Made by a program: the position numbers and the translations under genes. From IMG/VR virus record IMGVR_UViG_3300025030_000076, positions 1 to 64,000 of that record: 64,000 nucleotides of DNA. The stretch is one strand, 5' to 3'. This stretch comes from a virus. The notes beneath the pieces are model-generated. The model was not told where the DNA came from and did not search any database. It worked only from the letters and a program-made list of their open reading frames with translations. This document shows, one piece after another, positions 1-64,000 of this stretch (its first letter is position 1; the number at the start of each line of letters is the position of its first letter).

Positions 1-51
1 GGAGCCGTTATTGATGCTAATCCCGTTCCATGTCAGCAAAAGAAGATTCAT
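1..51 (-). CDS. distal tail protein, first copy (partial, N-terminus only)
   Basis: The ATG at 51-49 overlaps the tape-measure stop as ATGA. The 17 residues visible before the window edge begin MNLLLLTWNGISINNGS and match exactly the start of the complete 638-aa gene at 52941-54857. The rest lies outside the window. The call rests on that identity and on the position just after the tape measure. Confidence 0.85.
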   Translation of the reverse strand, partial: MNLLLLTWNGISINNGS

Positions 52-2045
52 ACTCCGCCTAACTGCCCGCTGGTCGCTGCGATGAACGGGTTGGGATAAA
101 TGCAGTCATAGGCGATTTCACTCCACGAACCGACATTGATCGTCGCGCCCGCGAAGTATTGATTGACAACCGTTCCCGTTCCGCCGCCTGTACCACCGCC
201 GGTACTGCCAGTCCCGCTGCCCGTCATGCCGCCTACATACCCTCCCCAACCACCTGGACTACCGGAACCTGTAGAAGTGCCGGTATATGCGCCCTGGAGT
301 AATTCGGCCAGCGTCAAATCAGTCGTGATGACTTGCCATATATTTTGGAGTGTAAGAGCACTGAGCAGTGCGCCTATCTTCTCCCCCACCCAATCCACGA
401 AACCATTCCACATAAAGGCCATTCCATCCCATAGACCCTGGACGATATCTTTGCCGATCTCCATGAACACAGTCGATCGACTGGAAATGCCGAGCCATTT
501 CTTTATAGGGTCAATGATTTTCTCATGTACCCACGCGTTGGCATCCCATGACCAGTCGAAATCCACTACTTTTTGCCAGCCATCTTTGATGGCCTGCCCG
601 ATTTGTATCCAGGCATCTTTGCCGACTATGAAATCTACAATGCCAACCCAGGCCTCAACAAGTTTATCCATGATTGGGTCAACCAAATATGTTTGTAATG
701 TATACCCAACATCCACTCCCTCCATCGCGCCCTGCCATGCTTCGCTGATTGCGTTTTTCAAAGCAATACCCATTGGCCCCCAGTCGACCTGATTGACAAT
801 AATATCCAATCCCGCAAAAGTAAGTCGTATTACCTCAGCGACCACATCAGCAAGAGTATCAATAACTCCCGCCCAATTCGCCCCTGCAATAGCAGTAGTG
901 AGCGTGTCAACTAATTCTTGTATCTTGGTAGGCACATCAAGATTAGTCCAAATCTCAGAAAATAGATTGTGAATTGCCGTTCCCCAGCCTTCCGTCTCTC
1001 CTGTCTCTATAAAACTCTGAATGGCTGTAATAACATCCTCAAGTGGAGTACCTTCCCATACGATAGCCAGGTCAGCCAGCCCTTTCTTGAACGCCTCCAG
1101 CGGTTCAAGTCCTAAATTCAATCCGCCCTGCATGACAATCAGGGCATATCCAATGTCATGCAATATAGGCGATAAATTCTCAAGATCAAGCATCGCCGCG
1201 CCGAGTGCGGACAAAAAAGGTATATCGCCCTCTGATCTCAATAGATCATTGAATCTTTCAAAGAAGCCAATTACTCCTTGAATAACAGGGTTGGTATCGG
1301 CAAATTCCATTAACTTCGTAAGCAAATCACCAAGCACAGCCAGGACAGGCCCTCCTATTATTTCCTTCATTTCATCCAGTTTATTTTTGGCAATCTCCAC
1401 TTGGCCCGCGAATGTCTGTCCCATTGCCTCAGCCAATCCGCCGACCTGCTGTTCCACTTCTGTCAGGATGATATTTTGCGCGGCGGCCACGTTACCCGTT
1501 TCCACGAAATTCTTTATCATTTCCTTTTGAGCGTCAGTGAAGGTGACGCCCGCACGCGTCAGTGAGCCGAGCATATTCAAGGGATCATTCAAGGCCTTGC
1601 CTAATTGCATGGCGGCGGAATCGACGCTCCCGAATATCTCCGCCATGTCGAGCATCGCCGGGACGGTTCGCTCAAAAGTTTCCCCGCTGATATTGCGAAA
1701 CGTCAAAAGCAGGGACGCTCCAGCTAGGATAGTCTCATCGGAGAAACGCGTTATCCCCTGGAGCGAACCCGCCATACTTTGTAATTGCTCGGATGTCAAT
1801 CCAGCCGCTCCCTCTGTCGCTCTCAAGATACCTTCCAGTCGTGCGATAGCCTGCTCGCTCTCGCTGGCTGATACCACAAATTGATTGCCGAACTCAACGA
1901 TATTATTAAATGCACCGGCAAGCAAATCGAAACCGGCCTTGATACCAGTGACGATATTACCAAGATTGGAAAGAGCGCCGCCGATGTTCCCAAACATCCC
2001 CGACGTTTCATCTTTGCCTTGTATAACGATTTCAACAATCGCCAC
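48..2045 (-). CDS. tail tape measure protein, first copy (665 aa)
   Basis: This long protein would set siphovirus tail length and thread the tail tube. It has an Ala/Gly-rich N-terminus with alternating hydrophobic helices, repeated hydrophobic stretches in the middle, and a Gly/Ser/Thr-rich low-complexity segment near residue 600. Its C-terminus is almost the same as that of the second copy (54854-57043). The start is a GTG at 2045 with AGGAG six bases upstream. It follows the tail chaperone pair and overlaps the distal tail gene by ATGA, the usual siphovirus order. At 665 aa it is shorter than the 729-aa second copy, and the middle parts differ much more than the ends. The family is inferred from size, composition and position rather than a catalytic motif. 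Confidence 0.85.
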   Translation of the reverse strand: MAIVEIVIQGKDETSGMFGNIGGALSNLGNIVTGIKAGFDLLAGAFNNIVEFGNQFVVSASESEQAIARLEGILRATEGAAGLTSEQLQSMAGSLQGITRFSDETILAGASLLLTFRNISGETFERTVPAMLDMAEIFGSVDSAAMQLGKALNDPLNMLGSLTRAGVTFTDAQKEMIKNFVETGNVAAAQNIILTEVEQQVGGLAEAMGQTFAGQVEIAKNKLDEMKEIIGGPVLAVLGDLLTKLMEFADTNPVIQGVIGFFERFNDLLRSEGDIPFLSALGAAMLDLENLSPILHDIGYALIVMQGGLNLGLEPLEAFKKGLADLAIVWEGTPLEDVITAIQSFIETGETEGWGTAIHNLFSEIWTNLDVPTKIQELVDTLTTAIAGANWAGVIDTLADVVAEVIRLTFAGLDIIVNQVDWGPMGIALKNAISEAWQGAMEGVDVGYTLQTYLVDPIMDKLVEAWVGIVDFIVGKDAWIQIGQAIKDGWQKVVDFDWSWDANAWVHEKIIDPIKKWLGISSRSTVFMEIGKDIVQGLWDGMAFMWNGFVDWVGEKIGALLSALTLQNIWQVITTDLTLAELLQGAYTGTSTGSGSPGGWGGYVGGMTGSGTGSTGGGTGGGTGTVVNQYFAGATINVGSWSEIAYDCIYPNPFIAATSGQLGGV

Positions 2046-2048
2046 GTA

Positions 2049-2593
2049 TCACTCCTGAAAATGCTGGTTTACCTGCGTTCGTTCCCGTTCTATCTTCGCA
2101 TTCAATTCATTGATATATAAAGTGAGCCTTAATTGCCATACATACCGCCGCCAGCGCGACGGTTTTTCGCCTGTGATTTTCCAGGGTAATTGATGCAAAG
2201 CGAACGCTAACGCTACAACGTCGAACCATCCGGGGAGGTCTGCGGGGTCAGGGAATTGACTTCTGAAGTAGAGTTCAATTGACCCCCTTTCGCGTTTGGG
2301 ATGGTAGATTCCACAAGTGCTTCGCTAAATTTGTTGATAGCATCCGTCGCTTCATCCCGACTCAATTCATCAAATATTTCATACGCTTCGTCTTGCGGAA
2401 TGTACTGATTATTTTCGTCAGCCATGAAGCGGCAGGATAGAATCTGGATTTGTTCCAGAAACTCGTCGGTAATACCTTCGCCTTGTTCTTTCAAGCGCCT
2501 GAATTTTTGCACCTTTTTTACATCTTTCCACTTCAGGCGCTTCCCTATTGTTTTTGCGTCGAACAAAAACTTAATGTGTATATCCTCAGACAT
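2049..2593 (-). CDS. tail assembly chaperone, -1 frameshift product (GT-like), first copy
   Basis: After the short product's stop (2213) the -1 frame stays open from the AAAGGGGGT run at 2290-2282 to a TGA at 2049-2051, four bases before the tape-measure GTG. The extension reads as real protein, with segments such as LPGWFDVV and LPWKITGEKPSRWRRYVWQL. The same extension is open in the second module, with silent or conservative changes until a different C-terminal tail. Lambda G/GT-type frameshifting is standard for this gene pair. The exact slip codon is inferred: the run is not a textbook XXXYYYZ heptamer. Confidence 0.7.
2213..2593 (-). CDS. tail assembly chaperone, short product (G-like), first copy
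   Basis: This 126-aa acidic, charged protein sits between the tail tube and the tape measure, where siphovirus tail chaperones lie. It contains the A3G5 run (2290-2283) proposed as a -1 slip site (see the overlapping entry). Its homologue at 57984-58364 differs at only a few residues. The HNH leader at 2625 lies just upstream on the other strand. The role is inferred from synteny and frameshift architecture. Confidence 0.7.
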   Translation of the reverse strand: MSEDIHIKFLFDAKTIGKRLKWKDVKKVQKFRRLKEQGEGITDEFLEQIQILSCRFMADENNQYIPQDEAYEIFDELSRDEATDAINKFSEALVESTIPNAKGGQLNSTSEVNSLTPQTSPDGSTL

Positions 2594-2624
2594 TACAAAC
2601 TACTTTCTGCCCGTAGGCGTGTGG

Positions 2625-2747
2625 TATAATCGTTCTTGTCTAGGTGCTTGCGGTTCTGCTTCTTTTTGTTTCTCATGTCAGCCCTTTGCCCGCGCACCTA
2701 GACAGTGAAGCGGATTTGCGAAGGGCTGGCTCCTTTAAGAGGACAAA
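2625..2747 (+). promoter_or_regulatory. promoter and folded leader of the HNH gene (first module)
   Basis: An extended -10 (TGG-TATAAT, hexamer 2625-2630) is followed by two interleaved inverted repeats. GTCTAGGTGC (2638-2647) pairs with GCACCTAGAC (2694-2703). AGCCCTTTGC (2680-2689) pairs, with one wobble, with GCGAAGGGCT (2718-2727). The order A-B-A'-B' allows a pseudoknot or two alternative folds just upstream of the ribosome-binding site (AGAGGA). Leaders at 10563 and 57048 have the same layout with unrelated stem sequences. Confidence 0.65.
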
Positions 2748-3029
2748 ATGATTTGTAAAATCTGCGGCATTAATCCAGCGCCGAAGCCTAAATACTATGG
2801 ACTTTGCGCCAATTGCCGATCCAAGAAGTACGATTTTTCCAAAGGCAAAACGTGTATGTATTGCGGCGTAAAAATCACCAACAAGATAGTTCATCACATA
2901 AACCTAAACAAATCTGATAATCGAAACTGTAATCTTTTGATTTGCACAAATAGTTATCACCGTTGGCTTCATCACCACATGGCTGTTGTATGGGTCAAAG
3001 AACACCCAGAACTCAAGGCACCGTACTAA
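2748..3029 (+). CDS. HNH homing endonuclease (93 aa)
   Basis: The protein has paired cysteines at the N-terminus (CKIC, CANC, CMYC) and an HNH core with HHINLNKSDNRNCNLL and a later YHRWLHHH, typical of small phage HNH nucleases. It lies on the strand opposite the late operon, between chaperone and tube genes, and its end overlaps the tube gene end by 17 bases. The second module has no insertion at this junction: only 29 bases separate the two genes there. It has its own promoter and folded leader. Homing between related phages is the expected role; the cleavage target is unknown. Confidence 0.85.
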   Translation: MICKICGINPAPKPKYYGLCANCRSKKYDFSKGKTCMYCGVKITNKIVHHINLNKSDNRNCNLLICTNSYHRWLHHHMAVVWVKEHPELKAPY

Positions 3030-4014
3030 GCTCCACCGCGACCACTACGGACCCGGCGGCGGCGGCAGTAGTGTCATAGGCTGACACAAATTTACCCGTC
3101 ACAATATCATTGCCATTGGCTTCCCCGATCTTCGAGAAACTCTCCCAATAGCCGGGGAGATTGATCTTCAGGGTGGGAACGCTGTATGTCGTGCCGGGAG
3201 TGGCGAACGCCGTTAAACCTTCGACTTTGACTTGCAGTAGGACGGGGGTTTGGGCGCGCCACAAGACTTTCTGCGCGGCGGCGATTGCATCATGCTCGAA
3301 TTCCAGGTCACAGGTAACTACATAATCCGTGCCTTGCGTGAACGAAAAGTCAAGACGCCCGTCCGCCGTATCCTTCGCTTCGATCCCCGATGCGAACTTG
3401 AAATTGACGCCGCGCACCGTGTTGGACTTGATCGTTGTTCCAATTGTGCCGCCGATTGCATCCTGGTAGATTTTCGTCAACCCGAAATTCATGTTATTGA
3501 CGGCTAACAAGGACAGCCCAGCCGAAAATGCGCCCAGGGCAGGGGCGCGCCCCTGGATGTTTGCCTGTAGCTGATATGCGGTGCGCCCATTGCCGGATAG
3601 CGTCCAGTCCTTGACGAAACAATACGCCATGCGTTCGACTTCGTTATCATCTCCGCTCTCGATGGAATAAGTCTTGATCGCGTTGCCTGCGGTAGTGGGG
3701 AACGCATAGGTATAGATATAATCCGTCCCTGCGCCATCCTGAGAACCGGCAACGGTTTTTACACTCATTTCCAGGATATGCAGGAGACTTTCAAATGTCG
3801 CGGGGGTTTGACTGATTGCCAGCGTTCCGCCCTTCATCGGAACATTCGTGCGGGTCGTGCCGCTGATGATTCCGATGTCCTCACTGACACGTTGCACCTG
3901 GATATTGTCCAGGATCGTCCCGATGCCGCGAAAAACAAACGTCGCGGATGAGGTTGTCCCGGCTGTTGCCTCCCTGTAAAATTGTAACTTTCTCAAACTT
4001 CTACGACCAGCCAT
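3013..4014 (-). CDS. major tail (tube) protein, first copy (333 aa)
   Basis: This probably forms the tail tube. It is a beta-rich protein with a basic start (MAGRRSLRKLQFYREAT), many alternating Thr/Val strands and a polar Ala-rich C-terminus. The second copy (58394-59395) is collinear with about ten substitutions over 333 residues by eye. It lies upstream of the chaperone and downstream of the tail-completion genes, the standard place for the tube gene. No single motif proves the family; the call comes from size, fold-like composition and order. The convergent HNH gene overlaps its last 17 bases. Confidence 0.75.
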   Translation of the reverse strand: MAGRRSLRKLQFYREATAGTTSSATFVFRGIGTILDNIQVQRVSEDIGIISGTTRTNVPMKGGTLAISQTPATFESLLHILEMSVKTVAGSQDGAGTDYIYTYAFPTTAGNAIKTYSIESGDDNEVERMAYCFVKDWTLSGNGRTAYQLQANIQGRAPALGAFSAGLSLLAVNNMNFGLTKIYQDAIGGTIGTTIKSNTVRGVNFKFASGIEAKDTADGRLDFSFTQGTDYVVTCDLEFEHDAIAAAQKVLWRAQTPVLLQVKVEGLTAFATPGTTYSVPTLKINLPGYWESFSKIGEANGNDIVTGKFVSAYDTTAAAAGSVVVAVELSTVP

Positions 4015-4217
4015 TATTTACCTTCCTTTGCCGCTATTACCTTTTTTTGTTCGGCTGTTGGTTTCTTGTAGAGGCCGCTCGCAAGTATCCCGGCCTCATC
4101 TATTCCAATTTCCTTCCAGAGTTCCGCACGCTCGGCGAAATCTTCGTCCGTCAGGTCGCGGGCGGGTACGTGTATGATCGCGTCTCCCTGGCCTATGTAA
4201 TGTAATTTAATTGCCAT
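4014..4217 (-). CDS. small conserved virion-operon protein, first copy
   Basis: The gene encodes 67 aa beginning MAIKLHYIGQGDAIIHVPAR. This start is chosen because AGGTGAAC precedes it and because the second copy (59395-59601) starts at the same Met. The last base is shared with the tube gene start. It has a short N-terminal beta segment and an acidic helix with DEDFAERAELWKE. Function is not recognised; it may be a tail-assembly accessory. Confidence 0.7.
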   Translation of the reverse strand: MAIKLHYIGQGDAIIHVPARDLTDEDFAERAELWKEIGIDEAGILASGLYKKPTAEQKKVIAAKEGK

Positions 4218-4410
4218 GTTCACCTGCCTCTTGGTTTTCTTTTTCCAGTTCTACCAGTATTAATTTCTGAGCGCCTACAGTGTCACCTGCTTCATATAGT
4301 CTTTGAATTTCTTCGGTGTTTTCTATCGGCGGCGAAGCTACAACACGATGAAATTTCAAAGCGCCTTTCAGATATTCTTCATACATCTTAGCCAAATCAG
4401 GGATTGTCAT
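4207..4410 (-). CDS. small hypothetical protein present only in the first module
   Basis: This 67-aa helical, acidic protein (MTIPDLAKMYEEYLKGALKF...) overlaps both neighbours by a few bases. The second module lacks it: there 59612 and 59601 are only ten bases apart. It is therefore an insertion or deletion difference between the modules. Function is unknown. Confidence 0.6.
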   Translation of the reverse strand: MTIPDLAKMYEEYLKGALKFHRVVASPPIENTEEIQRLYEAGDTVGAQKLILVELEKENQEAGEHGN

Positions 4411-4814
4411 AATCCTACTCTCCGCGCCACCATCGTGATCTCATCTTCGATTGCCTTCGGAAGTTTTGCTACTTCTTCCTCCTGCACGTCGCGCAGCAGA
4501 TTCCAGCGCCCTTCGTGCATCCAGGCTTGTTCCAGGCCGTAGGCGTTGCCCACGACATATTTTGTGTATGGCGTGTCGTTGCGCGTGGTATAGCCGTTCG
4601 TGTTCGGTATAATCATCCAACCACCGCCGAGCCTGCCTGTGCGGATATATGTCTGCGCCGGTCGCTCAGGCGGGTAAATCTTCATCCGGCGGACAATTGC
4701 CTGTGATGTCTGGTAGATTTGCAAGCGCCCGACTTTTGGGATCTCCGCCGACAAATCTTGCAAACCGCGCCGCACAATATCGGCGTTGTTGATCTGGATG
4801 GATAACTGCGTCAT
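4407..4814 (-). CDS. HK97 gp10-like tail-completion / head-closure protein, first copy
   Basis: The 135-aa protein starts with a hydrophobic strand, then a helix with arginines. A central RTGRLGGGWMI motif follows, then a WMHEGRWNLLRDV segment typical of gp10-like neck proteins. It overlaps the upstream gene by four bases. The homologue at 59612-60019 is almost identical. Position between connector and tube genes supports a neck or tail-terminator role. Confidence 0.65.
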   Translation of the reverse strand: MTQLSIQINNADIVRRGLQDLSAEIPKVGRLQIYQTSQAIVRRMKIYPPERPAQTYIRTGRLGGGWMIIPNTNGYTTRNDTPYTKYVVGNAYGLEQAWMHEGRWNLLRDVQEEEVAKLPKAIEDEITMVARRVGL

Positions 4815-5242
4815 AGATTTATCTTCTGCTTCACGTTCTCAAGCATTGCCCGGTAACCTACGCAATCCACGCTTGAATAAATATATACGGGCAGGAATTC
4901 CCAGCGCAAAATTCCAAAGGTGTCAATAGACGCATCGAAGAAGCGACTGGTAGTCGTGATCTCGGTCAGAAGCGCCGCGTCAACCAGGTCTACAATCGGC
5001 AAAAGCGCGGCGATGTTCAATGCGAGATTGGTGTGCGGCGTCAGGATGTCAACAGCAATCGTAGCAAGGTGCTGCATCGTCCCGGTTTCGCTGATCTCAG
5101 TCATTGATGTCATAAGGTATGTCAATGCGAAAATCCGTTCGTTGATGTTTTCCTGCGGCGTCGCGGGCGCGGCTCCGATGCCCGCCACCGCCGCCACTAC
5201 CTCCGCGACTTCCGTTACCGCTGTGGTGTAGTCCTGCGTCAT
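4811..5242 (-). CDS. neck / tail-terminator-like protein, first copy
   Basis: The 143-aa protein has an Ala-rich helical N-terminus (TEVAEVVAAVAGIGAAPATP) and a C-terminal VYIYSSVDCVGYRAMLENV segment. It is collinear with 60016-60447, with only a handful of substitutions. Here it starts with ATG supplied by an inserted 113-bp element. In the second module the same gene starts with GTG and overlaps the connector stop. The structural role is inferred from neighbours. Confidence 0.65.
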   Translation of the reverse strand: MTQDYTTAVTEVAEVVAAVAGIGAAPATPQENINERIFALTYLMTSMTEISETGTMQHLATIAVDILTPHTNLALNIAALLPIVDLVDAALLTEITTTSRFFDASIDTFGILRWEFLPVYIYSSVDCVGYRAMLENVKQKINL

Positions 5243-5353
5243 TGTGATAAAATCCTATTGGTGGTGGTGTAAGAGACAGCATAGCGACGCGTAAGAAGAT
5301 GCAGGTAAAAATCCTGCCCACCAAAAGAGACGCCTTCGGGTGTCTCTTTTTTC
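5241..5353 (+). ncRNA. 113-bp inserted element with promoter-like -10 and terminator
   Basis: The second module joins the two flanking genes directly (gcgtc|acgtaat), so this block is an insertion in the first. It carries TGA-TAAAAT, an extended -10 like those before the homing genes. TTGGTGG/CCACCAA and AAGAGAC/GTCTCTT arms are interleaved. It ends in a Rho-independent terminator: AAGAGAC, a UUCG-type loop, GTCTCTT, then a T run. No reading frame of note is present. It looks like a homing-gene leader whose coding part is replaced by a terminator, or a small RNA gene. Confidence 0.5.
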
Positions 5354-6296
5354 ACGTAATCCTCACATAAGGACACAGGAGTTTTTCTACATCAGGATCA
5401 AGCGCTGGAATGGTTAGAGTGATCGTGCCAACGCTGGACGCCCCGGCCTGTCCAAGCGCCGTGTTGAAGCGTTTGTATTCGCGATTGCTTTGCAGGATAC
5501 AGGCCAGTACAACGGTTTTCGGGACTGCCGCCCAGCCGAACGAAGCAGTGACTTTCACGCCCTTTTTTGTGCCGGGGAATGAGTAATCGCCTTCGGGCGT
5601 GGTCTCTATCATCTGGTAAGGCCAGCCATCCAGTGTCGCGTTGAACGATGTCAAGTCGTAGTCTGTCGTTGCCCAGGTGGTTTCATATGTTCGGTCGCCG
5701 TCCTCATCCGTTACGAGCGTCAGCCCGCTTGAGGTCGAGATGTCATCTACAAAGACAAGATCGCCTTCGTCCGCGGTGTAATATCTTGTTTCGGATGCTG
5801 AGAAAAAGCGCCGGGCGCATTTGTTGTCTATCAAGCGCGAGACGGCTTCGATGATGGTTTCCAAAATCTCATCATGGGTTGTGTTCGAGAAGTTCAGCAC
5901 GTCAGACGATTTCACCTGCGCGAGCGTACAGTAGCCGTTTGTCAGCCCCGTTCCTGCGGTCGTGTTCGTGGATGTTGGCGCGGCGGTCAGGCCGGTACAC
6001 GTGCCGTTGGCAATGGCGATATTCAGCGTGTCATCATTGGCGACCGCGACATGCTTCGTCAGGACTACATTTGCGCCAGAGCCTGAGACCAAAAACAACG
6101 CCGCCACATCTACATCGAAGGCAAGCGCCGTGCGTATCAACCCACCAACGATGGAGGCGGTATCTGCTGACGTGACGGCGACAGAAACGGCCTTCGGCGT
6201 GTTTGCCATGCCGAGCGCGGTTATAGTGACGGTAGCGTTCCCCGTCCCGGTGACTGTTCCGACGACGGTTGAAGTTTCCACTTGCTTGATGGTCAT
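5352..6296 (-). CDS. head-tail connector with N-terminal beta domain, first copy
   Basis: Of the 314 aa, the first 120 or so are Thr/Val/Ala-rich beta sequence. The remainder resembles gp6-type head-tail adaptors: TLAQVKSSDVL, then a helix TTHDEILETIIEAVSRLIDNKCARRFF, then RYYTADEGDLVFVDDI. It sits between the head genes and gp10-like neck protein and overlaps the methyltransferase by four bases. The homologue is 60444-61388. The N-terminal domain may decorate the neck; that part is inference. Confidence 0.65.
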   Translation of the reverse strand: MTIKQVETSTVVGTVTGTGNATVTITALGMANTPKAVSVAVTSADTASIVGGLIRTALAFDVDVAALFLVSGSGANVVLTKHVAVANDDTLNIAIANGTCTGLTAAPTSTNTTAGTGLTNGYCTLAQVKSSDVLNFSNTTHDEILETIIEAVSRLIDNKCARRFFSASETRYYTADEGDLVFVDDISTSSGLTLVTDEDGDRTYETTWATTDYDLTSFNATLDGWPYQMIETTPEGDYSFPGTKKGVKVTASFGWAAVPKTVVLACILQSNREYKRFNTALGQAGASSVGTITLTIPALDPDVEKLLCPYVRIT

Positions 6297-6919
6297 GCAA
6301 GCTCCATAATCATCTGCTGTTGTGCCTCTGCAATGCGCTTCTCTGCAATAGCGAAATACTTAGGCGAAATCTCAATGCCTGTAAAATCACAACCTAATTG
6401 CGCCGCAGCTACGCCCGTGCTACCAGACCCCATAAACGGGTCAAGGATAGTTTTGGCCTTCGCAATCTCAATACACCACTTCATAAGCGAAATCGGTTTC
6501 TGTGTTGGATGTAAGCCATTCTCTTTCATCATGGCGGCTCTGGAATAAGTAAAAATCCTCACCGCCTTATCTTGGCTGCTCCAAGCGAGCTCGCCATCCG
6601 CAAGACTAAAATCCCGCTGCCCCTTATCCCACATCAGCCACTGTTGCGACGGCGGCAAACAATCCGAAAAGTAATTACCGCCCCAAATAATTACAACCTT
6701 TCCAATTCTCAGCAACTGGTCAAAATGCTCTCTTGTTGGTCGCCACTTATCCCAATCACCATCGGGACGGAAATCGCGCCAGCCGTTCTTAGGATTGCGC
6801 CCCCCGCCGTTTATGTAGTTGATTCCATACGGCGGGTCAGTAATCACAGCATCCACGCTCTTATCAGCCAGCGTTGGCAATATCTCAAGGCAGTCGCCCA
6901 GTCGTAAGTCAATCGTCAT
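6293..6919 (-). CDS. DNA methyltransferase, N6-adenine or N4-cytosine, beta-class layout
   Basis: The catalytic motif TDPPYGINY comes first (near residue 36) and the SAM-binding motif DPFMGSGSTGVAA near the C-terminus, the order of beta-class methyltransferases. HPTQKP before the SAM site is also typical. It is inserted in the virion operon between connector and glycosyltransferase. The second module has a 61-aa gene (61385-61570) there instead. Its two ends are very similar to the methyltransferase at 32237-33007 (LGDCLEILP near the start, YFAIAEKRI plus a QQQMIME tail), so the two are paralogues. It probably protects phage DNA; specificity is unknown. Confidence 0.85.
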   Translation of the reverse strand: MTIDLRLGDCLEILPTLADKSVDAVITDPPYGINYINGGGRNPKNGWRDFRPDGDWDKWRPTREHFDQLLRIGKVVIIWGGNYFSDCLPPSQQWLMWDKGQRDFSLADGELAWSSQDKAVRIFTYSRAAMMKENGLHPTQKPISLMKWCIEIAKAKTILDPFMGSGSTGVAAAQLGCDFTGIEISPKYFAIAEKRIAEAQQQMIMELA

Positions 6920-7662
6920 TCCGCCACCGCCTCCGGCTCTCCTGTGTTATGAAAATCGCTCACGCTATCCCAGGCGATAAAATCTGCGCTGGATGTGGGA
7001 ATATCGCCAGCTACATGACCTGCTATACAGGAGCGGTCTACAAACGCTTCATACCCGGCTTGCCGCGCGTACTCGTAGAAGCGACGATCTTCCCCGCCGC
7101 CCGAAGTCTCGTTGTCGCAGGCGAACCACAGGCCGTCTCCCTGGTCGGGAACTTTTGCGCGGATGTCCTCAAGCACAGTCCGGTGTATTAGCGTGCAGGC
7201 GGTTGCGGTGAAGCCGACAGAGACAAGCGCATCGTCCGGGCAGGGGTCTATTAGGAACGGCCCGAACTTGATCCACTCTTTGTGGTCGTAGAACCAATCA
7301 CGCGTATCATTGATCCGCATCACATAATGGCCCTCATCGCCGTCGTAGGACTTCCAAATCTGCGGGACGACCGGGTTATGTCTCATGAACACTAGCGCCG
7401 ATATGAGAGGCTTATCCCAGGACAAAAGGCGCGTAAGTGTTTCAGGGACAAATACAACATCGTGGTGAGTGCTGAACATCCATTCGGCGTCGGTTGCGAG
7501 AAACTCCCGCACAATATCGTTCCAGATGACGCGAACCGATCCCGCGCCGCTCTGTCTAAATGTCCGCTTTGCGCCCTCGGGCAACAGCAGGTTTACCCAC
7601 GAGTGGACGCACGACCACGGAGGCGGCGCGCCAGATGAGGGAACCCAGTGGAATATGTGCAA
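6916..7662 (-). CDS. GT-A type glycosyltransferase in the virion operon, first copy
   Basis: The 248-aa protein fits a family-2-like glycosyltransferase: an N-terminal nucleotide-binding region, a THHDVVFVPETL segment where an acidic metal motif is expected, and a C-terminal FYEYARQAGYEAFVDRSC. The start is taken as TTG at 7662 with GGAAAG upstream, because both modules share it. It is conserved in the second module (61551-62306) next to capsid and decoration genes, so it may modify virion proteins or the host surface. Acceptor and donor are unknown. The sugar-synthesis genes at 11666-18903 could supply the donor; this link is inference. Confidence 0.65.
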   Translation of the reverse strand: MHIFHWVPSSGAPPPWSCVHSWVNLLLPEGAKRTFRQSGAGSVRVIWNDIVREFLATDAEWMFSTHHDVVFVPETLTRLLSWDKPLISALVFMRHNPVVPQIWKSYDGDEGHYVMRINDTRDWFYDHKEWIKFGPFLIDPCPDDALVSVGFTATACTLIHRTVLEDIRAKVPDQGDGLWFACDNETSGGGEDRRFYEYARQAGYEAFVDRSCIAGHVAGDIPTSSADFIAWDSVSDFHNTGEPEAVAE

Positions 7663-7677
7663 AACAAAACGCTTTCC

Positions 7678-7703
7678 GGGGGAGGCAATTGCTCGCCTCC
7701 CCC
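7678..7703 (-). terminator. conserved hairpin after the capsid-decoration genes
   Basis: GGGGGAGGC (7678-7686) pairs perfectly with GCCTCCCCC (7695-7703). On the minus strand a short GC gap and a few T residues follow. The same hairpin lies at 62322-62347 in the second module. It probably acts as a partial terminator or mRNA stabiliser below the highly expressed capsid genes. Confidence 0.5.
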
Positions 7704-7713
7704 TTATCAGTTG

Positions 7714-8151
7714 TTAGACGGTTACGACTTCGACGCTGGATGCTGTTGGCGGACGATTGATGCCGTTGTACAGTTCCACCACGCATGAATGCGGGACGGC
7801 TGTCGAGAGCAGTGATCCACCGGAGACAAGCAACCAGGGCGTGCCCGCCGAAATAGGCACATCCACTTCTAGCGTGACCGAGGTGCTCGATAGCACGCCG
7901 GAGGTCACAGCGGCCAGGGATGCACTGGCAATAGCGGCGTAAGTTGCGCCGGATGTGGACGCCTGCCAGGGGCCAATACCCGCCGAAAGTGCGGCGGTTG
8001 TGGCAGCGCCATTGCCGAAATTGAAGATGAAGTGCGCGCGGGAGTATCCGGTCGCGTCGACCTTTGTTCCGACCAGCGCACCAACTTGTCCGCCGCTGGC
8101 TGCTACTGCAACCATCGACTTCTGAATATCAGGGTTTTTATTGCGTGACAT
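7714..8151 (-). CDS. head decoration-like protein, first copy (145 aa)
   Basis: Start at 8151 (MSRNKNPDIQKS) is chosen because GAGGTGATAAC precedes it and the second module has the same start (62802). The protein is Ala/Ser/Thr/Gly-rich and predicted all-beta, with no charged core, like capsid-bound decoration or stabilising proteins. It lies 11 bases below the capsid gene. The homologue at 62365-62802 is nearly identical. Function is inferred from position and composition. Confidence 0.55.
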   Translation of the reverse strand: MSRNKNPDIQKSMVAVAASGGQVGALVGTKVDATGYSRAHFIFNFGNGAATTAALSAGIGPWQASTSGATYAAIASASLAAVTSGVLSSTSVTLEVDVPISAGTPWLLVSGGSLLSTAVPHSCVVELYNGINRPPTASSVEVVTV

Positions 8152-8162
8152 GTTATCACCTC

Positions 8163-9332
8163 TTAGCTGGCCTTGTTGGTCAGGTAATAGAATGCTTCGC
8201 TTTGAAGCACTCCGCCACCGCGGAAGATCGACGCAAAGATGCCGATCTGCCCGGTCGCCATGTACAGGTACGGATTGCGCTGTACGACCATGCCCGGCTT
8301 CTCGACTACCGCGTAGTAGGAGAAGTTGCCGAACACAATACACTTTGCCGATGCTGTGGTATATGGTTCAAGGTCGTCGTCGATGACGGCCTTGTAGCCG
8401 AAAAAGTCGCCATCCTGCGGGGTCTGCACGTAAGCAAACGGGACCGCGGACGTTCCACCGCTGCCCTTGAGATACCACTTGGTCACATTCGCCATGAGCA
8501 TGGCGGACTCGCTTGGGACGTTGTACCCGCCGCCGAGATAGCCGATGAGCGCGGAGAGTTCCGAAGGCAGAATGATGTCGGTCGTGGCGGTCGTATTTGC
8601 AACCGTCGCGCCGGTCACGATACCCTCAGGCTGTGCCGTGCCTGTACCTGTGGTGAAGATGGTGTTCTCGGTGTTGGCAACTGCGCGCCCAAGAGCATTG
8701 GTAAACCAGGCTTCCCAGTTCGTGCCGTTGTACATCAAGAATTCTTCGTTCATCTTGGTCAATTTGGTGTACTTGTACAGGATGAGGTCTTTCTGTGATA
8801 CGGTTCCCTCATTCTCATCGTACGTGCCAGCCTCAGCCGTCAAAATAAAATCGGTCAGGCTGGTATTCTCACGCGGGACCAACAGATGATCGGAAGGGGT
8901 CGTCAGGAACGTGCAAGGGACTTGCCGCGCCCATGACATGATATCGCGCTTGGCGATGATCTGGTTGTACAAGGGATCGGGAACCAGGAACCCACCGCTT
9001 GCTCCGGTCGTGATGTTCCAGGCGGCCTTGCCTGCCTTGATGTTGTCGAAAGACGAATCAGGTCGGAGCAGCCCTTGATTTTCCTGCCCGGTCTTGAGCC
9101 AGGACTTGAATGCGCCGATGCCATCGTTGTCATCATCGGTCGGCTCAGTGGGGTGGTAGAAAGTCTGCGGCCCGTGCTCTTTCAACTCCTCAACGGCCTT
9201 TTTGTACCCGGCGTCCTCTGCGGCCTTCAGTTCTGCCGCCCTCTGCGCTTCCGCCTGGGATTTCGCTTCGCGCTCTGCAAGCGCGTCAGCGACCGCCTTA
9301 TCTACGGCGGATTTGATTTCTAACTCTTCCAT
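8163..9332 (-). CDS. major capsid protein from internal start, first copy (389 aa)
   Basis: An ATG at 9332 inside the fused frame is preceded by AAAGGGAG at good spacing. The same start and ribosome site begin the second copy (62814-63977). The protein has an acidic helical N-terminal arm (delta-domain-like scaffold), then a typical HK97-fold capsid sequence with GGFLVPDPLYNQII, the segment VANTENTIFTTGTGTAQPEG, and C-terminal strands FGNFSYYAVVEKPGM and GQIGIFASIFRGG. It is followed by the decoration gene. Confidence 0.88.
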   Translation of the reverse strand: MEELEIKSAVDKAVADALAEREAKSQAEAQRAAELKAAEDAGYKKAVEELKEHGPQTFYHPTEPTDDDNDGIGAFKSWLKTGQENQGLLRPDSSFDNIKAGKAAWNITTGASGGFLVPDPLYNQIIAKRDIMSWARQVPCTFLTTPSDHLLVPRENTSLTDFILTAEAGTYDENEGTVSQKDLILYKYTKLTKMNEEFLMYNGTNWEAWFTNALGRAVANTENTIFTTGTGTAQPEGIVTGATVANTTATTDIILPSELSALIGYLGGGYNVPSESAMLMANVTKWYLKGSGGTSAVPFAYVQTPQDGDFFGYKAVIDDDLEPYTTASAKCIVFGNFSYYAVVEKPGMVVQRNPYLYMATGQIGIFASIFRGGGVLQSEAFYYLTNKAS

Positions 9333-10247
9333 GATGTTCTCCCTTTGTTTGGTAACAGGTTGATTGGTTTGTTTGTTTTGGTTTGGTTGGTTATCCTCCT
9401 CAACGGGCAACGCCGCATGAGAAGTTAGTAACGATTTAATTGGCAGTATCTGATTGGTCTTGCGGAACTCTGCCGGATGCGGGGTAAGCGACGCGTCCAG
9501 ACCTAAGCGCCAGCGCGTGACTTCCCACACGCCGTTCTTGATTGCTTTGCGGTCTACAAGATGCGATGCAGTTCCAGACGACCAGGCTAATTTCCCCGCA
9601 AGCCCCAGCTCCGCGATTGTCTTTTCGTACTCATTACGCGCTTCGATCACCACCTCGGCAAACACTCCAACGTCATCAATGGCGAGTGTCGCTTTATTGG
9701 ATAGCGGCTCTGTGTATTTCACTTCAATGTTGTTATGTTTCTTGACGCGGATCGGTAAACGGTGGTTAAACCATGTATCGGATTGTTTGGCGTCGCCGAA
9801 GTCGGTATTTTTCGTGAAGTAATCGCCTTCCAGGTCTGGATTTTTTGAATCCCCGAAGCGGATCAGATAACCCCCTAATTTGACCGCGCCGCCGTCCAAT
9901 GACGTGGCTTTGACCGCATCGCCGGGGTAGATATATTCCTCATCCAGCGATTTACCCTCCATCATAGGAATTTCACCCCCTGGCTTTTCACACTCAGCGC
10001 CGTTTTCCACCATGATGTCATGCACGGTCTGGAACGCCTCTGTTTCTTTGCGCGTGTGCCGCGCGCCGATTTTCAGGAAGTGCTTGACCGCATCTTCCAC
10101 AGACATCCCATAGAACGACTTCTTCTCCCCCCATATGCTCATGCAAGCGGCGGCGGCTTCGTCCTGTTCTTTCCCCTCTTCCAGCATGGCAGGCATACAA
10201 GCCCCCATCCACTTATCTTTATCGTCGTATTCCGATACGTTCGGCAT
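8163..10247 (-). CDS. prohead protease fused in frame to major capsid protein (694 aa)
   Basis: Residues 1-60 hold a Cys/Met-rich helix (CMPAML...AAAACMSIW). Residues 100-280 look like an HK97-type prohead serine protease, with a WFNHRLPI histidine segment and a WSSGTASHLV serine segment. A Gln/Asn-rich linker follows and then the capsid sequence, with no stop between. The usual arrangement is two separate genes. A strong internal start (9332) would release capsid protein alone. The fused form may serve as protease plus scaffold. RBS GAGGG precedes the start at 10247. Confidence 0.8.
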   Translation of the reverse strand: MPNVSEYDDKDKWMGACMPAMLEEGKEQDEAAAACMSIWGEKKSFYGMSVEDAVKHFLKIGARHTRKETEAFQTVHDIMVENGAECEKPGGEIPMMEGKSLDEEYIYPGDAVKATSLDGGAVKLGGYLIRFGDSKNPDLEGDYFTKNTDFGDAKQSDTWFNHRLPIRVKKHNNIEVKYTEPLSNKATLAIDDVGVFAEVVIEARNEYEKTIAELGLAGKLAWSSGTASHLVDRKAIKNGVWEVTRWRLGLDASLTPHPAEFRKTNQILPIKSLLTSHAALPVEEDNQPNQNKQTNQPVTKQRENIMEELEIKSAVDKAVADALAEREAKSQAEAQRAAELKAAEDAGYKKAVEELKEHGPQTFYHPTEPTDDDNDGIGAFKSWLKTGQENQGLLRPDSSFDNIKAGKAAWNITTGASGGFLVPDPLYNQIIAKRDIMSWARQVPCTFLTTPSDHLLVPRENTSLTDFILTAEAGTYDENEGTVSQKDLILYKYTKLTKMNEEFLMYNGTNWEAWFTNALGRAVANTENTIFTTGTGTAQPEGIVTGATVANTTATTDIILPSELSALIGYLGGGYNVPSESAMLMANVTKWYLKGSGGTSAVPFAYVQTPQDGDFFGYKAVIDDDLEPYTTASAKCIVFGNFSYYAVVEKPGMVVQRNPYLYMATGQIGIFASIFRGGGVLQSEAFYYLTNKAS

Positions 10248-10270
10248 TTATCCCTCTGCGTATTAAACGC

Positions 10271-10392
10271 AAAAACCGGCTGCTCTCCTTCTCTTTCGAG
10301 AAAAGAACAACCGGCTCAAAGTCTAACGGTTAGTTATTGGCTGTGCGCTTCTGTTACACAGTAGGGCGCGTCGCCTGGGCATTCCTGCCTGC
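10271..10392 (-). ncRNA. structured leader or small RNA ending in a terminator before protease-capsid
   Basis: Transcription from the promoter at 10397-10425 would run through GGCG/CGCC, CTGTG/CACAG and CTAAC/GTTAG hairpins. It then meets a Rho-independent terminator on the minus strand: CCGGTTG (rc of 10308-10314) paired with CAGCCGG (rc of 10276-10282), followed by TTTTT. The protease ATG lies only 24 bases further. This would give a 120-nt RNA unless read-through occurs, so it could be an attenuator, an antitermination RNA or a free small RNA. Confidence 0.5.
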
Positions 10393-10396
10393 AAAC

Positions 10397-10425
10397 ATTA
10401 TAGACGATTTGTTCTATTTATGCAA
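10397..10425 (-). promoter_or_regulatory. promoter for protease-capsid operon
   Basis: On the minus strand TTGCAT (10425-10420) and TATAAT (10402-10397) are 17 bases apart. It overlaps the end of the small gene at 10414-10560 and faces the protease-capsid gene. Confidence 0.6.
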
Positions 10426-10560
10426 GGTCTTACTCCAACACTCTTTGCATTCGCGGCGGTGCCTGTCCAGCGCCCGCCAACGGTGACGGTCGTACAAGCC
10501 CCAAGCGACGGCGCAAAGGTGGATAAGTGTCACAATGTTAGCACAATTATTCTGTTTCAT
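10414..10560 (-). CDS. small hypothetical protein with hydrophobic N-terminus (48 aa)
   Basis: The frame reads MKQNNCANIVTLIHLCAVAW and then a basic Arg/His-rich tail ending in CKECW. The first 20 residues could be a membrane anchor. The ribosome site is weak. It lies divergently against the HNH leader at 10563. No family is recognised and it may not be expressed. Confidence 0.35.
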   Translation of the reverse strand: MKQNNCANIVTLIHLCAVAWGLYDRHRWRALDRHRRECKECWSKTLHK

Positions 10561-10562
10561 GT

Positions 10563-10687
10563 TATAATATCTACGTCACACGCGGCGGGTTATTTTTTCG
10601 CCACAAAGAGCCGTCTCTTTCCCAAACTCGCGCGTGTGACAACAAGCGAAAAAACAGGAAGGAGGCGGCTCTTTGTGAAGGTGTCCT
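10563..10687 (+). promoter_or_regulatory. promoter and folded leader of the HNH / RAMP-like unit
   Basis: Extended -10 TGT-TATAAT (hexamer 10563-10568). GTCACACGCG (10575-10584) is complementary to CGCGTGTGAC (10631-10640). CACAAAGAGCCG (10602-10613) is complementary to CGGCTCTTTGTG (10666-10677), 12 of 12. A third pair, TTTTTTCGC (10593-10601) and GCGAAAAAA (10646-10654), is interleaved with both. The order allows a complex pseudoknot or switching folds ending just upstream of the HNH ribosome site. Confidence 0.7.
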
Positions 10688-11137
10688 ATGGATTACAACA
10701 AATATATTGCGTCTAAAGAGTGGGACGAAAAACGTAAAGCCAGGAAGAAACTAGACGGGTATCGTTGCCGCCTGTGTGATGAGGACGGGACACACTATCA
10801 ATTGGAGGTACACCATCGTCCATCTGCTTATGCAAAAATTCCAAACGAATCAATCGAAGATGATCTAATAACGGTTTGCTCCCGTTGCCATAACCTCATT
10901 ACGGACGTAATCCGTGAAGATAGATATGGACGACTGGAACACGAACCCACAACGATAACGACCAACATTCAAATAAGACAGGAGATATATCATGGCTTGG
11001 AAAACACTAACATACAAACTGAACTCATCCGCCCCGCTGATAATGCACAACGGGCAGACGGCAGACCCAACAAACAAGTGGTCGAAGTTAATCAAACAGA
11101 TTTCATCCAAACGCGCAAAGACAGACGCGGATCATGA
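10688..11137 (+). CDS. HNH endonuclease (149 aa frame)
   Basis: The frame starts MDYNKYIASKEWDEKRKARK, a common opening of phage HNH proteins. It has zinc pairs CRLC and CSRC and the HNH core LEVHHRP and DDLITVCSRCHNLI. RBS AAGG lies ahead of ATG 10688. The domain is complete by about residue 95. The last 48 codons overlap the next gene in another frame by 146 bases and look like read-through, so the natural stop may have been lost when the units were joined. Confidence 0.8.
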   Translation: MDYNKYIASKEWDEKRKARKKLDGYRCRLCDEDGTHYQLEVHHRPSAYAKIPNESIEDDLITVCSRCHNLITDVIREDRYGRLEHEPTTITTNIQIRQEIYHGLENTNIQTELIRPADNAQRADGRPNKQVVEVNQTDFIQTRKDRRGS

Positions 11138-11573
11138 GGAAATGGCGCGCCTTGAATTTATGGCGGGCTTGTATCTTGATGAGTCTGGCCCCGTCCTGCC
11201 CGCGTACATGATCGAAGCAACAATCTTGGGAGGCGCTAAGAAATCCAAAGAGGGGCAGACTTCAAAGTCTGGTTATTTTTGTCTGGAACATGCGCCGCTT
11301 GAATATGCTGGACCGCGTACAGCTAATGAATTATGGGATGATGAGCAATTCCGTTTTAGTTCTATTGTTCGCGTACAGACTTCCCGTGTTTCACGGATGC
11401 GTCCCATCTTTCGAGAATGGTCTGCCATAGTTACTCTTAATGTGGAAGATACACTAGTCAATCCCGCACAGGTTGACAGATGGCTTAATGCCTCTGGCTC
11501 TCAGGTTGGTTTAGGTGACTGGCGTCCGCAGTATGGACGCTTTACTTCCGAACGCGTGAATGGTCACAAGTAA
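10992..11573 (+). CDS. RAMP / Cas7-like phage protein of unknown function (193 aa)
   Basis: A strong site (AGGAGA) precedes ATG 10992. The N-terminal strand MAWKTLTYKLNSSAPLIMHN followed by GQTADP resembles the opening of RAMP-fold proteins. The C-terminus SGSQVGLGDWRPQYGRFTSE resembles the Gly-rich loop of that fold. A middle block has LPAYMIEATILGGAK. This is a motif-level resemblance only; no CRISPR repeats or other cas genes are present. Its stop TAA is followed without a gap by an array of GGYNN pentamers and a terminator, so one transcript would carry HNH, this protein and the repeat RNA. RNA or DNA binding is a reasonable guess. Confidence 0.55.
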   Translation: MAWKTLTYKLNSSAPLIMHNGQTADPTNKWSKLIKQISSKRAKTDADHEEMARLEFMAGLYLDESGPVLPAYMIEATILGGAKKSKEGQTSKSGYFCLEHAPLEYAGPRTANELWDDEQFRFSSIVRVQTSRVSRMRPIFREWSAIVTLNVEDTLVNPAQVDRWLNASGSQVGLGDWRPQYGRFTSERVNGHK

Positions 11574-11658
11574 GGCCCGGCTGGGCGTGGCGTGGTATGG
11601 TGCGGTAGGTTCTGGTTTGGCACGGCTTGGTTAGGCGGGGTGAGGTACGGTAGGGAGC
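11574..11658 (+). repeat. phased GGYNN pentanucleotide array
   Basis: Starting at the base after the stop codon, 17 consecutive five-base units can be read: GGCCC, GGCTG, GGCGT twice, GGTAT, GGTGC, GGTAG, GTTCT, GGTTT, GGCAC, GGCTT, GGTTA, GGCGG, GGTGA, GGTAC, GGTAG, GGAGC. Sixteen begin with GG and 15 fit GGY; positions four and five vary freely. The exact 5-base phase and free last two bases are unlike microsatellite slippage. It joins the terminator at 11658. Confidence 0.85.
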
Positions 11659-11694
11659 AGAGAGATTACTTATCTAGCAATCTCTCTGTTTTTT
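11658..11694 (+). terminator. Rho-independent terminator after the GGYNN array
   Basis: CAGAGAGATT (11658-11667) pairs with AATCTCTCTG (11679-11688) and is followed by TTTTTT. It also encodes the last residues of the opposing epimerase gene. Confidence 0.8.
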
Positions 11695-12343
11695 CTGCAT
11701 CTACTGGCACGTAACAAGGCATTGGGTCTTTGCCATTCTCGACAACTATTTCTGACTTTGAGTTATTATCCTTGATAATCTTTTTTGCCAATTCAAGCAT
11801 CGTGATCGGCGTAATGCCTCCGATGTCGTAGCATTCGCCGCGCTCGCCATGCAGTAACACAGCCCACATTCGCCGCGCCATATCTTCGCCGCTCATATAT
11901 GTTCTAATAGTATTTCCATCCCCAAATATTCTCAGTGGCTCGCCTTTTCTTGCCGCATTTTCAAATGCTACTATCGCGTGATCTGCTGATAGCCTTTCCC
12001 CATGAAATGCAAACAACCGACAAACGACCACATCGACGCCGCTATCCAGGCACTCTTTTTCCCAATCGAGTTTATTCTGCCTGTACTCGGTATCATTCTC
12101 ATCGTGATAGACAATACCGCTCGAAGCATACAGCACGCGGATACCGAATGGCTGTGCATATTCCAGAACCTCATACGGCGAGATATTCGCCAGATGCACG
12201 ATGTAATCCCAGGTCATCCATTTCCAGTGCCGGAGTTCGTAGTCGCTTTTGCCGATGTAACTGATACGTAAATCAGGCGGGGCGGTTTGCCGCATCCAAA
12301 AGCCACAGAAGCCTGTACCGCCTACGACTAAAACTTTATCCAT
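11666..12343 (-). CDS. NAD-dependent epimerase/dehydratase (short SDR, about 225 aa)
   Basis: The start MDKVLVVGGTGFCG (12343) carries the GGTGFCG nucleotide-binding motif. Later comes a serine strand YASSGIVY and a YRQNK motif that fits the catalytic YxxxK. The C-terminal half has FGDGNTIRTYMSGEDMARRM as in nucleotide-sugar epimerases. At about 225 aa it is shorter than the usual 300 or more, with a reduced N-terminal half. It ends the sugar cluster. It could reduce or epimerise a 4-keto sugar; substrate is inferred. Confidence 0.75.
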   Translation of the reverse strand: MDKVLVVGGTGFCGFWMRQTAPPDLRISYIGKSDYELRHWKWMTWDYIVHLANISPYEVLEYAQPFGIRVLYASSGIVYHDENDTEYRQNKLDWEKECLDSGVDVVVCRLFAFHGERLSADHAIVAFENAARKGEPLRIFGDGNTIRTYMSGEDMARRMWAVLLHGERGECYDIGGITPITMLELAKKIIKDNNSKSEIVVENGKDPMPCYVPVDAEKTERLLDK

Positions 12344-12345
12344 TA

Positions 12346-12594
12346 TCAGTTCCATCTCCACGGCTCACGTATTCGTTTTACAAATTCAATCTCAATCGTT
12401 GCACCTCTTGATATTTTCCTCCATGACCTGTTGATTTTATGCCTGAACCATTGCCACCAAAGCCAATTGAACAAACGACGCAAAAGCGATGGATGGTACG
12501 GCTTTACTTCCATGCCTTTTACGAACGATGTCAGGTCTGTCAATTCGTCAGATGATCGAATCTCAAATTTCGTGATCTTGTTTGTTTTAGCCAT
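12346..12594 (-). CDS. small hypothetical protein of the sugar cluster (82 aa)
   Basis: The 82-aa basic, Trp-rich protein (LLRRLFNWLWWQWFRHKINR in the middle) overlaps the upstream RfbH-like gene by eight bases and runs into the epimerase start. The Trp/Arg helix may be membrane-associated. No family is recognised. Confidence 0.6.
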   Translation of the reverse strand: MAKTNKITKFEIRSSDELTDLTSFVKGMEVKPYHPSLLRRLFNWLWWQWFRHKINRSWRKISRGATIEIEFVKRIREPWRWN

Positions 12595-13717
12595 TGTAAA
12601 AACTCCGAATGGTTTCCGCTTGGTACTCTCTCATTTCCTCATTGATCCCTGGAAAGACGCCGACCCAAATCGCTTTTTCATGAATGATATTGGCGCCATC
12701 TAAATTACCAATGACGCGATGCTCTATGTTCTTATACGCGGATTGTCTCAGCAGATTGCCGCCCATTGCGGGCCTATTCCCGACTCCACGCTCATCCAGA
12801 TACCGCGCCAATTTGTTACGGTGTTCTGTAACAAAAGCAAAGCCGAACCATGAAGGGTTGCTCCCCGGCGAAGCCTGGACGATCTCAATCGGTAAATCCT
12901 TCAAGTTATTATACAAATATGTCCAGTTCTCGCGCCGCTTTTCGATAAACCCTTCAAGCCTATCCAGTTGCGCCACACCTACGGCGGCTTGGAAATCGCT
13001 TGCCTTGAGATTCCACCCGATACGCGAGTACATATATTTATGATCTATTTCATAGTCAAATCGTTTCCCGCAGGTATTATCCTTTCCTGGCTCACAGAAG
13101 CAGTCCCGCCCCCAATCCCGGTAACTCTCGATAATCTTCCTCAGCCGCGGGCTATCAGTCAGTACCATGCCACCTTCGCCGGTGGTGATGTGATGCGCCG
13201 GGTAAAATGAGACGGTAGACATTATGCCGCGACGACCAACCATCTGCCCGTTGATCGTGCTCCCTACCGCGTCGCAGCAATCTTCGATGATAGGTATTCC
13301 ATAGCTCGACAAATAAGTCAGGTCTACGGGGTTTCCAAGCGCATGCGCCATAATAATGGCTTTTACATTGTCGGGAGAATATTCCCAGCCGTCCGCGCAG
13401 TTCAGCGTCTTTGGGTCACTGTCCACAAACACCGGCACTAAGCCAAGCTGAATGATGCAATTGACCGTCGTGGGGAAGTTCACCGCCGTGGTGATGACCT
13501 CCGAGCCTTTCGGAAGCTCTAGAGCAGATAATGCCAGTAAATTTGCACTCGAACCGCTATTACACAGGATCGCCTCACGCGCACCCATGAATCGAGCGAA
13601 GCCGCGCTCGAAGCGGTTCGTCCAAATGAATCCGCCGTAACTCTGCGAGTTCGCGACTTCTATCACGTTATCCGCTTCTTCCTTTCCAGTCACTTGCCCC
13701 GAAATAGGGACTTTCAT
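12587..13717 (-). CDS. RfbH-type CDP-4-keto-6-deoxyglucose 3-dehydrase (DegT/DnrJ family)
   Basis: The PLP-site segment reads SFYPAHHITTGEGG, where the usual catalytic lysine is histidine, the hallmark of RfbH/DdhC (E1) enzymes. The segment DWGRDCFCEPGKDNTCGKRF supplies four cysteines, matching the 2Fe-2S ligands of E1. The family removes the 3-hydroxyl of CDP-4-keto-6-deoxyglucose to make 3,6-dideoxyhexoses. The start MKVPISGQVTG (13717) is chosen by family alignment, with AAGG upstream. It is near full length. CDP-sugar synthase and 4,6-dehydratase genes are not seen in the window and may be supplied by the host. Confidence 0.85.
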   Translation of the reverse strand: MKVPISGQVTGKEEADNVIEVANSQSYGGFIWTNRFERGFARFMGAREAILCNSGSSANLLALSALELPKGSEVITTAVNFPTTVNCIIQLGLVPVFVDSDPKTLNCADGWEYSPDNVKAIIMAHALGNPVDLTYLSSYGIPIIEDCCDAVGSTINGQMVGRRGIMSTVSFYPAHHITTGEGGMVLTDSPRLRKIIESYRDWGRDCFCEPGKDNTCGKRFDYEIDHKYMYSRIGWNLKASDFQAAVGVAQLDRLEGFIEKRRENWTYLYNNLKDLPIEIVQASPGSNPSWFGFAFVTEHRNKLARYLDERGVGNRPAMGGNLLRQSAYKNIEHRVIGNLDGANIIHEKAIWVGVFPGINEEMREYQAETIRSFYNG

Positions 13718-13788
13718 ATATACCGTTACCTTTATCAAGTAACAGGTATACAACGATACACTGAGATTGATACATATTAGTTTTGTTA

Positions 13789-13810
13789 CCAGCGACAGCG
13801 CGCTAGGCGA
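13789..13810. repeat. 22-bp direct repeat, copy 1
   Basis: CCAGCGACAGCGCGCTAGGC plus GA; the partner is at 14017-14038 with one mismatch. The pair brackets the small membrane-protein gene, suggesting duplication or insertion of that segment. Confidence 0.7.
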
Positions 13811-13822
13811 AAATACAACAGG

Positions 13823-13996
13823 TTACTTTTGAGGGCGCTTTATCATCACGGAATAAAACACTGCCATTTCCACGATATACAGTAAAACCGTCGCGGCAAT
13901 ATCCATTCCTGATGTAATGCCCAAAGTATAGTGCATGTAACTGCCAACAACCAGGGGCAGGAAAATCATCAAAATCAAAACTATTGTTAGTGCCAT
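13823..13996 (-). CDS. small membrane protein (57 aa, two TM segments)
   Basis: Start MALTIVLILMIFLP (13996) has AAAGG eight bases upstream. Two hydrophobic helices are visible, LTIVLILMIFLPLVV and TVLLYIVEMAVFYSVM, ending in a basic KRPQK tail. It is flanked by 22-bp direct repeats and sits inside the sugar cluster. A small membrane role is all that can be said. Confidence 0.6.
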   Translation of the reverse strand: MALTIVLILMIFLPLVVGSYMHYTLGITSGMDIAATVLLYIVEMAVFYSVMIKRPQK

Positions 13997-14016
13997 TTCA
14001 AAACCTTTCTTGTCTC

Positions 14017-14038
14017 CAGCGACAGCGCGCAAGGCGAC
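14017..14038. repeat. 22-bp direct repeat, copy 2
   Basis: Same as 13789-13810 apart from A for T at one position. On the minus strand it lies in the leader of the 13996 gene. Confidence 0.7.
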
Positions 14039-14053
14039 AATTGAATATACTTA

Positions 14054-14275
14054 TTATTTAATCTTCTTGAATGTTACTGCACTATAGGAGGCGTCTGGAA
14101 AGCGTTGCATCACATTACTCCAACATTCGATAACACCGTATCCCGGTTTACAGACAGCGTACTCCACCGTAATTGTCTCTCCAGACGTCAGCGTCATTTC
14201 GTAGGTATGTTTACTGCCTCCACAAGCAGTCAGTAATAATACCAGCACTAAAATCAGGAAGATAGTCTTTTTCAT
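14054..14275 (-). CDS. small lipoprotein (73 aa)
   Basis: An N-terminal signal, MKKTIFLILVLVLLLTACGG, ends in an LTAC lipobox. The mature part of about 55 residues has a short beta-like region and two more cysteines. Lipoprotein genes carried as phage morons can act in superinfection exclusion; that role here is inference. Confidence 0.75.
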   Translation of the reverse strand: MKKTIFLILVLVLLLTACGGSKHTYEMTLTSGETITVEYAVCKPGYGVIECWSNVMQRFPDASYSAVTFKKIK

Positions 14276-14303
14276 TTTTTCAAACCTTTCCGAAGTGTGG
14301 CGG

Positions 14304-15440
14304 TTACCCGTCCCACTCCATAATCTCTCTCAATTCATTCTCAGGTAGATATGGATACATATTCTCCATGTCATCTGTCCTGATCGGATTACCACTTGCC
14401 ATCACGCGCGGCAACTGCTGCCATTCGGGGTCAACAAACACTTCCACGACCATCGGCGCAATCCCGAAGCATCGGGCGAAGTTCGGCAAATCCCGCCCAT
14501 GCAAGGGCATGTAACAGAGGCGATATGCCTCCGCAATTGCTTCTATGCTGGGGAGCGTCAGCCCTGTGGCAGGGTTGGCACCCGTCACGCGCCCGAAGCG
14601 CGCAAGCTGTCCCACGCGGATGGAGTTATAGCCGCCGTTATTCATCACGAAAAAGATAATCGGCAGGCGCAGCCTGCGTATCGTCTCCAGTTCCTGCGCG
14701 TTCATCGCAAAGCCGCCGTCGCCCGTCACGCAGATAGTGCGCCGCCCGGATGCCAGCGCAGAGCCGAGAGCCATCGGAATATCAGCGCCCATTGCGCCGA
14801 TTGTGCAGACGTTGGAGATACGCTGCCCCGCTCGGACTTTATACGCCTGGAAGAACACAGTCGGGGCGTTGCCCGATGAGCCGATAGCGAACACGTCATC
14901 CGACTGGCTGTGGTCATGCAGGAGTCGCGTGAACGTGAACGGGTCTACGAAATGATCGCCGCCTCCGTCTCCCGTCTCCTGTCTCCCGTCCAGTTCAGGC
15001 CGGAAGCGGGTGTAGAGCGCCTTGCACCAGTTGAGCCAGTCGCGATGAGGCGGTTCAAAGGCCGGAAGAAAATCAATGTCATCTCTACAATCAAGGGTCT
15101 GCGTAACGTGGTAACGCTTCGGGAACTTCTGTGCCTCTGCGGGGTCTATATCATAAATATATATCTCCGCATTCGGCGCGAAGCGGTCATAATCATAGGC
15201 GACTTGTTCACCGTCCAGCCGTGCGCCGAAGCAATAGAGATGGGTGGCTTTTTGCTGAATTATGCAAGATGCGCGCTGGCCGAAGATTCCAGGTCTGCCG
15301 CAATAGACGGGGGAATCTTCTGACAGTAGATCAGCCGCCATCCAAGTTGTAATGCACGGCACTTGTAAAGAAGTAAGGTGATTTATAAGCGCCGGGTTAT
15401 TGCGGATGCCGTTGCCGATGAGGATGACTGGCTTATACAT
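14304..15440 (-). CDS. ThDP-dependent enzyme, central and C-terminal domains (378 aa)
   Basis: It starts in the central domain (PVILIGNGIRNNPAL). The C-terminal PP domain holds the ThDP-binding TGDGGFAMNAQELETIRR and the closing VMNNGGYN, the GDG...N motif. It overlaps the N-terminal-domain gene by eight bases (ATGTATAA). Together they make one acetolactate-synthase-like enzyme. Near an RfbH homologue it could act like YerE, which adds an acetyl branch to a CDP-3,6-dideoxy-4-ketohexose; this is inference. Confidence 0.8.
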   Translation of the reverse strand: MYKPVILIGNGIRNNPALINHLTSLQVPCITTWMAADLLSEDSPVYCGRPGIFGQRASCIIQQKATHLYCFGARLDGEQVAYDYDRFAPNAEIYIYDIDPAEAQKFPKRYHVTQTLDCRDDIDFLPAFEPPHRDWLNWCKALYTRFRPELDGRQETGDGGGDHFVDPFTFTRLLHDHSQSDDVFAIGSSGNAPTVFFQAYKVRAGQRISNVCTIGAMGADIPMALGSALASGRRTICVTGDGGFAMNAQELETIRRLRLPIIFFVMNNGGYNSIRVGQLARFGRVTGANPATGLTLPSIEAIAEAYRLCYMPLHGRDLPNFARCFGIAPMVVEVFVDPEWQQLPRVMASGNPIRTDDMENMYPYLPENELREIMEWDG

Positions 15441-15942
15441 CGGCGGCCTGTATGTCTTGCGGGATGTCGAGCCACACGGGGCCGGGACGCCCTTCTTTTG
15501 CTATCTCAATCATCCCGTCCAGTACTTCTAATATTCCCGCACTCACGCTCGGCTGATGCGCTATCTTGACTATCGGCCTCACCATTTCTATTGTCGGCCC
15601 CTCCTGTGTCCCGCGTGATCGCATATCATCAAGCGCTAGCCACTTCCGCATGACTTGGCCGCTTATCACCAACAGGGCGATACTGTCTACCCATGCAGCA
15701 AGTACAGGCGTGAGAATATTAGTGACCCCAGGACCCGACGTGACCAACGCCACGCCGAATCCGTGATACTGTGCATACCCGACCGCCGCGTAGCCGCAGC
15801 CCTGCTCATGTAGGCAGCACACGGCGCGCAATCCCGACGCGCCAAGCGCATCCACCAGCGGCCCGGAGCCGCCGCCAGGAAGGTAGAATACAACTTCAGT
15901 TTCTTGTTTCAGCCTTTCCCAAATTATTTGTGATACGTTCAT
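15433..15942 (-). CDS. ThDP-dependent enzyme, N-terminal PYR domain (169 aa)
   Basis: This is the ThDP enzyme N-domain: YLPGGGSGPLVDAL, then LHEQGCGYAAVGYAQ, where the Glu activates the cofactor, then ALVTSGPGVTNILTPVLAAW. It stops just where homologous enzymes enter the central domain. The next gene continues one frame over. The eight-base overlap suggests translational coupling of a split enzyme; an old frameshift or an assembly indel is the alternative. Confidence 0.8.
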   Translation of the reverse strand: MNVSQIIWERLKQETEVVFYLPGGGSGPLVDALGASGLRAVCCLHEQGCGYAAVGYAQYHGFGVALVTSGPGVTNILTPVLAAWVDSIALLVISGQVMRKWLALDDMRSRGTQEGPTIEMVRPIVKIAHQPSVSAGILEVLDGMIEIAKEGRPGPVWLDIPQDIQAADV

Positions 15943-16967
15943 GTTTCAATGATCGGGTTTTCTATACCCGCCTTCCTGATATTTTCGATCAGCCGTTGCC
16001 GCTGTCCCTGCGCCATTATCAGGATCGGCGCGGCGTTGGTAGGTCGTTCCTGTACCGGCTTGCCGTTGTAGGTCTGCCCGCGGTACGCGGGATCGTTATC
16101 AATATAGTCAAGTATATTGAGTTCCACCTGTGCTAGCAGATGCCATGTAATATCTCCCATGCCCCAGACGTTGAGCGGCAAGCCCGCAAGCGTTTTGAGC
16201 CTATCCACGCGGGCGGATATGTTATCCGTGATGTGTTTCGCTGACTCCCGCGCCACGTCCAGCCGCCTGAATTGCAATTGATACGCGGGCGCGTTCTCAA
16301 GTTCGTACTTCCGCACGCCTGCCTGCGTAGGCAGGTCAACCAATTCGAAGCCGTGATGGTATCCCAAATTGAGATAATCCCGCAACGTGAAATGATTTAG
16401 GTGCTTGGTATTGAAGTCCAATATCGGCATCTTCCACTTTTGAAGCAGGCCCGTCGCGTCTGGTCCGTCCATGATGAGCAAGCCATCAGGCGCGAGCGCA
16501 TCGTCTATCCGTTCCATCGTCTTAGGCAAATCGTAGACATGCTCGATGACGTGGGAGGCATAGATAAGGTCACATTGCTGGGGCAGGGGATCGCCTGCAC
16601 CCACGCAGACGGCGTTCGTATATCCCCTGTCCTGCAACATGCCAACGATGATACTTTTGCCATCATCGCCCGCTCCGCCGAAGTCCACGATGACGGCCTC
16701 CCGGTTGCGTTCCAGTTCCGCTATCCGTACCGCGTCCATTTTCAGGCGCTCGATATTGGAGGGGTTGTTGACGCCGTAGCCGTAGTATTTGGTGTAGTAT
16801 TCGTTGAGCATCGCTTGATCAAAATTACCATCTCCGTAAAACATCGAACAGGCGTCACAGGTGTACCAGATAATCTCAGACGGCAGAGGCCAAGAGTCGG
16901 GGATGCGGTAGGGCATACGAAATACTTCGGTGCGGGAGAGATGTTCACAGACGGGGCAAGGCCTCAT
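15939..16967 (-). CDS. sugar C-methyltransferase-like SAM enzyme (342 aa)
   Basis: It begins with a zinc-binding module (MRPCPVCEHL...YTCDACSMFYG), followed by a Rossmann SAM domain (AVIVDFGGAGDDGKS, then YASHVIEHV). A C-terminal half follows with a nucleotide-fold motif, LNVWGMGDITWHLL, and IDNDPAYRGQTYNG. This three-part layout is that of deoxysugar C-methyltransferases (NovU/TylCIII type). It overlaps genes on both sides by four bases. The methyl acceptor is inferred to be a keto-sugar nucleotide. Confidence 0.75.
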   Translation of the reverse strand: MRPCPVCEHLSRTEVFRMPYRIPDSWPLPSEIIWYTCDACSMFYGDGNFDQAMLNEYYTKYYGYGVNNPSNIERLKMDAVRIAELERNREAVIVDFGGAGDDGKSIIVGMLQDRGYTNAVCVGAGDPLPQQCDLIYASHVIEHVYDLPKTMERIDDALAPDGLLIMDGPDATGLLQKWKMPILDFNTKHLNHFTLRDYLNLGYHHGFELVDLPTQAGVRKYELENAPAYQLQFRRLDVARESAKHITDNISARVDRLKTLAGLPLNVWGMGDITWHLLAQVELNILDYIDNDPAYRGQTYNGKPVQERPTNAAPILIMAQGQRQRLIENIRKAGIENPIIET

Positions 16968-17980
16968 ACAACACGCAACCTTTCTGCAAATTCTTCGCGG
17001 TATTCGTCAATATTGTCAACGGCTGGCAAAGCTAAAACATAATCACACGTACCACATGCGCGGTTCTCGCTTCGTTTACCCTCAAGGTGCATCAGGCGAA
17101 AATCCCGTAAACGTTTCCCGTTCCAAATGTCAATAAGGGATTCTGTGTTTACGTTTCCAAGCTGGTGATAATGGGCAAAGTCATCATTACACACGGATAT
17201 ATCGCCATTGCTGTTTACCGTGAGCATGTACATCGTCAACGGGCAGGCAATCTTGTGCGTTCGCGGCGAGCCATCGAAGCTGTTATCCGTACCCAGCCGC
17301 CAGTCTTTCAAATCAGACGTAGACCAGCCGTGTAAACCTTCTATTGCGATGAAGTCGCAGCGATCACTAAAGTCGTCTATGAATTTCTGCTTGTCGGCGT
17401 CGCTAAATCCAACATCAGCTATCTTCGTGCTAATCTGTACGCCGGTATCCCGGCTCCGCTGGTACAGATCAAGCACGTTGGCACGATACTCCTCATAATC
17501 GATCCGCACGCGGGCGATGTCGTAGAAGCCTTGCGCGTGGACGTGTTGGACTGATACGCCAATCATGTCCAGGCCGCAGGTAACGAGGCGGGCGTTGTAG
17601 GAGGGGGAGAGTTTTGATCCATTAGTTTTCAACCAGATGCGTTCAACTGTATCAGCGTCGCGAAGGTATCGCACCATCTCACAGAAACGGGGATGAAGCA
17701 AACTCTCACCATCTTTGTAAACATTGCACTGCCGGATGCGATTAGGGAACGCCCGCAGATCATCCACGACTTTGACCCATAAACCCCAATCCATCAGCGT
17801 GTTCTTTCTGCCTATCTTGCGGAGTAGGTCAGTGTCACCCGTAGGACAATATCGGCAGCGATATTGGCATAAATTTGTCGGCTCCAAAAAGAGCGTCCAG
17901 GGTGTTGATAATGGCACAACGTCTATAAGACGGTCAGTTCTTTTCCCACGCAAATCCTTAGCCTGGATTATCTTAGCCAT
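16964..17980 (-). CDS. radical SAM protein with SPASM-like C-terminus (about 338 aa)
   Basis: The 4Fe-4S motif is CQYRCRYC, preceded by LFLEPTNL. The C-terminal region has CPLTMYMLTVNSNGDISVC followed by GNVNTESLIDIWNGKRLR and CGTC, which resembles SPASM/twitch auxiliary cluster domains. Start MAKIIQAKDLRG (17980) is preferred because it overlaps the upstream gene by ATGGCTAA. It is placed between SDR and methyltransferase genes of the sugar cluster. Its reaction could be epimerisation or dehydration of a sugar, or peptide modification. Confidence 0.75.
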   Translation of the reverse strand: MAKIIQAKDLRGKRTDRLIDVVPLSTPWTLFLEPTNLCQYRCRYCPTGDTDLLRKIGRKNTLMDWGLWVKVVDDLRAFPNRIRQCNVYKDGESLLHPRFCEMVRYLRDADTVERIWLKTNGSKLSPSYNARLVTCGLDMIGVSVQHVHAQGFYDIARVRIDYEEYRANVLDLYQRSRDTGVQISTKIADVGFSDADKQKFIDDFSDRCDFIAIEGLHGWSTSDLKDWRLGTDNSFDGSPRTHKIACPLTMYMLTVNSNGDISVCNDDFAHYHQLGNVNTESLIDIWNGKRLRDFRLMHLEGKRSENRACGTCDYVLALPAVDNIDEYREEFAERLRVV

Positions 17981-18221
17981 CACTCCCGCTTTCTTCATAG
18001 GTGGCAATGTTGCCATTGATGTTATAACGAGCCTGTAGAACATCACCCCTCTTCAATATTGGCCCCCAATCATCCCACCCAATAATGGGGAGTACGTCGC
18101 TCTCGTCTATCAATAAATTTATGTCTTGTGCGAAAGGCACTATCACATAGGCAACGCCTTCTGAAACATCCACCTTTGCGCCGTCAGCGGGGCCGCCAAT
18201 AAGTGAAACCGTTTTAGCCAT
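17973..18221 (-). CDS. small conserved-looking hypothetical (82 aa)
   Basis: Start MAKTVSLIGGPADGAKVDVS (18221) overlaps the SDR stop by ATGGCTAA, implying coupled translation. It has a Gly-rich loop and short beta strands, and a near C-terminal ARYNINGNIATYEE. Proteins with this LIGGPADG opening are common small phage proteins of unknown role. Confidence 0.6.
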   Translation of the reverse strand: MAKTVSLIGGPADGAKVDVSEGVAYVIVPFAQDINLLIDESDVLPIIGWDDWGPILKRGDVLQARYNINGNIATYEESGSDG

Positions 18222-18903
18222 TCTTCGCCAGCCATCCCCCATCAATCACGATGGTTTGACCGTACACAAACTCACTTTGAATTAAGTACATCAGCGCCCC
18301 AGCGATCTCCTCCGGCCTTCCGAATCTGCCCGCGGGCGTTATGCTTTCCAGCAGTTCCCGCCTCTGCAAATCAATGTACTCCGCCGTCATCTGCGTATCC
18401 ATGAGACCGGGCGCGATTGCATTAACTCTTATCAGCGGTGCAAGCTCTATTGCCATCGCCCGCGTGAGGCCGAGCAGACCATGTTTCGCGGCGACATAGC
18501 CGGATATGTTGCGCGCTCCCTGGAAGGCGGACGTGGACAGGATATTGATGATGTGTCCGCCGCCGTGGGTAAGCATGTGCCGGGCGGCCTGCTGGGATAG
18601 GTCAAATGGGGCGGTGAGAATCAGATCGAGTTGATATTGCCACTCAGACAGCCAGTAAGCCGTCACAGGTGCATGATGTTGATAGCCCGCGTTATTGACG
18701 AGAATATCCAGCCCGCCTAGTTCTCTCTCGACCTTATCAACGATGTGTTCCCGATCTTGTTCATTCGATAAGTCCGCTTTGATGAACATGTCACAATCCG
18801 CCCTTGTCCTTGCCACAACCGCGACGGTATGCCCCGCGTCCTTCAGCGCACAGACACACGCCGCGCCGATGCCGCGTGAGCCGCCGGTGACAAGGGCAAT
18901 CAC
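18214..18903 (-). CDS. FabG-like short-chain dehydrogenase (229 aa)
   Basis: It has a complete classical SDR: TGGSRGIGAA cofactor loop, LVNNAGY, catalytic Ser in ILSTSAFQG and YVAAK as the Tyr-Lys pair, and a C-terminal VYGQTIVIDGGWL. It opens the sugar/auxiliary cluster. In this context it may reduce a keto group on a nucleotide sugar, though fatty-acid-type substrates cannot be excluded. Confidence 0.85.
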   Translation of the reverse strand: MIALVTGGSRGIGAACVCALKDAGHTVAVVARTRADCDMFIKADLSNEQDREHIVDKVERELGGLDILVNNAGYQHHAPVTAYWLSEWQYQLDLILTAPFDLSQQAARHMLTHGGGHIINILSTSAFQGARNISGYVAAKHGLLGLTRAMAIELAPLIRVNAIAPGLMDTQMTAEYIDLQRRELLESITPAGRFGRPEEIAGALMYLIQSEFVYGQTIVIDGGWLAKNG

Positions 18904-19136
18904 TCGTCCGTGCTTTCTAGCAGTTCCAGCCGCTCGGCGGGTAGTTCGATGTCATAGAAACTTGGAACATATACGCTTACTATTCCTTTACGCCCCGTTC
19001 TGAGTGTTCCACATCTTGAACACCAGTAAACAGAAGCAAAGATTTTATCCATAGTGTTTCCACAGTGACGACATTTGAAAACCAGGTTCATATTCAGGTC
19101 AATATCATTTCGGGCTATATCATTTCGGGCTATCAT
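18900..19136 (-). CDS. small zinc-ribbon protein (78 aa)
   Basis: Start MIARNDIARNDIDLNMNLVF (19136) follows AGAAAGG. FKCRHCGN and WCSRCGTL form a zinc ribbon, then an acidic tail. A four-base overlap joins it to the SDR. Function is unknown. Confidence 0.65.
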   Translation of the reverse strand: MIARNDIARNDIDLNMNLVFKCRHCGNTMDKIFASVYWCSRCGTLRTGRKGIVSVYVPSFYDIELPAERLELLESTDE

Positions 19137-19191
19137 CTTTTTCCTTTCTACTCGATTCAATTATAGTCCGCATGTTCGAATTTTAAAAGTC

Positions 19192-19887
19192 TCAAATCGT
19201 AAACTCGTTTCCATCTTTGTCTGTTATCGAGCAATCGCAGTTATATCCGTTGCAATCCATACCTGCCCCCGGCTTGCGTGGGATGTAATTATTGTCAATG
19301 AGCCAGCTTATTCGATGCCTCTTACCGTCCAGGCTGATGCACGTGGCGCAATGCTTCTCGGTTGCGCCCAAATGCCATGTTACCAACTGGTTTCTTGACC
19401 CGCGCAACACCGCCTCATTATAGAAACCATCAAGACCACTTGCCCATCCATTCGCTCTCCCCAGCGCCTCCGCTGTGGCGTTTACGCCTGCCTGTGCAGA
19501 CAGGTCGCCTTTCCGTAGCTCCCGCAGATTCTCAAAGAGTTGATCCACGAAACTAAGCTGCGCGTCCAGTTCCGCCCGCGCCCAAGCAGCCGTCTCCGCG
19601 TCAAGCGGCAATTCCGCACCAGCGTCTGTATAGCCCACGTCCGCCGTCTCGACATATGCCTTCGAGATAGCCGCAGCCATCAACGCCTTGTATATCGTGA
19701 TGTAGCCTGAGCCGGTTAGATAATCGTATATCGCATCGTGGATCTCGCCGCTCATCTCGGCGCGGATAGAGGTGTAATCGCCGGATGCTTTCAGCGCCGC
19801 GAGTGTGGCTACGGAGAGGTGCGGGAGGACTTCCGGCACTAGCCGCACAGCCGCACGCAGGGAGGCGAGTAGGATGGTTTTATTCAT
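19192..19887 (-). CDS. minor head protein, Mu F / SPP1 gp7-like (231 aa)
   Basis: An N-terminal helical half ends in a C-terminal domain with VTWHLGATEKHCATCISLDG and a later PGAGMDCNGYNCDC. The TEKHCATC...GxxCNC spacing is that of phage head-morphogenesis proteins. It lies after portal-proximal genes and before the auxiliary cluster. It is shorter than typical members because the N-terminal part is reduced. Confidence 0.65.
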   Translation of the reverse strand: MNKTILLASLRAAVRLVPEVLPHLSVATLAALKASGDYTSIRAEMSGEIHDAIYDYLTGSGYITIYKALMAAAISKAYVETADVGYTDAGAELPLDAETAAWARAELDAQLSFVDQLFENLRELRKGDLSAQAGVNATAEALGRANGWASGLDGFYNEAVLRGSRNQLVTWHLGATEKHCATCISLDGKRHRISWLIDNNYIPRKPGAGMDCNGYNCDCSITDKDGNEFTI

Positions 19888-20065
19888 CCATCACCTCAAG
19901 GACGTACCAGGCGAGTAATTCGTCCTCATCGTCTATCTCCGGCGGACGGCGGCGCACAGGCGCGTGCATGAGAAGCCAGCCAGCATTATCCGCCGCTGCT
20001 TCCGCCCCGTTGTAGGGGATTGCCGCGTCGTAGTTGATAGCGTCATCGTAGTCGGTGATCGCCAT
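19880..20065 (-). CDS. small acidic hypothetical (61 aa)
   Basis: The protein begins MAITDYDDAINYDAAIPYNG and has an acidic IDDEDELLAWYVLEVMDE end. It overlaps both neighbours. No family is recognised; it is a likely virion-operon accessory. Confidence 0.55.
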   Translation of the reverse strand: MAITDYDDAINYDAAIPYNGAEAAADNAGWLLMHAPVRRRPPEIDDEDELLAWYVLEVMDE

Positions 20066-20271
20066 TATCCCTCAGGCTTCGGCAGCGGCACGACGCCGGA
20101 GGCGATGACCAGCCGGTAGTCGCCTGTATCCTGGCTCTGCTTCCAGCGCGGCTCAAATGCGATGTTGAAGCCGGTACGCTGACAGAGTTCGCGATATTCT
20201 TTCGCGAACTCCTCAGCCGTGTACTTGTGCGGCGTCACCGCCGGGGCGGGGGTGGTGTTTCCTTTTGCCAT
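20065..20271 (-). CDS. small hypothetical (68 aa)
   Basis: The protein is basic to neutral with HKYTAEEFAKEYRELCQRTG and a beta-like FEPRWKQSQDTGDYRLVI. It shares one base with the next gene. Function is unknown. Confidence 0.55.
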   Translation of the reverse strand: MAKGNTTPAPAVTPHKYTAEEFAKEYRELCQRTGFNIAFEPRWKQSQDTGDYRLVIASGVVPLPKPEG

Positions 20272-20282
20272 TATCTACCTTT

Positions 20283-20591
20283 CTACAAACTAAAACTGGA
20301 GCGCATCCGGTCAATGTTTGCGCGTGTATTTGCGTCTGCTGCGATTGCGCTGCCATTCATCAGATTGTTGTATTTCGCGGCGGTCGTGAAAAATGCGAGT
20401 GCCTCCGCCACTGTGAACCCTGCTTCTGCGGGAATGTCAGCAGAAACAATTGGGTCTGCTCCACCTGCGTTCCAGCCCTGATTGACCAGGACCGACCCCG
20501 CATCTTTGATTGCCGCGTCAAGGATCGCCATCATGTTCGCGATGTTCTGTGCCCGCTGAAGAAACGTATATTTTTGTGCTGAATCTGCCAT
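20283..20591 (-). CDS. helical hypothetical virion-operon protein (102 aa)
   Basis: The protein is Ala-rich and helical: MADSAQKYTFLQRAQNIANM, then FTVAEALAFFTTAAKYNNLMNG. It lies just after the 549-aa fibre-like gene, and may be a fibre-associated or head accessory protein. Not recognised. Confidence 0.55.
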   Translation of the reverse strand: MADSAQKYTFLQRAQNIANMMAILDAAIKDAGSVLVNQGWNAGGADPIVSADIPAEAGFTVAEALAFFTTAAKYNNLMNGSAIAADANTRANIDRMRSSFSL

Positions 20592-20602
20592 GTCAAAACT
20601 CC

Positions 20603-22252
20603 TTATGCAAATAGATTTACGCCCGTTGCAGAACCGAGTCTTGCTTCCAATTCCGCTACTCGTGTTTGCAAGTTGGCGATAACTGATAGAACCGTGTTGC
20701 CCTCATCCTGGGTAACGAACCCATAAGGCGCAACATTGGTCAAGTTCTGGATTGCGTAATCCGGCGTCGGGGCTGTGAACGTGATGGTCGTCAGTTGTGT
20801 AGTGAGTGCCGCACCGCGCACAACCGTGGTCCCGCCGTAAAATGCCAGCCGCGCCGCCGTCCCGCTGGCTTCTATCTCCATCCCCAAGCGCGCCGCCGTG
20901 TCGTAGGCTGAGAGAGACAGTTTGGCTTTGCGTGTGGCGTTGGTTGCATCAATCCATGAGGTTGAGATAATTCCTTGAGGCTGGGAAGTGTTGTTGGTGG
21001 CTGTCTCTGCATACCATGACAGCCCAACACCAAACCCTGCCGAACCACCTGTTGATGCCGTTGAAACAATTGCCTGTATTCGTTCAACTTCTAGTACCGC
21101 GTTTGTCGTTGTGGTCGAATCGATAATATGCAATTTTGCAGAAGCAGAAGTACTACCAATCCCAACGCTCCCGGCAATTATCATACCGCTTGCTGGAGCA
21201 GCAGCAGATCGATAAGATGCATCCGAACCTATGGATACCCCTCCACCAATATATAACTGCGAACCTGGCTGAGTTGCAGAAATGCTTGAGTCGCCAATAA
21301 CAACTTTTGAGCCGCCAGTTTTGCCAAGATTCAAAGCTCCATACGCTAAGTTGTCGCCCCTCACAACGTCCCATAATGGCGCTCCAGTTGAGATTACTAA
21401 TCTGTTAAAATATCCAGTGGACAATCCCAAATAATCAACATCTCCAAACCATAACTGCTTATTAGCTAGGGCGTTATATCCCAATGCCACAACACAACCA
21501 GTCCCGGTGTCCACACCCCCAATAGACATACCTGTGAAAATAAATCCGTCCGTCGTTGCTTTTTGTGTGAGCGTAAGACTGGTTGTTGGTACGCCATTGA
21601 TACCAACTCTTGCGTTTGTAGTGTCCACAATAAAGACATTATCTTTTACCCCATCCTGCTCCGCTAGCAAGGCCAAAGTAGAATTAACATTTATTTTTTG
21701 AATGGCGGTAAACACATTCGCCGTCGCCAGCAGCGCCGCCGTCCCTGTCGCCGGAACAGTCAGCGTGAAGCCTCCCAGCGCAACCGTTCCCCCGCCTGTG
21801 ATGGTTGTATTCGATGCGTTGGTTATCGTGCCTGTGTTCGCGACACCAGTCCCGCCGTTGGCTGCCGAGAGGGGCAGGGTAAGCGCGGCCTGTCCGCCAA
21901 TCGTAGCCAGAACCGCCGTCCCGTTTGCATCGTCCAAGATCGTGCGTGCGAAGGCAGACAGCCCCGTTTCTGCCCACGTATCCAGCGCCGTTGTATAAAG
22001 CATCTTGTCGGCGGCTGTGCCGAGCAGGGCGATGCTGGTCAGGGTTGCGTCAAGCGGCTGTCTGTTGGCGACCTTGTAATCCAACGACGCCGTGACCGCC
22101 GAGCTATCTACCCCGACCTTCGCTTCAAGCGCCTCCACCGCGTCGTTGATGCTGGCGTGCTGGGTCGAGTGTAGGACGGCGGGCGTAGAGAGATTGTCCG
22201 CCGGGGTCGGGTTGGTAAAGTCATCGAGTGTTGTTGGGAATGTGGTCGGCAT
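20603..22252 (-). CDS. head-fibre or spike-like protein (549 aa)
   Basis: Long Thr/Ala/Gly/Ser-rich beta sequence with repeated short strands fits a trimeric fibre. The N-terminus has STQHASINDAVEALEAKVG, a coiled-coil start often seen in phage appendages. The C-terminus ends in a heptad, VIANLQTRVAELEARLG. The position directly after the portal, among head genes, suggests a head-attached appendage rather than a tail fibre; that is inference. Confidence 0.6.
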   Translation of the reverse strand: MPTTFPTTLDDFTNPTPADNLSTPAVLHSTQHASINDAVEALEAKVGVDSSAVTASLDYKVANRQPLDATLTSIALLGTAADKMLYTTALDTWAETGLSAFARTILDDANGTAVLATIGGQAALTLPLSAANGGTGVANTGTITNASNTTITGGGTVALGGFTLTVPATGTAALLATANVFTAIQKINVNSTLALLAEQDGVKDNVFIVDTTNARVGINGVPTTSLTLTQKATTDGFIFTGMSIGGVDTGTGCVVALGYNALANKQLWFGDVDYLGLSTGYFNRLVISTGAPLWDVVRGDNLAYGALNLGKTGGSKVVIGDSSISATQPGSQLYIGGGVSIGSDASYRSAAAPASGMIIAGSVGIGSTSASAKLHIIDSTTTTNAVLEVERIQAIVSTASTGGSAGFGVGLSWYAETATNNTSQPQGIISTSWIDATNATRKAKLSLSAYDTAARLGMEIEASGTAARLAFYGGTTVVRGAALTTQLTTITFTAPTPDYAIQNLTNVAPYGFVTQDEGNTVLSVIANLQTRVAELEARLGSATGVNLFA

Positions 22253-24229
22253 TTACTTACTCTCTATCTCTGTGATCTTGCCGTCCGCACCGCGCTTGAT
22301 GGTCGCCTTTCGCGGCTTCCGCTCCTCTTTCTGGATAACAACATCGGACGGCTGGACCGTGATATTATTCTCTACCGGAGTTGGCTGGACCGTGTTAGTC
22401 ACACTTACTGCCACCTCCGACGGATGGATGACGGGCGCAAATGCTACCTCCGACGGATGGATGATTGGCGCGAATGTCACGTTCGGCGGGGGTAGGGGAT
22501 TCGCAACCGCCTGCTTCATTGCCGCCAGATTTTCCGTCATTGCCTTGACCGCTGCAATCGTTTCTTTGCTGGTCATATCCACGTTAGCAGGATTTGTAAT
22601 GTTGATAATCATTTCATCTCTCCCATGTGCGACTGTCGGCTCCACATTCGCGGCGACAATCGCCCGCTCGATGGTCAGCGCCAGCGCCTTGATCGCTTCG
22701 GTATTATCGGGTACAGGCTGATACACCGGCGCGGGCGTGGTCGTCTCGCCGATTACAAATGCCGCCGCAATATCTCCCTCATTCTTTGCGTCCGCCAGTC
22801 TGAGGCGGATCGGAGCGGCAATGGTCTCGCGCAAGTGTTTGCACTCCCAATCCACCGCCGTGCCTTTGCCTTTCGCGTGCCACTGCCGCGCCCGGTCGTA
22901 CCATAACGCCAAATCCTTGATTTCATCGGCGGTAAGGTCAAAAGACTTCTTCGGCTCCTGCTCCTCTTCCGACTCCGCCACGACCGGCTCGCCTTGCTCC
23001 GCGACCGGCGGCTTCGTCTGCTCCGCCACGTTTTGCCGCGCTTCCTCTTTCGCCGAGATAAGTTTCTCCAATTGCTCCTGTTGTGCCTTGTCAAGATCGT
23101 AGCCGAGTATTGACATCCCCAACTGCGCCACCTCCGGGTTATCTGCAATGGAAGATACAAGAGAGCCGAGCGACTCTGCCCGTTTACTTTCATCCTCCTG
23201 GAATATCTCAAGCGCCTCCAGGTTGAAGCGCATCTTGTAGCCGTAGGGCTTGAATAACTGGTCGGTGAATGTTTCCTCAATTGTCTGCTTGATGCCGACA
23301 AAGCGGGAGGCGGTGTACCACTGTTTACGCAGCGCGTCGAATTCGCTGGCGAAGGCGTTGTCGGACATGAACAGGGCGGTCGGGATGCCGAAACTATCCG
23401 AGACAGATTCCTTTGCGTCCCGGCGCAGTTCGATATATGATTGCTTGAGTTCATCCATCCCAGCGCCGACGCGGATAAGAGATAGCGCATCCGCGTTGAC
23501 GATCTTTGCCAGCACGTTGAAGCCACCGCGCAACAAGCGGTCGAAGAAGCCCTCCGCCTTTTCCCGCTCCCCCTGGTTCACCATCCCTTTCGCGCCGAGC
23601 AGGGTTATCGGAACGAAACCACGCTCGCCATACATCCGCATGGTGTTTTTCATGTTCCAGATGACCTGCGCGTCCAACGTTGCATTGCCGAGCGGGTGAT
23701 TTTCGGCGGGACCAATCTCCACATCGCTATCTGGCAGCCAGAAATAAATGATCTTGTTCGGATATACCTTCTCCGCCTTGCCCCGTTGCGCCGTACGCTC
23801 GAACCACTGCAAGCCGTTTATGTCGATATAGGGCTGGATCGTTCCCGGCGCACAGTATTGCAAGTTAACGATCATTTTGGTGGTGCGCCATGGAATGAGA
23901 TACGCCGCGCCGCCGCATAGTGATGAGGCGATCAGGTAGATGATCTTCTGCGGGTTCGGCAGCCCGCCCAGGTTGTTTTTCCAGTTCGCCGACGTATCGA
24001 AAATATCGTCGTTCTTATCGAGTATGTCGAACGGCAGGGACGAGATCGCCACGGCGGTCATATCTACCGCGTGTGCCAGGTCAGGGACAAACTTTTTTAG
24101 CGACGTGACGTTACCCGTCTGCCCAGTCCTGGACGCCTCAAGGAACCCCTCAATGCCTCCCCAGGGAGAAAAATCAAATCCAGATTTATAGGGGTTTGGA
24201 CTTGCAAAAATGAATGGTGAATTCGTCAT
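22253..24229 (-). CDS. HK97-family portal protein with extended C-terminus (658 aa)
   Basis: The core (to about residue 380) has portal features such as IIYFWLPDSDVEIGPAENHP, DELKQSYIELRRDAKESVSD and SFGIPTALFMSDNAFA. The extra 270 residues are acidic and Pro/Glu-rich with two 11-residue repeats (ending HPSEVA), encoded by a 33-bp tandem repeat at 22411-22476. The long tail may reach into the capsid. It follows the large terminase as expected. Confidence 0.85.
   Translation of the reverse strand: MTNSPFIFASPNPYKSGFDFSPWGGIEGFLEASRTGQTGNVTSLKKFVPDLAHAVDMTAVAISSLPFDILDKNDDIFDTSANWKNNLGGLPNPQKIIYLIASSLCGGAAYLIPWRTTKMIVNLQYCAPGTIQPYIDINGLQWFERTAQRGKAEKVYPNKIIYFWLPDSDVEIGPAENHPLGNATLDAQVIWNMKNTMRMYGERGFVPITLLGAKGMVNQGEREKAEGFFDRLLRGGFNVLAKIVNADALSLIRVGAGMDELKQSYIELRRDAKESVSDSFGIPTALFMSDNAFASEFDALRKQWYTASRFVGIKQTIEETFTDQLFKPYGYKMRFNLEALEIFQEDESKRAESLGSLVSSIADNPEVAQLGMSILGYDLDKAQQEQLEKLISAKEEARQNVAEQTKPPVAEQGEPVVAESEEEQEPKKSFDLTADEIKDLALWYDRARQWHAKGKGTAVDWECKHLRETIAAPIRLRLADAKNEGDIAAAFVIGETTTPAPVYQPVPDNTEAIKALALTIERAIVAANVEPTVAHGRDEMIINITNPANVDMTSKETIAAVKAMTENLAAMKQAVANPLPPPNVTFAPIIHPSEVAFAPVIHPSEVAVSVTNTVQPTPVENNITVQPSDVVIQKEERKPRKATIKRGADGKITEIESK
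22411..22476. repeat. 33-bp tandem repeat in portal C-terminus
   Basis: There are two units, 22411-22443 and 22444-22476, sharing ACCTCCGACGGATGGATGA. They encode tandem FAPxIHPSEVA. Confidence 0.75.
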
Positions 24230-24238
24230 TTGTCCTCT

Positions 24239-25483
24239 TTAGCTAACCAGCCATGTATCGATCATGTCGCCCTCGTGCGCGTACCTGCCAGCGGCTATCA
24301 GATGGTCGTTCTTCTCGACCGGCTTACGTATTGCGTTGCCGTTAGCATCTTCCTGCCAGTGAAAAGTAGAAATCTCGTTCTTTGCGTTGACGCATTTCGC
24401 ATCAATGATGATCTCTTGCTGTTGCAGCCATTGGATACCGAATAATACGCTATCCTTGCCCTTGACCGCCGCAAGCGCCGAAACGCCATACTGCTGTAAT
24501 TCGGCGATGGATTTCGGCTCGGCGCTATCACAGACTACGTAATCCGAGCCGATCCTGTTCTTTACTTCCACGGCCAGCAGGTCATTTGTAAGCCCGCGCT
24601 CGTACAACTCATCGAAGATATAAATGCGTTTGTGCTTCGCGTCATAGTGAGACACCCACAGGGCGGCGGGGTCTGCTGAGAAGCCGAAATCCAGGCCGTT
24701 GCGGTGGTTGGTGAATTGCGCCTGCATCCCGGACAAATCCTCTACCCGCCAGTTGGTGAAGATGACATAGCCGAGAATGCCCCAGTTGCCTTCTGAATAT
24801 ACGTCAAAATAATACTTATCCTTCTCGTTTTCCAAGCCCCTAACATCTTCCCTGGTAAGAAACCTATTGTCTCGGTATGTAGTTTTTAGAATGTATAAAT
24901 CGGGCGACTTATATTCTTTCTGGTCGTCAGTCCACCCAATCATTGAGAAGTAATCCGCATAGATAAAATGTGATTGTAGAATTGGATTAAATGACAGCAT
25001 CAGCCTCTTAGGTGTTTTCTCGCTCCCCCCGCGCTGACGCTTCAAAAGTTGTTTGATGATTGACGAACGTTCTATTTCTGTTGCCTCTTCAATGCGAACA
25101 TCAGTGAATACACCTTTAGCCGGGGTCAGGCTTTTTAGCTTCTCAACATCATCTAAACCTGCAAATATTATCTGGTATCCGTTTACACAAGTCACTGTCC
25201 CGTCTGTTTTATTTATAGAGAACAAATCAGACAAACCCCAATCCCTAATAACTTTTGTTATCTCTTGCACAACTGAGCCGCGAAGCGTACGCGCCACCTG
25301 CCTGCAAACAAGGAAATTACGTCCGCCCTTCATAATGTCCCTGATGTCACGTTGCGCCAAAAAAACAGACTTTCCAGACGACGCACCGCCATAGTAAATT
25401 TGTATTCGCGCCATTTCGTTTAAACACGGAATATAGGCATCATTAAACACGGCGGGGTCTATATCTACATTAATCATTGTCAT
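24239..25483 (-). CDS. terL: terminase large subunit (414 aa)
   Basis: Walker A is YYGGASSGKS and Walker B is VRIEEATE. The C-terminal RNase H-like nuclease shows LDFGFSADPAAL, VCDSAEPKSI and NDHLIAAGRYA. Length and motifs fit the PBSX-type large terminase that packages DNA. It lies between the GIY-YIG gene and the portal. Confidence 0.92.
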   Translation of the reverse strand: MTMINVDIDPAVFNDAYIPCLNEMARIQIYYGGASSGKSVFLAQRDIRDIMKGGRNFLVCRQVARTLRGSVVQEITKVIRDWGLSDLFSINKTDGTVTCVNGYQIIFAGLDDVEKLKSLTPAKGVFTDVRIEEATEIERSSIIKQLLKRQRGGSEKTPKRLMLSFNPILQSHFIYADYFSMIGWTDDQKEYKSPDLYILKTTYRDNRFLTREDVRGLENEKDKYYFDVYSEGNWGILGYVIFTNWRVEDLSGMQAQFTNHRNGLDFGFSADPAALWVSHYDAKHKRIYIFDELYERGLTNDLLAVEVKNRIGSDYVVCDSAEPKSIAELQQYGVSALAAVKGKDSVLFGIQWLQQQEIIIDAKCVNAKNEISTFHWQEDANGNAIRKPVEKNDHLIAAGRYAHEGDMIDTWLVS

Positions 25484-25484
25484 T

Positions 25485-26105
25485 CTATTTCTTTTTCCAC
25501 GTCCAATGTTTACCTAATGTATTTGTATTGCCTTTCATTGCATTAGCTATGCCTTGTTTATTCTTGTCTGAAAGCGGCTTGCCTTTTAGTGCGGCTGAAA
25601 TCTTTTGTTTCGCCTTCGCTGTGTGCGCTCCTTTAGAAACACCAGTATGAGATACAGAGATTTTCCGCTTAGTTTCTTCGGATGGTCGCCATCCATTTGC
25701 CTTGTGAGACATGGACATTTTCTGCCGAGTTTCAATTGTGTGCCTCTCACCAAGGTTGGCAATAGCAAGTTTCAGCCTAGTCGCCAATGAGCGCGGCGTT
25801 CCAGCCTTGCTGCCAGCCGTCACACAGACGTTGTATTCAGGATTACAGGAATCTAGATAATCCTGTTCGTAAATCAAAAGGTCGGTGCGTAAACAGGCAA
25901 CAAGTATTACAAAATCGAAGTTTTTAGCCCCGTATTTATTCCAAGCGCGTTGCAGATGTATGCTGTGATGTTTCCCCGCGTTAAGTAATGAGATGTGTTT
26001 TTTCCATCGGCTTTCAATATTCCACGACGAGCCTACGTATCTTTTGCCGTCTGCTTTGTTTACAATGGCATAAACCCCACTTGTCTTGTGTGTTAAAATG
26101 TTCAT
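25485..26105 (-). CDS. GIY-YIG homing endonuclease with NUMOD3 repeats (206 aa)
   Basis: GVYAIVNKADGKRYVGSS is the GIY-YIG core, with catalytic Arg and Glu in a downstream WKKHISLL...LLIYEQDYL. The C-terminal half has repeated KRKISVSHTG / KQKISAALKGK motifs that bind DNA. It sits between small and large terminase genes, a classic homing site. The ATG at 26105 follows AGGAGTGCTGAT, placed in a hairpin loop. Confidence 0.88.
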   Translation of the reverse strand: MNILTHKTSGVYAIVNKADGKRYVGSSWNIESRWKKHISLLNAGKHHSIHLQRAWNKYGAKNFDFVILVACLRTDLLIYEQDYLDSCNPEYNVCVTAGSKAGTPRSLATRLKLAIANLGERHTIETRQKMSMSHKANGWRPSEETKRKISVSHTGVSKGAHTAKAKQKISAALKGKPLSDKNKQGIANAMKGNTNTLGKHWTWKKK

Positions 26106-26185
26106 ATCAGCACTCCTATGCTGGTCACGCCCTCGGATGTCCAACCATCGCGGGGGCATTTCCTGAATATTTGTTCTATTATAGC
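26106..26185 (-). promoter_or_regulatory. promoter and leader of the GIY-YIG gene
   Basis: Extended -10 TGC-TATAAT (hexamer 26183-26178) lies over the terS end. The leader has a GCCC/GGGC stem (26154-26157 with 26129-26132). A second hairpin, CAGCA (26123-26119) with TGCTG (26112-26108), presents the AGGAG site in its loop. It resembles the leader at 48483-48555 base for base in several blocks. Confidence 0.6.
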
Positions 26186-26193
26186 ACGTGACG

Positions 26194-26580
26194 TTATTCA
26201 TCAATACCTTTGACTGTGACAGTAATTGTCAGCGGCGCGCCAAGTGGCCCGCCGATTTCAACATTATCCCCATACCCGCGCTTTTTGCCGCGCTTGGACA
26301 GTAGCCATTTGGCGTCGCCAGCATCAACCGGCTTCTGCGTCTGCTCCTGTTCCTTTACGGCATAGGCGATATTCTTGACCAGCACGCTTTCTGCCATGTC
26401 AAGCGGTAACTCGCACTCCGCATCATAGGCGGCCTGTGCTTCGGGGTATACAGGAATAGCATCCTTAGCCGTAGACCATGAGACATCCAGCCGCGCCGCG
26501 ATAGTCGAGACAATGCCGCCGCTGCCTGCGATTGCCTTGAGTAGTTGCGCCTTGCGTATCTTGGTCGGATGCTTTGCCAT
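26194..26580 (-). CDS. terS: terminase small subunit (128 aa)
   Basis: The N-terminal helix-turn-helix (KAQLLKAIAGSGGIVSTIAARLDVSWSTAK, in two parts) is the DNA-recognition element. A central helical region and a C-terminal LSKRGKKRGYGDNVEI follow, typical of phage small terminases. It is upstream of the large subunit. The GIY-YIG promoter overlaps its 3' end. Confidence 0.8.
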   Translation of the reverse strand: MAKHPTKIRKAQLLKAIAGSGGIVSTIAARLDVSWSTAKDAIPVYPEAQAAYDAECELPLDMAESVLVKNIAYAVKEQEQTQKPVDAGDAKWLLSKRGKKRGYGDNVEIGGPLGAPLTITVTVKGIDE

Positions 26581-26597
26581 TCGCGTTATTCTCAGAA

Positions 26598-27731
26598 TTA
26601 CTCTAGATTCCAGACTTTCTGTGCTTCGTCTTTTGACAAAGCAGAGCCGATGTATTCAAAGGTAGCTCTAAATCTTATGGCGAAGCCTTTTGTTTTTTGG
26701 GAAACGACTTCACAGGGGAAGTCGTTTCCCATTGTCTGTGTGCTTATGTTTGGTTTTGCTATCATGCGCCATTTTCCAGATTTAGCCCGTGCTCGTATCA
26801 TTGCCGGGTGGGAAGTCTGCGAGATAAAAGACCATCCCAACCCCTTACACAATGCGCCGATATATGCGCTCATTGCGTTCCCAATCCCTACGCCTTGATA
26901 ATCGGGTAGACAAACCGTCCGATGTTCGCGCTTTGTGTTCTTGCGCGTCGGATGCGGGAAATGCAAAACAGCCGTAAACGCTACGGGTATATCGTTCCAA
27001 AAGGCACAGAAACAAACAGATGATGTGTTCAATTTTGTATCTAAATAATGATGCTTCCTGAATAATTGCCAAGCGGACGAATGAACGCGCTTGACTTCGA
27101 GAATGATTTGAGGTCGCTGAAGATACCTCCCGCTCGCAAACTCATTGGTCGCGGGCTGGTATATCCAATCAGGTTGTAGCCACTCCATAATGTCATAATG
27201 ACAGGACACTGCAATAAACTTCTGCTTTCTTCGCCTCACGGTCTTGGCTATTGCCGCGCTTCCTATCTGTGCAACCGTCCTGTCTATAACACTTGTAAAC
27301 TCATCTACCACTGACAATTCCTTACTCTCTGCCAATGTTCGCGCCATATTAACGCGGAACTGTTCGCCGTTACTCAGTACATGGAACGGGCGCACCCAGG
27401 ACGGCGGCGAAGAAAACCCAACAGATGACAATAAATCTGTAATCTCTTTGATGCTCATATCCTTCGGAAAATCATCAAGGATACTTTTGTTTTGCGACCA
27501 TTGCCAATCTTTGACAATGTAATCACCGAACAATTCACGCGCTACGGTTGTCTTACCGCTCCCGCTTGGTCCCACAATCAAGCCGATATTCCATTCTTGC
27601 GGCAAGTCGAAATTAACCTGCCACGTTTCAATGCTTCTCTCAGACGGCGGAACGTCAAAAATCCCAAGCATCTGCATTAGACGCGGCGTCTTTATGATGT
27701 CAGATTGTTTTATGATATTAATGCTCGGCAC
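26598..27731 (-). CDS. ABC-type ATPase fused to GNAT domain, Mom-like candidate (377 aa)
   Basis: Residues 45-190 form an ABC ATPase: Walker A GPSGSGKTT, signature-like LSNGEQFRVNMART, Walker B LSVVDEFTS. Residues 210-377 look like a GNAT acyltransferase: FRKHHYLDTKL, CLPDYQGVGIGNAMSAYIG as the acetyl-CoA loop, then a conserved SHPAMIRARAKSGKW. Phage Mu Mom, which modifies adenine, is a GNAT-fold protein. A DNA hypermodification role is suggested by this and the ParB-like neighbour, but not shown. Confidence 0.7.
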   Translation of the reverse strand: MPSINIIKQSDIIKTPRLMQMLGIFDVPPSERSIETWQVNFDLPQEWNIGLIVGPSGSGKTTVARELFGDYIVKDWQWSQNKSILDDFPKDMSIKEITDLLSSVGFSSPPSWVRPFHVLSNGEQFRVNMARTLAESKELSVVDEFTSVIDRTVAQIGSAAIAKTVRRRKQKFIAVSCHYDIMEWLQPDWIYQPATNEFASGRYLQRPQIILEVKRVHSSAWQLFRKHHYLDTKLNTSSVCFCAFWNDIPVAFTAVLHFPHPTRKNTKREHRTVCLPDYQGVGIGNAMSAYIGALCKGLGWSFISQTSHPAMIRARAKSGKWRMIAKPNISTQTMGNDFPCEVVSQKTKGFAIRFRATFEYIGSALSKDEAQKVWNLE

Positions 27732-28330
27732 TGCAAGCCTTCCTCAATAAATCGTTCTAATAATTGCGTTTGCGTCTGTTCATTTTCACACGTAATCATT
27801 ATTGAGAATTGCTCAGGTATATCTTCCGCTTGTCCGTTCGTTTGCTCTGTTACGCTTTTCAGCATCGCATCCAGCGCGCTCCCAAAGCTACGCGTGTTCA
27901 GGAGCATCTCGGTATCGAAGCCGACCGATGTTAGAACAGATGTGTCAATTCCACTTAGCAGGTCAATATCCCATGCACCGCCTCCAGCATTTGCTACCAG
28001 ATTCGCCCGCGTGCGCTTATCCGCGTCCCAGCCCGTTACCGCCCGGTATGCGAAGCGCCTGCCCTGGTACTCGAAGTGTCCGAGTAACGCGGTTCCGTCC
28101 GGTAGGGCAGGGTCAAAGCGTTCGGTGATGACCGGCGCTGTCTGCATCAGCGCCGCAACGTTGGAACGCTGGTTCCCGCCGATGACCTCATCAGTCTCAA
28201 GATCGTGGACGATTCCAGATAGATCGCCAAATTCCTGCATGGTTTCCTTTAGGCGCTTGGCTTGCGTCTTGGATAACTGGCGAGGGTTATTCGTGAATGG
28301 CCTCATTTGGTTTATTCTTCCCAAGTCCAT
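27710..28330 (-). CDS. ParB/Srx-fold protein beside terminase (206 aa)
   Basis: The start reads PFTNNPRQLSKTQAKRLKET, then LSGIVHDLETDEVIGGNQRS, the ParB-type nuclease/CTPase core (GG.QR). The C-terminal half is degenerate. It overlaps the ABC-GNAT gene by 22 bases. Such phage ParB-like proteins accompany terminases and DNA-modification genes; the exact role is unknown. Confidence 0.75.
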   Translation of the reverse strand: MDLGRINQMRPFTNNPRQLSKTQAKRLKETMQEFGDLSGIVHDLETDEVIGGNQRSNVAALMQTAPVITERFDPALPDGTALLGHFEYQGRRFAYRAVTGWDADKRTRANLVANAGGGAWDIDLLSGIDTSVLTSVGFDTEMLLNTRSFGSALDAMLKSVTEQTNGQAEDIPEQFSIMITCENEQTQTQLLERFIEEGLQCRALIS

Positions 28331-28503
28331 GTTACCGTGTGTCCGGTGTCAGTCCTGGTCATGATGTAATTATAGGGAGGCACGTCCTCATCAGCGCAGG
28401 TGGTTGCGGGCTTCCAGAGGTCGTACTGCCTACGCATCATTAGCCAGGGCAGGACGTAGGCGGAGAGAAGGAGGCCGAGCAGGAAGGGGAGGATGCGTTT
28501 CAT
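28312..28503 (-). CDS. small membrane or exported protein (63 aa)
   Basis: The N-terminal MKRILPFLLGLLLSAYVLPW is a signal anchor or uncleaved TM segment. The short polar tail ends in TVTWTWEE. It overlaps the ParB-like gene start. Function unknown. Confidence 0.6.
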   Translation of the reverse strand: MKRILPFLLGLLLSAYVLPWLMMRRQYDLWKPATTCADEDVPPYNYIMTRTDTGHTVTWTWEE

Positions 28504-28701
28504 TTATATTTCATGCTTTCGACAAGTATAGTTATAACAAGCATTCCGAAGAGCCACAAACGGCAGCAAATCATTCGCATAACTGAACATCATTACAGCA
28601 CCGCCTCCGCATGACGAGCAGACGAAATCGCAAGGGTCACGCCACACGATAATCGTTTCCTCACCACAGCAATCACATTGATGCCATTCGCCACGCCGCA
28701 T
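28504..28701 (-). CDS. small zinc-ribbon protein (65 aa)
   Basis: CDCCGEE and CSSCGGG form a zinc ribbon after WHQ; a third pair, CYNYTC, lies near the end. It abuts the next gene. Function unknown. Confidence 0.6.
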   Translation of the reverse strand: MRRGEWHQCDCCGEETIIVWRDPCDFVCSSCGGGAVMMFSYANDLLPFVALRNACYNYTCRKHEI

Positions 28702-28707
28702 TCAGCC

Positions 28708-28929
28708 TCACTCACTCGCGCCCATGTCCTGCTCACCATACAACGACAAGCGCCTGTCGGTTTCGTCGCCTGGATATGACTTGACTGTTACACGAAATCG
28801 CCTCCCGCCTACGTCATGAACGTGGTCATATGGCAGCGGGTCCAGATGCTGAGCAACCATCCGGGCTAGAAACTGAGCAGTCTCTTTGACAATGGACGTT
28901 CGGACGGTATCGGCTTCGCGGTCAGTCAT
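28708..28929 (-). CDS. small hypothetical protein (73 aa)
   Basis: The protein starts MTDREADTVRTSIVKETAQF and has a beta-rich FRVTVKSYPGDETDRR middle. It is the first leftward gene below the divergent region at 28930-29051. Not recognised. Confidence 0.55.
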   Translation of the reverse strand: MTDREADTVRTSIVKETAQFLARMVAQHLDPLPYDHVHDVGGRRFRVTVKSYPGDETDRRLSLYGEQDMGASE

Positions 28930-28957
28930 TCAGCCTCTAAAATTAGAACAGATGTAC

Positions 28958-28971
28958 ATGACAAATGTCAT
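28958..28971. promoter_or_regulatory. inverted repeat, possible operator
   Basis: ATGACA-AA-TGTCAT lies between the divergent genes 28929 and 29052, near the strong rightward promoter. It is a plausible repressor site for the leftward genes. Confidence 0.4.
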
Positions 28972-28993
28972 ACTTTTTTTAAGGTTGTGTCTA

Positions 28994-29021
28994 TTGACAT
29001 ATACCCGACGTCGGGTATAAT
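28994..29021 (+). promoter_or_regulatory. strong promoter overlapped by 20-bp perfect palindrome
   Basis: TTGACA (28994-28999) and TATAAT (29016-29021) are 16 bases apart. TATACCCGACGTCGGGTATA (29000-29019) is a perfect palindrome filling the spacer and most of the -10, so a bound dimer would block transcription of the 29052-30035 pair. Confidence 0.75.
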
Positions 29022-29051
29022 CCAATCATACACAGATAAGGAGATGACAAA

Positions 29052-29525
29052 ATGACGACAATAACAGCAAGCAGAATGATTAGCACAAATGGCAAGACAA
29101 TCAAAGTATCCCTGGAGCGCGGCACCTGGGACGAGGAAATCCGCCTGGATGGTATGCTCTGTGGAACCAAGACACACCCCATTGACAGAACCGAAATTGT
29201 TATCTACGACGCCAGCGGTAAGGCAGTTGCCAGCGGGAGCGGTTTGTCTGGCTTGAGTAAAGCCTATAATCAATATAATGAGGCCATAAAGCGAGGATGT
29301 ATCGGGATGGTTGGCAAGTGCTACCTCATGCCAGATACATATAATCTGATTGCTTCCGCCCTCGCAGAACTGGAAGCCGAGAATCCCAAGACCGCCGAGC
29401 AGATTGCGATTGTGTCCGGCAAAGCCATCGCCAAAGCCGAATACGATGCTTGGTATAACTCGGATGAGCAACGCGCCGCCCGTAAGTTTGAGCGCGAAAT
29501 GAATGACCCAAACAGCGATTATTAG
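29052..29525 (+). CDS. rightward early gene, unknown (157 aa)
   Basis: AGGAGATGAC precedes the ATG. The N-terminal half is beta-rich (KVSLERGTWDEEIRLDG, TEIVIYDASGKAVASG) and the C-terminal half helical, with AEYDAWYNSDEQRAARKFER. The tight repressible promoter suggests an early takeover or regulatory function. No family is recognised. Confidence 0.65.
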   Translation: MTTITASRMISTNGKTIKVSLERGTWDEEIRLDGMLCGTKTHPIDRTEIVIYDASGKAVASGSGLSGLSKAYNQYNEAIKRGCIGMVGKCYLMPDTYNLIASALAELEAENPKTAEQIAIVSGKAIAKAEYDAWYNSDEQRAARKFEREMNDPNSDY

Positions 29526-29534
29526 GAGGACGAC

Positions 29535-30035
29535 ATGACCAAACACTATGACCCTTATGGTAACGAGTTGCGACCCTACTCTGTAAGGCAACCCTCTCAC
29601 CCACTGCTGCCAAACTTTGTGCCATCCGAAGTCGAGCCACACATCGCGGCTCTTGAAAAGGCTAATATATACAACGATCTTACCCAGGAGCAGCAAGCGA
29701 CCATTATCCGATTGATGCAACAAGCCTATCGCAATGGGCAAGCCCATCAGGGCGCTGAAAAGATTGACAATGATTGTGTATGGGTCAATGATGTGGGAAT
29801 GATTGAGCGCCAAGCAGACAACACCTGGATCGTCACTGGATACGACGCGGCGAAAGACGCCGAAATGATTCGGGCGCGTGACGCTGAACTTGGAATCGGG
29901 TACACCATCCAGCAATACAACGAGTGGTGCAAATCCTACGCCGCCCGCGCCCTGCGCGCAATCCCCTCTGAGACGCGTAGTGAACAAAGCCGAATCAACG
30001 GCAAACTCGGAGGCCGTCCCCGCAAAATCAAATAA
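29535..30035 (+). CDS. rightward early gene with basic C-terminal tail (166 aa)
   Basis: RBS AGGAGG lies ahead of the ATG. A helical middle (LTQEQQATIIRLMQQAYRNG) and the C-terminus RINGKLGGRPRKIK, a basic Gly/Pro tail like an AT-hook, suggest DNA binding. It may be the autoregulator of the 29000 palindrome, which is inference. A terminator follows. Confidence 0.65.
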   Translation: MTKHYDPYGNELRPYSVRQPSHPLLPNFVPSEVEPHIAALEKANIYNDLTQEQQATIIRLMQQAYRNGQAHQGAEKIDNDCVWVNDVGMIERQADNTWIVTGYDAAKDAEMIRARDAELGIGYTIQQYNEWCKSYAARALRAIPSETRSEQSRINGKLGGRPRKIK

Positions 30036-30053
30036 CACTTCTCTTACTCCTCT

Positions 30054-30080
30054 GCCCCGCTCCGTGCGGGGCTTTTTATT
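30054..30080 (+). terminator. Rho-independent terminator of the 29052-30035 pair
   Basis: GCCCCGC (30054-30060), loop TCCGT, GCGGGGC (30066-30072), then TTTTTATTT. Confidence 0.85.
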
Positions 30081-30084
30081 TGTC

Positions 30085-30279
30085 TCATGCCGTCACCAAC
30101 TTGGACAGGTATCCAACCACACCATTTTTCGCCGCGTATGCTTGCGCCGCGTCCCAGCCGTTGGACCTCAGTATGCGCCGTACCTTGTTCATTTCGCGCG
30201 TGTGCATCGCCCGATACCGGGCGCATTTTTCCTTGTTGCGCCCGATCTTTTTCGCGCCGCCTGATTTGGCTTGTGTCAT
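30085..30279 (-). CDS. small basic conserved-type phage protein (64 aa)
   Basis: Start MTQAKSGGAKKIGRNKEKC (30279) overlaps the previous stop as ATGA. It is Lys/Arg-rich with a helix RYRAMHTREMNKVRRILRSN and an ending typical of small phage KxxxNG proteins. It could bind nucleic acid; not known. Confidence 0.6.
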   Translation of the reverse strand: MTQAKSGGAKKIGRNKEKCARYRAMHTREMNKVRRILRSNGWDAAQAYAAKNGVVGYLSKLVTA

Positions 30280-30371
30280 CGCCACACTCCGCTAATAAGG
30301 ATCGCCACGAACAGCAGAAACAAGAACACGTACCAGAGCCACCATTTGCCTTTATGATCGTCGTCTCTCAT
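30276..30371 (-). CDS. tiny single-pass membrane protein (31 aa)
   Basis: The frame is MRDDDHKGKWWLWYVFLFLL and a short end. ATGA overlaps on both sides support translation. A charged N-terminus is followed by a single TM helix. Confidence 0.55.
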   Translation of the reverse strand: MRDDDHKGKWWLWYVFLFLLFVAILISGVWR

Positions 30372-30553
30372 CTGTCTTTCTCTACCAGCAGTTTCAGAAA
30401 ATCAAGGATGCTTGTAATGACTGCATATCCATCAGCCCATGTTGACAAATACAGGATTTCAGGTTCTTTCTGGAACGCCAGATAGACTTGTACCTCATAC
30501 ATCGTCCCGTATTCACGGTCATCCGTTTTGAGTTCGATCTTTCGTATGTTCAT
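30368..30553 (-). CDS. small hypothetical (61 aa)
   Basis: The protein is MNIRKIELKTDDREYGTMYE with a beta strand VQVYLAF and an amphipathic C-terminal helix. It couples to the tiny membrane gene by ATGA. Function unknown. Confidence 0.55.
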   Translation of the reverse strand: MNIRKIELKTDDREYGTMYEVQVYLAFQKEPEILYLSTWADGYAVITSILDFLKLLVEKDR

Positions 30554-30567
30554 TCATGCGCCTTTCT

Positions 30568-30657
30568 TTATCTCATAAAAAACGCCGGGTATAGGATTAT
30601 GGCAATAAGAATAAATGGAATAACAAACCTTAATATTCTTTGTGTTTTTCTGCTCAT
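30568..30657 (-). CDS. tiny single-pass membrane protein (29 aa)
   Basis: MSRKTQRILRFVIPFILIAI continues to LYPAFFMR. AAAGG lies about nine bases upstream, next to the end of the 30659 gene. It has a basic N-terminus and one TM helix. Confidence 0.5.
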   Translation of the reverse strand: MSRKTQRILRFVIPFILIAIILYPAFFMR

Positions 30658-30658
30658 T

Positions 30659-30919
30659 TCATACGCCTTTCTTTACAATCTTCCACGCGTCGGAAACGTG
30701 ATTGAACATCGGTTCACTTCGCTTTCCAACGTACTCGATCAGCCCGCCTGCCAACCATCGCTTAATCATTCCCTTTGCCCTCACTCGTCCACAGTCCGCC
30801 CGGCCTGCAACCCGGTTAATGGTCAGTTCGTCATCAGCCAGTATCGGAGCGGATTCCTGCGCGATCAGGTTGTCAAGCAGACCGTAGAAATCGGCGAATT
30901 CCTTGACCTCTTTTTTCAT
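30659..30919 (-). CDS. small winged-helix-like protein (86 aa)
   Basis: Helical start MKKEVKEFADFYGLLDNLIA, then LTINRVAGRADCGRVRAKGM and IKRWLAGGLIEYVGKR, a pattern that resembles a winged helix. It could be a DNA-binding accessory. Low certainty. Confidence 0.5.
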   Translation of the reverse strand: MKKEVKEFADFYGLLDNLIAQESAPILADDELTINRVAGRADCGRVRAKGMIKRWLAGGLIEYVGKRSEPMFNHVSDAWKIVKKGV

Positions 30920-30920
30920 G

Positions 30921-31520
30921 TCAATAAATCTTTTTCAGCGCCGGACGCGGGTCTGCATTCCACAAATAACGAAAAACGTTAGCATTAAGACGGACATCTC
31001 TCGAACAATGGTCTACAATTTCGTCCATTGATTCCTTGCGCTTTGCTTCCTTAGCCCAGATCGTTTCCCACCAATCGTGGGGGAAGATACTGGTCTTTAG
31101 CTGTTTGACATGCAGGAAATCCGCAACCATCGCCAACCCGCCGGACGGCTTTCCAAAACCATTCGGGATCGTGAGATAGCCGGTCCTGCGAAATGCCGTC
31201 AGCGTGTCATAAACCACTACCGGCTTTGTTTCCATGTCCCGCTGAAAGGCTCTGGACTTCAGGTATGGAATATCGTATCTGATTACATTGTGTCCAATCA
31301 ACACATCATATTTATCAAGCTCATCCATTACATCTGTCAGCAGCGCCTTTTCTTCGCGCTCCACTATTCCGTATTCCTTGCTCGCCTTGAAATCATATTG
31401 GTCGAGCCGAAATGATCTTGTCCTCTGGGTAGCCGTCGGCCTCACACAAACCGCCAATAGAATGCCCGCCCCAACTGCTCCCAAGCTCGTTGTTTCAATG
31501 TCGAAAACGCAGGAGTTCAT
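30921..31520 (-). CDS. DEDD-family 3'-5' exonuclease (199 aa)
   Basis: Exo I FDIETTSLG, Exo II IGHNVIRYDIPYLK, then VYDTLTAFR, and Exo III DHCSRDVRLN give the acidic DEDD site. It is close to DnaQ/RNase T-type phage exonucleases. It lies in the early region next to small zinc proteins. It could act in replication proofreading, recombination or host DNA degradation. Confidence 0.8.
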   Translation of the reverse strand: MNSCVFDIETTSLGAVGAGILLAVCVRPTATQRTRSFRLDQYDFKASKEYGIVEREEKALLTDVMDELDKYDVLIGHNVIRYDIPYLKSRAFQRDMETKPVVVYDTLTAFRRTGYLTIPNGFGKPSGGLAMVADFLHVKQLKTSIFPHDWWETIWAKEAKRKESMDEIVDHCSRDVRLNANVFRYLWNADPRPALKKIY

Positions 31521-31660
31521 TTGTTAAGGGGCACGGCCTCTATGGACGGCAAGCACAACAGGCAGTACCAGCCGTCTTTGCGCCAGATCAACGTCCTGTG
31601 TCTTGCGCCGCATTTGCAGCACTCATAAACACGGACATAACCGCTTGAATATACGTACAT
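31517..31660 (-). CDS. small zinc-ribbon protein (47 aa)
   Basis: Start MYVYSSGYVRVYECCKCGAR (31660) lies just after the previous stop. CCKCG and CLLC form a ribbon separated by WRKDGWY. It overlaps the exonuclease start by four bases. Confidence 0.6.
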   Translation of the reverse strand: MYVYSSGYVRVYECCKCGARHRTLIWRKDGWYCLLCLPSIEAVPLNK

Positions 31661-31661
31661 C

Positions 31662-31901
31662 TCAGCCTGCTTTCTCAATTTCAACCGTTCCGATTCGCAG
31701 CCCCCCCATGCTTCCATAATGAGATACGTACTGGTCACCCGTATCCACGACGACCATTCCATGTACAGGAACATTCAACAGAATGCGCCGCCCGCAAATC
31801 GGGCAGAACCATTCATCTGCACCATCTGACCGTGTAAACTCAAACTCCATTTCGTGTTTCAAAGCGGCATCCCTCCTGTGTATCCATTGTCCCTTGCCCA
31901 T
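31662..31901 (-). CDS. small zinc-finger-containing protein (62-79 aa)
   Basis: The two possible starts are 31901 and the internal Met at 31850 (MEFEFTRSDG). The shorter follows the upstream stop and may be the coupled start. It has a CPICG pair only, then a beta-rich VHGMVVVDTGDQYV. Function unknown. Confidence 0.5.
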   Translation of the reverse strand: MGKGQWIHRRDAALKHEMEFEFTRSDGADEWFCPICGRRILLNVPVHGMVVVDTGDQYVSHYGSMGGLRIGTVEIEKAG

Positions 31902-32215
31902 GCGTCAATCGAGAGCGCCCAGGCCAGGGATACGACAACGGTGTCCGGGGTTCCTTCAAACGGTGAAACCAAATCGGCAAACAGGGTATTCCCGTTCCAA
32001 AGACATACATAATGCGCCTGAGGCGCACCATTTGGGGTGATGATGCCCCATGGGAAGCCCTTCCTATCGAATTCGATGGCATAGACAGGAAATTCTTTTC
32101 CCTGCGTGAGTTGTATTCCCACGAGATTCCCGTCCTGAGTAGAGTCGGGCGTGCCTCTTACGTTGAGTCGAAACGCTTTCAGACGATATGTACCTGGGAT
32201 GAAGTTATAAGTCAT
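31859..32215 (-). CDS. hypothetical protein (118 aa)
   Basis: A beta-rich start, MTYNFIPGTYRLKAFRLNV, then VYAIEFDRKGFPWGII. It lies below the methyltransferase gene. No motif found; not a recognisable lysozyme. Confidence 0.55.
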   Translation of the reverse strand: MTYNFIPGTYRLKAFRLNVRGTPDSTQDGNLVGIQLTQGKEFPVYAIEFDRKGFPWGIITPNGAPQAHYVCLWNGNTLFADLVSPFEGTPDTVVVSLAWALSIDAWARDNGYTGGMPL

Positions 32216-32236
32216 TTTATTCCTTGTTTATTTCAC

Positions 32237-33007
32237 TCACAATGCGAACTCCATTATCATTTGCTGTTGCGCCTGTTCGATGCGCTTCTCTGCAATTGCG
32301 AAGTAATTCTCTTCGCGCTCAATTCCGATAAAATCACGGCCAGTCTTTACACACGCCACGCCCGTAGTACCTGAACCCATGCAGAAATCCAAAACGGTAT
32401 CCCCTTCGTTCGTGTATGTCTTGATTAGATACTCGTACAGCGCGACGGGCTTTTGGGTGGGGTGTCCATTATTCTTTTTAGCCCAGCCATTACCAGTCCT
32501 AAACTCGATAATCGTTTTCGGGTATGAGTAATCGCTTCTAAACCCTGACCCGTTGACATGTTCCCCGTAAACACCTGCCTTGATAGGCTTGCCAACCCTT
32601 GTAAAATTATCGCCTGAGCGATGAGTATTTCCAGACTTCTTAAACTTTTGCGGGTTGTAGGTATATCCATTTTGAGAAAACACAATAATGTTTTCGTGTT
32701 GCTTTAGCGGTATTCTCTTAGCGTTCAAGAAACCCGTTGGTGTGTGTTTATCCCAAATCCATTCATGCCTAAACATTTTCATATTTGAGTTAATTAAAAT
32801 AGTTGTAAATGGCTGGCTTGCGGTCGTCACGAACGCACCCTTGCACAACCGCCTGACCTGCTCCCACATCGGCTCTAAGGGAATAATCACATCCCACTTG
32901 CAGGCCGTCGTGCCGTAGGGAACATCCGTGATAATCGCATCCACCGACCTTTCAGCCAGCATTGGCAGTATCTCAAGGCAGTCGCCAAGATGCAAGTCGA
33001 ATGTCAT
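32237..33007 (-). CDS. DNA methyltransferase, beta-class layout (256 aa)
   Basis: Motif IV is TDVPYGTTACKWD, with Val in place of the usual first Pro. The SAM motif DFCMGSGTTGVACV follows near residue 200, with GHPTQKP before it. Start MTFDLHLGDCLE (33007) makes an ATGA overlap with the upstream membrane gene. It is a paralogue of 6293-6919, with similar N- and C-termini but a different middle (target-recognition) part. It likely protects phage DNA. Confidence 0.85.
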   Translation of the reverse strand: MTFDLHLGDCLEILPMLAERSVDAIITDVPYGTTACKWDVIIPLEPMWEQVRRLCKGAFVTTASQPFTTILINSNMKMFRHEWIWDKHTPTGFLNAKRIPLKQHENIIVFSQNGYTYNPQKFKKSGNTHRSGDNFTRVGKPIKAGVYGEHVNGSGFRSDYSYPKTIIEFRTGNGWAKKNNGHPTQKPVALYEYLIKTYTNEGDTVLDFCMGSGTTGVACVKTGRDFIGIEREENYFAIAEKRIEQAQQQMIMEFAL

Positions 33008-33168
33008 TGCAATCCAAAAAACCACAGCACCACGAGCGCCAGGCAGTCCAATAACAAAGCCACGAAAAAGAGCGGGTTCATGACCAGCGCCTCACACAAG
33101 GCACGTACATAGTCGCGGGTATCCTGCAACCATCTTTCAAAGCGGGACGGGACGCGGTAGTGTCTCAT
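33004..33168 (-). CDS. small membrane protein, holin-like (54 aa)
   Basis: A basic amphipathic N-half (MRHYRVPSRFERWLQDTRDY) is followed by one strongly hydrophobic helix, FFVALLLDCLALVVLWFFG. ATGA overlaps at both ends. Next to an XhlA-like gene it may be the partner of a lysis or membrane pair; this is inference. Confidence 0.5.
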   Translation of the reverse strand: MRHYRVPSRFERWLQDTRDYVRALCEALVMNPLFFVALLLDCLALVVLWFFGLQ

Positions 33169-33512
33169 CGGTTCCATCCCACCGCCGCGGCAACGGCAAC
33201 GCCGAGACCATTTACAATATCGAACAGATTTGATTTCTTTTGCAACTCCCGAAAGTTTCCACCCAGGTTATCCATGTCGGCGATCAATTTCTCTATTCGT
33301 TTGGAGTTATCCAAACTGCGCTGTATCTGCTCCATGATGCCCCGGAAACGCTCGCTATCCCGGCTGTCACTTTTTTCCAGCACAGAGACGCGGCTCACTA
33401 ATTCGGTATGCCTTTCCTCATATCGCTTGTAAAAATCAGATTGATTTTGTATCATCACATCCATTAGCGTCTTGAGCGTTACAAGAATGTCATGATCGTT
33501 TTGGTCAGTCAT
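33165..33512 (-). CDS. XhlA-like coiled-coil membrane protein (115 aa)
   Basis: It has a long coiled coil (residues 20-85, RVSVLEKSDSRDSERFRG and beyond) ending in a hydrophobic helix FDIVNGLGVAVAAAVGW. The layout is that of XhlA-type haemolysin/lysis accessory proteins. It overlaps genes on both sides. Confidence 0.55.
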   Translation of the reverse strand: MTDQNDHDILVTLKTLMDVMIQNQSDFYKRYEERHTELVSRVSVLEKSDSRDSERFRGIMEQIQRSLDNSKRIEKLIADMDNLGGNFRELQKKSNLFDIVNGLGVAVAAAVGWNR

Positions 33513-33760
33513 GATACAAGCCTCCCGATAACCGTCACCGTCTGGTCGGTATACGGTTCCTTCTCCAGTTTTTCCCCCAGCCAGTCATGGAATTTTTTCA
33601 TGTCATACGGAGTCAAATGCAATTCGTACGATGACCTGACCACGTCTATAGAGGCAGACGGCTCGAATACTATTGCGTCCACAAATAGCTTGAGCGGGAA
33701 ACGAACTATGTCGGTGTATTCCGTACTCCCATCGAATTCTGTTTTCTTGTTTTTATCCAT
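33509..33760 (-). CDS. small hypothetical (83 aa)
   Basis: The protein starts MDKNKKTEFDGSTEYTDIVR and ends DQTVTVIGRLVS. It has a beta strand plus a helix MKKFHDWLGEKLEKE. Overlaps the XhlA-like gene by four bases. Unknown. Confidence 0.55.
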   Translation of the reverse strand: MDKNKKTEFDGSTEYTDIVRFPLKLFVDAIVFEPSASIDVVRSSYELHLTPYDMKKFHDWLGEKLEKEPYTDQTVTVIGRLVS

Positions 33761-34074
33761 AGTTCTATGTGGTCAAGCCCCGGCCATCACCTGTATCAGG
33801 CATGGAGTGAGTGTTGGCCGGGACGTTGACACTACATATATGCCAGGAGGTCGCGTTACTCCTCCAACCTTCGACGGCGATCAACCCGCCTCCAGCGCGG
33901 GCGGCACGTCGGCCGCCCCACAATACAAGCCAGTGGAAGCTACCCACTCGGTTCATGATCCCGCTACGCATCAGATTTGAACCTTCGGTTTCTGTCATGG
34001 CATAGGGTAATAACTGTCCCGCCGCGCCGCCCCGGAGAATAGATCGAGCCAGCGGCGCAGGCACGGGACGGGGG
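33761..34074. other. gene-free GC-rich region with many stem-loops
   Basis: No convincing gene fills these 314 bases. Complementary pairs include CCGGCCA (33780-33786) with TGGCCGG (33815-33821), GGGCGGC (33899-33905) with GCCGCCC (33911-33917), AGTGG (33932-33936) with CCACT (33944-33948), and GGTTCA (33950-33955) with TGAACC (33978-33983). It may encode a structured RNA, most likely on the minus strand with its neighbours. tRNA folding was tried and failed. Confidence 0.4.
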
Positions 34075-34275
34075 TTATTTGAAGCCGCGTAAGCCAACCT
34101 TAACAAGCCCATCGCGAACGAAAGGCTCGACGATCTCGATGCCCAGCTTCACCAGGACGTAGACCACAAAGGCAAGTAAGACCTCTTGTGAGACCGGGAA
34201 GTCCGGGAAGTATTGCACGATGATCCCGTATGCCAAACCAACCGCAAGGGCAATCAGAGTCAGACTAAGTTTCAT
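34075..34275 (-). CDS. holin-like two-TM protein (66 aa)
   Basis: Start MKLSLTLIALAVGLAYGIIV (34275) has AAGGAG upstream. A second helix, EVLLAFVVYVLVKLGIEIV, and a basic C-terminus, VRDGLVKVGLRGFK, follow. Size and topology fit a class II holin. A terminator just upstream isolates it from the genes to the right. Confidence 0.55.
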   Translation of the reverse strand: MKLSLTLIALAVGLAYGIIVQYFPDFPVSQEVLLAFVVYVLVKLGIEIVEPFVRDGLVKVGLRGFK

Positions 34276-34303
34276 GTTTACAATCTCCTTATTTATGTTG
34301 ATA

Positions 34304-34543
34304 AACAAAAAAAACACGTCGCAAAGACTCGGTTGAGTCTCTGCGACGTGTCACTTACGTGAGAGGTCGCTTTGCGTCTACCAGGGGATTTTATTCGCGT
34401 GGCAAACGATATTCAATTAGCGTTCGGGCGTCCAGGTCGCTCATCTGTGCAATGACGACGCCGACTTATATATTCGCTCGGCCAACACGATTCCCTGCAC
34501 TACGTCTTAGTGGCGGGACGCCCTCGATGCGCCCGAACTACCA
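34304..34543 (-). ncRNA. candidate 240-nt small RNA with own promoter and terminator
   Basis: The region starts below TATAAT (34555-34550) and ends at a strong terminator: ACACGTCGC/GCGACGTGT arms with inner AGACTC/GAGTCT (34314-34351), followed on the minus strand by eight T residues. GTTCGGGCG (near 34421) is complementary to CGCCCGAAC (near 34530), closing most of the molecule. There is no reading frame with a ribosome site. Confidence 0.6.
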
Positions 34544-34549
34544 AAGAAC

Positions 34550-34578
34550 ATTATACACTATTCCAGTAGTTTTGACAG
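34550..34578 (-). promoter_or_regulatory. promoter of the candidate small RNA
   Basis: CTGTCA (34578-34573) and TATAAT (34555-34550) are separated by 17 bases on the minus strand, inside the 3' end of the 34558 gene. Confidence 0.55.
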
Positions 34579-34815
34579 TTGACCGGCGCTTCTTTTCAGA
34601 GCGCCAAAAAGTTTATTCAGCCGCGTATCATGCTCGGCTACTTTCTGCTCGATAAAATTCAAGTTCCTGTACCACTCCACCCCCTCTGGAATAACCATAG
34701 CCTGATTCTCTGGCCTGGCGTTAATCATTATCCTTCGGAAAAATTCACGCCGATACGTCGTGTCGATTTGTCGCAGCCAGTTCTCCTGGCTCTGTGTCAG
34801 TTGTGCTTCGCCCAT
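34558..34815 (-). CDS. small helical protein (85 aa)
   Basis: Start MGEAQLTQSQENWLRQIDTT (34815) has GGAGC upstream. It is helical with YRREFFRRIMIN and a C-terminal coiled coil LNKLFGALKRS. Function unknown. Confidence 0.55.
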   Translation of the reverse strand: MGEAQLTQSQENWLRQIDTTYRREFFRRIMINARPENQAMVIPEGVEWYRNLNFIEQKVAEHDTRLNKLFGALKRSAGQLSKLLE

Positions 34816-34940
34816 ATCGTGCTCCAATGACGGATGGTTCCGCCCCGCTTAATCTAGACGTGATCGTCCTGCAAAGGCAACATTACAATTTCATTACTGA
34901 ACATTTGTTCACAAAGGATAATTAACTATCCAATATCGGG

Positions 34941-35096
34941 TCATTTGCGCTGCCTGTATTCTGCAGATGTAATTTCGCTGCCGGGCGGTATTCGTAATAT
35001 TTTGTCTACTTGCCCTATTCCGTGATAAGTTCCGTGTCTATGCCCGATAACGTAGCCAATCACCAAACCAATCAAAATGCCGATTAGTATTTCCAT
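34941..35096 (-). CDS. small membrane-anchored protein (51 aa)
   Basis: MEILIGILIGLVIGYVIGHR is a Gly-containing TM helix, followed by a polar tail. TAATG overlap with the lipoprotein gene. Bases 34828-34940 above the next gene hold no clear element. Confidence 0.55.
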   Translation of the reverse strand: MEILIGILIGLVIGYVIGHRHGTYHGIGQVDKILRIPPGSEITSAEYRQRK

Positions 35097-35473
35097 TATT
35101 TCGCCTCGCACCCAAGCCCGTCATTGATACTCAAACAGCCCTGCCACACATACCCGGATGGTTCTGCAATGGAACACCATCTGTAATCATCTGCTTCCGG
35201 GTCAGTTCCACATCCCAGTACCGTCACCGCATCCCCGGCCTTGAGCGTCCCGATCACCGTACCGTCAGGAGTTTGTCTGACATTTACAGTAGGGGCAACG
35301 ATCTGCGCCATGTCCGGGGAGAGAGTCACAGTGGGGGAGGGGATAGGGGAGGGGGCCACGGTAAGCGTCTGAGTAATCGCGATTACAGCAGTGGGAATAG
35401 GTGTTGTCACGATCTGCCCGCAGGCAAGACTCGCCAGTACAAGCACCAGTATAAAAATACGGGCTTGAATCAC
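35096..35473 (-). CDS. lipoprotein with bacterial SH3 domain (125 aa)
   Basis: Signal and lipobox: MIQARIFILVLVLASLACGQ. A Pro/Thr-rich linker leads to an SH3b-type domain, VNVRQTPDGTVIGTLKAGDA and VTVLGC. SH3 domains of this type bind cell wall or act as surface lipoproteins. A phage moron function such as exclusion is possible. Confidence 0.75.
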   Translation of the reverse strand: MIQARIFILVLVLASLACGQIVTTPIPTAVIAITQTLTVAPSPIPSPTVTLSPDMAQIVAPTVNVRQTPDGTVIGTLKAGDAVTVLGCGTDPEADDYRWCSIAEPSGYVWQGCLSINDGLGCEAK

Positions 35474-35850
35474 TCTTCCGCCAGTAGTTTTTCAATCAAT
35501 ATACTGGCGGGTTCATTGTCCACCAGTAGAATTCCATCCATGATAGAGAGAGTATGCCCAGGTAGTTCTGCGCTCCAGTATATTTTTCCGTTACCGCTTG
35601 CTTGTCGACTTGCCGGTAGTTCTGCCTTCAATGCCCTGAAATCTCCCATCATCACTTGCACCGCCAGTATTTTTGAAGCTGAGACTTCGGCGGTAGAAAT
35701 CAAGGATTCGTCCTTCATAGGGGCATCTATCAATACTAGTGATCCGCTTCTCTCTGCGGTAGATTCTACTGGGGCTAACGCGCTTTCTTTGCCCATTGGC
35801 GTAGGTAGTGTATATCCAGTAGATTTTTCCGGTCTTAATCCATCGTCCAT
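35470..35850 (-). CDS. hypothetical protein in repeat-rich region (126 aa)
   Basis: GGAAAGG precedes ATG 35850. The product is Ser/Ala/Glu-rich with no motif. A second open frame (35591-35860) overlaps it almost fully and reads more like a folded domain (RWIKTGKIYWIYTTYANGQR), so which frame is coded is unclear. Both frames are crossed by the short repeats listed separately. Confidence 0.4.
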   Translation of the reverse strand: MDDGLRPEKSTGYTLPTPMGKESALAPVESTAERSGSLVLIDAPMKDESLISTAEVSASKILAVQVMMGDFRALKAELPASRQASGNGKIYWSAELPGHTLSIMDGILLVDNEPASILIEKLLAEE

Positions 35851-35982
35851 TTTGTTTCACCTTTCCGTAATAGAACTCAATGCTCGGTAGATTTTCAGCA
35901 TCGCCAGTATATTCTTCACCAGTAGTTTTGTAGGCTTCTTCGGCTTCTTCCGCCAGTATATTCGAAACTACTGGATATTCCT
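35481..35982. repeat. cluster of short YCRGTA-type repeats
   Basis: About 14 occurrences of a CCAGTAGTTTT / GCCAGTATATT / GCGGTAGAATT-like motif lie in 500 bases, at 10-60 base intervals. Examples start near 35481, 35523, 35575, 35613, 35663, 35690, 35756, 35816, 35885, 35903, 35919 and 35952, with some inverted copies (35501, 35967). They fall in different reading frames, so the signal is at DNA level. Confidence 0.5.
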
Positions 35983-35997
35983 CTTCCGCCGCCTCAG

Positions 35998-36723
35998 CTA
36001 ACGGGCGGCGCGGGTAGGGTCCGCGTTTTGTCCGTTCATGAGCTCGCCATACATGCGGCGCATGTTCCCGCCGCTAATGTAGTCGAATTTCCCGCTAGCA
36101 ACTCTCATGAACGCGTCCCGATCCTTGAACTGCGCCTGGGCCTGCTGTCTGGTCATTCCGGCGCCGGCCAGGAACTCGTCGAGTGTGTGCTGCGGCTGTT
36201 GGTCGGTCTGTGTGTATGCGGGACGCTGATTAGAACCTTTGTTCTTGCCAATCCTGCCATCCTTATTTATATCCTTGCCTGATGCCTCTTCAATGATTTC
36301 AAATATTCGGTCACCAAACCAGTACAGCAGGAGAGCAAGACCGTGTACAAGCATAATAATTCGGATTGCCAAAATCATGAAGTCATAATCAGCAGGGGTA
36401 AGCGCCCAGCCCATCTTCTTCCAGCCTTCGATTTGCATCCCAAAACCTGCTGTTGCCAATTCTCCGATCAATCCAACGCCGGTCATAATCAAAGCAACCG
36501 TCTTTTGCAAGGAGGTTTCCGCGTCCTTCAAAAGCAAGTATAGGTATACAGCAAATGCGCCCATAGTCAGACCGAAAATCGTATAGGCGATATACCACTT
36601 GTCAGGAGGGGTGATGAAGTTGGCGAAATTCATCGTTTCTGATCCTAAAAGCGCAGCCACCATAACAGCAAGAACTATTTTTAGCGCCAACCCAATCCAT
36701 TTTGCCATCGTCATATCTTTCAT
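35998..36723 (-). CDS. multi-pass membrane protein with EF-hand-like loop (241 aa)
   Basis: Four hydrophobic helices fall in residues 8-150, e.g. WIGLALKIVLAVMVAALLG and IRIIMLVHGLALLLYWFG. Next comes a DINKDGRIG loop that fits an EF-hand-type calcium site, and a Gln-rich cytoplasmic tail. It follows the small 36720 gene by overlap. Role unknown; it may modify the host membrane. Confidence 0.65.
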   Translation of the reverse strand: MKDMTMAKWIGLALKIVLAVMVAALLGSETMNFANFITPPDKWYIAYTIFGLTMGAFAVYLYLLLKDAETSLQKTVALIMTGVGLIGELATAGFGMQIEGWKKMGWALTPADYDFMILAIRIIMLVHGLALLLYWFGDRIFEIIEEASGKDINKDGRIGKNKGSNQRPAYTQTDQQPQHTLDEFLAGAGMTRQQAQAQFKDRDAFMRVASGKFDYISGGNMRRMYGELMNGQNADPTRAAR

Positions 36724-36914
36724 GTCATTTCCTTTCCGTTATTCCTGCCAGCCATCTTCGCGATATCTTCGGCTTTCACACCGAACCGCGCCCCGATCTG
36801 GACGGGAGAATATCCCACCAGCACACGGTATTTCAGTTTCTTGCCGAATTTCTCTTCGAACTCAGTCTTGACGCGGGCGGCCTCCCATTGCGTCAAAGGA
36901 TTTTTTAAGTCCAT
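36720..36914 (-). CDS. small HTH-like protein (64 aa)
   Basis: The protein contains YSPVQIGARFGVKAEDIAKM, which could form a helix-turn-helix, after a Lys-rich helix FEEKFGKKLK. It overlaps the membrane gene by four bases. It may be a small DNA-binding protein. Confidence 0.5.
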   Translation of the reverse strand: MDLKNPLTQWEAARVKTEFEEKFGKKLKYRVLVGYSPVQIGARFGVKAEDIAKMAGRNNGKEMT

Positions 36915-36963
36915 AGTTTCTGCCTTTCTTTTTTATTTATTTTATCAAATCAAATTCCCCCTG

Positions 36964-37017
36964 TCAATCCCCGCGTGGCTCCTTCATCAGCCCGCCGCAG
37001 CGGGGGCAGGTGGTCAT
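36964..37017 (-). CDS. tiny CxxC protein (17 aa)
   Basis: The frame is MTTCPRCGGLMKEPRGD. ATGA overlap with the previous gene supports translation. It is a single zinc-knuckle-like pair. Very short, so uncertain. Confidence 0.3.
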   Translation of the reverse strand: MTTCPRCGGLMKEPRGD

Positions 37018-37337
37018 TTCGTAAAATCCGTGTCCCATTCCTCGACACGTATCTCCCACTTGTTGCGCCCGGTATGGACAATGGCAATGGATGCGTTTCC
37101 TTCGATGGTCACGCCTTCGGAAAACTTCGCGGCCTCTGCGTAGTTATTGGCCGTGACTTCCAAAACCGTGTATGCTTTGCTGTTTGGACGCTTGCCGGTT
37201 ATGTTTGCAGCCCCTTTGCCGGTCTTAGCTTTGCGTGTGTCTGTCACCGCAGGGGTCACGCGCTCGCGCTTGTCGTACGGATCGTCCAGGGTCAGCAACT
37301 CACAAGTTATTCCCACAATGTGCCGGAATATGCTCAT
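37014..37337 (-). CDS. hypothetical protein (107 aa)
   Basis: Start MSIFRHIVGITCELLTLDDP (37337) forms ATGA with the upstream membrane gene. It has a basic middle (TRKAKTGKGAANITGKRP) and a beta-rich end (VHTGRNKWEIRVEEWD). Not recognised. Confidence 0.55.
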   Translation of the reverse strand: MSIFRHIVGITCELLTLDDPYDKRERVTPAVTDTRKAKTGKGAANITGKRPNSKAYTVLEVTANNYAEAAKFSEGVTIEGNASIAIVHTGRNKWEIRVEEWDTDFTK

Positions 37338-37426
37338 TTGTGCCTTCCCGCGTCCCACCGAAGCAGGACGATGAACGCGAACAGCAGCACGTATGCCGCG
37401 ACACAAATCAAAACGGGGTCTATCAT
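37334..37426 (-). CDS. tiny membrane protein (30 aa)
   Basis: MIDPVLICVAAYVLLFAFIV, then LLRWDAGRHK. AAAGGAATTGAA precedes the ATG. One TM helix. Confidence 0.55.
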   Translation of the reverse strand: MIDPVLICVAAYVLLFAFIVLLRWDAGRHK

Positions 37427-37542
37427 TTCAATTCCTTTCTATGTAATTGACTGATACGTCGCCGTGGCGCCGTGGCGACACAATAGGCCGCCCAAACAAC
37501 AGCGGCGGCAAGAAAACAAGCGGCGAGAATGAACGCAATCAC
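37423..37542 (-). CDS. tiny membrane protein (39 aa)
   Basis: A GTG start overlaps the upstream stop as GTGA. The frame is MIAFILAACFLAAAVVWAAY followed by a basic tail. One TM helix. Confidence 0.5.
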   Translation of the reverse strand: MIAFILAACFLAAAVVWAAYCVATAPRRRISQLHRKELK

Positions 37543-37655
37543 GGCTCACGCTCCTTTTCTTCGCGGGCGTGGTCTGCCATCGCGCCCAGCCCAGCCGCAA
37601 GCAGCAGGAACCACACGAACAGCACACCTAAAACAAGTGCGGCAATGTAGATCAT
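37539..37655 (-). CDS. tiny membrane protein (38 aa)
   Basis: MIYIAALVLGVLFVWFLLLA then a charged AREEKEREP end. AAAGGAAGG lies upstream and there are ATGA overlaps. Confidence 0.55.
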   Translation of the reverse strand: MIYIAALVLGVLFVWFLLLAAGLGAMADHAREEKEREP

Positions 37656-37852
37656 TTTGTCAGCCTTCCTTTCTCCTGCAACAAAGGCAGGAATATATTT
37701 ACAAACGTATCCCGCATCGCTTTCCATTCAGGACTACGTATGAGTTCAACCGTCACGCGCTGGCCTGTCACCTTCTCGAAGTCAAGCAGAAACATCGTCA
37801 TTAGGAGCGACTTATGCTTGCGCGTCTCAGTGGCGGGAAAGGGGGTGGTCAT
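37652..37852 (-). CDS. small hypothetical (66 aa)
   Basis: MTTPFPATETRKHKSLLMTM, then a helix LLDFEKVTGQRVTVELIR. AAGGTGAAGCC before the ATG. Unknown. Confidence 0.55.
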   Translation of the reverse strand: MTTPFPATETRKHKSLLMTMFLLDFEKVTGQRVTVELIRSPEWKAMRDTFVNIFLPLLQEKGRLTK

Positions 37853-38019
37853 GGCTTCACCTTCCGGTAGTAGTTCCGGCTCGTCACGACCCGGTATTTA
37901 TCGCTCTCGAATTCCACCAGCGCCGAATTCATGCGCCGCCCAAACACAATCACCCTGCAACGCTCCCCGAAACGCTCAGGCAGGCGGGTATGCACGCGCC
38001 AGTAATACGGGTATATCAT
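37849..38019 (-). CDS. small basic hypothetical (56 aa)
   Basis: MIYPYYWRVHTRLPERFGER continues with a beta-rich RVIVFGRRMNSALVEFESDK. ATGA overlaps at both ends. Unknown. Confidence 0.55.
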   Translation of the reverse strand: MIYPYYWRVHTRLPERFGERCRVIVFGRRMNSALVEFESDKYRVVTSRNYYRKVKP

Positions 38020-38198
38020 TTGCCACGCAGCAGTCTTTCCGCCGCCTCGCGGCAGACTCTAGCCATACCGAAGTCGCCGCATTTCTCGTACAACTGCGCG
38101 GCGACAATGTAGTCAGTCGCCAGCCCGCTTTTCTGCGCGGCTTCATGAGCGGCATCCGCTTCCTTGTGCAGCATTGTTTCATATCGGGCTATGTTCAT
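38016..38198 (-). CDS. small helical protein (60 aa)
   Basis: MNIARYETMLHKEADAAHEA and a Cys-containing helix YEKCGDFGMARVCREAAERL. AAAGGAG precedes the ATG. Unknown. Confidence 0.55.
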   Translation of the reverse strand: MNIARYETMLHKEADAAHEAAQKSGLATDYIVAAQLYEKCGDFGMARVCREAAERLLRGK

Positions 38199-38404
38199 GC
38201 CAAACTCCTTTCTCGGAACGTGCGCCCGTCACGCACAAAACCGGCCTGACGAACGCCGCCGATCTTCTTCGTGAAAATAGGGTAGACATTTTCTTTGTAT
38301 TCCTTCCAGCGGCGATTGTTGCGGCATCTGAGACACTTCCCATTTATGTAGTCCGCATGGAAGCACTTGTGGACTGTACTTCGTTTTTGTTTTGCGGGAG
38401 GCAT
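38195..38404 (-). CDS. small basic protein with Cys/His cluster (69 aa)
   Basis: HKCFHADYINGKCLRCRNNR could bind zinc, followed by an Arg/Lys-rich KEYKENVYPIFTKKIGG. This is typical of small phage HNH-associated or nucleic-acid-binding proteins. Unknown. Confidence 0.55.
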   Translation of the reverse strand: MPPAKQKRSTVHKCFHADYINGKCLRCRNNRRWKEYKENVYPIFTKKIGGVRQAGFVRDGRTFRERSLA

Positions 38405-38405
38405 G

Positions 38406-38576
38406 TCAATCCTTACTTTCTGGCACTAAAAGGTACAGCGCCTTGATGATCTGCGACTGGAACAGGTAGCATCCGGTCTTGCCTTGCGCTATCTGCGCGG
38501 CTTCCGCTTCGTCGTGAACCAGAAACCATCTGTGCCAGCCGTGCGGTAAATCCATCGTCGTGTGTATCGTTGCCAT
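38406..38576 (-). CDS. small hypothetical (56 aa)
   Basis: MATIHTTMDLPHGWHRWFLV, then HDEAEAAQIAQGKTGCYLFQ. It is tightly packed between the helicase-loader gene and 38404. Unknown. Confidence 0.5.
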   Translation of the reverse strand: MATIHTTMDLPHGWHRWFLVHDEAEAAQIAQGKTGCYLFQSQIIKALYLLVPESKD

Positions 38577-38577
38577 T

Positions 38578-39294
38578 TCATTTTTCCAATCTGGCTGTAA
38601 GCCGTTTCATTTGCTTGCTGAGTTCTGCACTCTCGCCGGTATCAAGCGCTGCGCGCTGGTCATCTTCCAGCAGGTGTTGAGACTGTTCAATAAACTGTGA
38701 TACTCGCGGCGTCATCGCCATCTTCATGCGCTCGCGGGCGACTACTTCGCGGTATGCTTCAATAAAGCGCGCTCGGTCTGCTACGGGGTTGTCGGTCAGA
38801 ATGATGTCACGCCCCCCCAGCAGACGCACAGTTTCAGCGACGGCATTATGCCCGTAAATTTCCTGAAAGCCACCAGGACGACAGGACGTACATTCGTCAT
38901 CATGCTTGCGTGATTCCTTGACCACCTTCCAGTATTCTTCATTCGCCTTATCCCCGGTTGATCGTGACCTCCAGCCCTCGGCACAAAATACAGGCTCCAC
39001 ATATTGCCGCGCCGTGAGCACCATTCCCCATGCCTCCGCAGGCGTCGGGATTCCAAGAGCCAGCATTTGCAGTTCCATCGCCTTATCGCGGATTGCGCCA
39101 GGAGTGGGGAAGAAGGGGTTGCCCTCGCTCAAGTATTGGATGGTCGCCGTCTTTATAGTTTCAGCAGGTAGATCACCCAGCACCGCCAGGAACAGGCGTA
39201 CCGTTTCGTCAAGTCCGATCTTGTCTGTAATAGGGGAGTTTGGGAGACGCTTGATTAAGTTTACGACTTCTGTTATCTCAAAATGCGTTGCCAT
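38578..39294 (-). CDS. helicase loader-like replication protein (238 aa)
   Basis: Start MATHFEITEVVNLIKRLPNS (39294) has AGAGG upstream. The N-terminal region with GLDETVRLFLAVLGDLP and GNPFFPTPGAIRDKAME resembles phage loader/inhibitor proteins (G39P-like). The C-terminal half is helical. It follows the DnaD-like gene, the usual pairing of replication genes. Confidence 0.6.
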   Translation of the reverse strand: MATHFEITEVVNLIKRLPNSPITDKIGLDETVRLFLAVLGDLPAETIKTATIQYLSEGNPFFPTPGAIRDKAMELQMLALGIPTPAEAWGMVLTARQYVEPVFCAEGWRSRSTGDKANEEYWKVVKESRKHDDECTSCRPGGFQEIYGHNAVAETVRLLGGRDIILTDNPVADRARFIEAYREVVARERMKMAMTPRVSQFIEQSQHLLEDDQRAALDTGESAELSKQMKRLTARLEK

Positions 39295-40045
39295 ATCCAT
39301 GTTCCTCTGCATATTCGCGCATGATTTCGGTGAGGTCAGGCTTGCTGGATTTCCATTTACCGTTTTTATTCATCGCTTCTTGGTTGCCTTGCGCCTTCCA
39401 GCGTTTCAAAATCGCCTCGATGTACTTCCAGTTCCGGACGTTGTTTTTCACGGCTTCTGTAATGGCATCACAGACCCATTTGGGGCCGTAAGTCTTTTCA
39501 GCATCTTCCAAGAAGTCAGCAGATACTTTAGTCAATACACCAATCTCGCGTTGGTAAACTTTGAAAATGTCTTGAGTTACGTCCTCCTCCTCAATCTTTG
39601 AAGTAGTCTCTGCTGTAGTCTCTGTTAAGGAAAGTTCGGATTCGGACGTTCCATCGTCCGTTTTCGCACTTTCCGTTCGTTCGTTTTCAGACGAACGGAG
39701 CCAGCTAATCCACTCGTTTTCTAGAGTTTCCCAAAGGATTAGGTAATGAGTGGTTGGTGCGCCGTTGAATTTCTTTATTTGTGTTTCAGCCACACCCATC
39801 AATACAAGTGTCTCGGTTGCTTTTCGATGCCCGTATCTGGTAAGACAAAGTTCCTTTTTCCAGTCCTTATCTGACTTTGCTATCCACCCGCCCATTGTTG
39901 ATCTTGATGTCCAGTAGAGCAATTGAGATAGCATCATTGCCGCCTCAAGTGATCCTGTGAACTCGACAAACGGGCGGTGAACCGTAATAACATTATCTTG
40001 CCCTGTCATCGAAATAAGGGTTTGAAGTAGTGGGTTCTTGCTCAT
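39278..40045 (-). CDS. DnaD-like replisome organiser (255 aa)
   Basis: Start MSKNPLLQTLISMTG (40045) follows AGGAGAGCAC. The N-terminal winged-helix-like part includes KELCLTRYGHRKATETLVLM. After an acidic linker the DnaD-type domain reads FKVYQREIGVLTKVSADFLE and ITEAVKNNVRNWKYIEAILK. It probably opens the origin and recruits the helicase loader encoded just after it. Confidence 0.75.
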   Translation of the reverse strand: MSKNPLLQTLISMTGQDNVITVHRPFVEFTGSLEAAMMLSQLLYWTSRSTMGGWIAKSDKDWKKELCLTRYGHRKATETLVLMGVAETQIKKFNGAPTTHYLILWETLENEWISWLRSSENERTESAKTDDGTSESELSLTETTAETTSKIEEEDVTQDIFKVYQREIGVLTKVSADFLEDAEKTYGPKWVCDAITEAVKNNVRNWKYIEAILKRWKAQGNQEAMNKNGKWKSSKPDLTEIMREYAEEHGYGNAF

Positions 40046-40251
40046 GTGCTCTCCTGTTCCAGCGCGGCGGCGAGTTCCACGATCTTCGTGATCGGCTGTT
40101 TGCAAACGATACAGATGTACCCGCCGTGGCCATCACGGTCTACGCCGTGCCTGTTCCGCCAGCCGTGCTCCATGCACCAGAAGGCGCGGGGCGGGCTGAT
40201 GCGAATGCTCTCCATTCGCGTTTTGAGTGTTTGGTCGATATATGCCAACAT
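40042..40251 (-). CDS. small Cys-containing protein (69 aa)
   Basis: MLAYIDQTLKTRMESIRISP, then CMEHGWRNRHGVDRDGHGGY with CIVC, a zinc-binding pattern. Overlaps the DnaD-like start by ATGA. Unknown. Confidence 0.55.
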   Translation of the reverse strand: MLAYIDQTLKTRMESIRISPPRAFWCMEHGWRNRHGVDRDGHGGYICIVCKQPITKIVELAAALEQEST

Positions 40252-40698
40252 TGGTCAATCCTTTCTCATGTAGCAAGTCACGCCCACTCGACTAAGCCAA
40301 ACGCCTGTTTTCAAGAGACTGCAAGACCCGCTTGCTCGGTGACCTATGCTCCCCTTGCCGCTCGCTAGAATTACGTTGTCGTCGGTAGCGATAAGAGACA
40401 ACTCACACGGCAGGGGTGGTAGCGGGCTGGTAGGGGCTTGTTTGTCTCTGGATGTTCTGCAACTTCGGCATACTTATCGAGAATTGCTAACGGCTATACA
40501 GCCCAAGCACCCTTTCGACCAGCCCGTAATACCTTATGTTTTGCCCCGCCGCTCCGGGGCTGTTGCTGGTGGAACCGCCAGCAGGGTTATGTAGTGGTTC
40601 ATACTGGTCGGTGGGGGCGGCGGCCAGCCGGCGGTTGCAATCATCTGTGTAATCTAATCAGATTAGATTTGCCAGCATGCCGCCGGTCACGCTTGTGG
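40252..40698. other. gene-free region beside replication genes; possible origin
   Basis: These 447 bases hold no convincing gene. Visible elements: AGAGACA (40394-40400) with TGTCTCT (40443-40449) enclosing two GGTAGCGGG/GGTAGGGGC units; a GCCCC/GGGGC hairpin near 40540-40560; and the AATCTAATC-A-GATTAGATT palindrome (40651-40669). Position next to the DnaD-like and loader genes suggests an origin or control region. Confidence 0.4.
40651..40669. promoter_or_regulatory. 19-bp palindrome
   Basis: AATCTAATC, central A, GATTAGATT: both 9-base arms match perfectly. It is an operator- or initiator-type site. Confidence 0.6.
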
Positions 40699-40890
40699 CT
40701 AAAGTCCGGGGTCTGCGTCGGAGAAGTCGTCAAACTCTTGGGTGTAGATAGAATATTGCTGCCCAGTTCCCAAGGGATGAACAAGATCGCCATACTCTTC
40801 TTCGGTGATCTCTATCCATAAATTACCAAATGGCGGATCGTCAAAATCCCTTGCTGTTACTTTTCCTGTATCAATATTCATCCAATACAT
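40699..40890 (-). CDS. small acidic protein (63 aa)
   Basis: MYWMNIDTGKVTARDFDDPP continues to LWIEITEEEYGDLVHPLG and an acidic FDDFSDADPGL. Unknown small phage protein. Confidence 0.55.
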   Translation of the reverse strand: MYWMNIDTGKVTARDFDDPPFGNLWIEITEEEYGDLVHPLGTGQQYSIYTQEFDDFSDADPGL

Positions 40891-40950
40891 GTCATCCTTC
40901 TTTCATGTTCGCGCCGGTGGTACGCGGAGTGGCTTAGGTAGTGCGAAGGC

Positions 40951-41154
40951 TCACGGCGTGTTGCCCGCTTCACCGCCATACTCGGCTTGAAGTTTCGCCT
41001 GGGCTTCTTTCAAAAGCGCGATTGCTTCATCAACAGTTTTCGCGCCTGTGATAGTTGCTTCATAGTTGAAACCCTTTGTATTCTTTTCAACTTTTACATT
41101 GATACGTGCGCCGTCATTATCTGAGTGGTGATAAATATGTTGTTCTTCCATCAT
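40951..41154 (-). CDS. small hypothetical (67 aa)
   Basis: MMEEQHIYHHSDNDGARINV, a beta-rich middle FNYEATITGAKTVDEAIALL and a helical end. Unknown. Bases 40891-40950 between genes show nothing clear. Confidence 0.55.
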   Translation of the reverse strand: MMEEQHIYHHSDNDGARINVKVEKNTKGFNYEATITGAKTVDEAIALLKEAQAKLQAEYGGEAGNTP

Positions 41155-41176
41155 GTCCTTCTTTCATGTTTGCCCA

Positions 41177-41210
41177 CCCCAGCGCGGCGAGCCAAGAAAC
41201 CGCGCTGGGG
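41177..41210. terminator. long perfect hairpin below recT
   Basis: CCCCAGCGCGG (41177-41187) and CCGCGCTGGGG (41200-41210), 11 of 11. No T run follows on the minus strand, so it may protect or process mRNA rather than terminate. Confidence 0.5.
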
Positions 41211-41220
41211 GATGATAGGG

Positions 41221-42333
41221 TTATAAAAGTTTTGGGCTTTCCGGTTCTGCGCTCACGGCTTCCATCTGGAAATCATGGGCAAGCACAATCCTGGCGGCTT
41301 CGACTTTCTCGTTCAGGATGGATTTTTCAATCACATAATCGAGTTGCTCTTTGGTCAACTCGCCCATAAACTTCTCTTTGCCGCCTTTGACTTTGACGAC
41401 AACCTGCTTCGCTTCGTCGTAGGTCATGGGGTGCAAGTCGGTTTCGGGTGGAAAATCTTTATCCAAATCGCCAGTGATGTCCTCCGGCTCTGCCTGTGCA
41501 GACAGGTCTTGCGTCACCGGAATATCCTCTGCCTCCACGTCAATCGGCTCATCTGCCCTCAATGCTTCCCTGAGTTGCGGAGAGTGTTCGATGCCGCTCT
41601 TATCCGCCCAATTCAAAAGCGCACGCAGGACGGTTTTCATTTCCATCGTGGGGCGCTTCTTTGGGTCTTTCCAGTTTGGGTTTTTTATCTTCCCGTCGTC
41701 GTCTAAATAGTCTTTGACATAGTTCATGGCGTGTTCTTCGATCTCGACGCAGGACATATAGACGGACTTCTCAAACCCCTTCGTGGTCTTGTAGTAGCCA
41801 AGCCAGCCTATTACTTTCTTGCCCTGGTCGCGTCGCACAGTGACATTGCGGGAATATGCGGCGTTATAGGATTGCGGCTGACCCATAAATCCATTTTCCT
41901 CCTGTACCGCGTGCAGTCCGGTCAATGGGTTTTCAAACACCTGCTGGCCTTCATAGATCGGCGCAACGTTGATGATCCAGTACTTGTTCGTTCGCATAGC
42001 GAGGAAGTAAACCCCAAAATAATGAGGCTGAAATTGCGCTTCCTTGATCCACTTCGGGGTCTGCCCTTTCGGGGCAATGTTTCGATTGCGAGGGATAAGC
42101 CATGCCTGTTTTACGGCGGGGTCACAGGATAAACCGAGAGACGCGGCGCGCAAGGCGGCTCTATGAATGCTCTGCGGCGTGCATTGCATCAAGTCCTCTG
42201 TGGAGGACGCGGCAATGATTACGCTTTGCACATAAGGCGCGGCATCTTTTCCAAGCAGGTTGACAAAATCCTGGAAGTTGTCAGGCTGGCGGAGGTATTC
42301 GGTAACTGGATTTTTTACGATTGCATTTTGCAT
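41221..42333 (-). CDS. recT: RecT-family single-strand annealing protein (370 aa)
   Basis: Start MQNAIVKNPVTEYLRQPD (42333) follows AAAGGAATAAAC. The RecT core includes STEDLMQCTPQSIHRAALRA, ASLGLSCDPAVKQAWLIPRN, FQPHYFGVYFLAMRT and RPTMEMKTVLRALLNWADKS. The C-terminal 110 residues are acidic. It promotes annealing in phage recombination. No RecE-type nuclease gene is adjacent; the DEDD exonuclease at 30921 is 10 kb away. Confidence 0.85.
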   Translation of the reverse strand: MQNAIVKNPVTEYLRQPDNFQDFVNLLGKDAAPYVQSVIIAASSTEDLMQCTPQSIHRAALRAASLGLSCDPAVKQAWLIPRNRNIAPKGQTPKWIKEAQFQPHYFGVYFLAMRTNKYWIINVAPIYEGQQVFENPLTGLHAVQEENGFMGQPQSYNAAYSRNVTVRRDQGKKVIGWLGYYKTTKGFEKSVYMSCVEIEEHAMNYVKDYLDDDGKIKNPNWKDPKKRPTMEMKTVLRALLNWADKSGIEHSPQLREALRADEPIDVEAEDIPVTQDLSAQAEPEDITGDLDKDFPPETDLHPMTYDEAKQVVVKVKGGKEKFMGELTKEQLDYVIEKSILNEKVEAARIVLAHDFQMEAVSAEPESPKLL

Positions 42334-42358
42334 GATGTTTATTCCTTTCTTTCTGTGA

Positions 42359-42577
42359 TTAGGGTTCAATTTCAGGCACACTTGCGAACCACTCCGCCGA
42401 TCCAAAGACGGGAGGCGGTTGCGGCGCTCGTGCGGCGGCTCGCTCGGCTCGCTCCCGACTCAATGTGCGGGATAGGTGCGCCCATTCGCTCAGGTTCTCG
42501 TCGCAGTCGTCCGCTTCAAATGCGGCATGTGCGTAGAGTTCCAGGAATATCAACTCGAAATAATCGTTGTCGGTCAT
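42359..42577 (-). CDS. small acidic hypothetical (72 aa)
   Basis: MTDNDYFELIFLELYAHAAF, then an Arg/Ala-rich helix SRERAERAAARAP. Upstream of recT, overlapping the previous gene by four bases. Unknown. Confidence 0.55.
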   Translation of the reverse strand: MTDNDYFELIFLELYAHAAFEADDCDENLSEWAHLSRTLSRERAERAAARAPQPPPVFGSAEWFASVPEIEP

Positions 42578-42912
42578 GATCGCACCGCTTTCAGCAATCG
42601 GCGCATTCCCTCTGTGTCGTTTGCCAGGATAGCGTCAAAAAACGGGAGGCGTTTTTCAAGTTTGGCACGCTGGGGGTCTGCGTAAATGTGCGCCTTGATC
42701 TGCTCGCGCTCCATCTCGAAGCGGGCGAGTGTCGCCTGATGAGTGGCAGCTTCTTTGGCCTGCCCCGCCTTGAGATAAACAGTTATCCAGCCGCGGAGCG
42801 TCTTGATCTCTCTGTCGAGAATGTCAAGCTGCTCCTGCGGCGTGATCTCGCGTACAGGAACCTGCGCGAGGGAGATACGTTCGATTGTTTTGGATTTGTA
42901 GGGATGATACAT
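42574..42912 (-). CDS. helical early protein (112 aa)
   Basis: Start MYHPYKSKTIERISLAQVPV (42912) has GGAAAGG upstream. Long helices with QEQLDILDREIKTLRGW and a C-terminal RLLKAVRS. It may be a recombination accessory next to RecT. Not recognised. Confidence 0.55.
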   Translation of the reverse strand: MYHPYKSKTIERISLAQVPVREITPQEQLDILDREIKTLRGWITVYLKAGQAKEAATHQATLARFEMEREQIKAHIYADPQRAKLEKRLPFFDAILANDTEGMRRLLKAVRS

Positions 42913-42952
42913 TCTTGCCTTTCCGCCCTTTCCCATTTTCCACGAGTTGTGG

Positions 42953-43031
42953 TAAGATGGAGAAGAGCCTAATCCCGGAGAAGGATGATTGCTCAGTTGC
43001 CTGCCCGTCATTCACGTGACGGGCTTTTTCT
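42953..43031 (+). ncRNA. candidate small RNA with extended -10 and terminator
   Basis: TGG-TAAGAT (hexamer 42953-42958) is followed by a GAGC/GCTC plus AATCC/GGAT fold. A terminator comes next, GCCCGTCA (43003-43010) with TGACGGGC (43017-43024), then TTTTT. It faces against the leftward early genes. Confidence 0.45.
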
Positions 43032-43068
43032 ATTCTATCACCAACATGACGCTGGCGATGTGTTTTGG

Positions 43069-43284
43069 TTACGCTTCCCCTTCCGCCTCCTTATCTGATG
43101 GATAGTATATATTCATCCATAAATTAATTGTTTGGTGGCTAACCCCGATGATCGCCGCGGCCCGTCTCAGCGAGTAACCTTTCTTTAGCAGGCTGCGCGC
43201 CCGCTTTGCATATTCGCGGCGGGTCTGTTCATATTCATTTCCCAGCACGCGGCGGGAGTGGGGGGTGGGGTATTTTTTTTCCAT
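43069..43284 (-). CDS. helix-turn-helix regulator (71 aa)
   Basis: The HTH is LLKKGYSLRRAAAIIGVSHQ followed by TINLWM, after a Lys/Arg-rich N-terminus. It is the first gene of the leftward early operon, with a promoter directly upstream. It may regulate the divergent 43291/43374 promoters. Confidence 0.7.
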   Translation of the reverse strand: MEKKYPTPHSRRVLGNEYEQTRREYAKRARSLLKKGYSLRRAAAIIGVSHQTINLWMNIYYPSDKEAEGEA

Positions 43285-43290
43285 GTCCTG

Positions 43291-43319
43291 ATATTACTAC
43301 GCCTTGATTGTGTTGTCAA
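43291..43319 (-). promoter_or_regulatory. leftward early promoter
   Basis: On the minus strand TTGACA (43319-43314), 17 bases, TAATAT (43296-43291), then the 43284 gene. Confidence 0.65.
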
Positions 43320-43373
43320 GTAAATTTACTGTCATTTTTGTAACTTCTTTATAAACCAGTTTAGTAAACGCCC

Positions 43374-43403
43374 TTGACAAATTCAATGTTCCTGCTTTAT
43401 AAT
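43374..43403 (+). promoter_or_regulatory. rightward promoter ahead of the cassette array
   Basis: TTGACA (43374-43379), 18 bases, TATAAT (43398-43403). It serves three small genes and, with no terminator recognised before 44066, possibly the cassette array. Confidence 0.7.
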
Positions 43404-43428
43404 CCTGGTATAGAAAAGGAAAACGCAC

Positions 43429-43695
43429 ATGAACAAATTCGAAGAATTGCATGGTAGTCAAACACAAACTATCGCGGCGCTGGAAGCGGAGAATGCGAAA
43501 CTGAGGGAGTTTGTCAGTAAATTTTCTGACAACTTCAGCGATTGTGATTACTGTAATGGCAAAGGCGTTTTTTCGGATGATATGATTGAGTGCCGCGTCT
43601 GTAACGGGACCGGAAAACACATAACCTCAATTGGTGTGATGTTCGTGGAATTACCTGAAGAAGCCCGCGCCCTTCTCGCCCAGGAGCCAGCATGA
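43429..43695 (+). CDS. coiled-coil plus DnaJ-type zinc motif protein (88 aa)
   Basis: A short coiled coil (TIAALEAENAKLREFVSKF) is followed by CDYCNGKG and CRVCNGTG, the CxxCxGxG pairs of DnaJ-like zinc centres. It could be a small chaperone-like or nucleic-acid-binding adaptor. First gene of the rightward operon. Confidence 0.65.
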   Translation: MNKFEELHGSQTQTIAALEAENAKLREFVSKFSDNFSDCDYCNGKGVFSDDMIECRVCNGTGKHITSIGVMFVELPEEARALLAQEPA

Positions 43696-43850
43696 CCCGC
43701 CTCACCTTCGACCCTCCCTCCGAATCCCCGGACGGCGATCCCGTCTGCCGGATATGCGATCACGAGATGGAGTACAACCCACTCACCCGCGAGTGGGAAT
43801 GCGTCCAGGATCACGACGCGCTGGAAAACGAAGATGAAATACCGACCTGA
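43692..43850 (+). CDS. small CxxC protein (52 aa)
   Basis: MTRLTFDPPSESPDGDPVCR leads into CRICDHEMEYNPLTREWEC, a zinc-ribbon-like unit. ATGA overlap with the preceding gene. Confidence 0.6.
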   Translation: MTRLTFDPPSESPDGDPVCRICDHEMEYNPLTREWECVQDHDALENEDEIPT

Positions 43851-44028
43851 TCTCACGGACTACCTGCCTTGCATCGAAGCACTTGCAGATAAATTGAATG
43901 AGGATGCGATCTACAAAATGAGCAGGACTGATGCGGTAAAAATCGCCCTGGAAAAGGCACTTGAGAAAGTCGTGCCTGATGTTGTAATAAACAAAAAGCG
44001 GAAAAGGTACATCAAGCTGGATTTTTGA
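43834..44028 (+). CDS. small hypothetical (64 aa)
   Basis: MKYRPDLTDYLPCIEALADK, a helical middle with AVKIALEKALEKVV, and a basic KKRKRYIKLDF end. Last gene before the cassettes. Unknown. Confidence 0.6.
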   Translation: MKYRPDLTDYLPCIEALADKLNEDAIYKMSRTDAVKIALEKALEKVVPDVVINKKRKRYIKLDF

Positions 44029-44035
44029 AAATGAG

Positions 44036-44072
44036 TGCGACGATGTACACTCCGCTCATACCCTAGTTAGAC
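44036..44072 (+). other. left boundary of the cassette array (attI-like or partial attC)
   Basis: A GAGTG/CACTC inverted repeat is followed by GTTAGAC (44066-44072), which fits the GTTRRRY core. Downstream, every cassette begins at such a core. No clear RYYYAAC partner was found, so it could be an insertion site or a worn attC. Confidence 0.4.
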
Positions 44073-44114
44073 CCCTGTCTTGCTGGCAGGGTATCACCCA
44101 AAAGGAGAAAAAAC

Positions 44115-44402
44115 ATGAGCGCAGCAAGTGATTTGATTGAACGAATGGAACGCGAAACAGGTCTGCGGATTGATTCTGATGACCCAAACAATATGGCAAT
44201 GGCTGGTTTATTCGGCGCAGTTGCCCGCATGATGGGCAAGTCAAGCCACGATGAGCGCGATGATGTTGTGGCTGGTCTCTTGGTCATGCACCAAATGACC
44301 CCAGAGTATCGCAATGAACAAGAGAGTAAACAAATGATTGCTTCTCTTTTGTCCAGTGGTCTCTCCCCTGATGATATTCGCAATATGTGGGGCGGGGTCT
44401 AA
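44115..44402 (+). CDS. cassette 1 protein (95 aa)
   Basis: AAAGGAG precedes the ATG. Helical protein: MSAASDLIERMERETGLRID, then DERDDVVAGLLVMHQMTPEY. The stop TAA lies inside the GTCTAAC half-core of attC1, typical of integron cassettes. Unknown function. Confidence 0.7.
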   Translation: MSAASDLIERMERETGLRIDSDDPNNMAMAGLFGAVARMMGKSSHDERDDVVAGLLVMHQMTPEYRNEQESKQMIASLLSSGLSPDDIRNMWGGV

Positions 44403-44487
44403 CAAACGCTTGCAGTGGACTTGGCGGTACGGTGTGTCTTTTTGCGAAGGTTACGAACCGCCAAGCCACTAAAGCGAACCGTTCGGC
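44397..44487 (+). repeat. attC-like site 1 (91 bp)
   Basis: GTCTAAC (44397-44403) and GTTCGGC (44481-44487) ends. Inner arms GTGGaCTTGGCGGT and ACCGCCAAGCCAC pair with one unpaired A, as in true attC hairpins. Confidence 0.75.
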
Positions 44488-44519
44488 GGCTACCTTGCCA
44501 GCCGAGAAGTGAGAAATAA

Positions 44520-44753
44520 ATGGGTATTTATGAATGTAGTTGTTTGCCAGCAAATCTAAGCCCAAGCGGTGAATTTGAGTTGTGCGAAGTTTGCCGCCTG
44601 GAAGAAGAAAACGAAGATGATAACGCCGCCGAACAAAGCCTGCACCTGACGCTTGGGAGTCTGCGCCTAAAAAAGCAGTTTCCAAGCCGAAAGTTTTATC
44701 CACATCTCAAACCTTATCCAAGCCCACCAAGCGCAGGTAAAGCACACCGTTAG
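44520..44753 (+). CDS. cassette 2 protein (77 aa)
   Basis: MGIYECSCLPANLSPSGEFE with CEVC; the rest is basic and runs through attC2 to a stop at its right core. RBS AAGTGAG upstream. Possible zinc-binding N-terminus; the attC-coded tail may be non-functional. Confidence 0.55.
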   Translation: MGIYECSCLPANLSPSGEFELCEVCRLEEENEDDNAAEQSLHLTLGSLRLKKQFPSRKFYPHLKPYPSPPSAGKAHR

Positions 44754-44755
44754 GT
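44628..44755 (+). repeat. attC-like site 2 (128 bp)
   Basis: GCCGAAC (one base off RYYYAAC) and GTTAGGT ends. Arms ACCTGaCGCTTGG and CCAAGCGCAGGT pair with one unpaired A. Confidence 0.7.
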
Positions 44756-44760
44756 GGCTT

Positions 44761-45387
44761 ATGGCTAAATTTGATACGAAGTTTGCACACGCAAGAGAAG
44801 ATTGGGAAACTCCCGATAGTATCTTCAAACCGTTGGAGGCTGAATTTGACATCGTGATTGATGTTTGTGCTTCCGAGCATAACAAGAAGTGTTCACTAAG
44901 ATATACCATTGAGGAGAATGGTCTTTTGCAAGATTGGTCACAGTGGCATGCGTGTTGGATGAACCCGCCATTTGGTCGGCAATCTGTGTGGGTCAAAAAG
45001 GCTTACACGGAAAGCCTGCGAGGAGCAACGGTTGTCTGTCTACTTCCTGCCCGCACTAATACTAATTGGTGGCACGACTTTTGCATGAAAGGCACGGTTC
45101 GCTTTTTGCGTGGTCGTCCCATCTTTGTCGGAGCCAAACATGGTTTACCCCAGCCGTTGGCTGCTGTGATGTTGAGCGCCAGTGTGCTCGCGGCCGCATT
45201 GGTCAGGGTCAGAATGTTTGTGGCGGGTGGGATGATTGCCGCCGCCGTGATGTGCATTGTCATATTCCAGCCACCTAACACATGCGTGCAGTCGGACGGG
45301 GCTTACTGTGCGTGCAAAGAAGGGTTATCCTTCACGGTGGCGAATGGCACAAATTATTGTCTTGCGTGCGGTCAGCCCCGCCGCTAA
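44761..45387 (+). CDS. cassette 3: phage-type Dam N6-adenine methyltransferase (208 aa)
   Basis: DWETPDSIFKPLEAEFD, DVCASEHNKKC, WMNPPFGR and LLPARTNTNWWHDF match the phage Dam family, with NPPF as the catalytic motif. The family region ends near residue 135. A hydrophobic stretch follows (VRMFVAGGMIAAAVMCIVIF), then a CxC/CxxC tail encoded within attC3. The hydrophobic segment does not look like a normal Dam C-terminus, so a frameshift or fusion is possible. Confidence 0.75.
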   Translation: MAKFDTKFAHAREDWETPDSIFKPLEAEFDIVIDVCASEHNKKCSLRYTIEENGLLQDWSQWHACWMNPPFGRQSVWVKKAYTESLRGATVVCLLPARTNTNWWHDFCMKGTVRFLRGRPIFVGAKHGLPQPLAAVMLSASVLAAALVRVRMFVAGGMIAAAVMCIVIFQPPNTCVQSDGAYCACKEGLSFTVANGTNYCLACGQPRR

Positions 45388-45402
45388 CGCAAGCCGTTAG
45401 CT
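45273..45402 (+). repeat. attC-like site 3 (130 bp)
   Basis: ACCTAAC (45273-45279) and GTTAGCT (45396-45402), both fitting consensus. Arms CGGaCGGGGCT and AGCCCCGCCG with one unpaired A. The loop encodes CAC and CLAC. Confidence 0.8.
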
Positions 45403-45425
45403 GGCACTTTGCAAAGGATGTAATT

Positions 45426-45590
45426 ATGAGTATTGTCAGACCGCACGGAAGCAGTACCAAGATTTTTCGTGAACTACGTAAAACAAGATGTATTTTTTGT
45501 GGGTTCGGCGTGAAACTTGTTGTCAGGAAAACTGGCAACAAAGTCGAGAAAGTATGTCCGAAGTGTGGCAGGAAGTTTCAGAGGTCATGA
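45426..45590 (+). CDS. cassette 4: small zinc-ribbon protein (54 aa)
   Basis: Start MSIVRPHGSSTKIFRELRKT (45426) has AAAGGA upstream. CIFCGFG and CPKCGRK give a full zinc ribbon. It ends just before attC4. Confidence 0.7.
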   Translation: MSIVRPHGSSTKIFRELRKTRCIFCGFGVKLVVRKTGNKVEKVCPKCGRKFQRS

Positions 45591-45594
45591 AGCG

Positions 45595-45684
45595 GGCTAA
45601 CAAATGCGTGCAGGCGACATGGGTGGGCGGCGGTCAAAATCGGACAGTCATAGCCACCCATGCGCCTAACGCAAGCCGTTCGGC
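45595..45684 (+). repeat. attC-like site 4 (90 bp)
   Basis: GGCTAAC and GTTCGGC ends (each one base off). Arms GGCGaCATGGGTGG and CCACCCATGCGCC pair with one unpaired A. Confidence 0.75.
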
Positions 45685-45713
45685 GGCTACCTTATAGCCA
45701 GAAGGAGCAAACA

Positions 45714-45983
45714 GTGAAAATTTTAGGTGATACTATCGTGTGTAAGATCATGCACTCTCAATACTGTTTTTCGTGTGGTCGCCATTTGGCAACTGCCAAA
45801 ACAACCAAAGCCACCGAAAAGATTGTTTTGAAAAATGGCGGCTCGATCCGTAAAGATGGTTTTTATCGTGCGTACTGCGCGTCCCATGTGCCGCCCAACA
45901 CGGCGTGCAGCGGATTGGCGGATGAATTATTACCCGGTATTGCGTTGCCCGAATGGATTTTGAGAAATCCCGCCAACCGCTAA
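45714..45983 (+). CDS. cassette 5 protein with CxxC (89 aa)
   Basis: GTG start at 45714 after AAGGAGCAAACA. CFSCGRH followed by a basic middle and YCASH could bind zinc. The C-terminal 28 residues are encoded by attC5. Unknown. Confidence 0.6.
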   Translation: MKILGDTIVCKIMHSQYCFSCGRHLATAKTTKATEKIVLKNGGSIRKDGFYRAYCASHVPPNTACSGLADELLPGIALPEWILRNPANR

Positions 45984-45998
45984 CGCAAACCGTTAGCC
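45893..45998 (+). repeat. attC-like site 5 (106 bp)
   Basis: GCCCAAC and GTTAGCC, both consensus. Arms CGGaTTGGCGG and CCGCCAACCG with one unpaired A. Confidence 0.8.
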
Positions 45999-46022
45999 CG
46001 CTCTTTCGGGCAAGGAAAATCA

Positions 46023-46136
46023 ATGAACAAGAAACGAGAACTAATATTTATCACAGTATGGCTGGCTGGAGTCATAGGTTTGGTTTTGGTTGTATTACAG
46101 CTTCGCCAAATTTGTCCGTGTTGGTGGCTACCATGA
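46023..46136 (+). CDS. cassette 6: tiny membrane protein (37 aa)
   Basis: MNKKRELIFITVWLAGVIGL plus a further hydrophobic run ends at a CPCWW tail. AAGGAAAATCA precedes the ATG. One TM helix. Confidence 0.6.
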   Translation: MNKKRELIFITVWLAGVIGLVLVVLQLRQICPCWWLP

Positions 46137-46140
46137 AGCG

Positions 46141-46265
46141 GTCTAACAATGCGTGCAGTTGACGGCGGGAAGGCTCCCGGCTGTACATGCAACGCCTACC
46201 AATTAGAGAACTTCGGTTGTAAATGTGGTGCGGCAACCCGCCGCAACTAACGCAAACCGTTGGTG
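46141..46265 (+). repeat. attC-like site 6 (125 bp)
   Basis: GTCTAAC and GTTGGTG (right core degenerate). Arms GTTGaCGGCGGG and CCCGCCGCAAC with one unpaired A. The loop holds a 33-aa frame (46149-46250) with CTC and CKCG. Confidence 0.75.
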
Positions 46266-46290
46266 CGGACTTAGTTAGGAAAGGTAAAAT

Positions 46291-46524
46291 ATGTATCTAA
46301 AACTCATGAATGATTACGAGGAAGAATTGAGACTAGCAGGAAGAAAAATTAAGGTAAACGATCATTTTGCAAGGTTTGATTTTGCAAGTTGGCTAGATAG
46401 ACAAGCCGCCCAACAACCGCTTGCACAGCCGACTGGTTGCTGGGCGTGTGGCGATAAAGGTATCATCCGCGCCGATGGTATCGCTATCAACTGTTCGGTT
46501 TGCAATCCCGCAACCAGCCGCTAA
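46291..46524 (+). CDS. cassette 7 protein with zinc-ribbon tail (77 aa)
   Basis: The helical N-half (MYLKLMNDYEEELRLAGRKI) comes before attC7. The C-half CWACGDKG...CSVC is encoded inside attC7. RBS AGGAAAGG. Unknown. Confidence 0.65.
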   Translation: MYLKLMNDYEEELRLAGRKIKVNDHFARFDFASWLDRQAAQQPLAQPTGCWACGDKGIIRADGIAINCSVCNPATSR

Positions 46525-46538
46525 CGCAAGCCTTGGGC
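46408..46538 (+). repeat. attC-like site 7 (131 bp)
   Basis: GCCCAAC and CTTGGGC (first base of right core changed). Arms around CTGGTTGC / GCAACCAG. Confidence 0.65.
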
Positions 46539-46558
46539 GGAAGCCCTGCAAGGTAAAC

Positions 46559-46759
46559 GTGAAAGAAAGTTTTTGTGAATGCAATCACCCCCAAAGGTTT
46601 CATGGTACGCACTTGTCTGATGATACTTATGATGGTGCTTGCGTGCGTCAAACCTGCAAATGCCGTAAATTCCGCCCAACAAAGCGTGGGCTTTGGGCGT
46701 GGGCTAATTATCGTATTGGTGAATTTGTGTGGTCTTGCCGAGCGTGGTTGGATGTATAA
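46559..46759 (+). CDS. cassette 8: Cys-rich protein (66 aa)
   Basis: GTG start (46559) after AAGG. CECNHPQRFHG and CVRQTCKCRKF form a C-C-H...C-C-C pattern, also seen in cassette 12 (CQYCKHSIDEH, GICDCNH). Probably zinc-binding. Confidence 0.6.
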   Translation: MKESFCECNHPQRFHGTHLSDDTYDGACVRQTCKCRKFRPTKRGLWAWANYRIGEFVWSCRAWLDV

Positions 46760-46790
46760 ATCGCCAGCCAGTAATGCAAGACCATTGGAC
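46674..46790 (+). repeat. attC-like site 8 (degenerate, 117 bp)
   Basis: GCCCAAC left core is clear; the right end ATTGGAC has one change and the inner arms pair poorly. Confidence 0.5.
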
Positions 46791-46811
46791 AGTGCGCTGT
46801 AAGGAGTAGAA

Positions 46812-47075
46812 ATGAACGTTGATTTAGAAAAAGAGATCGACACTGTTGCGGAATTCTGCTGTGACAATCCTAACTATAATGAGTTGCGCGAAGAAATTGC
46901 AACTCTTGTCCGTAAATATCATCAAATTGCTGGAGACTTGGCGTTGGAGGTTTGGAGATTGAGCCGCCCAACTACGGGTGCAGTTGACTCGGCGGAGATT
47001 CCCGAAGTTTTCAACCTGCAACCAAAAGTGATTGCAAAAGGTCGTATTGTGTTCGATGACCCGCCGAGCAACTAA
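46812..47075 (+). CDS. cassette 9 protein (87 aa)
   Basis: AAGGAGTAGAA before ATG. Acidic helical N-half (MNVDLEKEIDTVAEFCCDNP, then IATLVRKYHQIAGDLALEVW); the last 36 residues are encoded by attC9. Unknown. Confidence 0.65.
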   Translation: MNVDLEKEIDTVAEFCCDNPNYNELREEIATLVRKYHQIAGDLALEVWRLSRPTTGAVDSAEIPEVFNLQPKVIAKGRIVFDDPPSN

Positions 47076-47084
47076 TCGTTAGCT
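46966..47084 (+). repeat. attC-like site 9 (119 bp)
   Basis: GCCCAAC and GTTAGCT, both consensus. Arms GTTGaCTCGGCGG and CCGCCGAGCAAC with one unpaired A. Confidence 0.8.
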
Positions 47085-47108
47085 GGCTCTTCAAGAAAGA
47101 AGGTAATC

Positions 47109-47321
47109 ATGGAAAAATGTGATCGTTGTGGTAAAAAAGTAAAGGTGTATCCAACTCATTATTCGGCATGGAATGAACTTTGCCTGCCGTGTATCAAACT
47201 CATGGGGCTTGGTTTGCCTGAAATGCAACCAGCTAACAAAAGCGTGGAGCCGACTTGTCCAAACTGCGGCGAACCATTGCATTATCACCCTACCGCCGAC
47301 TGCAAAGTAGCCCGCTCTTGA
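47109..47321 (+). CDS. cassette 10: double zinc-ribbon protein (70 aa)
   Basis: CDRCGKK and CLPC in the N-half; CPNCGEP and C in the C-half, which lies in attC10. AAGAAGG upstream. Likely zinc-binding. Confidence 0.65.
   Translation: MEKCDRCGKKVKVYPTHYSAWNELCLPCIKLMGLGLPEMQPANKSVEPTCPNCGEPLHYHPTADCKVARS
47231..47313 (+). repeat. attC-like site 10 (worn, 83 bp)
   Basis: AGCTAAC left core; the right end GCAAAGTAGCCC looks like a deleted version of GCAAACCGTTAGCCC. Inner arms do not pair well. Probably inactive. Confidence 0.45.
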
Positions 47322-47332
47322 AAGGATAGGTT

Positions 47333-47545
47333 ATGAACTATACAAAAGCGAATCAGGCTCTTGCTAATGAGTTCGGCGCAGGTCAGGTCGAAGTCCATAA
47401 GGCAAAGAAGGGTGATCCGTGGGAATACACACTCTGGTTCTTGGATGATGATCCTGCGCCTGGCGTAATCGAGAAGGCTAAGAAAATCGTTGGTCGCTTC
47501 GAGCCGTCTCGGTGGTTCGATAAGTTGAAATTCCATTCCGAGTAG
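47333..47545 (+). CDS. cassette 11 protein (70 aa)
   Basis: MNYTKANQALANEFGAGQVE continues with a beta-rich PWEYTLWFLDDDPAPG and a helix. GAAAGGATAGGTT before ATG. It ends before attC11. Unknown. Confidence 0.65.
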   Translation: MNYTKANQALANEFGAGQVEVHKAKKGDPWEYTLWFLDDDPAPGVIEKAKKIVGRFEPSRWFDKLKFHSE

Positions 47546-47547
47546 CG

Positions 47548-47675
47548 GGCTAACACGGGCTTGCACAGGGACGGCTTGCCAGCCGAACATCGCGTGCAGT
47601 GGACTTTGGCTACTGTGTGGCAAATTTTTTGTGGCTCTATATCGCCGCCAAAGCCACTAACGCAAACCGTTGGGC
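47548..47675 (+). repeat. attC-like site 11 with extra left half-site
   Basis: A complete site runs 47582-47675 (GCCGAAC, arms GTGGaCTTTGGC and GCCAAAGCCAC, GTTGGGC). A further GGCTAAC half-site at 47548-47554 precedes it, as if a cassette was lost between them. Confidence 0.7.
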
Positions 47676-47702
47676 GGACTAGCTCAACAGAAAGATTTTG
47701 AA

Positions 47703-47927
47703 ATGAATTGTCAATATTGCAAACATTCGATAGACGAGCATGATAGTGGGGGATGTCATCGTAAAATTGACGGCGGTATCTGCGATTGTAATCATTCCCC
47801 AAACTATATCGCCGCCCAACAAATGCGTGCAGGCGACTTGGCTACTGGTTGCCCGTTCTGCGGTGTCTCCGCCGAAGATATTGCATTGCTCAATGAATCG
47901 CTTGCGCGTGAAACGCCAAGCGTCTAA
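47703..47927 (+). CDS. cassette 12: Cys/His-rich protein (74 aa)
   Basis: MNCQYCKHSIDEHDSGGCHR then GICDCNH; the C-half with CPFCG is encoded in attC12. Resembles cassette 8 in cysteine pattern. Probably zinc-binding. Confidence 0.65.
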   Translation: MNCQYCKHSIDEHDSGGCHRKIDGGICDCNHSPNYIAAQQMRAGDLATGCPFCGVSAEDIALLNESLARETPSV

Positions 47928-47943
47928 CCCAAGTCCGTTGGGC
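47814..47943 (+). repeat. attC-like site 12 (130 bp)
   Basis: GCCCAAC and GTTGGGC, both consensus. Arms GGCGaCTTGGC and GCCAAGCGTC, one unpaired A and one wobble. Confidence 0.75.
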
Positions 47944-47972
47944 GGACTACCCGACTTTGAAAGGAAAATAAA

Positions 47973-48161
47973 ATGTCAGACGAGAAAAAACAAGTAGTAA
48001 TTCACAGGGATGGCTCTGTGACCGAGCAAAGAAGTAATGATCTTCCAATTGTTTTGCTGCCATCAAAGCAAACCGCCCAACACGGCGTGGAGCCGACTGT
48101 TTGTCCTAAGTGCGGTCACGCTGTTGGTGGTCATAATGCACTTTGTCCAATTGGTAATTAG
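47973..48161 (+). CDS. cassette 13 protein with zinc-ribbon tail (62 aa)
   Basis: MSDEKKQVVIHRDGSVTEQR; the tail CPKCGHAVGGHNALC is encoded in attC13. GAAAGGAAAATAAA before ATG. Possibly zinc-binding. Confidence 0.6.
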   Translation: MSDEKKQVVIHRDGSVTEQRSNDLPIVLLPSKQTAQHGVEPTVCPKCGHAVGGHNALCPIGN

Positions 48162-48186
48162 TGGCGGCTCACGCGCCCCGTTGGGC
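48075..48186 (+). repeat. attC-like site 13 (112 bp)
   Basis: GCCCAAC and GTTGGGC, both consensus. Arms GCGTGgAGCCG and CGGCTCACGC. Confidence 0.75.
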
Positions 48187-48213
48187 GGACGCTCCGCCAG
48201 GAAGTGAGGAAGC

Positions 48214-48435
48214 ATGAAAATTTGTGATGCTTGCGGAAAAGCATGTTATAGTTTTGCAACTTACAAAATATGTAGGCATATTGTTTGTAGCCGTCACGAA
48301 TATCCAGAAAGTTGCCCTGTGTGCGCCGCCCAACACGGCGTGCAGCGGACGACTGATGACGTCCGCGAAAATGTTGGTGTTTCTGAAAATGGTGAACTGC
48401 ATTCAGTAATGCGTGGAACAACCCGCCGCCGCTAA
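48214..48435 (+). CDS. cassette 14: zinc-ribbon protein (73 aa)
   Basis: CDACGKAC and CRHIVCSRH, CPVC give several zinc-binding pairs in the first 40 residues; the rest is encoded by attC14. GGAAGTGAGGAAGC before ATG. Confidence 0.65.
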   Translation: MKICDACGKACYSFATYKICRHIVCSRHEYPESCPVCAAQHGVQRTTDDVRENVGVSENGELHSVMRGTTRRR

Positions 48436-48451
48436 CGCAAGTCCGTTGGGC
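48328..48451 (+). repeat. attC-like site 14 (last, 124 bp)
   Basis: GCCCAAC and GTTGGGC, both consensus. Short arms GCGGaCG and CGCCGC. Right end of the array. Confidence 0.7.
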
Positions 48452-48457
48452 TCCAAT

Positions 48458-48484
48458 AGCCCCCACTTAGGGGGCTTTGTGTTA
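48458..48484 (+). terminator. terminator at the right end of the cassette array
   Basis: AGCCCCC (48458-48464), ACTTA, GGGGGCT (48470-48476), then TTGTGTT. Confidence 0.65.
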
Positions 48485-48555
48485 TAATCAGAACGAATGT
48501 GCTCCCGCGTGATGGAACACCGGGAGCGTGATCTCAGCACAACGGAGGTGCTTCG
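48483..48555 (+). promoter_or_regulatory. promoter and leader of the HNH gene after the array
   Basis: TGT-TATAAT (hexamer 48483-48488). GCTCCCG (48501-48507) pairs with CGGGAGC (48521-48527). AGCAC (48536-48540) pairs with GTGCT (48548-48552), placing GGAG of the ribosome site in the loop. Closely like the GIY-YIG leader. Confidence 0.65.
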
Positions 48556-49044
48556 ATGGAAGAGATTTTAACACGCTTTTGTCCAAGGTGCGGGGTAGAG
48601 CATAAATTATCGGAATTCAAAAGAGAACCCAAGCCAGGTAGATACCCAGGGTCATGCGTTTACAGCGGACGAGATGCGCGTATTTCTAAACCACCTAAAA
48701 CAAAAACAACAAAACCGCCTCCCGTTTATCTAGACGCCAGTTATCTTCCAAAAAAGAGGGTGGTAGGGTTATTTCCGCGTATTCAGACAATATTTTCCCA
48801 TTCTTACCGCGCTCGCGCCAACGGCAACAATGGGAAAATCATATATCAGGAATGGGAGGATCTGAAAGAAAAATATAACAATACCTGTCTGTGTTGTGGC
48901 AGACGATCTCCTGAAGTCGAAATAACTCTTGACCACGTACTCCCCTTGAGTATGGGGGGTAGGAATACTATTGAGAACGCCCAGCCGCTTTGTCTTTCTT
49001 GTAACTGCAAGAAAAGCACGAAATACATTGATTATCGCCCCTAA
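48556..49044 (+). CDS. HNH endonuclease (162 aa)
   Basis: CPRCGVEHKLSEF at the N-terminus, then a linker and the HNH core CLCCGRRSPEVEITLDHVLP, NAQPLCLSCNCKK. A complete HNH domain with a four-cysteine zinc site. It lies between the cassette array and the tail genes, with its own promoter. Confidence 0.85.
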   Translation: MEEILTRFCPRCGVEHKLSEFKREPKPGRYPGSCVYSGRDARISKPPKTKTTKPPPVYLDASYLPKKRVVGLFPRIQTIFSHSYRARANGNNGKIIYQEWEDLKEKYNNTCLCCGRRSPEVEITLDHVLPLSMGGRNTIENAQPLCLSCNCKKSTKYIDYRP

Positions 49045-49071
49045 ATCTAATTCGATGCCTATTGAATTAGA

Positions 49072-49263
49072 TTGACACGCGTAGCCGAAAGTGCTACACT
49101 TTAGGAGGTAGTGGCCTCTTCCTTTAGACCGCCGCCACCCGAATACAGCAGAGAAACCCTGCCCGACAGGAAACTAAAAGAGAAATCGCCGCCAGCGTCG
49201 CCCTTTGCTAGTTTCTGCAACCCCCGCTTCCATTTCCCAAGTCGAAGCGGGAGTGTTGTTTTT
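49072..49263 (+). ncRNA. candidate small RNA with promoter and terminator
   Basis: TTGACA (49072-49077), 17 bases, TGC-TACACT (49095-49100). The transcript would include CCTGcccgaCAGG and GGAAACT/AGTTTC pairs. It ends at CCCGCTTC (49223-49230) with GAAGCGGG (49244-49251), then TGTTGTTTTT. No gene in it. It meets the 49275 gene head-on. Confidence 0.55.
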
Positions 49264-49274
49264 ATGGGGGAGTG

Positions 49275-49817
49275 CTATCTTACAAACACCTGCACCCAGC
49301 CCAGCACGTTCGTCGGATCTGTCACCCAGGTCGGCGTTACCCACTTGATCTCGAAATAATCCCCGGCCACTACCGCAATAGAGAGCGCCGTGTTTTGCAC
49401 GTGGAACGGCGACGCGTTCAAAGCCACGGCGCTTGAGATGGTTGTATCGGTCGTATTATTCAGGCGGAATGAGATTGTGCTTGTCTCACTCGTCCCGGTC
49501 GTGGCAACCAAAAAAACATCAGCGGCGACTACCGTCCCGGCGCGCATGACGTAAAGCCGCTGTATGGCTGCGGTTGTCCCAAGCGCTACATGCGGGAACG
49601 CGCCGAAGTAATAAGTCGTTGCATCAGCAGGATTGACGGAGGCGAAGCCCGCCGGGATTGCATAGCATCCCGCAACGGTGCGAGTATAGGTGGCGATGGA
49701 GGACACGAGCGCGACTTGGTTGCCCGAAATAGGGAATACTTCCGTTCCAACCAGCGTTGTCTTTTCGCCTGAGGGCGCGCCTGTGGTTGTGTTGGTGCTT
49801 ATATATCTGTTTGTCAT
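49275..49817 (-). CDS. tail-tip or fibre component (180 aa)
   Basis: Beta-rich, Thr/Ala-rich protein with a C1q/TNF-like feel: AVVAGDYFEIKWVTPTWVTD near the end. Last gene of the right-hand structural module. Possible receptor-binding or baseplate upper part. Confidence 0.5.
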   Translation of the reverse strand: MTNRYISTNTTTGAPSGEKTTLVGTEVFPISGNQVALVSSIATYTRTVAGCYAIPAGFASVNPADATTYYFGAFPHVALGTTAAIQRLYVMRAGTVVAADVFLVATTGTSETSTISFRLNNTTDTTISSAVALNASPFHVQNTALSIAVVAGDYFEIKWVTPTWVTDPTNVLGWVQVFVR

Positions 49818-49825
49818 GTAATCTC

Positions 49826-50047
49826 CTATGACCAGTTGATATGATCGCCGCTGTCATAGACGATAAAATCATCATTATCCCAAAGCAACTCAGCGCCCAG
49901 CACCGCCACTTCCGCCGGTCTGCCGTTGGACCAGCCCCCGGCCACGATGCGGGATACCGGCTCAAAGGTGAGCGGCGCGGAGAGATTGGTAATCATCTCG
50001 CCTATGGCGTGGAAGCCGATCCCGTCAAAGCCGATCATTTCAGCCAC
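49826..50047 (-). CDS. small tail-region protein (73 aa)
   Basis: MAEMIGFDGIGFHAIGEMIT, then a beta-rich end. Overlaps the upstream gene by 13 bases. Unknown. Confidence 0.5.
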   Translation of the reverse strand: MAEMIGFDGIGFHAIGEMITNLSAPLTFEPVSRIVAGGWSNGRPAEVAVLGAELLWDNDDFIVYDSGDHINWS

Positions 50048-50757
50048 GCCTCTATCTGCACGTCATTGATAATCGTGTTCGCGTTCGCGCCCAAGTGGTT
50101 GTCGAATTGAAAACTAACCGCCTGCGTTGTTGTAACGTTGAACAGGAACGGGCCAAGAAAAATTGTATCTGCCAGGATGCCCATCGCGGTCGTGTATCCT
50201 TTGCGGGTTCCCTGCCCGTATTGGTTGCACTCGACATGGACATAACCATTGAAAGCCGACGCCGCGTCGAATGTGACGTGCATGGAGATACTCGCCCAGC
50301 ATGGATAATTAATCGTGATTACGTCGCTTGCCAGCGTTGCTAGGCCGTGTTCGTCTGTCCACTCGGTATCTACATCCAGCAGCGCATTATCCACTGTATC
50401 ATTGACCACCAATGTCGATCCGTAATAGGCTGCAAAGACCGGCAAGTCCTTTCTGCTAGGACAAATGTAAACTTCGGATAATCCCGTCAATACAATCTTT
50501 GCCCCGGCATTTGTTGATGATTCTACCGTTGTGCGTGCCACTGTATTTGTTGCAGTGTTATATGCCCCCAAACTTATCTCGGAGTGTGTCGGGCGGTTGG
50601 ATGTTGTCGAGTAGGTGATGATCCCAAAGCGCACGACTTCGCCGTTTGTGATCCCAGCCAGTTCCCAGGTATTGCAGCCGGGAACCGCGCCGGTAAGGAC
50701 ACAGTCGCTTGTGCCTGTGGTAGTTGAGTATTCTCTAGCTAAGTTTCTATATGGCAT
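50035..50757 (-). CDS. receptor-binding-like tail protein (240 aa)
   Basis: The N-terminal half (REYSTTTGTSDCVLTGAVPG, WELAGITNGEVVRFGI) is typical of phage tail-tip modules. The C-terminal half is a jelly-roll-like beta domain. Likely part of the host-recognition apparatus. Confidence 0.55.
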   Translation of the reverse strand: MPYRNLAREYSTTTGTSDCVLTGAVPGCNTWELAGITNGEVVRFGIITYSTTSNRPTHSEISLGAYNTATNTVARTTVESSTNAGAKIVLTGLSEVYICPSRKDLPVFAAYYGSTLVVNDTVDNALLDVDTEWTDEHGLATLASDVITINYPCWASISMHVTFDAASAFNGYVHVECNQYGQGTRKGYTTAMGILADTIFLGPFLFNVTTTQAVSFQFDNHLGANANTIINDVQIEAWLK

Positions 50758-50788
50758 AAGTTCTCCATGAGTTTTCTAAACGGGTGGG

Positions 50789-51628
50789 TTATCTGGTATC
50801 CAGCCGCACGATTGCAAGCGAGCTTGTCAGGTCAACCGAGCCGTCGGCATTTCTAAAATTAACTGTCAGTGATGTCGTATGACTTGCTGTTTTATGGATA
50901 ATGATCGTCCTGAATTCAGGCAAGAAATCTGTGCCTGATCTGACAAAATGAAAGCGCGGATTACTGACACCGCCACTATCCAATTGTGTGGCAAAGTGCA
51001 TGTATAGATCATTTGTGGCGGTTGGTGGCGTGTTCCATGCTGTTGTAGCTTCTGTTCTATAAGTAATTGCATAAGTTCCTGGTACGGCCAGTGTGACCGT
51101 GCTGCCGGAAGTCCAACTCATCGAAGTCCCGGATTGGAATTGAATTGCGCTCCAGCTAATCGCCTGGTTGAATGAATTCAGGGTCTGGGATGCAGCCGAT
51201 AAAACCAGTGTATCTTTTGCTACTGCGGTTCCCATTGCCCCGGCCAGTTCCCCGGTATTGGTAAATCCATATTGCAACACGCCGTTTTCGTCCATCACGA
51301 CGAACGGGTAGGTATTGCCGTCTGAGAGCGTGAAGCCGAGCGACGAGAAACTCACGCCGGGAGGCGGTATCAGCGTCCCGTATTCGGTCTGTGTCCAGCC
51401 CTCTACTCCCATATAGATGACGTTGCCCACCCAGCCGACCTGCTGGGACAAATCCGAGAGTTGGTTCACCTGGACAATCGCCGCTTCCAATTCCGCGACC
51501 CTCTGTTCCAAGTCCTTGATACGGTTAAGGGCGTTGCCCGTGTAACCGACTAAATCAGATGGCGAGATGGCGCAGACGCCCGTATCTGTGGAAGAACCGC
51601 CGCCGCCGCTCTCATTCACGATTGCCAT
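50789..51628 (-). CDS. tail fibre-like protein with coiled coil (279 aa)
   Basis: A Gly-rich start is followed by a coiled coil, NRIKDLEQRVAELEAAIVQV, then beta-rich domains, the last resembling C1q-like heads. One base is shared with the previous gene. Probably trimeric. Confidence 0.6.
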   Translation of the reverse strand: MAIVNESGGGGSSTDTGVCAISPSDLVGYTGNALNRIKDLEQRVAELEAAIVQVNQLSDLSQQVGWVGNVIYMGVEGWTQTEYGTLIPPPGVSFSSLGFTLSDGNTYPFVVMDENGVLQYGFTNTGELAGAMGTAVAKDTLVLSAASQTLNSFNQAISWSAIQFQSGTSMSWTSGSTVTLAVPGTYAITYRTEATTAWNTPPTATNDLYMHFATQLDSGGVSNPRFHFVRSGTDFLPEFRTIIIHKTASHTTSLTVNFRNADGSVDLTSSLAIVRLDTR

Positions 51629-52692
51629 TAGATGATCTCCAAATTAAGCGGTGCTTTGCCTATTGTCAGGTCGTTGTAATCCAGTGATAATATCCGCGCG
51701 GCTGCGCTAAACCCGAAGCCCCCGCCGGGCTTGAAACCAACTGTATTATCTCGCACGGTGATGGTATTGCCCGCCGCCAAACTGTCAAAAGTCTTGCCAA
51801 TATCCAGCGCGACGCGATGAAGTTTCATGCGCGGCGGCGAGTTATCCGCCGCTGTCTGCGCGGCGTTGGTAAGGGATGTTTGATCCGTGATGCCGGAGAA
51901 AACGATATTGGTCGCCAGCACCCCATATTTATCCACTGATGCCTGATTGACCCCCTTTGCGAAATAACGGCTCTCTTTCGTGGATGCCTGGGAATATCCG
52001 TAGATGACGTTATATGGTGTTCCCTGTTCCGTCAGGAGAGGCCCGCTGCCCTCGACATTGTCTCTTGTCAGTTCCAGGCGCGTGACCGCGCCCTTGCGCC
52101 TGTACAGGTTGGCGTATAGTTGCAGATTGCCGCGCCCATCTATCTGCCCGGTCACGTCCCAATCCATGCCGGAATTGGCACATAATTTTTTGATGTGGTC
52201 ATAGGCGGACGTGGCGAGGCTATCCCCGAACGTTTCGGGGATGTCCTCAATAACTCCCGGCTGAATGACAATATCGTCTGTAATCGTGTGTGCCATGTCC
52301 AGCATCTGCTTGAACATGCTCCCTGGTGTGCCGCTTATCTTGGTCAGCGGCATGGGGCGAAAGGTTAATATCGCTTCCGCGCTGTATGCGGTTGCGTTCA
52401 GAATCTTGTCAGGCCAATTCCTATCAGGCAGGATGATACCCGTCCAGTCCGGTAATTTCCCGTTTGCTGTTCCCGCCGCGTCCTTGGACGGGATATGTTC
52501 CACGAATACAAGGTTACCGTATTGCATGACCGTTTCTTCTTTTGGCGTGAACTTGTCCTTGAGATATGGCAAGCCTACGGAAAACTCCGCCTTGCCGAAG
52601 CTGTTCAGGAGCCATGAGCGTGGCGTCGTTGGTGCTTCTAGAAAACACAAAGGTTTGGAAAAATGGTCGAATATTCTCAAATTGCTAGGCAT
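51628..52692 (-). CDS. tail hub protein, Gp37-like (354 aa)
   Basis: LRIFDHFSKPLCFLEAPTTP, LRNSFGKAEF-like GKAEFSVGLPY and a C-terminal domain with RDNTVGFKPGGGFGF match the siphovirus Gp37/tail-hub type that joins distal tail and fibres. Follows the distal tail gene across a small plus-strand insertion. Confidence 0.6.
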   Translation of the reverse strand: MPSNLRIFDHFSKPLCFLEAPTTPRSWLLNSFGKAEFSVGLPYLKDKFTPKEETVMQYGNLVFVEHIPSKDAAGTANGKLPDWTGIILPDRNWPDKILNATAYSAEAILTFRPMPLTKISGTPGSMFKQMLDMAHTITDDIVIQPGVIEDIPETFGDSLATSAYDHIKKLCANSGMDWDVTGQIDGRGNLQLYANLYRRKGAVTRLELTRDNVEGSGPLLTEQGTPYNVIYGYSQASTKESRYFAKGVNQASVDKYGVLATNIVFSGITDQTSLTNAAQTAADNSPPRMKLHRVALDIGKTFDSLAAGNTITVRDNTVGFKPGGGFGFSAAARILSLDYNDLTIGKAPLNLEII

Positions 52693-52696
52693 GTGT

Positions 52697-52702
52697 TAAA
52701 AT
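52697..52702 (+). promoter_or_regulatory. extended -10 of the 52709 gene
   Basis: TGT-TAAAAT with the ATG only seven bases downstream, so the transcript would be leaderless or start in the codon. Confidence 0.45.
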
Positions 52703-52708
52703 TTATCC

Positions 52709-52978
52709 ATGAAAAAGACATTGCACGGTAAAAGATACTTGCGCTCCAGGGCCAGCGTTCAATTTGGTAGGCGCAAAAAAGCAGAACAAAAATTCGAGCG
52801 GCTCATATTCTTTCTTAACCAAATCCCAAAAATGGTAGAGGTTATTAGCGAAGGGCTTGTAGAACTTTCCAACGCTATACAAGAAGTCATGGAAAAAGTG
52901 CGAGTAATTTACATTGATAAACTTCATAACATCTATGATCCTACAGGGTTCTATCGCGATGAATCACATGCACGGTAA
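52709..52978 (+). CDS. plus-strand inserted gene, helical (89 aa)
   Basis: Very basic N-terminus (MKKTLHGKRYLRSRASVQFG), then a long helix VEVISEGLVELSNAIQEVME. It lies opposite the late operon between tail-hub and distal-tail genes and overlaps the latter's end by 38 bases. It may be a small homing-type or regulatory insertion; no HNH motif. Confidence 0.5.
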   Translation: MKKTLHGKRYLRSRASVQFGRRKKAEQKFERLIFFLNQIPKMVEVISEGLVELSNAIQEVMEKVRVIYIDKLHNIYDPTGFYRDESHAR

Positions 52979-54857
52979 CGGCGTTGCTGCCCACATCGTC
53001 GTATTGCAGGGTACTCGCGCCGGGAGATAAATCCAGCCATTCGGCGCGGTCGGTGGATAGCGTCACATTGACCCGCGAGCCGTCTGAGAGATACGCATCC
53101 TTAACTTCGCAGTCAATTGTCACCGTCTCATTCAGGAAGCAAGGCACGGCGCACTTAATATATTCCGTGCTTGTATTGTTGGTGATCGTAGCATCGAAGT
53201 AATACGCCGCCGCCTCAGCCCCTACCGCAATGGTTGGCAGGTTGGAACTCGAAAAGGTGACGGTTACCGTGTCGAATTGAGCCAGTGCCATCTCGCTGAT
53301 GGCAGATGACAGCAGGCCATCGATTACAAAGCGGATCGCGGAGGGGTAGGGAGATGCAAGGTTGGCAGTCGTGGGGCCAAAACTCTGCCAGGAATAAGTA
53401 ACGGTCGGTTCGGCCTGGTTGTCAGCCGTGAACCATACGGCATTTGTCTGGAGATATTGAAGCCCTACAATGGCAGGCCACGAGCCACTCATATACTTAT
53501 CACCCGAAAACAAAACAGTCGTGATCGTGGCGGGGTGGGAGAATATCCAATCCAGCGTACCTGTCTCATTCTGTACCTGGAAGTCCGCACTCCCTATCAA
53601 TGCCAGCCCCAGGGATGTGGACGGGTCAGCAAATGTATTATCCGGCGCGGTATAGACGTATGACAGGCCTGTTCGGGATGATAATACCTCCCCTTTCCAC
53701 ATGCCCGTGCGTGCGCCGGTTGCCTGAAAATAGTTAGTAAGCACCCATGCCCCGTTTGTGGACGCGAGTGAGCACATCGGCTTGTTATCATTGTCCACAT
53801 CCGGGGCGGTCAATGTGCTATCCCCGTAGAGTATCCAGATGTCATGCTCGATCCAGCGTACAGTTTTCGGCGCGGTGTGCGCCGCGATGGTCGTATCTTT
53901 TTTGGTACGTGTTACACCTGTCAATTGATAGGTTACCAGATTGGCGCCTGTAAATGTAAATGCCTCCGAATCGATCAGCACGACCTTGTTGACCGCCGCT
54001 GCCATCGCGTGTAGAAATTCCAGGTTAGCTTTTGTTTTTGATAGCGTGATGGTCGTGATCGCCCCGCTGCCCGCTATGCTGGTATTCGTCGTCCCTTCAC
54101 GGCGCGGCCCCAGGTTTAGATTGACCCAACATTTCGTCGTTGCCGTATCCATGTCCTGAAGCCATCTATCTACAAAGACCCCATCCACAAGCACCAGGAA
54201 ATCATCCCCGTCTGCCTGCATCTTGGCAGTGGTGAGTGTCGCCGTATCCAGCCCGCCATTAGTAATGTCCAGCGGCGCAATATAGGATATATCCATATTG
54301 TTATAAATCGGTATCCAGCGCCGATAACTCAGCCCGCCCGTTTTCGCGCTGGTGGGGGTCAGGGTCAGCTTCGGCCCGATCTTGCGGTTACCTGCGTTGG
54401 TGATCGCCTGCGTCTGCCCGGATGCCGTTACACTCCAACTGGTATCGGTCGCCGTGACAAGTTTCCAGTATGGATACTCGATCTGGAATAAGACCATGAA
54501 GGAATTTTTATTCGTTCCCTCATTTCGGACGTCGCGTACAAAGCCGGTCACGTACCACTGCGTTCCGCTTGCTCCATTCTCCGCAATCAGATTATGACGC
54601 TGCCCGTCCTCAAAATTGAAATACTGCTTGAGTAGTTCCCGATTGGTGTCAATATCCTGTCCCGCTGCAATCCTCACCCGGATTATAAGAGACTGCGGAT
54701 CTGCTACGATCCCCGATACATAGGGATAGTTATCTGCGCGCGGAACGGTAACGACGTTGCCGTGTATATTGACCTTTGAGCCGGGTGGGAAATCGGAATA
54801 GAACGGCGAGCCGTTGTTGATGCTAATCCCGTTCCACGTCAATAGAAGCAGATTCAT
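52941..54857 (-). CDS. distal tail protein (638 aa)
   Basis: Starts MNLLLLTWNGISINNGSPF. The first 150 residues resemble the distal tail protein core (QYFNFEDGQRHNLIAENG, FMVLFQIEYPYWKL). The remaining 480 are beta-rich insert domains, possibly carbohydrate-binding, making it large for the family. ATGA overlap with the tape measure. The other copy begins at the left window edge. Confidence 0.7.
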   Translation of the reverse strand: MNLLLLTWNGISINNGSPFYSDFPPGSKVNIHGNVVTVPRADNYPYVSGIVADPQSLIIRVRIAAGQDIDTNRELLKQYFNFEDGQRHNLIAENGASGTQWYVTGFVRDVRNEGTNKNSFMVLFQIEYPYWKLVTATDTSWSVTASGQTQAITNAGNRKIGPKLTLTPTSAKTGGLSYRRWIPIYNNMDISYIAPLDITNGGLDTATLTTAKMQADGDDFLVLVDGVFVDRWLQDMDTATTKCWVNLNLGPRREGTTNTSIAGSGAITTITLSKTKANLEFLHAMAAAVNKVVLIDSEAFTFTGANLVTYQLTGVTRTKKDTTIAAHTAPKTVRWIEHDIWILYGDSTLTAPDVDNDNKPMCSLASTNGAWVLTNYFQATGARTGMWKGEVLSSRTGLSYVYTAPDNTFADPSTSLGLALIGSADFQVQNETGTLDWIFSHPATITTVLFSGDKYMSGSWPAIVGLQYLQTNAVWFTADNQAEPTVTYSWQSFGPTTANLASPYPSAIRFVIDGLLSSAISEMALAQFDTVTVTFSSSNLPTIAVGAEAAAYYFDATITNNTSTEYIKCAVPCFLNETVTIDCEVKDAYLSDGSRVNVTLSTDRAEWLDLSPGASTLQYDDVGSNAVTVHVIHRDRTL

Positions 54858-57043
54858 ACGCCGCCGCCTAATTGCCCGCTGGTCGCTGCGATGAACGGGT
54901 TGGGATAAATGCAGTCATAAGCAATTTCTCCCCACGAGCCGACGTTGATCGTCGCGCCCGCGAAGTATTGATTGACGACCGTTCCCGTTCCGCTGCCAGT
55001 CCCGCTGCCAGTCCCGCTGCCTGTCCCACCACCAATCGGGATGGGTGTGGGATTGGTCAAGCTGCTGATGTCGATACCAAGCAGGTTCAATATCGGCTCG
55101 AAGGGGGCTAGTAATAATGCAACGATGTTTTGAATTGTATTTATCAACCAGGCCGTTGCAGCGGTAAGACCAGCCACCAATCCCGCAACGATGTTGACGC
55201 CAATTTCCATAAAGACGGTTGATGGACTGGAAATGCCTAGCCATTTCTTTATAGGGTCGATGATTTTCTCATGTACCCATTTGTCAGCATCCCAAGACCA
55301 ATCGAAATCCACAGCCTTTTGCCAACCTTGAGAGATAGCTTCTCCTATTTGTCGCCAATCATCAGTGCCAACAATAAAATCCACTATTTCTACAAAGAGA
55401 AAGGTGAGCATATCCATGAAACCTGTCGCGATTTCTCCAAGAGTGTCTAATGAAGCAAGAACGACATAACTCCACATGTCTGCAAAGCCGATACCGATTG
55501 CTGCCCAGTCAGCATTAGCAATCATATTTGGAATACTTAATACAAGATAGCTCCACATATCGGCAAAGCCAATACCGATTGCAGTCCAATTTTCCTGGCT
55601 TGTAACTTGATCTAACATTCTTTGCCAGAAAACCTTCCAACTAGGAAAGAAATCTGCCAATCCCATAGCACCAAAGAACCAGTCGCTGATTGCCTGACCA
55701 ATAGCAGGAACGGCTTCCGATTCATTGCTCTCTATACCTGCTCCAAATGCTGCAAGTAGCGCATCTCCGAACGCATCACCAGATGCCGTCCAATCGTGAA
55801 GTTTTATCGCCTCCGCCAGCTTAACGTCAATCTCGTCCGTCAAATCAACAACCCAAGTAGCAATATCTTCTATTGGTATACTTGCGAGAACAAAGCCAAT
55901 TACACCTATAACATCACCCTCACCAAAAGCATCTTTTAAATCTAAAATATACTCAAGAACTCCAGCTAATGGACTGCCAGAACCACCTAACCTGTCTGCC
56001 GCTGTAATCAATGCGCCCCAGAGCGTATCACCATTATCAAGAGCCTGCTGAATAATTCTCAATGCTGTTCCAAGATCATAGAAGATTGGATTTACATCTT
56101 TCCACGATTGCATCGCAGCACCAAGATCATATAATTTGACTATATCGCCGCTTACCAGTTTCATAAAAATATCAACTAATTCTGCAAACCCCTCACCTGC
56201 GATTGCAGCAATTCTCCCAATATCTTCCAGGATTGGACGCAAAGTACCGCCTTCTGAGACAGCCTTACCAAACCATTTAGCAAGATCGGCAATAGCAAAA
56301 ATGACAGTTCCAAACGCCTCCTGAAATGGTTCACCAATAGCGACCATGATGTCATCGAAGTATCGGGGAAATGAGCGCAATACTTTTCCAGGCTCTTCCA
56401 TTGCAGCGGCATACGCGCCTGCAATCCCTACGCCTGCTTCCAATACCTCATTCAATGCTATCTGCTGCTTTTCGGCAGTGGTCAGGCTTTCTGTTGTTCT
56501 ATCGTTTTCATCCGCCCATTCTTTGTATGCCAATTGTAGATCAACGACAATCCCGGCATGGCGCAATACAAGCGGGTTGAGAGTTTCAATACCATATACA
56601 ATATCTTTTAGAGTCTGACTTGAATTTTGTCCTGCAATAACTGCTGCATCCTGAGCAATACGAGCAATGTCAGTAGCATACGCTAAATCGAGTTCTGCAC
56701 CAATAAACGCCGCGATTGTTGTTTCGGCAATTCCCGCTTCGATACCCATACTGCGAATTGATGTCGCTATCTTTTCAAGATATAACGCCGGAATTCCAGC
56801 AGTTTCTCCTAAAACCTGATTGACTACTCTAAGTTCATCTACGCGTGCGGCGGTAAGGATGGCTTCCTGTCCAAACGCAATAACCGGCGTAAGCACAGCA
56901 TCAATTGCACCGGCAGCCAAGTCAAGAGCCGATTTGATACCAGTGACGATATTTCCGAAGTCGCCGAATGATCCAACTATTCCCCCCATAACTCCCGAAA
57001 ATTCGTCCTTCCCCGTTATCACTATCTCTACTTCGGCAGCCAT
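54854..57043 (-). CDS. tail tape measure protein, second copy (729 aa)
   Basis: MAAEVEIVITGKDEFSGVMG is close to the first copy's start and the ends are near-identical, while the middle is largely different and 64 residues longer. Repeated ADWAAIGIGFADMWSYVVLA-like units occur near residue 520. It lies below the HNH insertion and the chaperone. Confidence 0.85.
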   Translation of the reverse strand: MAAEVEIVITGKDEFSGVMGGIVGSFGDFGNIVTGIKSALDLAAGAIDAVLTPVIAFGQEAILTAARVDELRVVNQVLGETAGIPALYLEKIATSIRSMGIEAGIAETTIAAFIGAELDLAYATDIARIAQDAAVIAGQNSSQTLKDIVYGIETLNPLVLRHAGIVVDLQLAYKEWADENDRTTESLTTAEKQQIALNEVLEAGVGIAGAYAAAMEEPGKVLRSFPRYFDDIMVAIGEPFQEAFGTVIFAIADLAKWFGKAVSEGGTLRPILEDIGRIAAIAGEGFAELVDIFMKLVSGDIVKLYDLGAAMQSWKDVNPIFYDLGTALRIIQQALDNGDTLWGALITAADRLGGSGSPLAGVLEYILDLKDAFGEGDVIGVIGFVLASIPIEDIATWVVDLTDEIDVKLAEAIKLHDWTASGDAFGDALLAAFGAGIESNESEAVPAIGQAISDWFFGAMGLADFFPSWKVFWQRMLDQVTSQENWTAIGIGFADMWSYLVLSIPNMIANADWAAIGIGFADMWSYVVLASLDTLGEIATGFMDMLTFLFVEIVDFIVGTDDWRQIGEAISQGWQKAVDFDWSWDADKWVHEKIIDPIKKWLGISSPSTVFMEIGVNIVAGLVAGLTAATAWLINTIQNIVALLLAPFEPILNLLGIDISSLTNPTPIPIGGGTGSGTGSGTGSGTGTVVNQYFAGATINVGSWGEIAYDCIYPNPFIAATSGQLGGGV

Positions 57044-57047
57044 GTGA

Positions 57048-57160
57048 TATAATCCTTGTAAATCAATTCGTCTGGGCTAGCAGGCGTTTCCATGTTAAAA
57101 TCCATATACCTTTCGTGTCGCGCTAGCCCGCGATGCGAGAGGTATTTTGTTTGGAGTACC
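57048..57160 (+). promoter_or_regulatory. promoter and folded leader of the interrupted HNH gene
   Basis: TGA-TATAAT (hexamer 57048-57053). GGGCTAGC (57074-57081) pairs with GCTAGCCC (57122-57129). ATACCTTTCG (57106-57115) pairs, one wobble, with CGAGAGGTAT (57136-57145). The same A-B-A'-B' order as at 2625 and 10563. Confidence 0.65.
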
Positions 57161-57835
57161 ATGTCACTAATCGAAATTCACTGCGAACAATGTGGAAAGC
57201 ATTTTCAAGGGCGCAGCGATAGGATAATTCGCTTTTGTTCGCGCGCCTGCTGACGTAATTCCCAAATAGAAACAAGAGTGTGCGTTGTATGTAAAAAGCC
57301 TTTTCGGGTAAGGCCATCATATGAAACATCCACTTGTTCCAGAGAGTGCAAGAAGAAAAATTATTCATCCATTCACCTTACAGATAGGCTTAGAGAAATT
57401 ATTAGCCGCGTAGGAAAAGCCAACAAGGGACGCACCCGCCCTCACAAGCCACTTTTGGAAAAGATTTGCGAACAATGCAAAACGATTTACTATGTTCCAG
57501 GAAAACAAAAGGCAAGCCGCTATTGTTCTACTAAATGCTGGTACAACCACATTCGACAAGACCCTGTTAAGCACCCGAATTGGCGCGGAGGAGAATACGA
57601 TCATAACTATGGTCGAAACTGGTTTCAGCAAAAACGCTCCGCACGCAAGCGCGACAAGTACACATGCCAGAACTGTGGCATTACTGAAAGAGAATATGGT
57701 CGTCACTTGGATGTCCATCACAAAGTTCCTTTTAGAAATTTCGGTATCGAAAGATATAAAGAGGCCAACGTTCTCAAAAACCTAATTTCTCTTTGCAGAG
57801 GTTGCCATATGATTGCCGAGCGTGGCGTTTATTGA
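57161..57835 (+). pseudogene. HNH homing endonuclease interrupted by in-frame TGA
   Basis: From ATG 57161 (TTGGAG upstream) the frame reads zinc-finger sequence MSLIEIHCEQCGKHF and FCSRAC, hits TGA at 57251-57253, then continues in frame to 57835. The rest includes further fingers (CVVCKKPF, CKTIYYV, YCSTKCW) and the HNH core GRHLDVHHKVPF, NLISLCRGCH. By analogy with STKCW, the TGA replaces a Trp codon. TGA is a normal stop elsewhere in this genome. A GTG at 57278 could start a shorter active form. Confidence 0.7.
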
Positions 57836-58364
57836 TTCCTCATTGCATCTATCTCGCGCTGTTGCCTTGCATTCAATTCATTGATATATAAAGTGAGCCT
57901 TAATTGCCATACATACCGCCGCCAGCGCGACGGTTTTTCGCCTGTGATTTTCCAGGGTAATTGATGCAAAGCGAACGCCAACACTACAACGTCGAACCAT
58001 CCGGGGAGGTCTGCGGGGTCAGGGAATCGACTTCTGAAGTAGAGTTCAATTGACCCCCTTTCGCGTTTGGGATGGTAGATTCCACAAGTGCTTCGCTAAA
58101 TTTGTTGATAGCATCCGCCGCTTCATCCCGGCTCAATTCATCAAATATTGCATACGCTTCGTCTTGCGGAAGGTACTGATTATTTTCGTCAGCCATGAAG
58201 CGACAGGATAGAATCTGGATTTGTTCCAGAAACTCGTCGTTAATATCGTTGCCTTGTGCTTTCAAGCGCCTGAATTTTTGCACCTTTTTTATGTCTTTCC
58301 ACTTCAGGCGCTTCCCTACTGTTTTCGCGTCGAACAAAAACTTAATGTGTATATCCTCAGACAT
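57829..58364 (-). CDS. tail assembly chaperone, -1 frameshift product, second copy
   Basis: The A3G5 run is kept and the -1 frame stays open to TAA at 57829-57831. The extension matches the first module through LPWKITGEKPSRWRRYVWQL, then differs at the C-terminus (RQQREIDAMRNQ). It overlaps the convergent HNH end by seven bases. Confidence 0.7.
57984..58364 (-). CDS. tail assembly chaperone, short product, second copy
   Basis: 126 aa, collinear with 2213-2593 with about ten substitutions (e.g. DVK to DIK, EGITDE to NDINDE). Stops at the same TAG context. Role as in the first copy. Confidence 0.7.
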   Translation of the reverse strand: MSEDIHIKFLFDAKTVGKRLKWKDIKKVQKFRRLKAQGNDINDEFLEQIQILSCRFMADENNQYLPQDEAYAIFDELSRDEAADAINKFSEALVESTIPNAKGGQLNSTSEVDSLTPQTSPDGSTL

Positions 58365-58393
58365 TACAAACTACTTTCTCGCGCATTAGCGCG

Positions 58394-59395
58394 TTATGGA
58401 ACTGTTGCCAATTCAACTACAACGATGATCGACCCAGCGGCGGCGGCTGTGGTATCGTACGCAGACACAAACTTACCTGTCACAATATCGTTACCGTTGG
58501 CCTCCCCGATCTTCGAGAAGCTCTCCCAATAGCCGGGGAGATTGATCTTCATCGTCGGGACGCTGTATGTCGTGCCGGGAGTGGCGAATGCCGTCAAACC
58601 TTCGACTTTGACTTGCAGTAGGACAGGCGTTTGTGCGCGCCATAAAACTTTCTGCGCGGCGGCGATTGCGTCATGCTCGAATTCCAAATCACAGGTAACT
58701 ACATAATCCGTTCCCTGTGCAAAAGAGAAGTCGAGCCGCCCGTCTGCGGTATCCTTCGCCTCAATTCCTGATGCAAACTTGAAATTGACGCCCCGCACCG
58801 TATTGGACTTGATCGTCGTTCCAACCGTGCCGCCAATCGCATCTTGATAGATTTTCGTCAATCCGAAATTCATGTTGTTGACAGCCAGCAGGGATAGACC
58901 GGCTGAGAAGGCGCCCAGGGCCGGGGCGCGCCCCTGGATATTCGCCTGCAACTGGTATGCGGTGCGCCCGTTGCCGGATAGCGTCCAGTCCTTGACGAAA
59001 CAATACGCCATGCGCTCAACTTCGTTATCATCCCCGCCCTCGATGGAATAAGTTTTGATCGCGTTGCCTGCGGTAGTGGGGAACGCATAGGTATAGATGT
59101 AGTCAGTCCCTGCGCCGTCCTGGGAACCGGCAACGGTTTTTACACTCATTTCAAGGATGTGCAGGAGACCCTCAAATGTCGCGGGGGTTTGGCTAATTGC
59201 CAGCGTCCCACCCTTCATGGGTACATTCGTGCGGGTCGTGCCGCTGATAATCCCGATGTCCTCACTGACACGTTGCACCTGGATATTGTCCAGGATCGTC
59301 CCGATGCCGCGAAAAATAAATGTCGCGGATGAGGTTGTCCCGGCTGTTGCCTCCCTGTAAAACTGGAGCTTTCTCAAACTTCTACGACCAGCCAT
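58394..59395 (-). CDS. major tail (tube) protein, second copy (333 aa)
   Basis: Same length and start (MAGRRSLRKLQFYREAT) as 3013-4014; about ten changes by eye, mostly conservative, clustered near the C-terminus. Many silent base changes show both copies evolved under protein-level constraint. No HNH insertion at its 3' side here. Confidence 0.75.
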   Translation of the reverse strand: MAGRRSLRKLQFYREATAGTTSSATFIFRGIGTILDNIQVQRVSEDIGIISGTTRTNVPMKGGTLAISQTPATFEGLLHILEMSVKTVAGSQDGAGTDYIYTYAFPTTAGNAIKTYSIEGGDDNEVERMAYCFVKDWTLSGNGRTAYQLQANIQGRAPALGAFSAGLSLLAVNNMNFGLTKIYQDAIGGTVGTTIKSNTVRGVNFKFASGIEAKDTADGRLDFSFAQGTDYVVTCDLEFEHDAIAAAQKVLWRAQTPVLLQVKVEGLTAFATPGTTYSVPTMKINLPGYWESFSKIGEANGNDIVTGKFVSAYDTTAAAAGSIIVVVELATVP

Positions 59396-59601
59396 TATTC
59401 ACCTTCCTTAGCCGTTTTGATTTTCTTCGGCTGTTCTATTTTTGGTTTCTCATACAGGCCGCTTGCAAGCATCCCGGCCTCATCTATTCCAAGTTCCTTC
59501 CAGAGTTCCGCACGCTCGGCGAAATCTTCGTCCATCAGGTCGCGGGCGGGTATGTGTATGAGCGCGTCACCCCGGCCAATGTAATGCAATTTAATTGCCA
59601 T
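59395..59601 (-). CDS. small conserved virion-operon protein, second copy
   Basis: MAIKLHYIGRGDALIHIPAR; 68 aa, the C-terminal Lys-rich tail differs from the first copy. Ten bases separate it from the upstream gene, where the first module has an extra gene. Confidence 0.7.
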   Translation of the reverse strand: MAIKLHYIGRGDALIHIPARDLMDEDFAERAELWKELGIDEAGMLASGLYEKPKIEQPKKIKTAKEGE

Positions 59602-59611
59602 GTTTGTCTCC

Positions 59612-60019
59612 TTACAATCCTACGCGGCGCGTCACCATCGTGATCTCCTCTTCGATTGCCTTCGGAAGTTTCGCGACTTCCTCCTCCTGCACGTCGCGCA
59701 GAAGGTTCCAGCGCCCTTCGTGCATCCAGGCTTGTTCCAAGCCATAGGCGTTACCCACGACATATTTTGTATATGGTGTATCGTTGCGCGTGGTATAGCC
59801 GTTTGTGTTCGGTATAATCATCCAACCACCGCCGAGCCTGCCTGTGCGGATATATCTCTGCCCCGGTCGCTCAGGCGGGTAAATCTTCATCCGGCGGACA
59901 ATCGCCTGTGATGTCTGATAGATTTGCAAGCGCCCGATTTTCGGGATCTCCGCCGACAAATCCTGCAAGCCTCGGCGCACAATATCCGCGTTGTTGATCT
60001 GGATGGATAATTGCGTCAT
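59612..60019 (-). CDS. HK97 gp10-like tail-completion protein, second copy
   Basis: 135 aa with only a few changes from 4407-4814 (e.g. PKVG to PKIG, PAQTY to PGQRY), including RTGRLGGGWMI. Neck role by position. Confidence 0.65.
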   Translation of the reverse strand: MTQLSIQINNADIVRRGLQDLSAEIPKIGRLQIYQTSQAIVRRMKIYPPERPGQRYIRTGRLGGGWMIIPNTNGYTTRNDTPYTKYVVGNAYGLEQAWMHEGRWNLLRDVQEEEVAKLPKAIEEEITMVTRRVGL

Positions 60020-60447
60020 AGGTTTATCTTCTGTTTCACATTCTCAAGCATGGCTCGGTAGCCGACGCAATCCACGCTAGAGTAGATATATACGGGCAGA
60101 AATTCCCATCGCAAAATCCCAAAAGTGTCAATCGAGCCGTCAAAGAAGCGGCTGGTGGTCGTGATTTCGGTTAGGAGCGCCGTGTCAACCAGGTCTACAA
60201 TCGGCAGGAGTGCGGCGATGTTCTGCGCAAGGTCGGTATGCGGCGTCAGGATGTCAACGGCAATTGTCGCAAGGTGTTGCATCGTCCCGGTCTCGCTGAT
60301 CTCGGTCATTGAGGTCATAAGATACGTCAGTGCAAAAATCCGTTCGTTGATATTTTCCTGCGGCGTCGCGGGCGCGGCTCCGATGCCCGCCACCGCCGCC
60401 ACGACCTCAGCAACTTCCGTTACCGCTGTGGTATAGTCCTGCGTCAC
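60016..60447 (-). CDS. neck / tail-terminator-like protein, second copy
   Basis: 143 aa like 4811-5242. GTG start overlapping the connector stop as GTGA; the first module has ATG there because of the 113-bp insertion. Confidence 0.65.
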   Translation of the reverse strand: MTQDYTTAVTEVAEVVAAVAGIGAAPATPQENINERIFALTYLMTSMTEISETGTMQHLATIAVDILTPHTDLAQNIAALLPIVDLVDTALLTEITTTSRFFDGSIDTFGILRWEFLPVYIYSSVDCVGYRAMLENVKQKINL

Positions 60448-61388
60448 GTAATCCTCACATAAGGACAGAGGAGCTTTTCAACATCCGGGTCGAGCGCCGG
60501 GATGGTTAGCGTAATCGTGCCAACGCTGGACGCCCCGGCCTGTCCAAGCGCGGTGTTGAAGCGTTTATATTCGCGATTGCTTTGCAGGATACAAGCCAGC
60601 ACAACAGTTTTCGGAACCGACGCCCAGCCGAATGAGGCGGTGACTTTCACGCCCTTTTTTGTGCCAGGAAACGAGTAATCTCCCTCAGGTGTGGTTTCTA
60701 TCATCTGGTAAGGCCAGCCATCCAGCGTCGCGTTGAATGATGTCAAGTCGTAGTCTGTCGTCGCCCAAGTCGTTTCATACGTTCTGTCCCCGTCCTCATC
60801 TGTGACAAGCGTCAGCCCGCTTGAGGTTGAGATGTCATCCACGAACATCAGGTCGCCTTCGTCAGCGGTGTAATATCTCGTTTCGGATGCGGAGAAGAAG
60901 CGGCGGGCGCATTTGTTGTCTATCAGGCGCGAGACGGCTTCGATGATGGTTTCCAAAATCTCATCATGGGTCGTGTTCGAGAAATTCAGCACGTCAGACG
61001 ATTTGAGTTGCGCCAGCGTGACGTAGCCGTTTGTCATCCCCGTTCCGGCGGTCGTATTCGTGGATGTTGGCGCGGCGGTCAGGCCGGTACAAGTGCCGTT
61101 TGCAATGGCAATATTCAGCGTGTCATCATTGGCGACCGCGATATGTTTTGTCAGGACTACATTCGCGCCGCTGCCGGATACCAAAAACAGCGCCGCCACA
61201 TCCACATCGAAGGCCAGCGCCGTGCGTATCAGCCCGCCAACAATGGAGGCGGTATCTGCTGAAGTGACGGCGACTGAGATAGCCTTCGGCGTGTTTGCCA
61301 TGCCGAGCGCGGTCACGGTCACAGTAGCATTCCCCGAGCCGGTGACTGTCCCGACGACGGTCGCGGTTTCAACTTGTTTTGTGGTCAT
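60444..61388 (-). CDS. head-tail connector with N-terminal beta domain, second copy
   Basis: 314 aa, same domain order as 5352-6296, with scattered substitutions (GYCTLAQVK to GYVTLAQLK). Overlaps the small Cys/His gene by four bases. Confidence 0.65.
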   Translation of the reverse strand: MTTKQVETATVVGTVTGSGNATVTVTALGMANTPKAISVAVTSADTASIVGGLIRTALAFDVDVAALFLVSGSGANVVLTKHIAVANDDTLNIAIANGTCTGLTAAPTSTNTTAGTGMTNGYVTLAQLKSSDVLNFSNTTHDEILETIIEAVSRLIDNKCARRFFSASETRYYTADEGDLMFVDDISTSSGLTLVTDEDGDRTYETTWATTDYDLTSFNATLDGWPYQMIETTPEGDYSFPGTKKGVKVTASFGWASVPKTVVLACILQSNREYKRFNTALGQAGASSVGTITLTIPALDPDVEKLLCPYVRIT

Positions 61389-61570
61389 GCTGTTCCCATA
61401 GTGGTAAGTAGCACGCCTAGTATTTGGTTAAGTTCTTTTATGGCTTCATCGCGTCCACATGAACAATGCCGATCACAGCTAAATACCCAAAAAGTACAAT
61501 GCTTCGAATGGTATTTCAGCATCTTGTCAAGCGCCTTTGTTTTGGGTGCTTTAGTTTTCTTGGTTGTCAT
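61385..61570 (-). CDS. small Cys/His protein replacing the methyltransferase (61 aa)
   Basis: Lys-rich start (MTTKKTKAPKTKALDKM), then HSKHCTFWVFSCDRHCSCGR, a likely zinc site. It occupies the place where the first module has a DNA methyltransferase. Overlaps the glycosyltransferase end by 20 bases. Confidence 0.6.
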   Translation of the reverse strand: MTTKKTKAPKTKALDKMLKYHSKHCTFWVFSCDRHCSCGRDEAIKELNQILGVLLTTMGTA

Positions 61571-62306
61571 TTATTACAGGCTCTCCCGTATTGTGAAAAT
61601 CACTCACGCTATCCCAAGCAATGAAATCGGCGCTGGATGTGGGAATGTCGCCAGCCACATGACCAGCTATACAGGAGCGGTCTACAAACGCTTCGTAACC
61701 AGCAGCCCGCGCGTATTCGTAGAAGCGCCGATCCTCCCCGCCGCCTGAAGTCTCGTTGTCGCAGGCAAACCACAAGCCATCACCCTGGTCGGGTACTTTG
61801 GCGCGGATGTCCTCAAAGACAGTCCGGTGTATCAGCGTGCAGGCGGTCGCGGTGAAGCCGACAGAGACAAGCGCATCGGGGGGGCAGGGGTCTATCAAGA
61901 ACGGCCCAAACTTGATCCACTCTTTATGATCGTAGAACCATTCGCGAGTATCATTGATTCTCATCACATAATGGCCTTCATCTCTATCGTAGGATTTCCA
62001 AATCTGTGGGACGACCGGGTTATGTCGCATGAACACCAGCGCCGATATAAGGGGCTTATCCCAGGACAGTAATCGCTTCAATGTTTCAGGGACGAAAACA
62101 ACATCGTGGTGCGTCGAGAATATCCATTCGGCGTCGGTTGCGAGAAACTCCCGCACAATATCATTCCAGACGACACGAACCGAGCCAGCGCCGCTCTGCT
62201 TAAATGTCCGCTTTGCGCCATCAGGCAAGAGCAGGTTTACCCACGAGTGAACGCACGACCACGGAGGCGGCGCGCCAGACGAGGGAACCCAATGGAATAT
62301 GTGCAA
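61551..62306 (-). CDS. GT-A type glycosyltransferase, second copy
   Basis: 251 aa, nearly identical to 6916-7662 up to HNTGEP, then a different C-terminal tail caused by the different downstream gene. TTG start as in the first copy. THHDVVFVPETL retained. Confidence 0.65.
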   Translation of the reverse strand: MHIFHWVPSSGAPPPWSCVHSWVNLLLPDGAKRTFKQSGAGSVRVVWNDIVREFLATDAEWIFSTHHDVVFVPETLKRLLSWDKPLISALVFMRHNPVVPQIWKSYDRDEGHYVMRINDTREWFYDHKEWIKFGPFLIDPCPPDALVSVGFTATACTLIHRTVFEDIRAKVPDQGDGLWFACDNETSGGGEDRRFYEYARAAGYEAFVDRSCIAGHVAGDIPTSSADFIAWDSVSDFHNTGEPVINDNQEN

Positions 62307-62321
62307 GATAAAACGCTTTCC

Positions 62322-62347
62322 GGGGGAGGCAATTGCTCGCCTCCCCC
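62322..62347 (-). terminator. conserved hairpin after capsid-decoration, second copy
   Basis: GGGGGAGGC (62322-62330) with GCCTCCCCC (62339-62347), as at 7678-7703. Confidence 0.5.
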
Positions 62348-62364
62348 ATTACTTATCAGTAGTG

Positions 62365-62802
62365 TTAGACGGTTACGACTTCGATGCTGGATGCTGTTGG
62401 CGGACGATTGATGCCGTTGTACAGTTCCACCACGCACGAATGCGGGACGGCTGTCGAGAGCAGTGAGCCACCGGAGACAAGCAGCCAGGGCGTACCCGCT
62501 GAAATAGGTACATCCACTTCCAGCGTGACCGAGGTGCTCGATAGCACGCCGGAGGTCACAGCGGCCAGAGATGCGCTTGCGATAGCAGCGTAAGTTGCGC
62601 CGGATGTGGACGCCTGCCAGGGTCCAATACCCGCCGAAAGTGCGGCGGTCGTTGCGGCGCCGTTACCGAAATTGAAGATGAAGTGCGCGCGGGAGTATCC
62701 GGTCGCGTCGACCTTTGTTCCGACCAGCGCACCAACTTGTCCGCCGCTGGCTGCTACTGCAACCATCGACTTCTGGACATCAGGATTCTTGTTGCGTGAC
62801 AT
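62365..62802 (-). CDS. head decoration-like protein, second copy (145 aa)
   Basis: MSRNKNPDVQKSMVAVAASG; only two residue changes noticed relative to 7714-8151. GAGGTGATGAC before ATG. Role as in the first copy. Confidence 0.55.
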   Translation of the reverse strand: MSRNKNPDVQKSMVAVAASGGQVGALVGTKVDATGYSRAHFIFNFGNGAATTAALSAGIGPWQASTSGATYAAIASASLAAVTSGVLSSTSVTLEVDVPISAGTPWLLVSGGSLLSTAVPHSCVVELYNGINRPPTASSIEVVTV

Positions 62803-62813
62803 GTCATCACCTC

Positions 62814-63977
62814 TTATGCAGCGTTGGTCAGATAGTAGAATGCTTCGCTCTGAAGTACTCCGCCACCGCGGAAGATAGAGGCGAAGATACCGATTTGCCC
62901 GGTTGCCATGTACAGGTAGGGGTTGCGCTGTACGACCATGCCCGGCTTTTCCACTACTGCGTAGTAGGAGAAATTGCCGAACACGACGCACTTGGCTGAG
63001 GCTGTGGTATACGGGTCAAGGTCGTCATCAATGACAGCCTTGTAGCCGAAGAAATCGCCATCCTGCGGGGTCTGCACGTATGCAAACGGGACAGCCGATG
63101 TTCCGCCACTGCCTTTGAGATACCATTTGGTCTTATTCGCCATGAGCATGGCGGACTCGGACGGCACGTTATACCCGCCGCCGAGATAGCCGATCAGGGC
63201 CGAAAGTTCTGAAGGCAGAATGACATCGGTCGTGGCGGTCGTGTTTGCAACCGTCGCGCCGGTCACGATACCCTCAGGCTGCGCCGTGCCTGTGCCTGTG
63301 GTGTAGATGGTGTTCTCGGTGTTGGCAACCGCACGACCCAGGGCATTGGTAAACCATGCTTCCCAGTTCGTGCCGTTGTACATCAAGAACTCTTCATTCA
63401 TCTTGGTCAGCTTGGTGTACTTGTACAAGATGAGGTCTTTCTGCGATACCGTGCCCTCATTCTCATCGTATGTACCAGCCTCAGCCGTCAGGACGAAATC
63501 GGTTAGCTTGGTGTCTTCACGCGGGACCAACAGGTGATCGGAAGGGGTCGTCAGGAACGTGCAAGGAACCTGCCGCGCCCACGACATAATGTCGCGCTTG
63601 GCGATGATCTGGTTGTACAGGGGATCAGGAACCAGGAATCCACCGCTTGCTCCGGTCGTGATGTTCCAGGCCGCCTTGCCTGCCTTGATGTTGTCGAAGG
63701 ACGAGTCGGGGCGGATCAGCCCTTGATTTTCCTGCCCGGTCTTGAGCCAGGACTTGAATGCTCCGATACCATCGTTGTCATCGTCGGTCGGCTCGGTGGG
63801 GTGGTAGAACTTCTGCGGCCCGTGCTCCTTCAATTCCTCAATGGCCTTTTTGTACCCGGCGTCCTCAGCAGCTTTCAATTCTGCCGCCTTCTGCAATTCC
63901 GCCTGGGTTTTCGCTTCGCGCATTGCAAGCGCGTCTGCGACCGCCTTATCAACGGCGGATTTGATTTCTTCTTCCAT
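62814..63977 (-). CDS. major capsid protein, second copy (387 aa)
   Basis: MEEEIKSAVDKAVADALAMR, then HK97-fold sequence as in the first copy with few changes. AAAGGGAG lies upstream at good spacing. The first copy is fused to a protease at this point; whether this one is too is cut off by the window end. Confidence 0.88.
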   Translation of the reverse strand: MEEEIKSAVDKAVADALAMREAKTQAELQKAAELKAAEDAGYKKAIEELKEHGPQKFYHPTEPTDDDNDGIGAFKSWLKTGQENQGLIRPDSSFDNIKAGKAAWNITTGASGGFLVPDPLYNQIIAKRDIMSWARQVPCTFLTTPSDHLLVPREDTKLTDFVLTAEAGTYDENEGTVSQKDLILYKYTKLTKMNEEFLMYNGTNWEAWFTNALGRAVANTENTIYTTGTGTAQPEGIVTGATVANTTATTDVILPSELSALIGYLGGGYNVPSESAMLMANKTKWYLKGSGGTSAVPFAYVQTPQDGDFFGYKAVIDDDLDPYTTASAKCVVFGNFSYYAVVEKPGMVVQRNPYLYMATGQIGIFASIFRGGGVLQSEAFYYLTNAA

Positions 63978-64000
63978 GATGTTCTCCCTTTGTTTGGTAA

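Follow-up and report, generated by a model that had tools for sequence, protein, structure and literature searches.

Introduction

Integrons are regarded as gene banks of bacteria. The described systems closest to the locus reported here are the phage-borne CALINs of Qi et al. 2023 (PMC9892861; TJE1, P12002L, PH101 and others), which are likewise integrase-less attC arrays in phage genomes, with all sites in one orientation and with DNA methyltransferase cassettes, and whose attC sites IntI1 can recombine in the laboratory. The ones characterised in detail are short and lie in separate phages (three attC sites in TJE1), against 14 sites in the phage studied here (phage B), whose siblings moreover hold the same locus with turned-over content and whose putative phage-type attI, together with a leader gene, is conserved across many contigs. 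Phage CALINs are thus already known, whereas the phage-specific attI module appears to be new. The CALIN of Shewanella prophage M16-3 (PMC9892861) also starts at attI without an adjacent intI, but that attI is the host genus's own and a complete integron resides in the same prophage, whereas the phage B site differs from the two readable intI-adjacent junctions and hardly occurs in host-class genomes. Integrons on Anaerolineae chromosomes (for instance L205, L207 and L209) share the attC family and, unlike the phage B array, have intI, which lies with the cassettes in the same genome; where the array start behind intI can be read (L186 and L187), it is ATGAG|TTRRRY, without leader or TGTACATTC.

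Results and Discussion

The window analysed is a stretch of 64,000 nucleotides, positions 1–64,000 of the 80 kb IMG/VR virus record IMGVR_UViG_3300025030_000076. Positions 44066–48451 hold an integron-type array of 14 same-strand attC sites and one half site, with one small gene per cassette. A generic scan for paired RYYYAAC/GTTRRRY arms, run over the record and over dinucleotide shuffles, returned nine sites in 43.9–48.6 kb, none in the remaining 75.6 kb and 0.1 per shuffle; a stricter cut left seven against none, and as positive control the same scan recovered two attC sites in phage TJE1; the attC sites of this phage are IntI1-verified in the literature. Since full-length MAFFT misaligned the arms, these were aligned separately. 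Hairpin pairing, with an extra-helical A in a constant position, holds in 87.6% of cells, against 22–42% for slid pairings, and is supported by covariation of the arms (0.371 versus 0.118 shuffled, with 0 of 500 shuffles as high). A covariance-model search, as proposed in the first-pass annotation, found 13 sites at E ≤ 1e-7 and one weak site (46674–46790, E 0.1) and missed a degenerate site near 47232–47313; the model was built largely from the array's own sites, and the search is therefore not independent. An Rfam scan at gathering threshold gave no match. Bottom strands of several attC sites fold as expected, although recombination by IntI on the folded strand remains an inference. With at least two attC sites bearing R″/R′ boxes, paired L″/L′ arms and an extra-helical base, and with no integron integrase nearby, the array meets the criteria for a CALIN, while the intI requirement of a complete integron is not met.

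The R′ box opening each cassette matches the R″ box closing the same cassette at 80 of 92 variable positions, against 60 of 92 in shuffles (0 of 20000 reach the observed value) and 60 when the neighbouring junction is taken instead. This match is the footprint of circular-cassette insertion at G|TTRRRY. The array start at 44066 is itself such a junction (GTTAGAC) and pairs with the first R″ box (GTCTAAC, 44397). The first-pass annotation had claimed 14 small plus-strand genes at 44066–48451, each followed by an attC site of 83–131 bp, all sites in one orientation. Elements and orientation held, and the layout is corrected in two respects: the segment 47307–47668 is a fused cassette, and several ORFs extend into or through their own attC.

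All cassettes lie on the (+) strand. Cassette 1 (44066–44480) carries a 95-aa ORF (44115–44402) and attC 44397–44487, and cassette 2 (44481–44748) a 77-aa ORF (44520–44753) and attC 44628–44755, the latter sharing 81% identity with a host attC close to intI. Cassette 3 (44749–45395, attC 45273–45402) encodes a Dam N6-adenine methyltransferase (44761–45387, 208 aa; PF05869, E 9e-29; phrog_111, E 6e-45), with a 63% aa homolog among the cassettes of another phage, G040. Next come cassette 4 (45396–45677; zinc-ribbon-like ORF 45426–45590, 54 aa; attC 45595–45684), cassette 5 (45678–45991; ORF 45714–45983, 89 aa; attC 45893–45998), cassette 6 (45992–46258; ORF 46023–46136, 37 aa; attC 46141–46265) and cassette 7 (46259–46530; ORF 46291–46524, 77 aa; attC 46408–46538). 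Cassette 8 (46531–46782) has only a possible ORF (46602–46802) and the weak, degenerate site at 46674–46790, cassette 9 (46783–47077) an 87-aa ORF (46812–47075) and attC 46966–47084, and cassette 10 (47078–47306) a zinc-ribbon-like ORF (47109–47321, 70 aa) and the degenerate attC at about 47232–47313. In the fused cassettes 11+12 (47307–47668) a 70-aa ORF (47333–47545) is followed by a half attC (about 47548–47581) and then a complete one (47582–47675), from which we conclude that about 15 cassettes were inserted, with 14 complete sites left. The row ends with cassette 13 (47669–47936; ORF 47703–47927, 74 aa; attC 47814–47943), cassette 14 (47937–48179; zinc-ribbon-like ORF 47973–48161, 62 aa; attC 48075–48186) and cassette 15 (48180–48451; ORF 48214–48435, 73 aa; attC 48328–48451), whose attC and ORF C-terminus are 91% identical to a mid-array cassette of the sibling phage A. 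The rule of one gene per cassette in the same orientation thus holds, with cassettes 8 (ambiguous ORF) and 11+12 (fused) as exceptions. Apart from the methyltransferase, no convincing PHROGs functional family was found for the cassette proteins tested. Directly 3′ of the last attC lies an intrinsic-terminator-like hairpin (48458–48483, +), the position of which is suggestive only, such sites being as frequent as chance predicts.

Upstream, a consensus sigma-70 type promoter (TTGACA-18-TATAAT, 43374–43403, +, 12 of 12 positions) sits 660 bp before the array; the window holds only two perfect TTGACA/TATAAT promoters, against none expected, and phage A has its counterpart in the equivalent position (17-nt spacer), a third phage, C, a near-consensus one. 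That it would drive a small plus-strand operon holding the array, reading into the cassettes as a Pc-type promoter does, is inferred from sequence alone. Between promoter and array lies a leader gene of unknown family (43834–44028, +, 64 aa) that stops 13 nt upstream of an attI-like motif. Its product shows only weak similarity to RHH-type PF07704, below the PF07704 cut-off, and no functional family in PHROGs; its predicted structure comprises two helices (pLDDT 75) without a fold match in the PDB, and its function therefore cannot be named. In many further phage contigs a leader homolog immediately precedes the array. The attI-like site itself, GATGTACACTCCGCTCATACCCTAG|TTAGAC (44042–44072, +), with the R box GTTAGAC at 44066, includes the palindrome ATGTACAT. 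It contains the first array junction, and in many phage contigs a conserved site of this form (ATGTACATTCYG...TAG|TT), often preceded by a gene of about 64 aa, falls precisely at the first cassette junction.

The 80-kb record is a fusion of two related phages, the late genes of A and the whole of the ~54-kb phage B, joined at about 26.3–26.45 kb, 18 kb from the array, which belongs to the B part. We rejected tandem prophages as the cause of the duplicated late genes and prefer an assembly fusion, since phage A is complete alone and the joint falls within a ~130-bp stretch identical in both phages. The phage location that had been claimed for the array held: structural and packaging genes lie on both sides of it, and the array with both phage flanks was recovered in two other assemblies at 99.99–100% identity. 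The left flank includes the early region with a RecT-like annealing protein (41221–42405, −; phrog_148, E 9e-38); the right flank includes an HNH endonuclease gene (48556–49044, +; phrog_1035, E 3e-19), which three other viral contigs carry at 100% identity, and tail-end genes (49275–57043, −), the tape measure (54854–57043) among them. A DNA similarity search of the array against phage and plasmid records found nothing, and it therefore has no near relative among isolates.

Phage A is a 56.4-kb contig with a 115-bp terminal repeat and is therefore complete. Its own array sits at the corresponding locus, shares hardly any cassettes with that of phage B and keeps only the last bases of the attI-like motif; phage C again has an array there with new content. 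The arrays of phage B in three assemblies are identical, and no recombination event was seen within one strain. Neither a PF00589 profile search of the window's record nor a TIGR02249 search of phages A and C and contig G002 of phage B gave a match, so that the claimed absence of an integrase gene also held. With the attI-like site at its start, the array appears to be more than a bare CALIN.

A motif-only scan of IMG/VR returned 34 stretches, 20 of them followed by a same-strand attC of the array's family, and in a leader protein scan all 11 viral loci had an array directly behind, three of the contigs not having been found before. The motif is present but the leader absent in G514, G517, G518, G026, G027 and G046, and at locus L321 the leader is present but not the motif. 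The start site is shared by about twenty other virus contigs, often with the leader gene and almost never with an integrase, which suggests that these phages borrow host gene-capture machinery. The earlier statement that phage-borne arrays are rare needs qualifying, as dozens of IMG/VR contigs bear this attC family; 48 of 50 contigs of more distant terminase relatives lack it, but these are mostly fragments. One 44 kb phage contig with TerL, G023, holds a divergent IntI-like protein (TIGR02249, 258 bits versus a cut-off of 265), leader, attI-like site and array within 4 kb. No second member of this protein was found in IMG/VR at the sensitivity used, and no IntI-like protein in the other attI-bearing contigs tested, phage A included.

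The same attC family was found beside intI in Anaerolineae. The signature occurs in 55 genome stretches, mostly Anaerolineae/Chloroflexota, IntI scores above cut-off in 21 of 36 genomes with the signature, and covariance-model attC sites adjoin intI. We infer Anaerolineae (Chloroflexota) as host of phage B from this attC family, not from CRISPR spacers or culture. Among 396 genomes of the host class the attI-like motif was found in one and the leader in none (positive control run), and reading junctions from the intI end in further host integrons gave no clear attI junction.

We consider it likely that the array is a phage integron platform that lacks an integrase of its own and is operated by IntI in trans. 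Two options were offered earlier, capture from a host integron or use of host IntI. That IntI is still being used in trans is better supported: sibling phages have almost no cassette content in common, and the arrays of many unrelated phages open with a conserved attI-like site that is seemingly missing from host genomes. Recombination by IntI and the roles of cassettes and leader are inferred; that the first-junction site is a working attI is likely as part of this explanation, without recombination data. The motif could be a conserved leader-gene end or an operator (it contains ATGTACAT), yet it also occurs without the leader. Some arrays may also be served by phage enzymes, since G023 encodes its own IntI-like protein.

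The best surviving alternative, itself unlikely, is a bare CALIN, a host array stretch acquired in a single illegitimate recombination event and since then decaying as passenger DNA. The two degenerate sites and the fused cassette speak for it, and earlier phage CALINs were interpreted so (PMC9892861). Against it, the array opens at an attI-like site conserved in many unrelated phages, phages A, B and C have new content at the same locus, and capturing host fragments at random would not bring one recurrent site and leader to the left edge. Slightly less likely still is a true phage integron, with the recombinase encoded by the phages or a helper phage and intI lost from most members: G023 supports it, but its protein is a singleton and the other contigs tested, including complete phage A, have none. 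That the hairpins are regulatory or terminator repeats common to small phage genes is very unlikely; attC sites can have weak terminator activity (cited in PMC9892861) and several ORFs extend into the hairpins, but same-cassette R′/R″ pairing, the fixed extra-helical base and the occurrence of this site family beside intI in bacteria argue otherwise. All but excluded are a chimeric contig and a prophage beside a host integron: the record does fuse two phages, but 18 kb away, and the flanked array recurs in other assemblies and its locus in terminally redundant phage A.

Conclusions

On the preferred reading, IntI in trans, the array would be a resident, exchangeable accessory locus of an Anaerolineae phage, an integron platform minus intI that consists of promoter, small leader gene, putative phage-type attI and a row of cassettes ended by attC sites. 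IntI from the host cell, or rarely from a co-infecting phage, would insert circular cassettes at the attI or attC sites of the phage and excise others, so that small accessory genes would be swapped between phage, host integrons and other phages and read from the upstream promoter. Predicted cassette roles are anti-restriction (the Dam methyltransferase) and small host-takeover proteins. A bolder version, towards which we lean by a modest margin, is that one class of Anaerolineae phages evolved a dedicated integron platform, with their own attI and a serving leader protein, that parasitises host IntI to keep counter-defence and takeover genes rotating. The attI-like motif and leader gene provide simple search keys, and the in-trans idea is open to existing attC × attI assays. 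If phages do maintain a docking site of their own for the host integrase, the integron would also be a phage adaptation engine, cassettes would move routinely between hosts and phages, and many unknown small cassette genes would become counter-defence candidates.

Two phages probably fused in one record

The 80,305-base record IMGVR_UViG_3300025030_000076 contains an internal repeat, with positions 2–26,300 resembling 54,808–80,305 at 69–97%, and its positions 1–26,430 are identical to contig 3300025087_000082, a complete phage (phage A; 56,426 bases with a 115-base terminal repeat). Because the record both repeats itself and matches a complete phage over this stretch, it most probably represents the late genes of phage A fused to the whole of a second phage of ~54 kb, phage B. 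The joint falls within ~130 identical bases (window 26316–26446), and annotation of the record as a single genome would count structural genes twice. The cassette array (window 44066–48451) is on phage B, 18 kb from the joint, flanked by phage genes (a RecT-like protein, an HNH endonuclease and tail genes), and together with both flanks it recurs at 99.99–100% identity in contigs 3300025012_000842 and 3300025326_000151. A search of the whole record found no tyrosine integrase. The array is thus sited in a phage without an integrase, and the first-pass annotation, which had proposed an integron-type array within a phage region and lacking an integrase gene, held on both counts.

Both phages also carry, within their late regions, a putative sugar or surface-glycan synthesis block (window 11666–18903 in phage A, record 65467–72298 in phage B) comprising an epimerase, a DegT-type aminotransferase, a thiamine-diphosphate enzyme, a methyltransferase, a radical SAM protein and an SDR. 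A probable GIY-YIG homing endonuclease lies between the terminase genes of each (window 25485–26204, minus strand; record 79466–80209, minus strand), the two proteins being only ~42% identical as against >97% for the neighbouring terminase. At window 26598–27731 (minus strand) an ABC-type ATPase part is joined to an acetyltransferase-like part in one protein (phrog_11143, unknown function).

attC sites and cassette insertion

The array consists of small plus-strand genes in a row, and behind each of them lies a site bounded by RYYYAAC and GTTRRRY. A scan with the general attC plan returned nine sites in this stretch and none elsewhere in the record (75.6 kb), while shuffled copies averaged 0.1 sites; the same scan recovers two attCs of phage TJE1, whose attCs work with IntI1 (PMC9892861). 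When the arms from the phage B array and its sibling array were aligned, a hairpin model with one fixed unpaired A had 87.6% of cells paired, compared with 73% for shuffles and 22–42% for slid pairings. The attC-type sites that had been read from sequence alone are therefore upheld by scan and pairing alike. These arrays served to train our covariance model, whose matches within them are therefore not independent; those elsewhere are. In 48 of 50 terminase relatives it gave no match, a result independent of the training, most of these contigs being fragments.

In integrons, each cassette owes its first bases to the 3' box of the attC that it carries, and its opening box should therefore match its closing box. 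Over 23 cassettes from phages B and A, with four variable bases each and boundaries read by eye, 80 of 92 variable bases matched. Shuffling predicts 60 matches, and 80 was not reached in any of 20,000 shuffles; comparison with the box at the following junction gave 60 matches, the chance level. This pattern is hard to account for other than by recombination of circular cassettes: the array was built by insertion of cassettes one at a time.

Cassette turnover and cargo

Phages A and B are 98% identical in terminase and 93% in capsid. At the equivalent locus phage A carries some nine to ten attCs, with different cassettes; of those in B, only the last has a counterpart, sharing its attC and C-terminus with a phage A cassette. 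Cassettes have turned over between these siblings. The more distant phage C (3300044514_000014; terminase 78–79%) has an array at the equivalent locus too, and a promoter precedes the operon, consensus in B and A and near-consensus in C. The window has a second perfect promoter, TTGACA-16-TATAAT, in phage B's early region (28994–29021, plus strand).

Cassette 3 encodes a Dam methyltransferase, a 63% identical homologue of which is a cassette in an otherwise different phage (G040), with a distant relative in contig G036; several other products weakly resemble small zinc-ribbon proteins. Methyltransferase cassettes have been seen before in phage CALINs (PMC9892861), and they would be consistent with a role in protecting phage DNA from restriction.

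A conserved left-end site and leader gene

The left end of the array is marked by a conserved site: the sequence preceding the first junction, ATGTACATTCYG...TAG/TTRRRY, is kept among phages that otherwise share little. From sequence alone, we infer that it is an attI. Scanning IMG/VR with this motif only, using no attC information, gave 34 stretches, in 20 of which the next same-strand element is an attC of the array family (13 were negative and one was cut off). Four phage contigs have two apparent motifs each, belonging in most to separate arrays: L298/L308 (G521), L294/L307 (G520), L162/L299 (G046) and L286/L306 (G517).

Directly upstream of the motif there is often a leader gene of 64–69 residues, for whose product no known family was found. 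A scan with the leader protein yielded 11 loci, including three contigs not previously retrieved, with an array behind the gene in all 11 and the motif in 10. In 396 host-class genomes, a sample of the one class to which an Anaerolineales genome belongs, the motif occurred once, about the chance expectation and with no attC behind it, and the leader was not found by a search that does find it in phage contigs. The leader gene of two contigs contains one in-frame TAG (G019, L133 1854–2051, minus strand; G023, 2406–2600, plus strand), which may mark a pseudogene or a reassigned stop codon.

Host integrons and proposed mechanism

A 19-base attC signature of the array family retrieved 55 genome stretches, mostly from Anaerolineae and other Chloroflexota, and in 21 of 36 signature-bearing genomes an integron integrase passes the curated cut-off. 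Family attCs adjoin intI in several genomes (loci L205, L207, L209 and L214, for example), one such attC being 81% identical to that of cassette 2. Only two cases were readable, L186 and L187, both from contigs catalogued as viral in which no terminase was matched; there the array starts immediately behind intI at ATGAG/TT, which differs from the phage site.

Phage-borne CALINs with working attCs have already been described (PMC9892861). A phage-specific attI module common to several phages did not turn up in the open-access literature searched, and within that limit the module is probably new. In the mechanism that we propose, host IntI would perform cassette recombination on the phage array, perhaps induced by infection, the upstream promoter would express the first cassettes, and the leader protein may assist or regulate. 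G023, a phage contig with a terminase, encodes a divergent integron-integrase-like protein (L251 871–1908, plus strand) beside the leader, attI-like site and array; since this gene lies next to the same module, some phages may bring their own integrase.
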